In this document: positions 1 to 64,000 of the stretch, in pieces | Layout: every line of letters starts with the position of its first letter | Numbering within the stretch: the first letter of the stretch is position 1 | Translations under genes and position numbers: made by a program | Assembly: GCF_045679555.1 (NCBI RefSeq) | Contig: NC_092087.1 | Location: 86,787,864 to 86,851,863 of the forward strand | Source of the DNA: Salvelinus alpinus | Taxonomy: Eukaryota > Chordata > Actinopteri > Salmoniformes > Salmonidae | Direction of reading: 5' to 3' | Length of the DNA: 64,000 nt | The notes under the pieces: generated by a model | What the model was told of the DNA's origin: nothing | Databases searched by the model: none | The model's input: only the letters and a program-made list of their open reading frames with translations

Positions 1-3000
1 AACATTGGTGGCCCCTCTCCCTTTGGCCTCTCAAACACCCCCCTTACCGGCTCAGACAGTGCCTCCTGGACCTCCTCCAGGAATCTCTCCAGCAGTCTAA
101 GAGACGTTATTCCTGTTTGTTGCGCCAAGACCTCCGGGGTTTTCCACCCCTCCTCTCCCAGCCGTCTCAGGTCACCTAGCCTTTGTAAACCCCCTGCCAT
201 CAGTTGCCTCTGCAGGGTGGCCGACTGAACCGATCTCAAAGGGATGGCTGGGTTGTGGAAAATAGGCTCCTCCCACACCCACTGCCCAGGCTCCACACCC
301 CCTTCTCGTGTGGGCCTTAGCAGCTGCCAGGCCCTCAGCACCGCAGAGTAAAACTCTGAGAGACCTGCTGTACTCAGCCTCTCCAGCTTCATGAGGAACA
401 GCTGCCGGTCCAACCCTAATCCGCCAGCTCTCCTCAGCAGCGCGCATGCTGGTTCCCTCCAGCCAACATCAGTATGGTACAGCAGTCTCTGCACCGCCTT
501 TAGCCGGAAAGCAGCCATCCTGCTCTCCAGTTCCACCAGGCCCTGTCCTCCTTCGTGGACGGTCATGTACAACACTGCTGCCTTCAGCCAGTGATGTCCC
601 GACCAAAAGAAGTCCACCAGCTTGCGTTGCAGGTCTGCAAGCAGACCGGCGGGGGGGTTGAGGACAGCCAGTTTATGCCACAAGGAAGATGCCACCAGGT
701 TGTTGATTATCAGCACCCTCCCTCTATATGACACTTGGGACAGGAGCCACCTCCACCTGGCCAGTCTTGACACCACCGCCTGTGACAGCCCCTCCCAGTT
801 CTTGCTGACCCACCTCTCCGAGCCCAGGTACACCCCCAACACTTTAAGCCCTTCACAACCCCACTGCAAACCCCCTGGAAGCAGAGGAGGAGCCCTATCC
901 CCCCATGCCCCACATAACAGAGCTTTGCTCTTTCCCCAGTTTACCTTAGCTGATGAAGCTCCCTCGTACACCTTCAGACTGGTCTCTAGTGCCTGCATAT
1001 CTTGCCCATCCCTGACCATCACAGAAACATCATCTGCATATGCTGAGACTGCTATTCCTGTCACCACATCCATGCCTGTCCAGCACACTCCCCGCAGTCT
1101 CCTGCGTAGCAGTCCTAAAAAAGGCTCAATGGCTAGTGTGTACAGCTGCCCAGATAGAGGGCATCCTTGTCTAATGCCCCGTCTCACCCAGACAGGCCTA
1201 CTGAGCGCCCCTCCCACCTTAACCATACATGACGCCCCAGCATACAACAGCTTCACACAGGTCACAAAGCTCTTCCCAAACCCAAACACAGACATCACAT
1301 TAAACAGATACTCATGATCCACTCTATCAAAAGCCTTCTCTTGATCTAAAGAGACCAGTCCAAAGTTCACATTAGAACCTCTCGACAAGTCCAACATGTC
1401 CCTAATCAAGAACAAGTTGTCCGTGATTGAGCGTCCCGGTACACAATATGTCTGGTCCTTGTGTATTATAGAGTCCAGATGGGACTTCAGTCTGTTAGAG
1501 AGGACCTTGGCAAAAATCTTGTAGTCCGCACAGAGTAATGCCACAGGCCTCCAGTTCTTAAGTTCACACAAGTCCCCTTTTTTGGGCAGGAGAGTCAGAG
1601 CCGCCCGACGGCAGCTCATCGGCAACTCTCCTACCCTGACGCATTCACGCAACACGCAAAATAAATCCTGTCCAATTGTTCCCCAGAATTTTTTGTAAAA
1701 CTCCACTGGAAGTCCATCGACCCCGGGTGCACGACCGGGGGACATCTGGGTTACGGCCTCTGCCAGTTCATGTGACAACAGAGGAATGTCCATTTCATCC
1801 CTCTGTGCCCGAGAGAGCTTAGGGAGTCCTGCGAACAAGACCTGAGCACCCATAGGATCACACATTTCTGCCCTATACAATTCAGTATAAAACTCCACAG
1901 TCCGCTCCCGCATCTCCCCCACCACAGAGGTCACCCGCCCATCAGACAGCCGTAGACAATGCATACCCTTGGCTTCACTGCTCTGTCTTTCCAAACCAAA
2001 GAAGAAGGAGCTGGGAGCATCCATCTCCTTGAGCATGGAGAACCTAGCTCTTACAAGTGCTCCCTTTGCTTTAACCTGGAAAAAACTACCCAGGTCCCTA
2101 CGTAATTCGGCTAAGTTAGCCTGGAGGCCTACATTGCCTTGCCCCACCATCTCTACCTCCATCTCCCTAATACACCGCTCTAGTTCCCCCAATACTCTCC
2201 TAGCCTCTGAGGATGAGAGAGCTGTGTACTGTTGACAGAAAAGCCGAATTTGCACTTTCCCCACATCCCACCATTGACTCAGAGACTCATACTCCTCTCT
2301 TCGCTGCCCCCATCTTTCCCAAAAAGTCTGGAAACCTGAGCAAAAAGTGGCATCTTGTAAGAGCTTTACATTGAACTTCCAATAAGATGCCTGCCGGGGC
2401 CCTGGTGAAATAGACAGCCGAGCCATGGTTATGTGGTGATCCGAAAACCCCACTGGGAGAATGGTAGCACCCAGCAGCCTATTGCTCTGATTCCTGGACA
2501 TGTAAAACCGATCAAGCACTCACCCTAGCCCCAAAAACCTTCACCCACGTATACTGTCTTGTGTTTGGATGTTTAGTTCTCCAAACATCCACTAGGTCAA
2601 ACTGATTAAAGATGTCCCTTAACACTCCCACTGACACTGAATGAGGCTCTTCCCCATTTCTGTCTTTTGTAAAATCCATTGTACAGTTCCAGTCACCTCC
2701 GATCACCAGCGTCTCCTCAGGCGCTACTTGTGAGAGTTCCTGTCTAAGACTCCCAAATAGAACCCCTCTTTCTCTCCCTGTGTTAGGCGCATACACATTT
2801 ATAAAGACAAAACCCATGTTGTTAATTTCTGCTTTAACAACAAGCAACCTGCCCCTACACACCTCCTTTGAGGAGCAAATTTTTACAGCCAGACCCGGTG
2901 CAAAAAGGACTGCCACCCCTGCACTAAGATTTGTCCCATGGCTCAACACACTTGCCCCTTTCCACCAGAGCCCCCAATCAACTTCATTCACCACATCACT

Positions 3001-3204
3001 ATGCGTCTCCTGCAGAAACAACACCTGTACTTTCTTTTGTTTTACATATTCACCCAACACACTCCTCTTTCCCGCATCTCTGGCGCCATTTATATTGAGC
3101 GAGCCTACCCGAAGAGTCTCCATAAGAAGTGGGAGAAAAGCCAGCAGAGAAATAGACCAATAGCAAAGCTCAAAAAGCCCCAGTGTCAGTAAGAAATTAA
3201 ACAT
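1..3204 (-). pseudogene. LINE ORF2: endonuclease and reverse transcriptase, one frameshift
   Basis: The first part (3204 down to 2512) is an endonuclease domain beginning near METLRVGSLNING, with QETHSD and GGDWN motifs. It stops at a TGA at 2514-2512. One frame over, the protein continues with LDRFYMS and the GFSDHH endonuclease motif, then stays open to the left window edge (about 830 codons). In that second frame I see GRAPGVDGLP (near 1720), LDQEKAFDRVDH (near 1335), RGIRQGCPLS (near 1165) and the catalytic YADD at 1040-1029. A small indel near 2512-2525 is therefore the only break seen. Function in the family: target-primed reverse transcription. The C-terminus is cut by the window edge. 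An alternative start lies at the inner Met near 3123. Confidence 0.85.
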
Positions 3205-4757
3205 TTAAACAGTGTCTGAAGGTAAACCTTTACGCACTGTTGTGACCCACTTCCTCAACCTAAAACGTTTCCTGGGTGAGAGGACACCATGCCCCTCATT
3301 TCTCATAGCATGTTGTACTGATCTTACAAACGTTCTAGTATCAGGAAAAAAAGCCTCAAGATTAACTTTTTTCCCCTTAGTCTCATTCAGGAACCTTGTC
3401 AGTTCTCTCAACGTATACTTAGACCCCTCTGGTTGACTGGCTGTCAGCTCCGGGCCAATTGAAGAGGAGTCTGAAAAAAATAACTCCTCATCCTCTTCCT
3501 CAGACTCACTTTCCTCCTCTTCTCTATCTCCCACCCTGACCACCTGCCCTTTCTCTCTGGTTAGGGCCTCACCCACAGCAACAGGCAACATTTCCATGGT
3601 GCCTTTGTCCACACCCTTTTTCCTTTTCCTCTTGACACCCTCCTCCTCCCCCCCTAATCTCTTACACTTCCCCACTATACTCTCCTCATCCACTAGAATA
3701 ACCTGACTAGACCCAGTATCATCTACACCACCCTCCATAGCATGACTCGGCCCAGCATCATCTGCACCACCCTCCATAGCATGACTCGGCCCAGCATCAT
3801 CTACACCACCCTCCATAGCATGACTAGGGCCAGCCTCAGCTACCCCACCATCCATAGCTTGACTAGACTCAGCCTCTGCTATACCACCATCCATAGCCTG
3901 CCTAGACCCAGCACCCTCTACACCACCCTCCATAGCATAACTAGGCCCAGCCTCAGCTACCCCACCATCTCTAGCCTGACTAGACCCAGCCTGTGCTTCC
4001 CACCATCTCTAGCCTGACTAGACCCAGCCTGTGCTTCCCCACCATCTCTAGCCTGACTAGACCCAGCCTCTGCTTCTCCACCATCTCTAGCCTGACTAGG
4101 CCCAGCCTCTGCTGTCTGCATCTCCTTACCCCCTGCATTTTGACCCCGATTTCCCCCACTTGCGCTTGTATCCTCACCTTGTCTACGGCCTTTATGTGGG
4201 CACGCAAAGCTCTTGTGCCCCAAATCCCCACATTCAAAACACCGTAGACTATATGTGCTGGCAAAACCTGCATAGAGCCCCTCCCCATGCCTCACTTTAA
4301 AATGCACATTTAGCTGTTGCTCATTATTGTTCAGAAACATAAACACTTGCCTCCGGAACGAAACAACGTGCTTAACTGCATCTGCCTGAAAACCTGCCGA
4401 CACGGAAACCGCTAGCAAACTTACCAAAACGACTCAGCTCTTTCCTAATTTGATCATCCGTGATAAACGGAGGCAAATTTGCCACTAAACTCTTGTTGAA
4501 GGGGTAAAGAGAGGTGAAATTGACACCAACACATCCCTTACAAATATTCCGCTAGCAATTAGCCTACCGACCAAATTAGCCCTTTTCATGAACACAACCA
4601 CAGCTTTGTTCATTCTAGAAGCAGAATGTATAAACTCAGCTCCTACCTGTTCACCGACCGCGAGCAGAACCTCCTCCACCTTAACTCCGTTCTCAGGAAC
4701 ACACCTGAATCCATGCCGTAACGACAGCGTCTCCTCCACGCTAGGCTGAGAAGCCAT
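3205..4757 (-). pseudogene. LINE ORF1: gag-like RNA-binding protein, frameshifted
   Basis: The best ATG is at 4757 (MASQPSVEET). The frame runs to a stop at 4485, shifts for a short stretch (SLVANLPPFITDD), and resumes through a CCHC knuckle of form CFECGDLGHKSFAC (near 4220-4260). A 13-residue acidic, Ser/Gly-rich tandem repeat follows. A further frameshift inside that repeat near 3996-4004 leads to a basic C-terminal part ending at 3205. The family role is nucleic-acid chaperone and RNP formation for the LINE. At least three frame changes make it a pseudogene. Confidence 0.75.
3712..4125. repeat. 39-bp coding minisatellite inside LINE ORF1
   Basis: About ten head-to-tail 39-bp units, each encoding 13 residues such as AEAGSSQARDGGE or DDAGPSHAMEGGV on the minus strand. 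The period is a multiple of three, so copy number can change without shifting the frame. One unit at about 3996-4004 has lost a C from a CCCC run, which causes the local frameshift. Confidence 0.85.
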
Positions 4758-4961
4758 TGCGCACACTACAGCTTCCAACCCCCAGGAAAGTTACTCTGTC
4801 CTCTTCCACCCTAACTTTGAAAAAAACTTTGGATACCGCTAAAAACAAATATTGCATTAACCCTCCACCATAGAAAATAACATGTAAAGAAAAGAATCAA
4901 GAAAGTTAGGATAGAGCTTTCCACACCAAACACTCAGACTCCAAAAACACCCAGCATGCAC

Positions 4962-5245
<284 letters not shown>

Positions 5246-5386
5246 TCTCTAGGCAAGGCCCATAAAATCTGTATCAAATTCTAGAGAGCTGGTTGTTATG
5301 GATGTAGAAAAGTTAAAACACACATCCGACACAGTATAGATGTAAACCCTCCTCCCTATCAGTGTGGGGCTAAAGGGCCCTCAGCT

Positions 5387-6413
5387 ATACTGAACAAAAA
5401 TATAAACTCAACATGTAAAGTGTTGGTCCCATGTTTCATGAGCTGAAATAAAAGAGGCCAAAAATGTTCTATACCCACAAAAAGCTTATTTCTCTCAGAT
5501 TGTGTGCACAAATTTGTTTACATCCCTGTTAGTGAACATTTATTCTTTGCCAAGATAATCCATCCACCTGACAGGTGTGGCATATCAAGAAGCTGATTAA
5601 ACAGCGTGATCATTGCACAGGTGCACCTTGTTCTGGGGACAATAAGAAGTCCACTCTAAAATGTGCAGTTTTGTCACACAACACAATGACACAGATGTGA
5701 GGGAGCGTGCAATTGGAATGCTGACTGCAAGACAGTCCACCAGAGCTGTTGCCAGAGAATGTAATGTTAATATCTCTACCATAAGCCGCCTCCAACGTTG
5801 TTTTAGAGAATTTGGCAGCACATGGTGTGGTGTCGTGTGGGCGAGTGGTTTGCTGATGTCAATGTTGTGAACAGAGTGCCCCATGGTGGAGGTGGGATTA
5901 TGGTAATGGGAAAGCATAAACTACGGACAGTGTATTTTATCGATGGCAATTTGAATGCACGGGATCCTGAGACCCATTCTAGTGCCATTCATCACAAGAA
6001 TCTCTACACAATTCCTGGAAACTGAAAATGTCCCAGTTCTCCCATGGCTTGCATACTCATCAGACATGTCACCCATTGAGCATGTTTAGGGTGCTCTGGA
6101 TCGACGTGTACGACAGCGTGTTCCAGTTCCCGCCAATATACAGCAACTTCACACAGCCATTCAAGAGGAGTGGGACAACATTCCACAGGCCACAATCAAC
6201 AGCCAGCAAAGGAGATGTGTAGCGCTGCATGAGGCAAACGGCGGTCACACCAGATACTGACTGCTTCTCTGATCCACACCTTATTTTGTTATGTATCTGT
6301 GACTAATAGGGCCTCATTTATTTCATTTATTTCAATTGACTGATTTCCTTATATGAATTGTAACTCAGTAAAATATTTGAAATTGTTGCATGTTGCATTT
6401 ATGTTTTGAGTAT
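5387..6413 (+). mobile_element. Tc1-like transposon, internally deleted (copy 1)
   Basis: The terminal inverted repeat starts TATACTGAACAAAAATATAA and is mirrored at the right end near 6390-6413. Inside are remnants of a Tc1 transposase on the plus strand: a helix-turn-helix stretch (TRAVARECNVNISTISRLQR, near 5740-5800), then HGGGGIMV, then SDMSPIEHV near 6063-6087 around the third acidic catalytic residue. The middle of the catalytic domain is missing and frames are broken. The same family recurs at 34477-39558 and 52200-53119. Confidence 0.88.
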
Positions 6414-6424
6414 AAATCCACTGT

Positions 6425-6425
6425 G

Positions 6426-6484
<59 letters not shown>

Positions 6485-6510
6485 CGCACACACGCACAGG
6501 CACACGCACA
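6425..6510. repeat. (CA)n microsatellite
   Basis: A run of CA from about 6425 to 6482, then imperfect CA/CGCA. It directly follows the Tc1 right end. The matching tract in copy B (39569-39592) is much shorter, as expected for slippage. Confidence 0.95.
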
Positions 6511-7308
6511 CACACACTGCAGTGTTACAATGTTTGTCTGCATGTCTATTTTACCCTGGTTAATCATCTCATCACTATGTAGATCAACACTCCTACACTG
6601 AGACACTTTATGAATACTGGCCCTGATGTAACAACCAAAACACAGCTCAAAACATAACAAGAAGTAAAATGATACATTAACCTCAAGTATATGACTTATT
6701 ACTAAAAACAAAAAAAACAGAAACTATATTTCAAGATATTGTCAAGAGTACTTACAGAGTGAAGTGAAGGGGAGAGGTCTTGTACAGTGAGTCAACTGAC
6801 TGGTAGTGAGTGGGAACTGCTAGTAAGTGTCAGTTCTGTGGTTGATACATATGTAAAGTAGTTTAGACACAAGTAGCTGATACAGAACTGTCCTTTCCTT
6901 CCTCTTTTAAGACATTAACATGCATGAGGACCAGAACAACATGTCAGAGAAGGGAGGTTACTGTATTAAAATGGGCCCTACATTTCTAAAATGGACAAAA
7001 TGTCCCCCATATCCACTTTTATTTAAATACAGAACCATGTTAACAATATGTTGACTATTCTATATGGAATGTTTATAATATATTGGAATGTGTTGCCTTG
7101 CCCCTCTTAGTTCTATATTCAACAGGTCAAAGTTCAAATTACATTTGGTCAGTTACATGAAGTCATTAATTCTATTCTACAAACCCATTCAATGTACACT
7201 CCTCATCAGCTGCATCAAAGGGAGGGGAACTCTGCAATGACCCCCTTTAGTGTCTACAACATGGTTGTCGTAGAGGCTAATGCCTGGGCAACAACCCCCT
7301 CAAAGTTC
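6511..7308. other. Non-coding stretch, no recognised feature
   Basis: AT-rich sequence shared with copy B (about 39593-40388). I see no credible coding frame, RNA gene or terminal repeats. Confidence 0.5.
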
Positions 7309-7440
7309 AAAATCAAATCAAATGGTATTTGTCATATGTGCAGAATATAACAGTGAAATGCTTATACAAGCCCTTAACCAACAGCGCAATTTTAAGAAAA
7401 TACCTCAAGAAAAGTAAGAGATAAGAATAACAAATAATTA
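7309..7440 (-). mobile_element. LINE 3'-tail fragment
   Basis: Starts with CAAATCAAATG-type short repeats, followed by tail sequence ending in AACAAATAATTAAAGAG. Such tails recur through salmonid LINE copies; a related tail is at 26315-26575. Counterpart in copy B near 40387-40525. Only the 3' end is present. Confidence 0.55.
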
Positions 7441-7768
7441 AAGAGATGACATCATCTGAGAAGGAGGGGATATGGAAATCAGAGGTGCACTTTGATTGAC
7501 ACTTCAAACACTCATTCTATATGTCTAGTGTTCTGTCTGTGCTGTGTGTCAGAGGAATACAAAAGGGGTGACACCCCCCCAACACCCCCATTCTGTCCAA
7601 GCTTCCTGTTCTCTTTTAAAGTAGGGACACAGTCCCTCATCCTCTTCTTCAATCTTCATTATTCTCCTCTTCCTCCCTCTGTCATCTGGACCGTGCGTGG
7701 TGGCCAGGGTTGTCAGGGTGGTCAGGGTTACCATGGTTTCCTGTCTCTTCTTCTCTGGACAGGCTTGT

Positions 7769-8007
7769 GTTTGCCAGCAGCATACCACCCTGCATCCGAC
7801 CGCTGGCTTGATTCTAAGCAGGGTTGGTCCTGGATAGGAGACCAGATGCTGCTGGAAGTGGTGTTGACGGGACAGAAGGAGGAACTCTTTTCTCTGGTCT
7901 AAAAACGATATCCTATATGCTCTGGGTAGGTTGCGGTCTTTCGGATGGGATGTTAATCATGTGTCCTGACTCTCTGTGGTCACTAAACACTCCCTGACAC
8001 TTATCAT

Positions 8008-8041
<34 letters not shown>

Positions 8042-8196
8042 AATTCTTAATCTGGCCCTCATGCCACCTAATCATCCCCAGCTTCCAATTGGCTCATTCA
8101 TCCCTTCTTCTCCCCACTGTAACTATTAGTTGTTGCTGTTCATGAGAATGTGTTCCCAATCAAGTTACCTGGTAAAATAAGGGTTATATAAAATAA
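7769..8196 (+). mobile_element. 5S rRNA-derived SINE (SINE3-like), copy A
   Basis: The head resembles 5S rRNA: CATACCACCCTG, then GCAGGGTTGGTCCTGG and ATAGGAGACC, which correspond to the internal control region for Pol III. A long unrelated body follows, then a tail ending GGTAAAATAAGGGTTATA. Non-coding; moved by a partner LINE in the family. Copy A has lost a few bases in the 5S box relative to copy B (GATTCTAAGCAGG against CTCTGAAGCTGAGCAGG). Confidence 0.8.
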
Positions 8197-8266
8197 CCAT
8201 AGAGACAGCCGGTGGTCCTCCAGAAGAAACACTAGTCAACATTGATGGGAGCCATCCTCCTGGGCC

Positions 8267-8351
8267 AGGGGGAGGGAGGGAGGGAGGGAGGGAGAGGGAG
8301 AGAGAGGGAGAGAGAGGGAGAGGGAGAGGGAGAGGGAGAGGGAGAGGGAGG

Positions 8352-8376
<25 letters not shown>
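8267..8376. repeat. (GGGA)n/(GA)n microsatellite
   Basis: GGGAGG, GGGAGA and GA runs. Longer here than the copy B counterpart at 41359-41400. Confidence 0.95.
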
Positions 8377-8382
<6 letters not shown>

Positions 8383-9535
8383 AACACAAGCACCTGCATG
8401 CCTGTGCTCCTTCAGTCATTTGTAATTTTGTATATTTCAAAAGTTTATATGAGTTGATTGGTAACACTTTAGAATAACTCATAATTAACACATTATAAAT
8501 GCTTATATATGTTGATAAATGATAGTTGACGTTTTGACCAGCAGAAGGTTGTCCTTACCCTGTGGAGGCGTACTGGGAGGCTGAGGAGATGTTAAGGCCT
8601 ATAGGGTTGGTCCTCTGAGGAGAGGGAGGGGTTTTCTGCATCTAGCGGTCTGGGAACCTGATCACCAGCTTGGTGCTCTCCAGCTCCACCCCTGGACAGG
8701 AGGTCAAACAGCAGGCACAATCGAAATACATAACATGGAACCAATAGCATAGTCACAAAAGTTAAATGAAACTAATAGCATTGTCCCAAAAGTACAATGG
8801 AACCAATAACATTGTATTGGGTTAATTTACCGGCACAAAGATTGTTTTTCCTTTGAAAGCTAGAAAGGAGTTGAATTGTTGTACTTTTCTCTCTGTGTTG
8901 GACAATGATGATACTATTTATGTGCAAGACTCAAGCTCTCCACTGAAGGCTCTTGAGTCTGTGTTATATGCAGAGACGTCTAACTCACCATTGTGATCTC
9001 TACAGTGCTGTCAGGTGGACATCAGTAGCAACACGCAGGCTCAAACCCTGGTACATTCTTATTCAGAAGACCATTTAATAAGGAAAACTGCCATTTTATA
9101 TATCCTCTCTTCTAGCAGGAAATGAGAACACATACAAACTCACATCTCAATCTTGTATAATGCTAACAGTACCGAATATTAGAACCAACATGGGAAAAAA
9201 TCATTTCATTACTCAGCCCCTGATCTAGAATTCCCTCCAAGCTAACCTAAAACACCAGGACCTGATGTCCCTGGAGGAGTTCAAAGGACAAATAGATGAA
9301 CAGGTCGTTGAGACATGTAGCGGTTTCTAGTTGTCATTCCATGTCACTAGATGGCATTGCCTTATGTAAGGAAACCTGTTGTTTTACACACATGCCTGCA
9401 CACACACACTGTTTGTTTGCTGTTGTATTTGTGCTGTTGCCAGTGTCTTCTGTCAGTACAGAACATAGAATGTAGAACTCTATCTCCCCTCACCTACAGT
9501 ACAGAATTAAGAAGTATAATGTAGAACGCTGATCA
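8377..9535. other. Non-coding stretch, no recognised feature
   Basis: Unique-looking sequence shared with copy B (about 41401-42555). No credible ORF, hairpin or terminal repeat was seen. It may contain remnants of the CD22-like pseudogene's introns, but I could not match any exon here. Confidence 0.4.
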
Positions 9536-9715
9536 AATCAAAATCAAATCAAATTTTACTGGTCACATACACATGGTTAGCAGATGTTATTGCGAGTGTA
9601 GCGAAATGCTTATGCTTCTAGATCCGACAGTGAGGCAGTATCTAACAGGTAATATCTAACAATTCCACAACAAAACCTAATATACACTATCTAGAAAAGG
9701 AATGGAATGAGAATA

Positions 9716-10149
9716 TACAGTTGAAGTCAGAAGTTTACATATACACCTTAGTCAAATACATTTAAAATCAGTTTTTCACAATTCCTGACATTTAATCCTA
9801 GTAAAACTTCTCTGTCTTAGGTCAGTTAGGATCACCACTTTATTTTAAGAATGTGAAATGTCAGAATAATAGGAGAGAATGATTTATTTCAGCTTTTATT
9901 TCTTTCATCACATTCCCAGTGGGTCCGAAGTTTACATACACTCAATTAGTATTTGGTAGCATTGCCTTTAAATTGTTTAACTTGGGTCAAAAGTTAGTTG
10001 GGTGAAACAATAAGTTGGGTGAATTTTGGCCCATTCCTCCTGACAGAGCTGATGTAACTGAGTCAGGTTTGTAGGCCTCCTTGCTCGCACAAGCTTTTTC
10101 AGTTCTGCCCACCAATTTTCGAGAGGATTGAGGTCAGGGCTTTGTGATG
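9716..10149 (-). mobile_element. Sleeping Beauty-type Tc1, left end and transposase C-terminus
   Basis: The left terminus begins CAGTTGAAGTCAGAAGTTTA, the signature of this salmonid Tc1 group, with an inner direct repeat (GGGTCCGAAGTTTACATACA) near 9921. The minus strand encodes the transposase C-terminus with [16 protein letters not shown], which includes the catalytic Glu of the DD34E triad. Everything upstream in the transposase is gone, and the element ends abruptly at GTGATGGC near 10149. Confidence 0.85.
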
Positions 10150-10638
10150 GCGCCAACAGTTGTTTCCTTCTCACCAAGCTGCTTGCCTATTGTCCTGTAG
10201 CCCATCCCAGCCTTGTGCAGGTCTACAATTTTATCCCTGATGTCCTTACACAGCTCTCTGGTCTTGGCCATTGTGGAGAGGTTGGAATCTGTTTGATTGT
10301 GTGTGGACAGGTGTCTTTTATACAGGTAACGAGTTCAAACAGGTGCAGTTAATACAGGTAATGAGTGGAGAACAGGAGGGCTTCTTAAAGAAAAACTAAC
10401 AGGTCTGTGAGAGCCGGAATTCTTACTGGTTGGTAGGTGATCAAATACTTATGTCATGCAATAAAATGCAAATTAATTACTTAAAAATCATACAATGTGA
10501 TTTTCTGGATTTTTGTTTTAGATTCTGTCTCTCATAGTTGAAGTGTACCTATGATAATAATTACAGACCTCTACATGCTTTGTAAGTAGGAAAACCTGCA
10601 AAATCGGCAGTGTATCAAATACTTGTTCTCCCCACTGT
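10150..10638. mobile_element. End of a second Tc1-like family fused to the first
   Basis: From GCCAACAGTTG onwards the sequence belongs to another Tc1-type element: a remnant with TTGGCCATTGTGGAG, then a long terminus ending ACTTGTTCTCCCCACTGTA at 10638. Copy B has different sequence at this place. It looks like the product of a deletion joining two different elements. Confidence 0.65.
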
Positions 10639-10905
10639 ATATCTCAATTGTGCACCTGTAAAAGTTAGTGAGGGTTTTCGGTGACAAGACAATTTTTTTC
10701 AGCCTCCTCAGGTTGTAGAGTCAATGTTGCCGCTTCTTCACCACACTGTCTGTGTGGGTGGACCATTTACATTTTCCACCTTCTCCACTACTGTCCCGTC
10801 GATGTGAATAGGGGGGTGCTCCCTTTGCTGTTTCTTGATCAAATAATTCTCCATAACATCCATTTTGGTGAACCAGAGGTTGTTGTGACTTTACTACTGA
10901 GACCA

Positions 10906-11183
10906 AATCAAATGTTATTGGTCACATACACGTGTTTAGCAGATGTTATTGTGGGTGTAGTGAAATTCTTGTGGTTCTAGCTCCAACTGTGCAGTAATAT
11001 CTGACAAGTAATATCTAACATTTTCACAACAATACTCACAATAGACACAAATCTAAGTAAAGGAATGTGATAAAAATATATAAATATTTGGACGAGCAAT
11101 GTCAGAGCGGCATAGACTAAGATACAGTAGAATAGAATACAGTATATACACATATGAGATGAGTAATGCAAAATACATGTAAG
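10906..11183 (-). mobile_element. Rex1-type 3'-end fragment inside pseudogene exon 2
   Basis: Begins AAATCAAATGTTATTGGTCA and continues as the Rex1 3' UTR (AGCAGATGTTATTG, GATGAGTAATG). It is a short 5'-truncated insert lying between two pieces of exon 2. Copy B has the same insert at the same point (about 44746-45023), so it predates the duplication. Confidence 0.75.
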
Positions 11184-11221
11184 AGCAGGACAGCTCCACT
11201 GCTGACCCCATCAAGGCACAC

Positions 11222-11600
11222 CATCACGGATCCCCGTTACTGCTGCTCATTCCGTTCACCTGCTCCGGAGGTCTACGTCACCGGCCTTCCCGGGTCACTG
11301 AACTGGATTCATTACCACCAACCCCGGACTGTCTTGTTATTACGCACACCTGGTTCCCATTCCCCCTGATTAGTATGTTCCCCATTGTCCTTGTTGATTA
11401 TTGTCCCCATGTCCGTTGGTCCTGTGAGTACCTGTGCTGTTGTATTGACTTCCATGCTACGTGTATTTGTGCACTTGTTTTACAGGTCTCGTCCCGAGTA
11501 TTATTTAGAGGTTTACACCTCGCTCTTTCGTTTAGGTGGAGAAAATTTAAAAAACATTTAGTATTCCTGCGCCTGTCTCCAATCATTAGACAACGTGACA
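11222..11600. mobile_element. Solo LTR inside pseudogene exon 2 (copy A)
   Basis: About 379 bp starting CATCACGGATCC (TATCACGG in copy B, so probably TGTCACGG originally) and ending CAACGTGACA. The ends are inverted (TGTCAC/GTGACA), as in an LTR. The flanks CACAC and CACTC look like a decayed 5-bp target duplication. No internal region remains. The copy B counterpart is at 45062-45442. Confidence 0.75.
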
Positions 11601-11956
11601 CACTCCAGCCATTCTGACCCAGTACCAGTGAAACAGTCACAGAACACAAGGATATTACATTAAGCCAGTGCCTATTGGCTCACACTAACAGTAGGGTTTG
11701 TTCACACTTTGTTGCTGTAGTTGCTGAGTTGAGCGTGAATGGAAACCACAGATAAGCATCACTCAGTGAGGTGTGAAAGATAACTATTTAAAGTAAAGTG
11801 GAGACGCCTGACAGAACACACCAGAATAACATTGTGGTTCCTTTTAAAAATATATGTAGATTGATAAACAGATAACCTAAAAGATAGGAATGAGACCATA
11901 CCTGTCACAGACCAGAGAAAGACCACCAACACACTTCCTGCTGTTCTCAAGGCCAT

Positions 11957-12907
11957 TGTTGCATCTCCCACCCTGCAGTCTTAGAAACATAAACAACAAC
12001 TCACTCTATAGCTGGTGAATAACTCCACCTGATACATTGAAGTAGAAACTGTAAATGGGTCATTACTGAATATAAAATGGAAAATATTCAGCACAGTTTA
12101 ATTTCTTTATTTGAAGAGTGAGTGATTTTTTAAAAGAGGCTAAATGTGACTCATTCCCATCACTCCTCATCAGCTGCATCAAAGTGGTACTGAAGGTTCC
12201 AGTGTTCTAGACTAGAGCGCTTCCTACTGGCATCTCAACATTACTGCAGCCTCTAGTCTCTCATGTCCTCATCCATTTGGATCATCTGAAGTTTTTATTA
12301 AAAAACAGTCTTCAGCTATCCTTCCTACTAATTAGTATAACATCTCTCTATTAGTAGGAAGGACAGCTAAAGACCGATGCTTGTTTATGGGTTTTTACTA
12401 AGAGCTTCAGATCAACATTACACTTACATGTTGGGTAAGATCACTTCAAAACAGTCTCCACTATGACCCCCAAAACCACGCCACCATTAACCCCTTGTAG
12501 ATGGGCAAAAAGTAACTCAATACATAACAGATCAATAACAAACTAGTAGTAAGGTGCCTGAGTATTTCATTTTTTATTTAACCTTTATTTAGTAGGACCC
12601 TTTCCTAAGTGTGCAAGTGCACACTTCCTGTCATGGATATAAAAGTATGGAATTGGTGTGAACATTGGCTGCAGATTCCATCTTTGATAAATCCATATGA
12701 GAAAGCGTACAAGTAGATACTTCGGGTGGAGAATCAAGACATAATCAAAAAGGCATAGGGCCAATGACGTCTGTAAACCAGTGATGTAAATAAACCCTGG
12801 ATTGCTGATGCTATGTATTGGGTAATGACAGGATTTGAAGCCACCAGTCAGCCATATTGGTACTCCCAAGAAGACGCAGTCCCCCATAGGAATTAATTGA
12901 ATTCTAC
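11957..12907. other. 5' flank of the CD22-like pseudogene, non-coding
   Basis: The first 100 bp (TCTTAGAAACATAAACAAC and TAGCTGGTGAATAACTCC) match the 5' flank of the intact gene at 27669-27760, so they are probably the old promoter. Apart from a hairpin at 12308-12374, I see nothing coding. Confidence 0.55.
12308..12374. repeat. Hairpin: 27-bp imperfect inverted repeat
   Basis: The left arm (12308-12334) contains AGCTATCCTTCCTACTAAT; the right arm (12348-12374) contains TTAGTAGGAAGGACAGCT. A loop of about 13 bp and only a few mismatches. It is conserved in copy B near 46246-46312. Could be the core of a small MITE or a foldback element. Confidence 0.75.
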
Positions 12908-13072
12908 CAGAGGAGGCTGGTGGGAGGAGCTATAGGAGGATGGGCTCATTGTAAAGACTGGAATGGAATTCATGGAACATATAGAAACCACTTTTGACTC
13001 AGTTCCAATAATTCCATTCCAGCCATTACAATGATCCCGTCCTCCTATAGCTCCTCCGACCAGCCTCCTCTG
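12908..13072. mobile_element. MITE with about 45-bp terminal inverted repeats (copy A)
   Basis: Starts CAGAGGAGGCTGGTGGGAGG and ends with its near-perfect reverse complement, GACCAGCCTCCTCTG. The arms are about 45 bp around a centre of about 75 bp. No coding capacity. Its twin is in copy B at 46845-47010. Confidence 0.85.
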
Positions 13073-13391
13073 AAATCTACATATTTCAATTCAATGTTTC
13101 AAGGACATATTTACATTTATTTAAGTACTTTTGTTGTTGTAGTGGGAAAAGTAACATTGGTACTTTCCAAAAATTCTAATGTAAGGATATTTTTTTTTAA
13201 ATGTGTGTGTTTAGCTCACATAATATAATTTGAAAGTATGCATTTTTCTTTGCCACTAATTGGTGGCCTTTTGTCCATTCAGATCAGATATTTTGCCAAT
13301 AATTGGGCAAAAGAACAGAATTGAACTGCCTGTGTAAACACAGCATAAGATATAAACCCATCATTGGCTGGAGCCAGGGAGAGGGAGGGAA

Positions 13392-14560
13392 GATGGTGGA
13401 TGGCGAAAAGAAGCGAGGCAGAAAGAAGGGCGTGGAGGTTCATACCCAGACCGACATCTTCAAAAAAGAAGCCAAATAATTTCTCCTATGAGTCAAGTAC
13501 AGGAGAAATAACTACATGTTACTCTCCTGAAAACCCTGAGCAGTTGATGGATAGTGAACTTGAAATGGAACTTGACAGAAGTGAAGAGGAAGTGTGGCTT
13601 CAGGTGAGGTGAAGGCTTCCGAGCCTCATCCCAATGATCAGGGAAATGACTCTGGCCCAGTGGGAGTACGATCCGTGGAGAAAATGGATCAATGCCTTTT
13701 GGCCGATCCGTTTATGGTATCAGGCTGTGAAGAAGGAGTTGGGTTCTGTCAATTTGGTCAAAGTATCCAGAAGTGGATGTTTTGTGTGTCTGCTGCACAG
13801 AGGGACAGGGCGCTATGTGTTTTGCAACTCGGAACGAGCTCTGTGTCCTGCTTTGCTCTCCGGAGCAGAGCGCAGCTGAAAGGTGTGATAACTGTTCACT
13901 GTTTAGTGTTGAAGTGGATCAACTGAAGCTGAGAATCCCCGGTGTCTGTGATGCACGCCGTTTGGTGTGTAGCAGACCCGGTGGCGAGTGAGAGACTGAG
14001 AAGACCCTGTCTGTCCTTCTGAGTTTTGTTGCAGAGTTTTTGCTGGATAAAGGCATGCTTTGACAGCTTTTGTTCCGAACCCACTACGGTGTTTCAGGTT
14101 CCAAGTTTAAGACCATGTTGCAGCAGTATGTAGGAGGGAGATTCCCAGGTGTGATAAGTGTGCAGGAGGGTATGGGACAAAGGACTGTAGTTTCGGTGAA
14201 AAAGTGTTTCAATTGTGAGGGTGGCCATGGTGGGGATCAGGAATGTCTATTGTGAGTGAGACAGATTGAAGTGCAGAAAGTGTCATATACTGAGGCAGTG
14301 AGGAAAGTAGAGGATGTCAGGCTAAGGGTGAGGGAGCCTGAGAGGATCCATGTGAGTACTAGGCCGGTACAGAGTGACCCGAACAGTTTTTGCTTTAGTA
14401 AGGTAGGCTTCTTGGCATGTATTGCTGTGGTCATTAATTGTACCACACGGATGGAAAGGAAATCCCATGAGATTGAATTCATAGTAGCAGCAGCAGAGAA
14501 GTTGTGGGGTATCAGAGATTTTAGTGCAGAAGAACTATAGGTGGTTTTGAGAGAAAGGGT
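13392..14560 (+). pseudogene. Gag/ORF1-like fragments of a retroelement (copy A)
   Basis: Plus-strand reading gives a basic start (MVDGEKKRGRKKGVEVHTQT), a Cys-rich stretch (CFNCEGGHGGDQECLL) near 14202-14250, and a C-terminal part with VSYTEAVRKVEDVRLR and MERKSHEIEFIVAAAE. The pieces lie in several frames with stops. The Cys-rich and YAEAV-like motifs resemble ORF1/gag proteins of fish non-LTR elements, but I cannot name the family. Bases 13588-14289 are inverted in copy B. Confidence 0.55.
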
Positions 14561-14635
14561 TCAGGCCTCCTGGGTGTAGGATCTGTTAGGTCCAAGGTAG
14601 TGGTGGGATGTGTTGGGGATAGTGGTATATATAAG

Positions 14636-16252
14636 TGTAACAGTATAGCTTCTGTCCCTCTCCTCGCCCCTACCTGGGCTCGAACCAGGGACCCTCTGCA
14701 CACATCGACAACAGTCACCCACGGCCCTTGCAGAGCAAGGGTGTATAACCGCTGTATAACCGTGGTAAGGCTGGCTGTATGAGCTGTCTGACCGTAGTAA
14801 GGCTGGCTGTATGAGCTGTCTGACCGTAGTAAGGATGGCTGTATGAGCTGTCTGACCGTAGTAAGGCTGGCTGTATGAGCTGTATAACCATAGTAAGGTT
14901 GGCTGTATGAGCTGTATAACCGTAGTAAGGCTGGCTGTATGAGCTGTATAACCATAGTAAGGCTGGCTATATGAGCTGTATAACCGTAGTAAGGCTGGCT
15001 GTATGAGCTGTCTGACCGTAGTAAGGCTGGCTGCATGAGCTGTATAACCGTAGTAAGGCTGGCTGTATGAGCTGTCTGACCGTAGTAAGGCTGGCTGTAT
15101 GAGCTGTATAACCATAGTAAGGCTGGCTGTATGAGCTGTATAACCGTAGTAAGGCTGGCTGTATGAGCTGTATAACCGTAGTAAGGCTGGCTGTATGAGC
15201 TGTATAACCATAGTAAGGCTGGCTGTATGAGCTGTATAACCGTAGTAAGGCTGGCTGTATGAGCTGTATAACCGCAGTAAGGCTGGCTGTATGAGCTGTA
15301 TAACCGCAGTAAGGCTGGCTGTATGAGCTGTATAACCGTAGTAAGGCTGGCTGTATGAGCTGTCTGACCGTAGTAAGGCTGGCTGTATGAGCTGTATAAC
15401 CGTAGTAAGGCTGGCTGTATGAGCTGTATAACCATAGTAAGGCTGGCTGTATGAGCTGTCTGACCTTAGTAAGGCTGGCTGTATGAGCTGTATAACCGTA
15501 GTAAGGCTGGCTGTATGAGCTGTCTGACCGTAGTAAGGCTGGCTGTATGAGCTGTCTGACCGTAGTAAGGCTGGCTGTATGAGCTGTATAACCATAGTAA
15601 GGCTGGCTGTATGAGCTGTCTGACCGTGTTAAGGCTGGCTGTATGAGCTGTCTGACCCTGTGAAGGCTGGCTGTATGAGCTGTATAACCATAGTAAGGCT
15701 GGCTGTATGAGCTGTATAACCATAGTAAGGCTGGCTGTATGAGCTGTATATCCGTAGTAAGGCTGGCTGTATGAGCTGTATAACCGTAGTAAGGATGGCT
15801 GTATGAGCTGTCTGACCGTAGTAAGGCTGGCTGTATGAGCTGTATAACCCTTGCACAACTACTTCAAGGTCTCAGAGCGAGTGACGTCACCGATTGAAAC
15901 GCTATTAGCGCGCACAACCGCTAACTAGCTAGCCATTTCACATCGGTTATACTCACCCCCCTTTTGATCTCTTCCTTTTCCGCAGCAACCAGTGATCCGG
16001 ATCCTGGCACCAATGTAACAGTATAGCTTCCGTCACTCTCCTCACCCCTACCTGGGCTCAAACCAGGGACCGTCTGCACACATCGACAACAGTCACCCAT
16101 GAAGCATCGTTACCCATCGCTCCACAAAAGCCGCAGCCCTTGCAGAGCAAGGGGAACAACTACTTCAAGGTCTCAGAGCGAGTGACGTCACCGATTGAAA
16201 CGCTATTAGCGCGCACGACCGCTAACTAGCTAGCCATTTCACATCGGTTGCA
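14636..16252 (-). mobile_element. TRIM-like miniature LTR retrotransposon with expanded LTR
   Basis: Two copies of an LTR of about 240 bp are present in the same orientation. The right one (16014-16252) is complete. The left one (14636-15949) has the same ends but contains a tandem array. Read on the minus strand, the LTR begins TGCAACCGATG and ends CTGTTACA. Only 64 bp (15950-16013) lie between the LTRs: TTGGTGCCAGGATCC, a primer-binding-like start, and then a purine-rich run (AAAAGGAAGAGA, AAAAGGGGGG) just before the second LTR. A 4-bp TAAG flanks both sides (14632-14635 and 16253-16256), as for integrase-made target duplications. No coding region. The left LTR also lacks about 34 bp present in the right one. 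Confidence 0.72.
14753..15851. repeat. 32-bp minisatellite inside an LTR
   Basis: About 34 head-to-tail units of 32 bp with core GTAAGGCTGGCTGTATGAGC. Units come in two main types ending TGTCTGACC or TGTATAACC. The array replaces a few bases of the LTR between GCAGAGCAAGGG and AACTACTTCAAGG. It is entirely absent from copy B. It has no spacers and is not a CRISPR. Because 32 is not a multiple of 3, minus-strand frames stay open over it by chance (QPYYGYTAHTAS-type peptides); this is not a gene. Confidence 0.93.
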
Positions 16253-17320
16253 TAAGGTTAGATGGTGGTGCAATTTCCTTTTGTCCCCATTTCCCTTTTT
16301 TTGTGAATAAATGTGCAATGCACTTTCCAAACTGTGAAAGGCAGCAATATGCAACAATGTGTCTAGTCTGTTGGAAAACCACAGGAAGAAGAAAAAGCCA
16401 GGAGCAGAGAGGAAGCAGCGAAGCCAACATTTTGGCCAGGGACCAGGCGAGGGTTTCACATTTCCCCCCAAAGCGTTTCATCAATTAAGTACGTTAACAT
16501 GCACAGTAATAATTCAATATTAAACTGATTATGGCAGTAGGCAGACGCAATAGTCATGTAAACAGGTTACATGACTATTAATCGGTGTAAGGTCAAAATC
16601 GAAGTAAGCATACGGATATGAGATTATTTTTTTTATGAGATAAATTTTTTTTAATGGTTTTCTGAGCAACCTTTCTAATTATTAGGAAACGTAAACACCT
16701 TAATCAGCGTTCCAGCGGTGTATTTGATCTGCATGTAGTCAGGGACATTGAGTTTAATAGAGAGCAGCTTGCCACATAGTCTGTTTAAGCATGGCTAGAG
16801 CCATTGTATGCACCCTTTCAGTTAGTTGACAGACTGTCATTAAACTCATAGAAATAGTAGAAGAAGAATATTTGACTACCATAACATGGAGGTAGCCCTC
16901 AATGGCAATGCCCATGCTGTCACAAAAGCCTTAATGGGAAAGATGCAAAGATGTGCCCTCTATATAACTCTATGTCAGAGACCAAGACGCTGATGGAGAG
17001 ATGCTTTCTTCCTCACTGTCACAGTCCGTGTTCGAGAGCATCAAAACCCTGATGTATCATGGGTAAATTGTGACTGACGGACTGATCTACAAATGATATT
17101 GAATAGTTATTTTTCATGGAAGGTGATTTGTGGAAGGTGATCTCGACTCACCTTTTAAGTTGGATGCAATACCTAATGCGCCCAAATGTACATGCTTTTC
17201 AACCAATGATGTCATTCAATGTTATAATAACTATCCACTGTGCTGTGTAACACATGTATAAATTCATCTTTAAGATTTCAAGATAACAGACAATAAAGAA
17301 TGAAAACCAAAGCTGTAATA
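16253..17320. other. Intergenic, no recognised gene
   Basis: Up to 16736 this is duplicated in copy B (48814-49268). Beyond that it is unique in the window and AT-rich. No ORF or RNA gene supported. Confidence 0.45.
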
Positions 17321-17875
17321 TATTTATAAAATGTATTTGTATTTATTGTCATAAACTGAGCTTATTCACAACATGATGCATAAATTACACTGAATCACAA
17401 TTTATCTAAAATAGGTAATAGTGAATAATTTGACAATAAAACCAGCTTGATTATGGTATTCCTTTTCATGAATGCCATTGCACAATTATGTCTCACAGCA
17501 AGTCCATAATTTGTACATATCAAGAGCACATTGGTCCAAGAGCAATACACATTAAAAAGCTGCTATCAATATTATCCATATTAGTCACAAGGAGAAGTAC
17601 ATTAGGTAATCAACAAATCTGTAAATTGCAAAATCCCATAGAAAAGAGCAGAAGCATAATCTATTCCATTTATTATCAATCAACATAATTATAATTTCAA
17701 GGAATGAGATTTCAACTCATTTACTTAATTACTAATGGTCTGGAAAACCTAGATATAATAGCAATATGACAGCAGGAGAATAGAGGTGTAAGGCCTTGCT
17801 TTGGTTTGGTGCCAAAGATCTACAGTCCAGGTTCTGTAGTGGATCTCTTCAGTCCAGGATCTGTGGTGGTTCTCT
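17320..17875 (-). terminator. 3' UTR and poly(A) signal of the CD22-like gene
   Basis: Downstream of the stop at 17878-17876 the minus strand contains AATAAA at 17347-17342, with AT-rich sequence around it. This is the first convincing poly(A) signal I noticed and would give a 3' UTR of about 0.5 kb. The cleavage site is an estimate. Confidence 0.45.
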
Positions 17876-27653
<9,778 letters not shown>

Positions 27654-27790
27654 TGTTGCATCTCCCACCCTGCAGTCTTAGAAACATAAACAACAACTCA
27701 CTCTATAGCTGGTGAATAACTCCACCTGATACATTGAAGTATAAACTGTAAATGGGGTACAGGGCCTCATTACTGAAAATGAAGCAGGCT
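27654..27790 (-). promoter_or_regulatory. Conserved 5' flank of the CD22-like genes
   Basis: Sequence directly upstream of exon 1 is nearly identical to the flanks of both pseudogenes (11957-12060 and 45799-45900). It contains CTGCAGTCTTAGAAACATAA and TAGCTGGTGAATAACTCC. Likely 5' UTR and proximal promoter. No clear TATA box was identified. Confidence 0.4.
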
Positions 27791-27814
27791 CATAACATTT
27801 GTTCTATAAACTCA

Positions 27815-28440
27815 GCAAAAAAAAAGAAACGTCCCTTTTTCAGGACACTGTCTTTCAAGGATAATTCGTAAAAATCCAAATAACTTCACAGATCTTCATT
27901 GTAAAGGGTTTAAACACTGTTTCCCATGCTTGTTCAATGAATCATAAACAATTAATGAACATGCACCTGTGGAACGGTCGTTAAGACACTAACAGCTTAC
28001 AGACAGTAGGCAATTATGGTCACAGTTATGAAAACTTAGGACACTAAAGAGGCCTTTCTACTGACTCTGAAAAACACCAAAAGAAAGATGCCCAGGGTCC
28101 CTGCTTATCTGCGTGAATGTGTCCCGTGTGGCTCAGTTGGTAGAGCATGGCGCTTGCAACGCCAGGGTTGTGGGTTCATTCCCCACGGGGGGACCAGGAT
28201 GAATATGTATGAACTTTCCAATTTGTAAGTCGCTCTGGATAAGAGCGTCTGCTAAATGACTTAAATGTAAATGTAAATGTGCCTTAGGCATGCTGCAAGG
28301 AGCATGAGGACTGCAGATGTGGCCAGGGCAATAAATTGCAATGTCCGTACTGTGAGATGCCTAAGACAGCGCTACAGGGAGACAGGTCCAGTATAAATAT
28401 TAAATCCTCTACCGTCCGTCAAGCTGTACAGCAGCCTAAA
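27815..28440 (+). mobile_element. Tc1-like transposon, 5' part, split by a SINE
   Basis: The terminal region (TCAGCAAAAAAAAAGAAACG) is followed by the 5' UTR and the transposase beginning (TGCCCAGGGTCCCTGCTTAT; ACTGTGAGATGCCTAAGACA). It is interrupted at 28121-28280 by a SINE and truncated around 28400-28440, before the catalytic domain. Confidence 0.72.
28121..28280 (+). mobile_element. Salmonid tRNA-derived SINE with L2-type tail
   Basis: tRNA-like head: A-box TGGCTCAGTTGGTAGAGCAT and B-box-like GGGTTCATTCC. The body reads GGACCAGGATGAATATG, and the tail GTCGCTCTGGATAAGAGCGT is followed by AAATGT repeats. It is inserted in the Tc1 remnant; GTG on both sides may be a short target duplication. 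Confidence 0.85.
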
Positions 28441-28457
28441 GACTGACCACCAGGTTC

Positions 28458-28458
<1 letters not shown>

Positions 28459-28544
<86 letters not shown>
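28459..28544. repeat. (GA)n microsatellite at the left edge of copy B
   Basis: A pure GA run that merges directly into copy B (GATGTAG at 28543). Copy A has a GA/GACA tract about 55 bp further left. Confidence 0.96.
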
Positions 28545-28546
<2 letters not shown>

Positions 28547-28903
28547 TAGAAAAGTTAAAACACACATCCGACTGTCACGTTCTGACCTTTATTTCCTTTG
28601 TTTTGTCTTTATTTAGTTGGTCAGGGCGTGAGTTGGGGTGGGCTGTCTATGTGTGTTTTTCTATGTTGGGGTTTTGTGTTCGACCTGGTATGATTCTCAA
28701 TCAGAGGCAGCTGTCAATCGTTGTCCCTGATTGAGAATCATACTTAGGCAGCCTGGGTTTCACTTTTGGTTTGTGGGTGTTTGTTCGCCACACGGTACTG
28801 TTTCGTTCGTTATTCTTCGTTTATTGTTTTGTTCCAGTGTTCCGTGTTGCTTATTAAAAAGACATGAACACTTACCACGCTGCGCTTTGGTCCTCCTCTC
28901 TTC

Positions 28904-31900
28904 AAATCAAATCAAATCAAATGTATTTGTCACATACACATGGTTAGCAGATGTTAATGCGAGTGTTGCGAAATGCTTGTGCTTCTAGTTCCGACAATGC
29001 AGTAATAACCAACAAGTAATCTAACCTAACAATTCCACAACTACTACCTTATACACACAAGTGTAAAGGGATAAAGAATATGTACATAAAGATATATGAA
29101 TAAGTGATGGTACAGAACGGCATAGGCAAGATGCAGTAGATGGTATAGAGTACAGTATATACATATGAGATGAGTAATGTAGGGTATGTAAACATAAAGT
29201 GGCATAGTTTAAAGTGGCTAGTGATACATGTATTACATAAAGATGGCAAGATGCAGTAGATGATAGAGTACAGTATATACATATACATATGAGATGAGTA
29301 ATGTAGGATATGTAAACATTATATTAAGTGGCATTGTTTAAAGTGGCCAGTGATACATTTTTACATAATTTCCATCAATTCCCATTATTAAAGTGGCTGG
29401 AGTTGAGTCAGTATGTTGGCAGCGGCCACTAAATGTTAGTGGTGGCTGTTTAACAGTCTGATGGCCTTGAGATAGAAGCTGTTTTTCAGTCTCTCGGTCC
29501 CCGCTTTGATGCACCTGTACTGACCTCGCCTTCTGGATGATAGCGGGGTGAACAGGCAGTGGCTCGGGTGGTTGTTGTCCTTGATGATCTTTATGGCCTT
29601 CCTGTGACATCGGGAGGTGAAGGTGTCCTGGAGGGCAGGTAGTTTGCCCCCGGTGATGCGTTGTGCAGACCTCACTACCATCTGGTGAGCCTTACGGTTG
29701 TGGGCGGAGCAGTTGCCGTACCAGGCGGTGATACAGCCCGACAGGATGCTCTCGATTGTGCATCTGCAGAAGTTTGTGAGTGCTTTTGGTGACAAGCCGA
29801 ATTTCTTCAGCCTCCTGAGGTTGAAGAGGCGCTGCTGCGCCTTCTTCACATTGCTGTCTGTGTGGGTGGACCAATTCAGTTTGTCCGTGATGTGTACACC
29901 GAGGAACTTAAAACTTTCCACCTTCTCCACTACTGTCCCGTCGATGTGGATAGGGGGGTGCTCCCTCTGCTGTTTCCTGAAGTCCACAATCATCTCCTTT
30001 GTTTTGTTGACGTTGAGTGTGAGGATATTTTCCTGACACCACACTCCAAGGGCCCTCACCTCCTCCCTGTAGGCCGTCTCGTCGTTGTTGGTAATCAAGC
30101 CTACCACTGTAGTGTCGTCCGCAAACTTGATGATTGAGTTGGAGGCGTGCATGGCCACGCAGTCGTGGGTGAACATGGAGTACAGGAGAGAGCTCAGAAC
30201 GCACCCTTGTGGGGCCCCAGTGTTGAGGATCAGCGGGGTGGAGATGTTGTTACCTACCCTCACCACCTGGGGGCGGCCCGTCAGGAAGTCCAGGACCCAG
30301 TTGCACAGGGCGGGGTCGAGACCCAGGGTCTCGAGCTTGATGACGAGTTTGGAGGGTACTATGGTGTTAAATGCTGAGCTGTAGTCGATGAACAGCATTC
30401 TCACATAGGTATTCCTCTTGTCCAGATGGGTTAGGGCAGTGTGCAGTGTGGTTGCGATTGCGTCGTCTGTGGACCTATTGGGTCGGTAAGCAAATTGGAG
30501 TGGGTCTAGGGTGTCAGGTAGGGTGGAGGTGATTTGGTCCTTGACTAGTCTCTCAAAGCACTTCATGATGACGGAAGTGAGTGCTACGGGGCGGTAGTCG
30601 TTTAGCTCAGTTACCTTAGCTTTCTTGGGAACAGGAACAATGGTGGCCCTCTTGAAGCATGTGGGAACAGCAGACTGGAATAAGGATTGATTGAATATGT
30701 CCTTAAACACACCAGCCAGCTGGTCTGCACATGCTCTGAGGACGCGGCTGGGAATGCCGTCTGAGCCTGCAGCCTTGCGAGGGTTAACACGTTTAAATGT
30801 TTTACTCACCTTGGCTGCAGTGAAGGAGAGCCCGCAGGTTTTGGTAGCAGGCCGTGTCAGTGGCACTGTATTGTCCTCAAAGCGAGCAAAAAAGTTATTT
30901 AGTCTGTCTGGGAGCAAGACATCCTGGTCCGCGACGGGCCTGGTTTTCTTTTTGTAATCGGTGATTGACTGTAGACCCTGCCACATACCTCTTGTGTCTG
31001 AGCTGTTGAATTGCGACTCTACTTTGTCTCTATACTGGGACTTAGCTTGTTTGATTGCCTTGCGGAGGGAATAGCTACACTGTTTGTATTCGGTCATGTT
31101 TCCGGTCACCTTGCCCTGGTTAAAAGCAGTGGTTCGCGCTTTGAGTTTCACGCGAATGCTGCCATCAATCCACGGTTTCTGGTTTGGGAATGTTTTAATC
31201 GTTGCTGTGGGTACGACATCGTCAATGCACTTTCTAATGAACTCGCTCACCGAATCATCGTATTCGTCAATGTTGTTGTTGGACGCAATGCGGAACATAT
31301 CCCAATCCACGTGATCGAAGCAGTCTTGAAGCGTGGAATCAGATTGGTCGGACCAGCGTTGAACAGACCTGAGCGCGGGAGCTTGCTGTTTTAGTTTCTG
31401 TTTGTAGGCTGGAAGCAACAAAATGGAGTCGTGGTCAGCTTTTCCGAAAGGAGGGCGGGGGAGGGCCTTATATGCGTCGCGGAAGTTAGTATAACAATGA
31501 TCCAAGGTTTTACCAGCCCTGGTAGCACAATCGATATACTGATAGAATTTAGGGAGTTTTGTTTTCAGATTAGCCTTGTTAAAATCCCCAGCTACGATGA
31601 ATGCAGCCTCAGGGTGTGTGGTTTCCAGTTTACAAAGAGTCAGATAAAGTTCGTTCAGGGCCATCGATGTGTCTGCTTGGGGGGGGGATATATACGGCTG
31701 TGGTTATAATCGAAGAGAATTCTCTTGGTAGATAATGCGGTCGACATTTGATTGTGAGGAATTCTAGATCAGGTGAACAGAATGACTTGAGTTCCTGTAT
31801 GTTGTTATGATCACACCACGTCTTGTTAATCATAAGGCATACACCCCCGCCCCTCTTCTTACCAGAAAGACTGGCTGCACCGACTCCGTTAGCGTCTCTC

Positions 31901-32285
31901 GAGCAAGCCATGTTTCCGTGAAGCAAAGAACGTTGCAGTCTCTGATATCTCTCTGGAAAGCTACCCTTGCTCGGATTTCATCAACCTTGTTGTCAATAGA
32001 CTGGACATTGGCGAGTAGTATGCTAGGGAGTGGAGCGCGATGTGCCCGTCTCCGAAGCCTGACCAGGAGACCGCTTTGTTTGCCCCGTTTACGGCATCGT
32101 TGTTTAGTGTCGCCGGCTGGGATCAGATCCATTGTATTGGGTGGAAGGCAAAACACAGGATCTGCTTCGGGAGAGTCATATTCCTGGTTGTAACAATGGT
32201 GAGTTGACGTTGCTCTTATATTCAGTAGTTCCTCCCGACTGTATGTAATGAAACCTAAGATTACCTGGGGTACCAATGTAAGGAA
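28904..32285 (-). mobile_element. Rex1-like LINE inserted in the left LTR
   Basis: A 3.38-kb insert flanked by TCTTC on both sides (28899-28903 and 32286-32290), a 5-bp target duplication. The 3' end carries the CAAAT repeat tail and a UTR of about 0.5 kb. The coding part covers endonuclease and RT on the minus strand. It is close to full length for the coding region seen. Confidence 0.88.
29436..32276 (-). pseudogene. Rex1 ORF: endonuclease with two frameshifts, intact RT
   Basis: The endonuclease begins near SILLANVQSIDNKVDEIRAR and CFTETWL. It shifts frame near 31900-31925, continues through GGGVCLMINKTWC and FLTIKCRPHYLPREFS, and shifts back at a run of nine G (31679-31687; eight would keep frame). 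From 31664 to 29436 one frame is open for 742 codons: VAGDFNKANL, RKAAGSDGIPSRVL, FIDYSSAFNTIVP, GAPQGCVLSSLLY and catalytic FADD at 30125-30114, ending IRLLNSHH. The RT half is undamaged. Family: Rex1/Babar, by motif recall. Confidence 0.85.
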
Positions 32286-32311
32286 TCTTCCACCTAACGA
32301 CGAGCGTTACA

Positions 32312-33180
32312 GAAACACCCACCAACCAAGGACCAAGCAGCGTGGTAACAGGCAGCGGCAGCAGGAGCAGCGCAAGAAGGAGGAATGGACATGGGAGGAC
32401 ATTCTGGACGGCAAGGGTTGCTACACATGGGAGGAGATCCTGGCTGGAAGGGATCGCCTCCCATGGGAACAGGTGGAGGCAGCTAGGAGAGCAGAGGCAG
32501 CCGGAGAGAGGAGCCAGCGATGTGAGGAGGCAGCACGGAAGCGAGGCTGGAGGCCTGAGAGTCAGCCCCAAAAATGTATTGGGGGGGGGGGGGGGGGGCT
32601 AAAGGGGCGTGTGGCGAAGTCAGGTAGGAGACTTGCGCCAACTCCCCGTGCTTACCGTGGAGATCGAGAGTACGGGTAGACACCGTGTTATGCGGAGAAG
32701 CGCACAGTGTCCCCTGTACGTGTGCTTAGCCCGGTGCGGTACATTCCAGCTCCACGTATCGGCCGGGCTAGTGGGCATCGAGCCAGGTGCCATGAAGCCG
32801 GCTCAACGTATCTGGTCTCCAGTACGTCTCCTCGGGCCGGTGTACATGGCAGCAGCCTTACGCATGGTGTCCCCGGTTCGCCAGCACAGCCCAGTGCAAG
32901 CTATTCCACCTCGCCGCACTGGCCTGGCTACGGGGAGCATTAAACCAGGTAAGGTTGGGCAGGCTCGGTGCTTAAGAGCTCCTGTATGCCTTCACGGTCC
33001 GGTATAGCCGGCGCCACCTCCTCGCCCCAGCCCAGTACCACCAGTGCCAACACCACGCACCAGGCTTCCTGTGCGTCTCCAGAGCCCTGTTCCTCCTCCA
33101 CGCACTCGCCCTGTGGTGCGTGTCTCCAGCCCGGTACCATCAGTTCTGGCACCACGCACCAAGCCTCCTGTGCGTCTCCA
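32312..33180 (+). other. LTR-element internal region, first part
   Basis: A charged plus-strand frame (YRNTHQPRTKQRGNRQRQQE, then WTWEDILDGKGCYTWEEIL) runs to about 32570. It is followed by a G18 run (about 32582-32599) and frames with Pro/Arg-rich text. No protease, RT, RNase H or integrase motif was found. Whether the short acidic/Trp frame is translated is unknown. Confidence 0.5.
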
Positions 33181-33198
33181 GAGGCCAGAGTCTGCTGT

Positions 33199-33535
33199 CT
33201 GCCCAGCGCCACCTAAGCTGCCTGTCTGCCCAGCGTCGCCTGCGCTGTCCGTCTGCCCAGCGCCGCCTGCACTGCCCGTCTGCCCAGCGCCGCCTGCACT
33301 GCCCGTCTGCCCAGCGCCGTCTGAGCTGTCCATCTGCCCAGCGCCGCCTGCGCTGCCTGTCTGCTCAGCGTCACCTGCGCTGCCCGTCTGCCCAGCGCCG
33401 CCTGCACTGCCCGTCTGCCCAGCGCCGTCTGAGCTGCCTGTCTGCCCAGCGCCGCCTGCGCTGCCCGTCTGCCCAGCGCCGTCTGAGCTGCCCGTCTGCC
33501 CAGCGCCATCTGAGCTGCCCGTCTGTCCTGAGCCT
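33199..33535. repeat. 27-bp array encoding LPVCPAPPA-type units
   Basis: About 12 units of CTGCCCGTCTGCCCAGCGCC and variants. The period is a multiple of 3, so a Pro/Cys-rich frame stays open (33044-33886, 280 codons). Alternate units read CPAPSE. Confidence 0.85.
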
Positions 33536-33750
33536 TCAGAGCCGCCCGCCAGACAGGAGCTGCCAGAGCCGCCCGCCAGACAGGGCTGCCAGAGCCGCCT
33601 GCCAGACAGGAGCTACCAGAGCCGCCAGCCAGCCAGGAGCTGCCAGAGCCGCCAGCCAGCCAGGAGCTGCCAGAGCCGCCAGTCAGCCAGGAGCTGCCAG
33701 AGCCGCCAGCCAGCCAGGATCCGCCAGAGCCTTCAGTCAGCCAGGCGATG
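33536..33750. repeat. Second 27-bp array, EPPARQELP-type units
   Basis: About eight units of GAGCCGCCAGCCAGCCAGGA and variants, directly after the first array, also with a period divisible by 3. A one-unit irregularity near 33580 shifts the frame relative to the first array. Confidence 0.8.
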
Positions 33751-34044
33751 CCAAAATCGCCCTTCACTCTGGCGCTGGCGCTGCCGGAGACTCCCGCCTG
33801 TCCGGCGCTGCCGGAATTCCCCGTTCATTCGGGACCCATGTCTAGGGTCCCCAGTCCAAGGTCGGTGGCGAGGGTCGCCGCTTTAAAAAGGCCATGGAGG
33901 CGGGCGAAGAGGCGCACTAAAACTATGGTGAAGTGGGGTCCACGTCCCGCGCCAGAGCCGCCACTGCGGACAGACGCCCACCCAGACCCTCCCCTATAGT
34001 TTCAGGTTTTGCGAGTCCGCACCTTTGGGGGGGGGGGGGGGTAC

Positions 34045-34415
34045 TGTCACGTTCTGACCTTTATTTCCTTTGTTTTGTCTTTATTTAGTATGGTCAGGGC
34101 GTGATTTGGGGTGGGCTGTCTATGTCTGTTTTTCTATGTTGGGGTTTTGTGTTCGACCTGGTATGATTCTCAATCAGAGGCAGCTGTCAATCGTTGTCCC
34201 TGATTGAGAATCATACTTAGGCAGCCTGGGTTTCACTTTTGGTTTGTGGGTGTTTGTTGCCGTGTCAATGTTTGTTCGCCACACGGTACTGTTTCGTTCG
34301 TTATTCTTCGTTTATTGTTTTGTTCCAGTGTTCCGTGTTGCTTATTAAAAAGACATGAACACTTACCACGCTGCGCTTTGGTTCTCCTCTCTTCCACCTA
34401 ACGACGAGTGTTACA
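34045..34415 (+). repeat. Right LTR of the non-autonomous LTR element
   Basis: 371 bp, TGTCACG...GTTACA. It differs from the left LTR mainly by an 18-bp block near 34259-34276 and a few point changes. AATCAGAGGCAGCTGTCAAT and GATTGAGAATCAT form an imperfect inverted repeat in the middle. It ends exactly at the CCGAC target duplication. Confidence 0.9.
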
Positions 34416-34891
34416 CCGACACAGTATAGATGTAAACCCTACTCCCTATCAGTGTGGTGCTAAAGGGCCCTCATCTATACTGAACAAAAATATAAACTCA
34501 ACATGTAAAGTGTTGGTCCCATGTTTCATGAGCTGAAATAAAAAGAGCCCAAAAATGTTCTATAACCACAAAAAGCTTATTTCTCTCAAATTGTGTGCAC
34601 AAATTTGTTTACATCCCTGTAAGTGAACATTTATTCTTTGCCAAGATAATCCATCCACCTGACAGGTGTGGCATGTCAAGAAGCTGATTAAACAGCATGA
34701 TCATTGCACAGGTGCACCTTGTTCTGGGGACAATAAGAAGTCCACTCTAAAATGTGCAGTTTTGTCACACAACACAATGACACAGATGTGAGGGAGCGTG
34801 CAATTGGAATGCTGACTGCAAGACAGTCCACCAGAGCTGTTGCCAGATAATGTAATGTTAATATCTCTACCATAAGCCGCCTCCAACGTTG

Positions 34892-35860
34892 GCATTCGCA
34901 CTTCGGTCCGCAGGTAGTATAACTTTTCATTACATTTCATTATAGTACAACGGTTTGATTTGTCTAATCTGAGCAATTTCTTCCTAGCTAGCTACATAGC
35001 CGTCTTTGTATCAAAGATAATTGCGTAATTATCGTATTTCGTCGTCCTAACGCAGTCTACACTGCTATCTGCCCAGCAGCTAGCCAGCTAGCAAACGTCC
35101 ACCGTCTACCGAATAGCAGCACTGTAGAAACTATTACACTCAACTGAACGACTTGATTAGTGTAGTGTTAGCTAGCTACATAGTGGTCTTTGCGGTCTTC
35201 GTATCCAAGATAATTGTGTAGTTTAGAGTGTGTAGTTTTAGAGTGATTATCTTAATTTACCGAGGTCAGCTAGCCAGCTATTTGTCGTCCTTAACGTAGG
35301 AGACACTGCTAGCTAGCCAACAGCTAGCCAACGTCTACCGAATAGAACTTCCGCACTCAACAACCCGGTCGCATTCTGCTTCGCTCCACAGGTAGTATCA
35401 CATTTTCATTTCATTTCATTACAGTACAACGGTTTGATTTGTTTGATCTTAGCTAGCTACATAGCTAGCTACATAGCCGTCTTTGTATCAAAGATAATTG
35501 TGTAGTCTAGAGCGATTTTCTAGGCTAGCTAGCCAGCTATTGTCGTTCTTTTAACGCAACGTAACGTAATCAACACTGCTAGCTAGCCAGCTAGCCCCCG
35601 AATAGCAGCACTGTAGAAACTACTACACTCAACGGAACGACTTGATTAGTGTAGTGTCAACAACGCAGCCACTGCCAGCTAGCCTACAAAGTCAACAACG
35701 CAGCCACTGCCAGCTAGCCTACTTCAGCAGTACTGTATCATTTTAATCATTTTAGTCAATAAGATTCTTGCTACGTAAGCTTAACTTTCTGAACATTCGA
35801 GACGTGTAGTCCACTTGTCATTCCAATCTCCTTTGCATTAGCGTAGCCTCTTCTGTAGCC
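34892..35860 (+). promoter_or_regulatory. L2 5' UTR built from repeated monomers
   Basis: Blocks recur about 500 bp apart: CAGGTAGTAT, then GTACAACGGTTTGATTTGT, then ACATAGCCGTCTTTGTATCA and CACTGTAGAAACTA, at 34910-35160 and again at 35388-35650. A smaller duplicate (CAACGCAGCCACTGCCAGCT) is at about 35660-35722. Many GCTAGCTA motifs. Likely the internal promoter. Confidence 0.65.
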
Positions 35861-35868
35861 TGTCAACT

Positions 35869-38778
35869 ATGTGTCTGTCTATCCCTGTTCTCTCCTCTCT
35901 GCACAGACCATACAAACGCTCCACACCGCGTGGCCGCGGCCACCCTAATCTGGTGGTCCCAGCGCGCACGACCCACGTGGAGTTCCAGGTCTCCGGTAGC
36001 CTCTGGAACTGCCGATCTGCGGCCAACAAGGCAGAGTTCATCTCAGCCTATGCCTCCCTCCAGTCCCTCGACTTCTTGGCACTGACGGAAACATGGATCA
36101 CCACAGATAACACTGCTACTCCTACTGCTCTCTCTTCGTCCGCCCACGTGTTCTCGCACACCCCGAGAGCTTCTGGTCAGCGGGGTGGTGGCACCGGGAT
36201 CCTCATCTCTCCCAAGTGGTCATTCTCTCTTTCTCCCCTTACCCATCTGTCTATCGCCTCCTTTGAATTCCATGCTGTCACAGTTACCAGCCCTTTCAAG
36301 CTTAACATCCTTATCATTTATCGCCCTCCAGGTTCCCTCGGAGAGTTCATCAATGAGCTTGATAAGCTCCTTTCCTGAGGACGGCTCACCTCTCACAGTT
36401 CTGGGCGACTTTAACCTCCCCACGTCTACCTTTGACTCATTCCTCTCTGCCTCCTTCTTTCCACTCCTCTCCTCTTTTGACCTCACCCTCTCACCTTCCC
36501 CCCCTACTCACAAGGCAGGCAATACGCTCAACCTCATCTTTACTAGATGCTGTTCTTCCACTAACCTCATTGCAACTCCCCTCCAAGTCTCCGACCACTA
36601 CCTTGTATCCTTTTCCCTCTCGCTCTCATCCAACACTTCCCACACTGCCCCTACTCGGATGGTATCGCGCCGTCCCAACCTTCGCTCTCTCTCCCCCGCT
36701 ACTCTCTCCTCTTCCATCCTATCATCTCTTCCCTCTGCTCAAACCTTCTCCAACCTATCTCCTGATTCTGCCTCCTCAACCCTCCTCTCCTCCCTTTCTG
36801 CATCCTTTGACTCTCTATGTCCCCTATCCTCCAGGCCGGCTCGGTCCTCCCCTCCCGCTCCGTGGCTCGACGACTCATTGCGAGCTCACAGAACAGGGCT
36901 CCGGGCAGCCGAGCGGAAATGGAGGAAAACTCGCCTCCCTGCGGACCTGGCATCCTTTCACTCCCTCCTCTCTACATTTTCCTCTTCTGTCTCTGCTGCT
37001 AAAGCCACTTTCTACCACTCTAAATTCCAAGCATCTGCCTCTAACCCTAGGAAGCTCTTTGCCACCTTCTCCTCCCTCCTGAATCCTCCCTCTCTGCAGA
37101 TGACTTCGTCAACCATTTTGAAAAGAAGGTCGACGACATCCGATCCTCGTTTGCTAAGTCAAACGACACCGCTGGTTCTGCTCACACTGCCCTACCCTGT
37201 GCTCTGACCTCTTTCTCCCCTCTCTCTCCAGATGAAATCTCGCGTCTTGTGACGGCCGGCCGCCCAACAACCTGCCCGCTTGACCCTATCCCCTCCTCTC
37301 TTCTCCAGACCATTTCCGGAGACCTTCTCCCTTACCTCACCTCGCTCATCAACTCATCCCTGACCGCTGGCTACGTCCCTTCCGTCTTCAAGAGAGCGAG
37401 AGTTGCACCCCTTCTGAAAAAACCTACACTCGATCCCTCCGATGTCAACAACTACAGACCAGTATCCCTTCTTTCTTTTCTCTCCAAAACTCTTGAACGT
37501 GCCGTCCTTGGCCAGCTCTCCCGCTATCTCTCTCAGAATGACCTTCTTGATCCAAATCAGTCAGGTTTCAAGACTAGTCATTCAACTGAGACTGCTCTTC
37601 TCTGTATCACGGAGGCGCTCCGCACTGCTAAAGCTAACTCTCTCTCCTCTGCTCTCATCCTTCTAGACCTATCGGCTGCCTTCGATACTGTGAACCATCA
37701 GATCCTCCTCTCCACCCTCTCCGAGTTGGGCATCTCCGGCGCGGCCCACGCTTGGATTGCGTCCTACCTGACAGGTCGCTCCTACCAGGTGGCGTGGCGA
37801 GAATCTGTCTCCTCACCACGTGCTCTCACCACTGGTGTCCCCCAGGGCTCTGTTCTAGGCCCTCTCCTATTCTCGCTATACACCAAGTCACTTGGCTCTG
37901 TCATAACCTCACATGGTCTCTCCTATCATTGCTATGCAGACGACACACAATTAATCTTCTCCTTTCCCCCTTCTGATGACCAGGTGGCGAATCGCATCTC
38001 TGCATGTCTGGCAGACATATCAGTGTGGATGACGGATCACCACCTCAAGCTGAACCTCGGCAAGACGGAGCTGCTCTTCCTCCCGGGGAAGGACTGCCCG
38101 TTCCATGATCTCGCCATCACGGTTGACAACTCCATTGTGTCCTCCTCCCAGAGCGCTAAGAACCTTGGCGTGATCCTGGACAACACCCTGTCGTTCTCAA
38201 CTAACATCAAGGCGGTGGCCCGTTCCTGTAGGTTCATGCTCTACAACATCCGCAGAGTACGACCCTGCCTCACACAGGAAGCGGCGCAGGTCCTAATCCA
38301 GGCACTTGTCATCTCCCGTCTGGATTACTGCAACTCGCTGTTGGCTGGGCTCCCTGCCTGTGCCATTAAACCCCTACAACTCATCCAGAACGCCGCAGCC
38401 CGTCTGGTGTTCAACCTTCCCAAGTTCTCTCACGTCACCCCACTCCTCCGCTCTCTCCACTGGCTTCCAGTTGAAGCTCGCATCCGCTACAAGACCATGG
38501 TGCTTGCCTACGGAGCTGTGAGGGGAACGGCACCTCAGTACCTCCAGGCTCTGATCAGGCCCTACACCCAAACAAGGGCACTGCGTTCATCCACCTCTGG
38601 CCTGCTCGCCTCCCTACCACTGAGGAAGTACAGTTCCCGCTCAGCCCAGTCAAAACTGTTCGCTGCTCTGGCCCCCCAATGGTGGAACAAACTCCCTCAC
38701 GACGCCAGGACAGCGGAGTCAATCACCACCTTCCGGAGACACCTGAAACCCCACCTCTTTAAGGAATACTTAGGATAG
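35869..38778 (+). pseudogene. L2 ORF: endonuclease and RT, two compensating frameshifts
   Basis: ATG at 35869. The endonuclease has FLALTETWI and GGTGILIS, then LNILIIYRPP. A shift near 36375 moves it to another frame (VLGDFNLPTS, QVSDHYLVSF). A second shift near 37095-37100 returns to the first frame, which is then open to 38778: LDPIPSSLLQ, NNYRPVSLLSF, LLDLSAAFDTVNH, GVPQGSVLGPLL, catalytic YADD at 37933-37944, and a C-terminus WWNKLPHDAR...FKEYLG. RT and C-terminus are intact; only the endonuclease/linker part is shifted. Confidence 0.88.
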
Positions 38779-39568
38779 GATAAAGTAATCCTTCTCACCT
38801 CCCCCTTAAAAGATATAGATGCACTATTGTAAAGTGGCTGTTCCACTGGATGTCATAAGGTGAATGCACCAATTTGTAAGTCGCTCTGGATAAGAGCGTC
38901 TGCTAAATGACTTAAATGTAAATGTTTTAGAGAATTTGGCAGCACATCCACCCGGCCTCACAACCACAGACCACGTGTATGGTGTCGTGTGGGCGAGTGG
39001 TTTGCTGATGTCAATGTTGTGAACTGAGTGCCCCATGGTGGAGGTGGGATTATGGTAATGGAAAAGCATAAGCTACGGACAGTGTATTTTATCGATGGCA
39101 ATTTGAATGCACGGGATCCTGAGACCCATTCTAGTGCCGTTCATCACAAGAATCTCTACACAATTCCTGGAAACTGAAAATGTCCCAGTTCTCCCATGGC
39201 TTGCATACTCATCAGACATGTCACCCATTGAGCATGTTTAGGGTGCTCTGGATCGACGTGTACGACAGCGTGTTCCAGTTCCCGACAATATCCAGCAACT
39301 TCACACAGCCATTCAAGAGGAGTGGGACAACATTTCACAGGCCACAATCAACAGCCAGCGAAGGAGATGTGTAGCGCTGCATGAGGCAAGTGGTGGTCAC
39401 ACCAGACACTGACTGCTTCTCTGATCCACACCTTATTTTGTTATGTATCTGTGACTAACAGGGCCTCATTTATTTATTTATTTCAATTGACTGATTTCCT
39501 TATATGAATTGTAACTCAGTAAAATCTTTGAAATTGTTGCATTTATGTTTTGAGTATAAATCCACTGT

Positions 39569-39592
39569 GTCACACACACACACACACACACA
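39569..39592. repeat. Short (CA)n microsatellite
   Basis: About 11 CA units, the copy B counterpart of the longer tract at 6425. Confidence 0.93.
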
Positions 39593-40852
39593 CTGCAGTG
39601 TTACAATGTTTGTCTGCATGTCTTTTTTACCCTGGTTAATCATCTCATCACTATGTAGATCAACACTCCTACACTGAGACACTTTGTGAATACTGACCCT
39701 GATGTAACAACCAAAACACAGCTCAAAACATAACAAGAAGTAAAATGATACAATACCCTCAAGAATATGACTTATTACTGAAAACAAATAACAGGAAACT
39801 ATATTTCAAGATATTGTGAAGAGTACTTAGAGTGAAGTGAAGGGGAGAGGTCTTGTACAGTGAGTCAACTGACTGGTAGTGAGTGGGAACTGCTAGTAAG
39901 TGTCAGTTCTGTGGTTGATACATATGTAAAGTAGTTAAGACACAAGTAGCTGATACAGAACTGTCCTTTCCTTCCTCTTTAAGACATTAACATGCATGAG
40001 GACCAGAACAGCATGTCAGAAAAGGGAGGTTACTGTATTAAAATGGGCCCTACATTTCTAAAATGGACAAAATGTCCCCCATTTCCACCTTAATTTAAAT
40101 ACAGAACCATGTTAACAATATGTTGACTATTCTATATGGAATGTTTATAATATATTGGAATGTGTTGCCTTGCCCCTCTTAGTTCTATATTCAACAGGAC
40201 AAAGTTCAATTTACATTTGGTCAGTTACACGAAGTCATTAATTCTATTCTACAAACACATTCAATTTACACTCATCATCAGCTGTATCAAAGGGGGGGGG
40301 AACCCTGCAATGACCTCCTTTAGTGTCTACAACATGGTTGTCGTAGAGGCTGATGCCTGGGCAACAACCCCCTCAAAGTTTGAATGATCAAAATCAAATC
40401 AAATGTTATTTGTCATATGCGCAGAATACAACAGTGAAATGCTTATTTACAAGCCCTTAACCAACAACGCAATTTTAAGAAAATACCTCAAGAAAAGTAA
40501 GAGATAAGAATAACAAATAATTAAAGAGATGACATCATCTGAGAAGGAGGGGGGAAAGGAAATCAGAGGTGCACTCCTCATCACTTTGATTGACACTTCA
40601 AACACTCATACTGTATGTCCAGTGTGCTGTCTGTGGTGTGTGTCAGAGGACAACAAAAGGGGTAACACCCCCCAACACCCCCATTCTGTCCAAGCTTCCT
40701 GTTCCCTTTTAAAGTAGGGACACAGTTCCTCATCCTCTTCTTCAATCTTCATTATTCTCCTCTTCCTCCCTCTGTCATCTGGACGGTGCGTGGTGGCCAG
40801 GGTGGTCAGGGTTACCATGGTTTCCTGTCTCTTCTTCTCTGGACAGGCTTGT
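39593..40852. other. Non-coding, shared with copy A
   Basis: Counterpart of 6511-7768, including the LINE-tail fragment at about 40387-40525. No credible gene. Confidence 0.45.
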
Positions 40853-41097
40853 GTTTGCCAGCAGCATACCACCCTGCATCCGACCGCTGGCTTGCCTCTG
40901 AAGCTGAGCAGGGTTGGTCCTGGATAGGAGACCAGATGCTGCTGGAAGTGGTGTTGACGGGACAGAAGGAGGAACTCTTTTCTCTGGTCTAAAAACGATA
41001 TCCTATATGCCCTGGGTAGGTTGCGGTCTTTCGGATGGGATGTTAATCATGTGTCCTGACTCTCTGTGGTCACTAAACACTCCCTGACACTTATCGT

Positions 41098-41131
<34 letters not shown>

Positions 41132-41286
41132 AATTCTCAATCTGGCCCTCATGCCACCTAATCATCCCCAGCTTCCAATTGGCTCATTCATCCCCTCTTC
41201 TCCCCACTGTAACTATTAGTTGTTGCTGTTAATGAGAATGTGTTCCCAATCAAGTTACCTGGTAAAATAAGGGTTATATAAAATAA
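40853..41286 (+). mobile_element. 5S rRNA-derived SINE, copy B
   Basis: As at 7769-8196 but with the complete 5S box (GAAGCTGAGCAGGGTTGGTC, ATAGGAGACC). The tail ends GGTAAAATAAGGGTTATA. Confidence 0.8.
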
Positions 41287-41400
41287 CCATAGAGACAGCC
41301 GGTGGTCCTCCAGAAGAAACACTAGTCAACATTGATGGGAGCCATCCTCCTGGGCCAGGTGGAGGGAGGGAGGGAGAGGGAGAGGGAGAGAGAGAGAGAA

Positions 41401-42555
41401 TGACAACACAAGCACCTGCATGCCTGTGCTCCTTCAGTCATTTGTAATTTTGTACATTTCAAAATTTTATATGAGTTGATTGGTAACACTTTAGAATAAC
41501 TCATAATTAACACATTATAAATGCTTATATATGTTTATAAATGATAGTTGACGTTTTGACCAACAGAAGGTTGTCCTTACCCTGTGGAGGCGTACTGGGA
41601 GGCTGAGGAGATGTTAAGGCCTATAGGGTTGGTCCTCTGAGGAGAAGGAGGGGTTTTCTGCATCTAGCGGTCTGGGAACCTGATCACCAGCTTGGTGCTC
41701 TCCAGCTCCACCCCTGGACAGGAGGTCAAACAGCAGGCACAATCGAAATACATAACATGGAACCAATAGCATAGTCACAAAAGTTCAATGAAACTAATAG
41801 CATTGTCCCAAAAGTACAATGGAACGAATAACATTGTATTGGGTTAATTTACCGGCACAAAGATTGTTTTTCCTTTGAAAGCTAGAAAGGAGTTGAATTG
41901 TTGTACTTTTCTCTCTGTGTTGGACAATGATGATACTATTTATGTGCAAGACTCAAGCTCTCCACTGAAGGCTCTTGACTCTGTGTTATATGCAGAGACG
42001 TCTAACTCACCATTGTGATCTCTACAGTGCTGTCAGGTGGACATCAGTAGCAACACGCAGGCTCAAACCCTGGTACATTCTTATTCAGAAGACCATTTAA
42101 TAAGGAAAACTGACATGTTATATATCCTCTCTTCTAGCAGGAAATGAGAACACATACAAACTCACATCTCAATCTTGTTTAATGCTAACACTAACGAAAA
42201 TTAGGACCAAACATGGGAAAAAATCATTTCATTATTCAGCCCCTGATCTAGAATTCCCTCCAAGCTAACCTAAAACACTAGGACCTGATGTCCCTGGATG
42301 AGTTCGAAGGACAAATTGATGAACAGGTCGTTGAGACATGTAGCAGTTTCTAGTTGTCATTCCATGTCACTAGATGACATTGCCTTATGTAAGGAAACCT
42401 GTTGTTTTACACACATGCCTGCACACACACACTGTTTGTTTGCTGTTGTATTTGTGCTGTTCCCAGTGTCTTCTGTCAGTACAGAACATAGAGTTCTACA
42501 TTCTATCTCACCTCACCTACAGTACAGAATTAAGAAGTATAATGTAGAACGCTGA
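41401..42555. other. Non-coding, shared with copy A
   Basis: Counterpart of 8377-9535. Nothing recognised. Confidence 0.4.
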
Positions 42556-44700
<2,145 letters not shown>

Positions 44701-45798
44701 CATTTTGGTGAACCAGAGGTTGTTGTGACTTTACTACTGAGACCAAATCAAATGTTATTGGTCACATACACGTGTTTAGCAGATGTTATTGTGGGTGTAG
44801 TGAAATTCTTGTGTTTCTAGCTCCAACTGTGCAGTAATATCTGACAAGTAATATCTAACATTTTCACAACAATACTCACAATAGACACAAATCTAAGTAA
44901 AGGAATGTGATAAAAATATATAAATATTTGGACGAGCAATGTCAGAGCGGCATAGACTAAGATACAGTAGAATAGAATACAGTATATACACATATGAGAT
45001 GAGTAATGCAAAATACATGTAAGAGCAGGACAGCTCCACTGCTGACCCCATCAAGGCACACTATCACGGATCCCCGGTACTGCTGCTCATTCCGTTCACC
45101 TGCTCCGGATGTCTACGTCACCGGCCTTCCCGGGTCACTGAACTGGATTCATTACCACCAACCCCGGACTGTCTTGTTATTACGCACACCTGGTTCCCAT
45201 TCTCCCTGATTGGTATGTTCCCCATTGTCCTTGTTGATTATTGTCCCCATGTCCGTTGGTCCTGTGAGTACCTGTGCTGTTGTATTGACTTCCATGCTAC
45301 GTGTATTTGTGCACTTGTTTTACGGGTCTCGTCCCGTGTATTATTTAGAGCTTTACACCTCGCTCTTTCGTTTAGGTGGAGAAAATAAAATAAAAACATT
45401 TAGTATTCTTGCGCCTGTCTCCAATCATTAGACAACGTGACACACTCCAGCCATTCTGACCCAGTACCAGTGAAACAGTCACAGAACACAAGGATATTAC
45501 ATTAAGCCAGTGCCTATTGGCTCACACTAACAGTAGGGTTTGTTCACACTTTGTTGCTGTAGTTGCTGAGTTGAGCGTGAATGGAAACCACAGATAAGCA
45601 TCACTCAGTGAGGTGTGAAAGATAACTATTTAAAGTAAAGTGGAGACGCCTGACAGAACACACCAGAATAACATTGTGGTTCCTTTTAAAAATATATGTA
45701 GATTGATAAACAGATAACCTAAAAGATAGGAATGAGATCATACCTGTCACAGACCAGAGAAATACCACCAACACACGTCCTTCTGTTCTCAAGGCCAT
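44701..45798 (-). pseudogene. CD22-like receptor pseudogene, exons 1-2 (copy B)
   Basis: Exon 1 is 45798-45744 (MALRTEGRVLVVFLWSVT). Exon 2 has the same three-way split as in copy A: start near 45469-45443 with the same AC in place of the AG acceptor, middle near 45057-45024, third piece near 44745-44701. The LTR (45062-45442) and Rex1 tail are at the same points. Non-functional; shared lesions show it was dead before the duplication. Confidence 0.85.
45062..45442. mobile_element. Solo LTR inside pseudogene exon 2 (copy B)
   Basis: Starts TATCACGGATCC, ends CAACGTGACA. Same insertion point as 11222-11600. Confidence 0.75.
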
Positions 45799-46844
45799 TG
45801 TTGCATCTCCCACCCTGCAGTCTTAGAAACATAAACAACAACTCACTCTATAGCTGGTGAATAACTCCACCTGATACATTGGAGTAGAAACTGTAAATGG
45901 GTCTTTACTGAATATAAAATGGAAAATTCAGCACAGTTTAATTTCTTTATTTGAAGAGTGAGCCTACATTTTTTAAAAGAGGCTAAATGTGACTCATTCC
46001 CATCACTCCTCATCAGCTGCATCAAAGTGGTACTGAAGGTTCCAGTGTTCTAGACTAGAGCTCTCCCTACTGGCATCTCAACATTACTGCAGTGTTCTAG
46101 ACTAGAGCTCCCCCTACTGGCATCTAAACATTACTGCAGTGTTCTAGACTAGAGCTCTCCCTACTGGCATTTCAACATTACTGCAGCCTCTAGTCTCTCA
46201 TGTCCTCATCCATTTGGATCATCTGAAGTTTTTATTAAAAAACAGTCTTCAGCTATCCTTCCTACTAATTAGTATAACATCTCTCTATTAGTAGGAAGGA
46301 CAGCTAAAGACCGATGCTTGTTTATGGGTTTTTACTAAGAGCTTCAGATCAACATTACACTTACATGTTGGGTAAGATCACTTCAAAACAGTCTCCACTA
46401 TGACCCCCAAAACCACGCCCCCATTAACCCCTTGTAGATGGGCAAAAAGTAACTCAATACATAACAGATCAATAACAAACTAGTAGTAAGGTGCCTGAGT
46501 ATTTCATTTTTTATTTAACCTTTATTTAGTAGGACCCTTTCCTAAGTGTGCAAGTGCACACTTCCTGTCATGGATATAAAAGTATGGAATTGGTGTGAAC
46601 ATTGGCTGCAGATTCCATCTTTGTTAAATCCATATGAGAAAGCGTGCAAGTAGATACTTCGGGTGGAGAATCAAGACATAATCAAAAAGGCATAGGGCCA
46701 ATGACGTCTGTAAACCAGTGATGTAAATAAACCCTGGATTGCTGATGCTATGTATTGGGTAATGACAGGATTTGAAGCCACCAGTCAGCCATATTGGTAC
46801 TCCCAAGAAGACGCAGTCCCCCATAGGAATTAATTGAATTCTAC
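45799..46844. other. 5' flank of pseudogene B, non-coding
   Basis: Counterpart of 11957-12907, including the hairpin (about 46246-46312), and enlarged by the 47-bp triplication. Confidence 0.45.
46045..46185. repeat. 47-bp unit in three tandem copies, single in copy A
   Basis: Unit GTGTTCTAGACTAGAGCTCT...ACATTACTGCA, 3 x 47 bp. Copy A has one unit near 12200-12246. A local amplification after the duplication. Confidence 0.9.
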
Positions 46845-47010
46845 CAGAGGAGGCTGGTGGGGGGGAGCTATAGGAGGATGGGCTCATTGTAAAGACTGGA
46901 ATGGAATTCATGGAACATATAGAAACCACTTTTGACTCAGTTCCAATAATTCCATTTCAGCCATTACAATGATCCCGTCCTCCTATAGCTCCTCCGACCA
47001 GCCTCCTCTG
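46845..47010. mobile_element. MITE with about 45-bp terminal inverted repeats (copy B)
   Basis: Twin of 12908-13072, with a short G insertion (GGTGGGGGGGAG) in the left arm. Confidence 0.85.
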
Positions 47011-47346
47011 AAATCTACATATTTCAATTCAATGTTTCAAGGACATATTTACATTTATTTAAGTATTTTTGTTGTTGTAGTGGGAAAAGTAACATTGGTA
47101 CTTTCCAAAAATTCTAATGTAAGGATATTTTTTTTTATATATTGTTTTATTTTAAATGTGTGTGTTTAGCTCACATAATATAATTTGAAAGTATGCATTT
47201 TTACTTGCCACTAATTGGTGGCCTTTTGTCCATTCAGATCAGATATTTTGCCAATAATTGGGCAAAAGAACAGAATTTAACTGCCTGTGTAAACACAGCA
47301 TAAGATATAAACCCATCATTGGCTGGAGCCAGGGAGAGGGAGGGAA

Positions 47347-48510
47347 GATGGTGGATGGCGAAAAGAAGCGAGGCAGAAAGAAGGGCGTGGAGGTTCATAC
47401 CCAGACTGACATCTTCAAAAAAGAAGCCAAATAATTTCTCCTATGAGTCAAGTACAGGAGAAATAACTACATGTTACTCTCCTGAAAACCTGAGCAGTCG
47501 ATGGATAGTGAACTTGAAATGGAACTTGACAGAAGTATATGACACTTTCTGCACTTCAATCTGTCTCACTCACAATAGACATTCCTGATCCCCACCATGG
47601 CCACCCTCACAATTGAAACACTTTTTCACCGAAACTACAGTCCTTTGTCCCATACCCTCCTGCACACTTATCACACCTGGGAATCTCCCTCCTACATACT
47701 GCTGCAACATGGTCTTAAACTTGGAACCTGAAACACCGTAGTGGGTTCGGAACAAAAGCTGTCACAGGATAACGTATATACCGTAGCATGCCTTTATCCA
47801 GCAAAAACTCTGCATCAAAACTCAGAAGGACAGACAGGGTCTGTCACCGGGTCTGTCACCGGGTCTGCTACACACCAAACGGCGTGCATCACAGACACCG
47901 GGGATTCTCAGCTTCAGTTGATCCACTTCAACACTAAACAGTGAACAGTTATCACACCTTTCAGCTGCGAGAGAGCAGAGAGAGAGCAAAGCAGGACACA
48001 GAGCTCGTTCCGAGTTGCAAAACACATAGCGCCCTGTCCCTCTGTGCAGCAGACACACAAAACATCCACTTCTGGATACTTTGACCAAATTGACAGAACC
48101 CAACTCCTTCTTCACACAGCCTGATACCATCAACGGATCGGCCAAAAGGCATTGATCCATTTCCTCCACGGATCGTACTCCCACTGGGCCAGAGTCATTT
48201 CCCTGATCATTGGGATGAGGCTCGGAAGCCTTCACCTCACCTGACGCCACACTTCCTATATACTGAGGCAGTGAGGAAAGTAGAGGATGTCAGGCTAAGG
48301 GTGAGGAGCCTGAGAGGATCCATGTGAGTACTAGGCCGGTACAGAGTGACCTGAACAGTTTTTGCTTTAGTAAGGTAGGCTTCTTGGCATGTATTGCTGA
48401 AGTCATTAATTGTACCACACGGATGGAAAGGAAATCCCATTGAGATTGAATTCATAGTAGCAGCAGCAGAGAAGTTGTGGGGTATCAGAGATTTTAGTGC
48501 AGAAGAACTA
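47347..48510. pseudogene. Gag/ORF1-like fragments, middle part inverted (copy B)
   Basis: The outer parts read on the plus strand as in copy A. The middle, 47536-48256, is its reverse complement, so the Cys-rich CFNCEGGHGGDQECLL now reads on the minus strand near 47570-47625. Several frames and stops. Confidence 0.7.
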
Positions 48511-48608
48511 CAGGTGGTTTTGAGAGAAAGGGTTCAGGCCTCCTGGGTGTAGGATCTGTTAGGTCCACGGTAGTGGTGGGATGTGTTGGGGATAGTGGTA
48601 TATATACG

Positions 48609-48813
48609 TGTAACAGTATAGCTTCTGTCCCTCTCCTCGCCCCTACCTGGGCTCGAACCAGGGACCCTCTGCACACATCGACAACAGTCACCCACGGCCC
48701 TTGCAGAGCAAGGGGAACAACTACTTCAAGGTCTCAGAGCGAGTGACGTCACCGATTGAAACGCTATTAGCGCACACGACCGCTAACTAGCTAGCCATTT
48801 CACATCGGTTGCA
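48609..48813 (-). mobile_element. Solo LTR of the miniature LTR element (copy B)
   Basis: A single LTR from TGTAACAG to CATCGGTTGCA with no tandem array. It has the approximately 34-bp deletion of copy A's left LTR and the right flank (TAAGG) of copy A's right LTR. Confidence 0.82.
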
Positions 48814-49645
48814 TAAGGTTAGATGGTGGTGCAATTTCCTTTTGTCCCCATCTCCCTTTTTCTTTGTGAATAAATGTGCAATGCACTTTCCAAACTGTGA
48901 AAGGCAGCAATGTGTCTAGTCTGTTGCAAAACCACAGGAAGAAGAAAAAGCCAGGAGCAGAGAGGAAGCAGCGAAGCCAACATTTTGGCCAGGGACCAGG
49001 CGAGGGTTTCACATTTCCCCCAAAAGCGTTTCATCAATTAAGTACGTTAACATGCACAGTAATAATTCAATATCAAACTGATTATGGCAGTAGGCAGACG
49101 CAATAGTCATGTAAACAGCTTACATGACTATTAATCGGTGTAAGGTCAAAATCGAAGTAAGCATACGGATATGAGAAAAAAAAAAAACGTTTTCTGATCA
49201 ACCTTTCTAATTATTAGGAAACGTAAACACCTTAATCAGCGTTCCAGCTGTGTATTTGATCTGCATGTGCTAGCACCAGCCAAGCGAGCCTACTCCCTCT
49301 TTAGCGCGAGTGAAGTGAGTTCGGTAGAAACTGAATGGATGCATCTTAGAAATAGTTTTAAAATACAAACTTTACATGTCCGAACTCAGAATCAAATATG
49401 CTCACCAAAATAACATGGTTGCTGTGGAAGAACTTTTATTTTGATTAGCGATTTTCTGTATTTATTAGATTTCAGATGTGTCCATTATTTGGGAGATCGT
49501 TCTTTGTACAAAGCATGTAAACGTTTTTAATGGAACTGTTATATGAATCAGATTATCCACAATAATCGCGTTACTGTGTGGATGTAACGGCACTCAATGT
49601 TATTGTTTTTCCTTGATTGACACTACTAAAGTGAATTCAAACAAT

Positions 49646-49757
49646 CCAATCAGAGAACCATACATGCAAATCTTTACTGCTCACCCCGCCCGTATTTTAT
49701 AACCGACCAATCAGAGATGGAGTGGGCGGAGTCAGGGATACCAGCGGAGGATTCAAA
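49646..49757 (+). promoter_or_regulatory. Putative arhgap19 promoter: CCAAT boxes, GC box, CHR-like site
   Basis: CCAATCAG at 49646-49653 and 49707-49714, GGGCGG at 49724-49729, and TTCAAA (reverse of TTTGAA, the CHR core) at 49752-49757, seven bases before the ATG. NF-Y sites followed by a CHR about 40 bp downstream is the layout of G2/M genes. TATA-less. The sites are seen; their function is inferred. Confidence 0.5.
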
Positions 49758-49763
49758 CGGAAG

Positions 49764-52700
49764 ATGGCAGCGGATAAAGATTCCAATAAAAATACACAAA
49801 ACAGAAGGTAAAATAACATTTAAACAGTATGTAGACAGAATAAACCATGCACGCACGTAAATATACTGTGGAGTTGTCGTGATACTGGCATTTGAATTTG
49901 GCTTGCTAGCTTGTCTGACATGCATGTTGTTTTTCAGTGACAGTGAAAGCTAATTTAGCTAGCTAACGTTATTTAGCTACTGTAGCTCTGACAATCAAGT
50001 GACGTGTTGTGGCAAAATACAATTCCTGTGCATCACACAGCTACTCTGAACAACAATACGGTGCAGAGCATTTCTTTCTGCGCTGTCGCTGAATTACAGT
50101 AAGACTCCATAGTTAGCTAGCTAGTAGTCGCAACAATAGACCACAGCAGTGAGTTGTCATTGGTCGACTTCGTTTTGAATGGCCCGGTTTGTTGATTTTT
50201 AGACCATTGGTCCTGAAGTGAGATCTCCACTCACCTGAGGCACCAGGCCATGCAAAAGCAACTCTCCACCATTATGCCAAGTCAAGCTGCTCTGAATTGC
50301 CAGTGAGTGTGTACTTGTGTGAAAGAGGTGTCTTCAGCTCACTGATCTTCAGAACTATGAGGAGCTATGACGATAGTGTCTTCTGGCCGGAGTAGTATCT
50401 TCTGGCCAGAGGAGAAACGTAACGAACGTAGCTTTCATTTTCAAAAAGTAAAATTACTACACACCGTTTTATAGGGTTACGGTTCCCACACGGTCATATG
50501 TGCTATCTGTGTCTCCGAACACCTGTGTGTAAACGGAAGGCAGACACTACAAACATGTTGTCATTGAAAATACTGTTGGCTGCAACTGTTAAAACAGTCT
50601 ACAGTAAGTGCATTTGTGAAATTATGTTGATGTGATATGAAAGTAGAGGGCTTTATGTTTCTGGAACTGTACCGCAATTGAGAACCGATTCACATTTAGA
50701 TGGAGTATTTTGATGTTTCGGTTGCCAGAGCCAATTCGCCTCTAAACAAAACATGTAAGGTCCTTGCACTATAGTAACGTTAGACTTCTTTAGTCCATTA
50801 TTGGGCTAGCCAACCACCACACCATCATCAAACGTGTGTAAGAGGGAGAGAGATTTGGTGTGTGAGAAAGTCAGTGTAAAGATAAAACGGTTGTTTAAAG
50901 TTTTGCCTAGATCTTCAGCATCTGTGTGTGTGTGTTCCATCAGGGGTACGGTGTGCAACGTGGTGATCAGCCAGGATGCAGGGGGATCTTGGGGCGGCAG
51001 TGGGGTTGGTGGCCGCCCACCCGTCATCTTCAACCCAGACTTCTTTGTGGAGAAGCTACGTCACGAGAGACCTGAGGGGTTTCAAGAGCTGGTGCTTAGC
51101 AACATCAGCCGCCTCATTGACCTTCCCGGTGCTGAGTTCTCTCTGCTGTTAGGGGACGAGGGAGGGCACAAGACACCCACAACGGCCGGAGGGGGATTCT
51201 TCCGCTCCTTCAACTTCCTCAAACGTAGAGGTGAGAGAACTGCCATGAGGATCAACCAAGGGTGTCTTCACCTGGGGTGTGTTCAGCAGGATGCAGTGTA
51301 GAACAAACATGCATGTCTGAAATGTAGAAGAGGGTATCGCGATGGTTTTACTCATTGAATTTTTATCTGCAACGTTTGACAATGTTTGGCTACTGAACGT
51401 GGCCCTGGGTTGTAATAATGTTGAATAATAATATAAATGTACAGCACTCAGATTCTTGTCCTTTGGCTGTTGTCATCATCACAGATAAGGAAGTGGTGTT
51501 CGGGACTCCTCTGACAGAGGGAGGCATCGCCCAGATTTACCAGCTCATCGAATACCTCAGCAAGAGTGAGTTGATCATGTTGTTACAGTTCCCATCTGAG
51601 GCATGATGCCTGAATGTAATTCTCTCTTCTCTGTCCTGGCACCCCAATGGTAGAACCCGCTAGGACAGCGGAGTCCCTGCCCAACTTCCAAAAACATCTG
51701 AAACCCAATCTCTTTGAGGAGATTCTTAAATAATCCCAGAGAACCCCCCCCAGCCCTGTTTTCTAGCTCTAACTTTGCTGATAGCTACTTTATTGAGGAA
51801 AAATGTACTTAATATGCCTGTGATATGTGGTTGTACCACCTAGTTATCTTAAGATAAATGCACTAACTGTATGTCGTAACTGATAAGCGCTTCTGCTAAA
51901 TGACTCAAATGTAATGTAAAAGCTTATCAGAAAGTAGGCTAAACTTGCTGTACTGCCATGCAGTGTTGTAGTACTCAAGTCTGTAGGACCAGCTTTCTAC
52001 ATTAAGCAATGGAGCTTTTAGCAGAACCAAGGGAGTCGTGACTCGAATGTAAAAGACTGACTCGAACACTAAGGACTCGGTGTAGTGTGTCCACCCCCCC
52101 AAATTACTTTATTTTAGATTCTCCCGGACTGTCTATTTTTTATTTTGATTGTTAGTTCTCAAAGATGATCTTAAAAATGTACAGCTCCATTATCTTTTCT
52201 ACACTGAACAAAAATATAAACGCAACATGTAAAGTGTTGGTCCCATATTTCTTGAGCTGAAATAAAAGCTCCCAGAAATGTTCCATATGCACAAAAAGTG
52301 TTTCTCTCATTTTGTGCATACATTTGTTTACATCCCTGTTAGTGAGCATTTCTCCTTTGCCAAGATAATACATCCACCTGACAGGTGTGGCATATCAAGA
52401 AGCTGATTAAACCGCATGATCATTACACAGGTGCACATTGTGCTTGGGACAATAAAAGGCCACTTTAAAATGTGCAGGGTTGTCACACAACACAATGCCA
52501 CAGATGTCTCAAGTTTTAAGGGAGTGTGAAATTGGCATGCCAACTGCAGGAATGGCCACCAGAGCTGTTGCGAGAGAATTTTATATTAATTTCTCTATCA
52601 TAGACTGCCTCCGTCTCCAACCTCATGCTTCAGCATGATAATGCACGGCCCCATGTGGCAAGGATTTGAACACAGTTCCTGGAAACTGAAAATGTCCCAA

Positions 52701-55700
52701 TTCTGCCATTGCACCAGACATGTCACCCATTACGCATGTTTAGGATGCTCTGGATCGACATGTAAAACAACGTGTTCCGGTTCCCACCAATATACAGCAA
52801 CTTCACACAGCCATTGAAGAGGAGTGGGACAGAATTCTACAGGCCACAATCAACAGCCTTATCAACTCAATGCAAAAGAGATGTGTTGCGCTGCATGAGG
52901 CAAATGGTGGTCAGATACTGACTGGTTTTCTGATTTACTCCCCTACATTTCTTAAGGTATCTGTGACCAACCGATACATATCTGTATTCTCATTCATGTG
53001 AAATCCATAGATCAGGGCCTGATGAATTAATTTCAGTTGACTGGTTTCCTTACATGAAGTGTAACTCAGTAAAATCTTTGAAGTTGTTTCATGTTGTCTT
53101 TATATTTTTGTTCAGTATACATACTTTATATCTGATTTTAGTGGTTTAAATTTGCACTGAAAACATTTTACCCTAAAATCATTTCTATATAAAAAAAAAG
53201 TTATAATAAAAACTCACAACTTTTGTTTTTTAAATCATATTTTTTGAAGTGACGGGAATGATTTATCTGCGGTGACCCGCCGCTGCTAAATGAGTATTGG
53301 AGAAACACTGCTGATTGATTCACTACATATTTGATTTATTGACTGATTCCACGATTGATTGATTCATTGATTGATCAGACTTACATGTTAAGGGCCTGTT
53401 CAGAGTGCTAGGTGGTTTATTGATTGATTGACTGATGATCAGACCTGCAGGTAGAGGGTCTGTTCAGGGTGCCAGGTAACAGTGTGCGGCAGCAGGCCCT
53501 GAAGGAGCAGCTGAACAGCGGCGCAGACATCGACCTGGAGGCAGGGGGCTTCCACCCCAACGACGTGGCCACCCTCCTCAAGACCTTCCTGGGAGAGCTA
53601 CCTGAACCCCTCCTCACGCACCAACACTTCCACGCTCACCTCAAAATAGCAGGTACCGCTGTCTGAGCACCTCCCCACTCTCTCCTGTCTGAGCACCTCC
53701 TCACTCTCTCCTGTCTGAGCACCTCCTCACTCTCTCCTGTCTGAGCACCTCCCCACACTCTCTCCTGTCTGAGCACCTCCCCACACTCTCTCCTGCCTGA
53801 GCACCTCCCCACACTCTCTCCTGTCTGAGGACCTCCCCACTCTCTCTCCTGTCTGAGCACCTCCCCACTCTCTCTCCTGTCTGAGCACCTCCCCACTCTC
53901 TTTCCTGTCTGAGCACCTCCCCACTCTCTCTCCTGTCTGAGCACCTCCCCACTCTCTCCTGTCTGAGCACCTCCCCACTCTCTCTCCTGTCTGAGCACCT
54001 CCCCACTCTCTCTCCTGTCTGAGCACCTCCCCACACTCTCTCCTGTCTGAGCACCTCCCCACACTCTCTCCTGTCTGAGGACCTCCCCACTCTCTCTCCT
54101 GTCTGAGCACCTCCCCACACTCTCTCCTGTCTGAGGACCTCCCCACTCTCTCTCCTGTCTGAGCACCTCCCCACTCTCTCTCCTGTCTGAGCACCTCCCC
54201 ACTCTCTCTCCTGTCTGAGCACCTCCCCACTCTCTCTCCTGTCTGAGCACCTCCCCACTCTCCTGTAGCACTTTTTAGTTTTCAAAGACCTACAAAAAAA
54301 TCACACCATGGCGCTCAAAAATCAGTGGTATTGGTGTTCACAGTTTTTAATATAACTGTACCCCATGAGACCCATACTGAAGTGTCTTGTGTGTGTTTTG
54401 TTTCTGTCCCATCTTCCCCTCTTCTCTCTCCTCCCTCTATTCCCCCAGACATGACTCTGTTTGATGAGAAAGGCAACAAGACGTCAGTACCTGATAAGGA
54501 GCGTCAGATTGAGGCCTTACAGCTCCTCTTCCTGCTGCTGCCCCAGGCCAACCGCAGCCTCCTCAAACTGATCCTGGACCTGCTCTACCACACCGCCAAG
54601 CAGCAGGACAAGAACAAAATGTCCGCCTTGAACCTCGCCCTCATGTTTGCCCCCCACGTCGTGTGGCCCAGAGATGTATGTACTGTAACTCAAATCAAAT
54701 GTGTTTTTATATCGGCAGTTGACACAAAGTGCTTTACAGATTTCCAGCATAAAACCTCAGAGAAAGCAATGCCGAGGTAGAAGCACAGGGACTAGGAGAA
54801 ACGCCTGAAGTTTGACTGTGCCGGGGTCATTTATCATGTGGATCAGAGTTTCCCAAACTCTGTCCTGAGGCTTGTTGTCCTAGCACTGCACAGCTGATTC
54901 AGATAATCACAGCTTGACCATGACTTCCTTATTTCAATCATCTGTGTAGTGCATAATATATAAGTATTCAGACCCTTTGCTATGTTTCTACAACTTGATT
55001 GGAGTCCACCTGTGGTAAATTAAATTGATTGGACATGTTTTGGAAAGACACACGCCTGTCTATGTAAGGTCCCACAGTTGACAGTGTATGTCAGAGCAAA
55101 AAAACAAGCCATGAGGTTAAAGGAATTGTCTGTAGAGTGCTGAGACAGGATTGTTTTGAGGCACAGATCTGGGGAAGGGTACCAGGTGCCACAAAAAGCA
55201 CAGTGGTCTCAATCATTCTTAAATGGAAGATGTTTGGAACCACCAAGACTCATTACCAAGCTGAGCAATCGGGGGGAAAAGGGTCTTGGCAGAGAAGTGA
55301 CCAAGAACCCAATGGTCACTCTGACAGAGCTTCAGAGTTCCTCTGTGGAGATGGTTGTCCTTCTGAAAGGTTCTCCCATCTCTGCATCACTCCACCAATC
55401 AGGCCTTTATGGTAGAGTGGCCAGACGGAAGCTGCTCCTCAGTAAAAGGCACATGACAGCCTGCTTGCAGTTTTCCAAAAGGCACCTAAAGACATTCAGA
55501 CCATGAGAAACAAGATTATTTGGTCTGATGAAACCAAGAGTGAACTCTTTGGCCTGAATGCCAAGTGTCATGTCTGGAGGAAACCTGGCACCATCCCTAT
55601 GGTGAATCATGGTGCTGGCAGCATCATGTTGTGGGGATGTTTTTCAGAGGCAGGGACTGGGAGACTAGTCGGGATCGAGGGAAAGATAAATGGAGCAAAG

Positions 55701-58398
55701 TACAGAGAGATCCTTGATGAAAACCTGCTCCAGAGCACTCAGGACCTCAGACTGGGGCAAAGGTTCACCTTCCAACAGGACAATGACCCTAAGCACACAG
55801 CCAAGACAACGCAGGAGTGGCTTTGGGACAAGTCTCTGAATATCCTTGAGTGGCCCAGCCAGAGCCTGGACTTGAACCCGATCAAACGTCTCTGGAGATA
55901 CCTGAAAATAGCTGTTTAGTGACACTCCCCATCCAACCTGACAGAGCTTGAGAGGATCTGCAGAGAAGAAATGGGAGAAAATCCCCAAATACAGGCGTGC
56001 CAAGAATACCTATGTAAAAGTGATATTTCTTAATTATTTTTTTTATATACAGTGGGGGGGGAAAGTATTTAGTCAGCCACCAATTGTGCAAGTTCTCCCA
56101 CTTAAAAAGGATGAGAGGCCTGTAATTTTCATCATAGGTACACTTCAACTATGACAGACAAAATGAGGAAAAAAAATCCAGAAAATCACATTGTAGGATT
56201 TTTTATGAATTTATTTGCAAATTATGGTGGAAAATAAGTATTTGGTCAATAACAAATGTTTATCTCAATACTTTGTTATATACCCTTTGTTGGCAATGAC
56301 AGAGGTGAACATTTTCTGTAAGTCTTCACAAGGTTTTCACACACTGTTGCTGGTATTTTAGCCCATTCCTCCATGCAGATCTCCTCTAGATCAGTGATGT
56401 TTTGGGGCTGTTGCTGGGCAACACGGACTTTCAACTCCCTCCAAAGATTTTCTATGAGGTTGAGATCTGGAGACTGGCTAGGCCACTCTGCCATTATCAA
56501 CGGCGAACCTGGAGCAATTAGGGCGAAGTGCCTTACTCAAAGCACATCAACACATTTTTCACTTTGTCGGCTCTGGGATTTAAACAAGGGACTTTTTAGT
56601 TACTAGCCCAACGCTCTAACCACTAGGCTACCTCTGACTGATTGATTTTCATTCAGCTACAGTAATTTGTGTGTGTGTGTGTTTTATCCAGATGGTGGCC
56701 AGTGACCTCCAGGAGAATCTGAAGAAGCTAAACAACGGCATGGCCTTCCTCATCAAACACTCCCAGAAACTATTCAGGGTCAGAGAGACTAACTTCACAC
56801 TCTGGGCTAGTTTCCCAACCCAGAATAAGCCTAGTCCAGAGGGGCTTTCTATAAAGCAGGATCGAAGAGTTAGCAGAATATTTAGGCAAGTTAGCTGGCT
56901 AACTTTAAAAATAATTGAAAGATATTCTTGAAATGAGCATGGTCTAATTGATTCAACAAACAAAAACACATCTAGGTTTAGCTTCTATTTAAAAAAAAAA
57001 AAAAATGTTTTACCAGAAAATCTATAGTTATTTCGGGTTGCTTTTCAAAGTTAGCTGGCTAACACATTAATCCTGCTTTGTACTATGCCACACTGGACTA
57101 AAACACTCCATTGAGAATACCTCATACTATTGGCTTCAACTGTGTCTGGGAAACCGGCCCAGTTTTAGTGTTATTTTATAAGGTCTGGGGAACATGGGCT
57201 ACAATAAGGTAATGATTTGTGTCAAGCACAGAAGAGAAATAGAATCATTATTTTTAGTGTGTTTTGATGGATAATTAGTGTGTGTGTGTGTGTGTCCACT
57301 CAGGCTCCTATGTACATGAGGGAGCATGCCAGAATGCACTTCACAGGATCTAAGACCCTGCAGACCAAGGTTAGTAGTAGGACTCTTTCACCTGCTGGGT
57401 TTACATCACCTATGCCATTAAAGGATGTTGCACTTCTTTCAAACAAAGGACTATATTAGATCAAACTGGGGCAAGTGTTCATGAAGCGTCTCAGAGCAGG
57501 AGTGCTGATCTAGGATCAGATCCTCCCCCTTTCCAGTCATCATAATCTGCAAGGCCAAACTGATCCTAGATCTACTACTCTGAGACGCTTTATGAATACT
57601 GTATAGGTGTAAGCATCCCAGTTTAGCAGAAGGCTAGGGGGATCTATTGCCCAACTTGTTTACACCTTTCTAGTCTTCAGATCTACCAGGGCCTATTATA
57701 AGTGTCTAGGTGCTAGAAATGTCTAGCTGTGGTTTAGACATGTCTAGCTGGGGTTTAGGGGTGTAGATCAACTTTATCTCCCTCTTAGCTGAAATGTGTT
57801 CTGTCCCATGTTGCACCCTATTCCCTTTATAGTGCACTACTTTATATAGGGAATAGGGTGCCATTTGAAATGTATCCAGAGACTTGTGTTGTGATGGAAA
57901 CTAATAGCTCCTTTCTCGCCCCCCTCCCTCAGGATGATATAGACCTGTTATCTGTGGCTGGTTTCCCTGCCCCTGTTCCCCTGAAGAGGTGTTGGGCTGA
58001 CCCGTCTCAGTACCTGTCCCCCTCGTCGTCGTCCCAGGGCCAGCAGCACCACACAGAGGAGTCCCTGAAGGATCTGTTCAGACACGTCCATGACAACATG
58101 CCCGACTCTGCCAAGAAGAAGAAGCTCCTACGCCAGGTACTCACTGCCGGACTGCTTCTTAGTATTCTCTTGTCTCCTTTTCCATACGAGGCGGATTTTA
58201 CATTTCATGTAGATTAGAATGACTGGCTAAATCCCAGTACCCTGTCTCCTCATCCTCCATCTCTTTCTCCTCCTCCTGCAGCTTGCTAAACAGACCACCC
58301 CCGGCCTGGCCCCAGGGACACCCATCAACAACTATCAGACCCCCCCGGCCCAGAGCAAGAAACACACCCGCTCCCGCTCCTTCGGTGGATTCATCAAG
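49764..58398 (+). CDS. arhgap19: Rho GTPase-activating protein 19, exons 1-9 (C-terminus outside window)
   Basis: Exons: 49764-49807, 50944-51230, 51485-51565, 53443-53652, 54449-54675, 56692-56778, 57304-57369, 57933-58136, 58282-58398. All phases join (1323 bp, 441 codons) and the frame continues into a GTGTGT donor at 58399. The sequence closely follows vertebrate ARHGAP19: [17 protein letters not shown], the RhoGAP domain at about residues 118-312 with [20 protein letters not shown], arginine finger R146 in [30 protein letters not shown], and [21 protein letters not shown] Ser/Lys-rich tail ([12 protein letters not shown]) follows. It stimulates GTP hydrolysis on RhoA and acts in mitosis and cytokinesis. 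The last coding exon should lie beyond the 59-bp array. The exon 6 donor is a weak GTCAGA. Confidence 0.93.
49808..50943 (+). other. arhgap19 intron 1
   Basis: 1.1 kb between exons 1 and 2. Contains GCTAGCTA-rich and TG-rich sequence but no repeat or gene that I can name. Confidence 0.55.
51628..51921 (+). mobile_element. L2 LINE 3'-end fragment in arhgap19 intron 3
   Basis: Translates, with stops, to the L2 ORF C-terminus (compare [17 protein letters not shown] with the ARTAESITTFRRHLKPH of the L2 at 38700). Then a 3' UTR and the tail GATAAGCGCTTCTGCTAAAT. Strongly diverged, an old copy. Confidence 0.78.
52200..53119 (+). mobile_element. Tc1-like transposon, internally deleted (copy 3)
   Basis: Left end ACACTGAACAAAAATATAAA; right end TTTATATTTTTGTTCAGTAT. 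Same family as 5387-6413 but with a different internal deletion: it keeps the block CATGATAATGCACGGCCCCA (second catalytic Asp region) and loses the part between the helix-turn-helix and that block. In intron 3 of arhgap19. Confidence 0.87.
53656..54262. repeat. 26-28 bp minisatellite at the exon 4 splice donor
   Basis: About 22 units of GTCTGAGCACCTCCCCACTC plus CTCTCCT. The first unit begins within 10 bp of the GT at 53653. Minus-strand frames of about 170-211 codons over it ([16 protein letters not shown]-type) are repeat artefacts. Confidence 0.93.
54958..56040 (+). mobile_element. Tc1-like transposon with mutated catalytic Glu
   Basis: Starts near AAGTATTCAGACCCTTTGCT. Transposase in two frames: 55156-55506 (N-terminal part, with an indel near the start) and 55503-55919 (IIWSDETK with the first Asp; [14 protein letters not shown] with the second; then [11 protein letters not shown]). 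The family reads PIEHLWRDLK, so the third acidic residue has become Lys. Right end interrupted by the next element. In intron 5 of arhgap19. Confidence 0.85.
56050..56490 (-). mobile_element. Another Tc1-like family, 3' half
   Basis: The terminal repeat starts ACAGTGGGGGGGGAAAGTAT. The minus strand encodes the transposase C-terminus ([20 protein letters not shown], with the Glu). Truncated at GGCCACTC near 56490, so only one end is present. Confidence 0.82.
56500..56632 (-). mobile_element. tRNA-derived SINE fragment
   Basis: The minus strand reads GTAGCCTAGTGGTTAGAGCG (A-box-like) and TTTAAATCCCAGAGCCGACA (decayed B-box), then TGATGTGCTTTGAGTAAGGC. No tail. In intron 5 of arhgap19, about 60 bp before exon 6. 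Confidence 0.75.
57476..57599. mobile_element. MITE-like inverted repeat in arhgap19 intron 7
   Basis: The left arm TTCATGAAGCGTCTCAGAGC and CTGATCTAGGATCAG are mirrored by CTGATCCTAGATC and CTCTGAGACGCTTTATGAAT. Arms about 40 bp with a gap in each. Confidence 0.72.
57808..57870. mobile_element. Short palindromic MITE in arhgap19 intron 7
   Basis: TTGCACCCTATTCCCTTTAT is mirrored by ATATAGGGAATAGGGTGCCA, with GTGCACTAC at the centre. Foldback element, no coding. Confidence 0.7.
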
Positions 58399-61300
58399 GT
58401 GTGTGTCATTGTGTTTATGTGTATTTCACTTACAATTGTAATATCCAATCAACATACTTTGTTGATGTATTTTGTAAATGTGTTACTTTGTATCCAATTT
58501 GAACTTAGTATATTGTAGTCACCATCTGCTACAACTGTTCTGTCTGTTGTATATGATGTAATCTTAGTATGTTGTAGTCACCATCTGTTACAACTGTTCT
58601 GTCTGTTGTATATGATGTAATCTTAGTATGTTGTAGTCACCATCTGCTACAACTGTTCTGTCTGTTGTATATGATGTAATCTTAGTATGTTGTAGGCACC
58701 ATCTGTTACAACTGTTCTGTCTGTTGTATATGATGTAATCTTAGTATGTTGTAGTCACCATCTGCTACAACTGTTCTGTCTGTTGTATATGATGTAATCT
58801 TAGTATGTTGTAGTCACCATCTGCTACAACTGTTCTGTCTGTTGTATATGATATAATCTTAGTATGTTGTAGTCACCATCTGCTACAACTGTTCTGTCTG
58901 TTGTATATGATGTAATCTTAGTATGTTGTAGTCACCATCTGCTACAACTGTTCTGTCTGTTGTATATGATGTAATCTTAGTATGTTGTAGTCACCATCTG
59001 TTACAACTGTTCTGTCTGTTGTATATGATGTAATCTTAGTATGTTGTAGTCACCATCTGCTACAACTGTTCTGTCTGTTGTATATGATGTAATCTTAGTA
59101 TGTTGTAGTCACCATCTGCTACAACTGTTCTGTCTGTTGTATTTGATGTAATCTTAGTATGTTGTAGTCACCATCTGTTACAACTGTTCTGTCTGTTGTA
59201 TATGATGTAATCTTAGTATGTTGTAGTCACCATCTGTTACAACTGTTCTGTCTGTTGTATTTGATGTAATCTTAGTATGTTGTAGTCACCATCTGTTACA
59301 ACTGTTCTGTCTGTTGTATTTGATGTAATCTTAGTATGTTGTAGTCACCATCTGTTACAACTGTTCTGTCTGTTGTATATGATGTAATCTTAGTATGTTG
59401 TAGTCACCATCTGCTACAACTGTTCTGTCTGTTGTATATGATGTAATCTTAGTATGTTGTAGTCACCATCTGCTACAACTGTTCTGTCTGTTGTATATGA
59501 TGTAATCTTAGTATGTTGTAGTCACCATCTGCTACAACTGTTCTGTCTGTTGTAGTCACCATCTGCTACAACTGTTCTGTCTGTTGTAGTCACCATCTGC
59601 TACAACTGTTCTGTCTGTTGTGTATGTTGTAGTCACCATCTGCTACAACTGTTCTGTCTGTTGTATACGATGTAATCTTAGTATGTTGTAGTCACCATCT
59701 GTTACAAATGTTCTGTCTGTTGTATATGATGTAATCTTAGTATGTTGTAGTCACCATCTGCTACAACTGTTCTGTCTGTTGTATATGATGTAATCTTAGT
59801 ATGTTGTAGTCACCATCTGTTACAACTGTTCTGTCTGTTGTATATGATGTAATCTTAGTATGTTGTAGTCACCATCTGTTACAACTGTTCTGTCTGTTGG
59901 ATATGATGTAATCTTAGTATGTTGTAGTCACCATCTGCTACAACTGTTCTGTCTGTTGTATACAATGTAATCTTAGTATGTTGTAGTCACCATCTGCTAC
60001 AACTGTTCTGTCTGTTGTATATGATGTAATCTTAGTATGTTGTAGTCACCATCTGTTACAACTGTTCTGTCTGTTGTATATTATGTAATCTTAGTATGTT
60101 GTAGTCACCATCTGCTACAACTGTTCTGTCTGTTGTATATGATGTAATCTTAGTATGTTGTAGTCACCATCTGCTACAACTGTTCTGTCTGTTGTATATT
60201 ATGTAATCTTAGTATGTTGTAGGCACCATCTGCTACAACTGTTCTGTCTGTTGTATATGATGTAATCTTAGTATGTTGTAGTCACCATCTGCTACAACTG
60301 TTCTGTCTGTTGTATACAATGTAATCTTAGTATGTTGTAGTCACCATCTGCTACAACTGTTCTGTCTGTTGTATACAATGTAATCTTAGTATGTTGTAGT
60401 CACCATCTGCTACAACTGTTCTGTCTGTTGTATATTATGTAATCTTAGTATGTTGTAGGCACCATCTGCTACAACTGTTCTGTCTGTTGTATATGATGTA
60501 ATCTTAGTATGTTGTAGTCACCATCTGCTACAACTGTTCTGTCTGTTGTATATGATGTAATCTTAGTATGTTGTAGTCACCATCTGCTACAACTGTTCTG
60601 TCTGTTGTATATGATGTAATCTTAGTATGTTGTAGTCACCATCTGCTACAACTGTTCTGTCTGTTGTATATGATGTAATCTTAGTATGTTGTAGTCACCA
60701 TCTGCTACAACTGTTCTGTCTGTTGTATATGATGTAATCTTAGTATGTTGTAGTCACCATCTGCTACAACTGTTCTGTCTGTTGTATATGATGTAATCTT
60801 AGTATGTTGTAGTCACCATCTGCTACAACTGTTCTGTCTGTTGTATTTGATGTAATCTTAGTATGTTGTAGTCACCATCTGCTACAACTGTTCTGTCTGT
60901 TGTATACGATGTAATCTTAGTATGTTGTAGTCACCATCTGCTACAACTGTTCTGTCTGTTGTATATGATGTAATCTTAGTATGTTGTAGTCACCATCTGC
61001 TACAACTGTTCTGTCTGTTGTATATGATGTAATCTTAGTATGTTGTAGTCACCATCTGCTACAACTGTTCTGTCTGTTGTATATGATGTAATCTTAGTAT
61101 GTTGTAGTCACCATCTGCTACAACTGTTCTGTCTGTTGTATATGATGTAATCTTAGTATGTTGTAGTCACCATCTGTTACAACTGTTCTGTCTGTTGTGT
61201 ATGTTGTAGTCACCATCTGCTACAACTGTTCTGTCTGTTGTATTTGATGTAATCTTAGTATGTTGTAGTCACCATCTGCTACAACTGTTCTGTCTGTTGT

Positions 61301-61950
61301 ATTTGATGTAATCTTAGTATGTTGTAGTCACCATCTGCTACAACTGTTCTGTCTGTTGTATTTGATGTAATCTTAGTATGTTGTAGTCACCATCTGCTAC
61401 AACTGTTCTGTCTGTTGTATTTGATGTAATCTTAGTATGTTGTAGTCACCATCTGCTACAACTGTTCTGTCTGTTGTATATGATGTAATCTTAGTATGTT
61501 GTAGTCACCATCTGCTACAACTGTTCTGTCTGTTGTATTTGATGTAATCTTAGTATGTTGTAGTCACCATCTGCTACAACTGTTCTGTCTGTTGTATACG
61601 ATGTAATCTTAGTATGTTGTAGTCACCATCTGCTACAACTGTTCTGTCTGTTGTATATGATGTAATCTTAGTATGTTGTAGTCACCATCTGCTACAACTG
61701 TTCTGTCTGTTGTATATGATGTAATCTTAGTATGTTGTAGTCACCATCTGTTACAACTGTTCTGTCTGTTGTGTATGTTGTAGTCACCATCTGCTACAAC
61801 TGTTCTGTCTGTTGTATTTGATGTAATCTTAGTATGTTGTAGTCACCATCTGCTACAACTGTTCTGTCTGTTGTATTTGATGTAATCTTAGTATGTTGTA
61901 GTCACCATCTGCTACAACTGGTCTGTCTGTTGTATATGATGTAATCTTAG

Positions 61951-62000
61951 TACATTTACATTTAAGTCATTTAGCAGACGCTCTTATCCAGAGCGACTTA
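61951..62000 (-). mobile_element. L2/SINE tail captured in the 59-bp array (first copy)
   Basis: TACATTTACATTTAAGTCAT, TTAGCAGACGCTC, TTATCCAGAGCGACTTA: the reverse complement of the L2/SINE 3' tail, about 50 bp, without any upstream body. Confidence 0.88.
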
Positions 62001-63709
62001 TGATGTAATCTTAGTATGTTGTAGTCACCATCTGTTACAACTGTTCTGTCTGTTGTATATGATGTAATCTTAGTATGTTGTAGTCACCATCTGCTACAAC
62101 TGTTCTGTCTGTTGTATATGATGTAATCTTAGTATGTTGTAGTCACCATCTGCTACAACTGTTCTGTCTGTTGTATATGATGTAATCTTAGTATGTTGTA
62201 GTCACCATCTGCTACAACTGTTCTGTCTGTTGTATATGATGTAATCTTAGTATGTTGTAGTCACCATCTGCTACAACTGTTCTGTCTGTTGTATATGATG
62301 TAATCTTAGTATGTTGTAGTCACCATCTGCTACAACTGTTCTGTCTGTTGTATATGATGTAATCTTAGTATGTTGTAGTCACCATCTGCTACAACTGTTC
62401 TGTCTGTTGTATATGATGTAATCTTAGTATGTTGTAGTCACCATCTGCTACAACTGTTCTGTCTGTTGTATTTGATGTAATCTTAGTATGTTGTAGTCAC
62501 CATCTGCTACAACTGTTCTGTCTGTTGTGTATGATGTAATCTTAGTATGTTGTAGGCACCATCTGTTACAACTGTTCTGTCTGTTGTATATGATGTAATC
62601 TTAGTATGTTGTAGTCACCATCTGTTACAACTGTTCTGTCTGTTGTATATGATGTAATCTTAGTATGTTGTAGTCACCATCTGCTACAACTGTTCTGTCT
62701 GTTGTATATGATGTAATCTTAGTATGTTGTAGTCACCATCTGCTACAACTGTTCTGTCTGTTGTATATGATGTAATCTTAGTATGTTGTAGTCACCATCT
62801 GCTACAACTGTTCTGTCTGTTGTATATGATGTAATCTTAGTATGTTGTAGTCACCATCTGCTACAACTGTTCTGTCTGTTGTATATGATGTAATCTTAGT
62901 ATGTTGTAGTCACCATCTGCTACAACTGTTCTGTCTGTTGTATATGATGTAATCTTAGTATGTTGTAGTCACCATCTGCTACAACTGTTCTGTCTGTTGT
63001 ATATGATGTAATCTTAGTATGTTGTAGTCACCATCTGCTACAACTGTTCTGTCTGTTGTATATGATGTAATCTTAGTATGTTGTAGTCACCATCTGCTAC
63101 AACTGTTCTGTCTGTTGTATATGATGTAATCTTAGTATGTTGTAGTCACCATCTGCTACAACTGTTCTGTCTGTTGTATATGATGTAATCTTAGTATGTT
63201 GTAGTCACCATCTGCTACAACTGTTCTGTCTGTTGTATATGATGTAATCTTAGTATGTTGTAGTCACCATCTGCTACAACTGTTCTGTCTGTTGTATTTG
63301 ATGTAATCTTAGTATGTTGTAGTCACCATCTGCTACAACTGTTCTGTCTGTTGTATATGATGTAATCTTAGTATGTTGTAGTCACCATCTGGCACAACTG
63401 TTCTGTCTGTTGTATTTGATGTAATCTTAGTATGTTGTAGTCACCATCTGCTACAACTGTTCTGTCTGTTGTATATGATGTAATCTTAGTATGTTGTAGT
63501 CACCATCTGGCACAACTGTTCTGTCTGTTGTATATGATGTAATCTTAGTATGTTGTAGTCACCATCTGTTACAACTGTTCTGTCTGTTGTGTATGTTGTA
63601 GTCACCATCTGCTACAACTGTTCTGTCTGTTGTATTTGATGTAATCTTAGTATGTTGTAGTCACCATCTGCTACAACTGGTCTGTCTGTTGTATATGATG
63701 TAATCTTAG

Positions 63710-63759
63710 TACATTTACATTTAAGTCATTTAGCAGACGCTCTTATCCAGAGCGACTTA
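63710..63759 (-). mobile_element. L2/SINE tail captured in the 59-bp array (second copy)
   Basis: Identical to the first copy and 1759 bp downstream, with the same preceding variant unit (ACAACTGGTCTGTC). It was co-amplified with the array. Confidence 0.88.
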
Positions 63760-64000
63760 TGATGTAATCTTAGTATGTTGTAGTCACCATCTGTTACAAC
63801 TGTTCTGTCTGTTGTATATGATGTAATCTTAGTATGTTGTAGTCACCATCTGCTACAACTGTTCTGTCTGTTGTATATGATGTAATCTTAGTATGTTGTA
63901 GGCACCATCTGTTACAACTGTTCTGTCTGTTGTATATGATGTAATCTTAGTATGTTGTAGTCACCATCTGCTACAACTGTTCTGTCTGTTGTATTTGATG

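Follow-up and report, generated by a model that had tools for sequence, protein, structure and literature searches.

The unit at positions 14,636 to 16,252 of the window, which is the whole 64,000-nucleotide stretch of Salvelinus alpinus DNA analysed here, is an old copy of a high-copy, protein-less family of TRIMs (miniature LTR retrotransposons). We consider it likely that this family is of the Helenus type and propagates by the cycle proposed below, in which a Pol III transcript would be primed by tRNA-His. The original prediction had already read the unit as a TRIM, and that reading stands, as its size, its two LTRs, a primer-binding site (PBS) complementary to a tRNA, a polypurine tract (PPT) and target-site duplications were all found; what the prediction had overlooked is a tRNA-like segment within the LTR.

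Anatomy of the element and its copies in the genome

Read on the minus strand, the unit consists of a 239-bp LTR, a 62-bp core and a second LTR, with TAAG at both outer ends exactly as predicted (Table 1). The two LTRs have the same orientation, and the right one agrees with the expected length of about 240 bp, whereas the left one, spanning 14636-15951, is 1,316 bp long because a 32-bp minisatellite sits between its two ends; these ends match the right LTR over 86 nt at 94% and over 94 nt at 99%. The spacer, previously given as 64 bp, is 62 bp long, and the PBS-like start and the purine-rich end described for it are both present. On the minus strand it opens with a single T and the PBS TGGTGCCAGGATCCGGAT, continues with a middle stretch and closes with AAAAGGGGGG and TGAG. 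The minisatellite also forms a separate array on another contig (C12:53633981-53635543), and no TRIM match was found in the fetched stretches around that array. The occurrence of the satellite elsewhere without the TRIM suggests that the 3' LTR of the window copy took in satellite DNA as filler, and such a capture is the most likely explanation. Owing to the satellite, the window copy is longer than the other LTR-core-LTR copies.

Table 1. Positions of the TRIM, its parts and its paralogous copy in the window
Feature	Position	Strand	Remark
5' LTR (reading direction of the element)	16014..16252	-	239 bp
Internal core	15952..16013	-	62 bp
PBS, altered in the window copy	15995..16012	-	Compared with other genome copies
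Second 11-nt complement to tRNA-His, GGTTGCTGCGG, collinear with the first	15980..15990	-	Shuffle test
PPT AAAAGGGGGG, followed by TGAG (15952-15955) and the 3' LTR	15956..15965	-	
3' LTR (reading direction), with minisatellite inside and without 34 nt of the box A region	14636..15951	-	
32-bp minisatellite within the 3' LTR, about 34 copies	14751..15849	.	
Target-site duplication TAAG, left	14632..14635	.	
Target-site duplication TAAG, right	16253..16256	.	
Box B / T-arm of the tRNA-like segment, GGTTTGAGCCC in the window	16054..16064	-	
Candidate box A TGGAGCGATGGGTAACG, degenerate	16108..16124	-	
TTTT just 5' of box A, putative Pol III terminator in the 3' LTR	16126..16129	-	
Copy B, a solo LTR in the segmental duplicate, at the position paralogous to the element; the 34 nt missing from the left LTR are missing here too	48609..48813	-	

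The 2.37-Gb genome containing the window was searched for further copies, and 50 loci were fetched, 20 by a match to the LTR end and 30 as the best of 40 scored from 2,025 core-plus-LTR candidates. After four repeats and the window itself were dropped, 45 distinct loci remained, comprising 28 LTR-core-LTR units, 14 LTRs alone (three of them partial) and three others; these proportions do not reflect the genome as a whole, since the ranking favours window-like copies and, in the second set, core-bearing ones. The LTR was matched, fully or partly, in all 20 loci chosen by the LTR-end match, and the total span is 502–550 bp in 28 of the 28 LTR-core-LTR loci (with one outer end extrapolated in eight). 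Moreover, 441 exact occurrences of the 29-nt core motif were counted genome-wide (control, 0), and the PPT-LTR junction pattern RGGGGGTGAGTGTAACD has 1,594 matches (control, 3), both counts omitting diverged copies. The junction pattern had been designed to exclude the TRIM, matched the majority form of the TRIM and was used as a copy count. The existence of these genome-wide copies excludes a chance origin of the window unit, and the number of junction matches in one genome adds a high-copy case to the TRIMs of vertebrates. The divergence between paired LTRs in 19 copies ranges from 0.031 to 0.103 (K2P; median, 0.059), with 0.061 and 0.032 for two comparable parts of the window copy, which indicates that the sampled copies are not recent.

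Candidate Pol III signals in the LTR and the proposed cycle

A canonical T-arm with box B (CCTGG-TTCGAGC-CCAGG or close to it) is present in the sense orientation in 42 of 59 LTRs and in the antisense orientation in none of the 59, at a simulated chance of 0.00005 per LTR. In 44 of them a box A (with up to two mismatches) and a box B lie 30–75 nt apart, for which the chance is 0.00035; the LTRs are related to one another, so that the 59 are not independent cases. The commonest form of box B among the copies is GGTTCGAGCCC (33/59 LTRs). The placement of box A is ambiguous, with several sites that fit, and its commonest form is without the TRGCY that is usual in Helenus (PMC10886601). ARAGORN called no tRNA within the LTR in any of 20 loci, and Rfam gave no tRNA match in the LTR (window 14000-17000, 10 loci and one single LTR). 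Judged from its sequence, the segment reads as a decayed promoter derived from a tRNA or a SINE, which makes it a candidate Pol III promoter.

In addition, 53 of 61 LTRs (the 59 plus the two window copies) have a TTTT at LTR position 124, and the preferred box A follows 5 nt later, at 129; T4 runs elsewhere in these 61 LTRs number only three. It is preceded by a 7-bp hairpin (LTR positions 100–116), for which no compensatory changes were seen by eye among the listed variants. Possibly, transcription is ended by the TTTT and this hairpin in the 3' LTR alone. The same TTTT falls within the first 15 nt or so of the presumed transcript and would have to be ignored there, and the lack of T4 in the presumed transcript body is not significant, as 68% of shuffles are likewise without T4. 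This non-significance, together with the silence of the two tRNA detectors and the degenerate box A, would suit a conventional TRIM transcribed by Pol II, in which the tRNA-like segment would be a chance resemblance or a relic SINE fragment with no promoter role. However, both the T-arm and the box pair are far too frequent for chance, the T-arm occurs in the sense orientation only, and the same arrangement of boxes is reported for Helenus (PMC10886601), so that we hold a Pol II-driven TRIM to be an unlikely, although not negligible, explanation of the LTR.

Helenus (TRIMp3; Kojima 2024) comprises TRIMs with tRNA-derived sequence in the LTR, which is presumed to be a Pol III promoter (PMC10886601), and its description in 2024 overturns the view in the original prediction that TRIMs of vertebrates are barely known. 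The families include LTR-11_DR and its relatives in Ostariophysi, LTR1_LCh, LTR2_LCh and those of sturgeon; the hosts in Table 1 of that paper are coelacanth, sturgeon, paddlefish, Cypriniformes, a catfish and milkfish, with no entry for Salmoniformes (PMC10886601). It is also reported there that animal Helenus elements have 4-bp target duplications, that the vertebrate ones are primed by tRNA-His, -Leu or -Lys, that the helpers of the animal ones were inferred by Kojima to be Gypsy elements, and that LTR-11_DR has thousands of LTRs as well as tandem arrays (PMC10886601). The fish family described here shares with Helenus a box B with T-arm in the LTR, to which a candidate box A may be added, the tiny non-coding interior with PBS and PPT, the 4-bp duplications, the tRNA-His primer, the solo LTRs and the tandem arrays (the latter as reported for LTR-11_DR). 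It differs in its box A, which is weaker than TRGCY, and in a second primer complement and apparently captured primer tRNAs (see below), of which the portions of PMC10886601 used here make no mention. Thus, it is probably a new Helenus family, placed beside Helenus by described features and not by sequence, and it would extend Helenus to the Salmoniformes, an order absent from the published table. No report of this TRIM family in salmonids was found in the open-access literature, nor was any match to six short sequence fragments of the family searched there.

Among other known systems, Cassandra is a plant TRIM with a 5S rRNA-derived promoter (PMC7215508, PMC10886601), whose RNA starts and ends inside the promoter segment and carries 18-bp end repeats (PMC10886601). 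The salmonid family resembles it as a TRIM with a Pol III-type LTR promoter (here a candidate) and with tandem LTR-core arrays, and differs from it in host and in the origin of the promoter; identity with Cassandra was rejected, as Rfam gave no 5S rRNA match at E values up to 10 (window 14000-17000, 10 loci and one LTR). The ant PbTRIM, the cestode TRIM and biv-TRIM have the same short non-coding LTR-core-LTR plan, and they differ in that a tRNA-like LTR segment is not mentioned for them in the portions of PMC6934838 used here.

In the cycle we propose, Pol III would start near boxes A and B in the 5' LTR, transcribe the core and stop in the 3' LTR, most likely at the TTTT just 5' of box A, which would leave a very short R repeat, comparable to the 18-bp ends reported for Cassandra (PMC10886601). 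tRNA-His would then prime at the PBS, a step well supported by an exact 18-nt complement and by three loci extended by tRNA sequence (see below), and the PPT would prime the second strand. An integrase would insert the DNA with the 4-bp target duplication that is seen in the products, the enzymes being supplied in trans by an LTR retrotransposon. Later recombination between the LTRs would yield solo LTRs, as the structure of copy B indicates, and the 3' LTR of the window copy would have taken in its minisatellite. The family offers a vertebrate system for asking whether Pol III can feed the cycle of an LTR retrotransposon, and how such a transcript ends. For annotation it carries a warning, because solo copies with box B and captured primer tRNAs (as in L116) could be mistaken for SINEs or tRNA genes.

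The tRNA-His primer and the internal core

The PBS in the genome copies is TGGTGCCGTGACCCGGAT. Compared with tRNA-His plus CCA in 29 other copies (L030-L058), it matches at 18/18 positions in 14, at 17/18 in four and at 15–16/18 in three, so that the comparison of the 18 nt behind the LTR with tRNA 3' ends, as proposed with the original prediction, pointed to tRNA-His. The remaining eight copies (L041, L042, L043, L048, L051, L055, L056 and L057) have a common PBS variant, TTGATGCTGTTGACCCGGAT, which does not match tRNA-His and is one base longer than its complement; five of the eight have perfect target duplications. A genome search found no tRNA gene with a 3' end complementary to the variant, and the variant copies form no clear LTR group (permutation p 0.099). 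When the complementary tRNA end was sought by a pattern made of the PBS complement plus the T-loop, 18 places were found in the genome, and ten of them were fetched. In nine of the ten, ARAGORN places a tRNA-His at the site, and its call in the tenth lies at a neighbouring gene. tRNA-His with CCA is the exact 18-nt complement of the PBS, and the CCA is not gene-encoded in any of the nine. Six further loci (L101-L106) were chosen by their PBS, and their exact PBS match is thus not independent.

Three of the 18 places are themselves TRIM copies (on C23, C31 and C33). L114 and L115 each have 38 nt of tRNA-His in antisense, CCA included, at the PBS with 100% identity, and in L116 all 75 nt of tRNA-His (100%) stand right behind the LTR-T, followed by a short LTR tail, the variant PBS and the core; ARAGORN calls this sequence in L116 tRNA-His. 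A search for decayed tRNA-His extensions with three mismatches allowed found only these three exact loci. A tRNA-His sequence that runs past the PBS is expected if the plus strand was copied into the primer, and the three loci look like products, or fossils, of such copying. Alternatively, gene conversion by a tRNA gene may have produced them, an explanation we keep because the tRNA segments are exact while the adjoining LTRs have diverged; the CCA cannot separate the two, since it is already contained in the PBS. Read as products of copying, the three loci would be physical evidence of the priming tRNA, for which complementarity alone is normally available. In a narrow literature search, no paper on a primer tRNA captured in a TRIM was found.

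Furthermore, GGTTGCTGCGG complements a segment further inside tRNA-His, in the same order as in the tRNA, and is present in 17 of 24 extracted cores (window included; 30 tried). A second complement of 11 nt was reached in one of 4,000 shuffles, and the controls (tRNA-Thr, tRNA-Ala and the sense strand) each give 5. Between these two complementary segments L114 and L115 also carry tRNA-His sequence, so that the core of ordinary copies resembles the same imprint in which CACT has replaced the middle. We tentatively suggest, from these sequence matches and as a possibility on the less probable side, that the core is largely an imprint of the primer, made up of 18 nt from the 3' end of tRNA-His, CACT, 11 nt from the anticodon stem and variable loop, and the PPT; that the PBS has two parts; and that the reverse transcriptase sometimes copies deeper (38 nt twice, the whole mature tRNA once), the products being fixed in the genome. 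If this is true, the TRIM would have hardly any sequence of its own between the LTRs and would be a retrotransposon refreshed by its tRNA primer and recording it. Two-part primer-binding sites are present in the yeast elements Ty1 and Ty3, which are autonomous, coding and primed by the initiator tRNA. The complements of 18 nt and 11 nt suggest a similar multi-segment pairing here, seen as a sequence match only, in a TRIM which, unlike Ty1 and Ty3, is non-coding and uses tRNA-His.

The core is too short to code, and the element would therefore be moved in trans. PBS and PPT patterns were used to look for an autonomous helper, and none was found; all six PBS matches with a changed base before ACA proved to be divergent TRIM copies. 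It has been noted that TRIMs in general can arise as deletion derivatives (PMC10886601, legend to Figure 1), and the LTR could accordingly have come from a large autonomous element that lost its interior. This is very unlikely in view of the core that recurs in 28 of the 45 loci (a core match having been the basis for choosing 30 of the 50 fetched), the 441 exact core motifs, and the fact that even the six altered PBS matches are still TRIM copies. L099 and L100 represent a separate LTR family (LTR of about 445 bp in L099) with the same tRNA-His PBS, each with two broken reading frames without a Pfam match (at E 1 in L099 and at E 0.1 in L100), and they were not shown to be the helper. The same holds for L113, an LTR fragment which ends in TGTTACA like the TRIM, has the same PBS and is without a long reading frame. 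These loci are evidence that further LTR elements primed by tRNA-His once existed in the same genome. L100 also contains a Sleeping Beauty-like transposon, and in L113 an abundant tRNA-like SINE (about 2600-2880) lies right after the tRNA-His PBS; this SINE has 3,104 candidates in the genome, the 40 scored being mostly 97–98% identical.

Insertion signature and the segmental duplication

Both outer ends could be placed in 32 of the 45 loci, and their flanks match at 4/4 bases in 25, at 3/4 in four and at two or fewer in three. Among the LTR-core-LTR loci with both ends (20/28) the numbers are 16 at 4/4, three at 3/4 and one lower, among the LTR-alone loci (11/14) eight, one and two, respectively, and the single such locus of the three others matches at 4/4. 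A 4/4 match has a chance probability of about 1/256 at each locus. When the window is counted as well, the perfect 4-bp duplications amount to 26 sites with 21 different sequences, and so the many LTR-core-LTR copies with differing target duplications that had been proposed as a check are present, with a duplication length of 4 bp. The empty site was also recovered, as the host repeat is uninterrupted across the junction in five of five other fetched copies. Another copy of that host repeat (L112) has a different insertion, without a TRIM match, almost exactly at the TRIM insertion point.

Spread by segmental or tandem duplication only, with no mobile element, could call on the location of the window's two copies in a segmental duplication and on tandem units about 300 bp apart, but it is contradicted by the empty site and by the differing perfect duplications in 25 of 32 loci, and hardly deserves any weight. 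Such tandem LTR-core units occur among the matches listed, for example at C1:55973223-55973840 and C12:10522248-10522872.

The second copy in the window, copy B, had been taken as support for a mobile unit on account of identical ends and flanks. This support falls away, since copy B occupies the corresponding site of the segmental duplicate as a solo LTR, so that its ends and flanks are no independent evidence of mobility, and its left flank is TACG and not TAAG. The duplicated flanks (14285-14741 and 48258-48714) are 98% identical, and the duplication also pairs 5825-13582 with 38977-47536, in several pieces. Copy B shares a 34-nt deletion with the left LTR, but towards its other end it has the bases of the right LTR; the breakpoints of this deletion were not seen in the other 59 LTRs. 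Such a mixture of left- and right-LTR traits is as expected after recombination between the LTRs, and, by its sequence, copy B is the same insertion as the window element and not a second one.

As to other repeats, the large direct segmental duplication in the window extends over 5825-16736 and 38977-49268, in pieces about 93–98% identical. In a genome search with RF00005, the 63 candidates scored contained nothing but one tandem tRNA array; a tandem tRNA-gene array lies at C7:42554611-42664967, with a spacing in multiples of about 748 bp. Finally, a 59-bp satellite array occupies window positions 58504-64000 and reaches the window's end.
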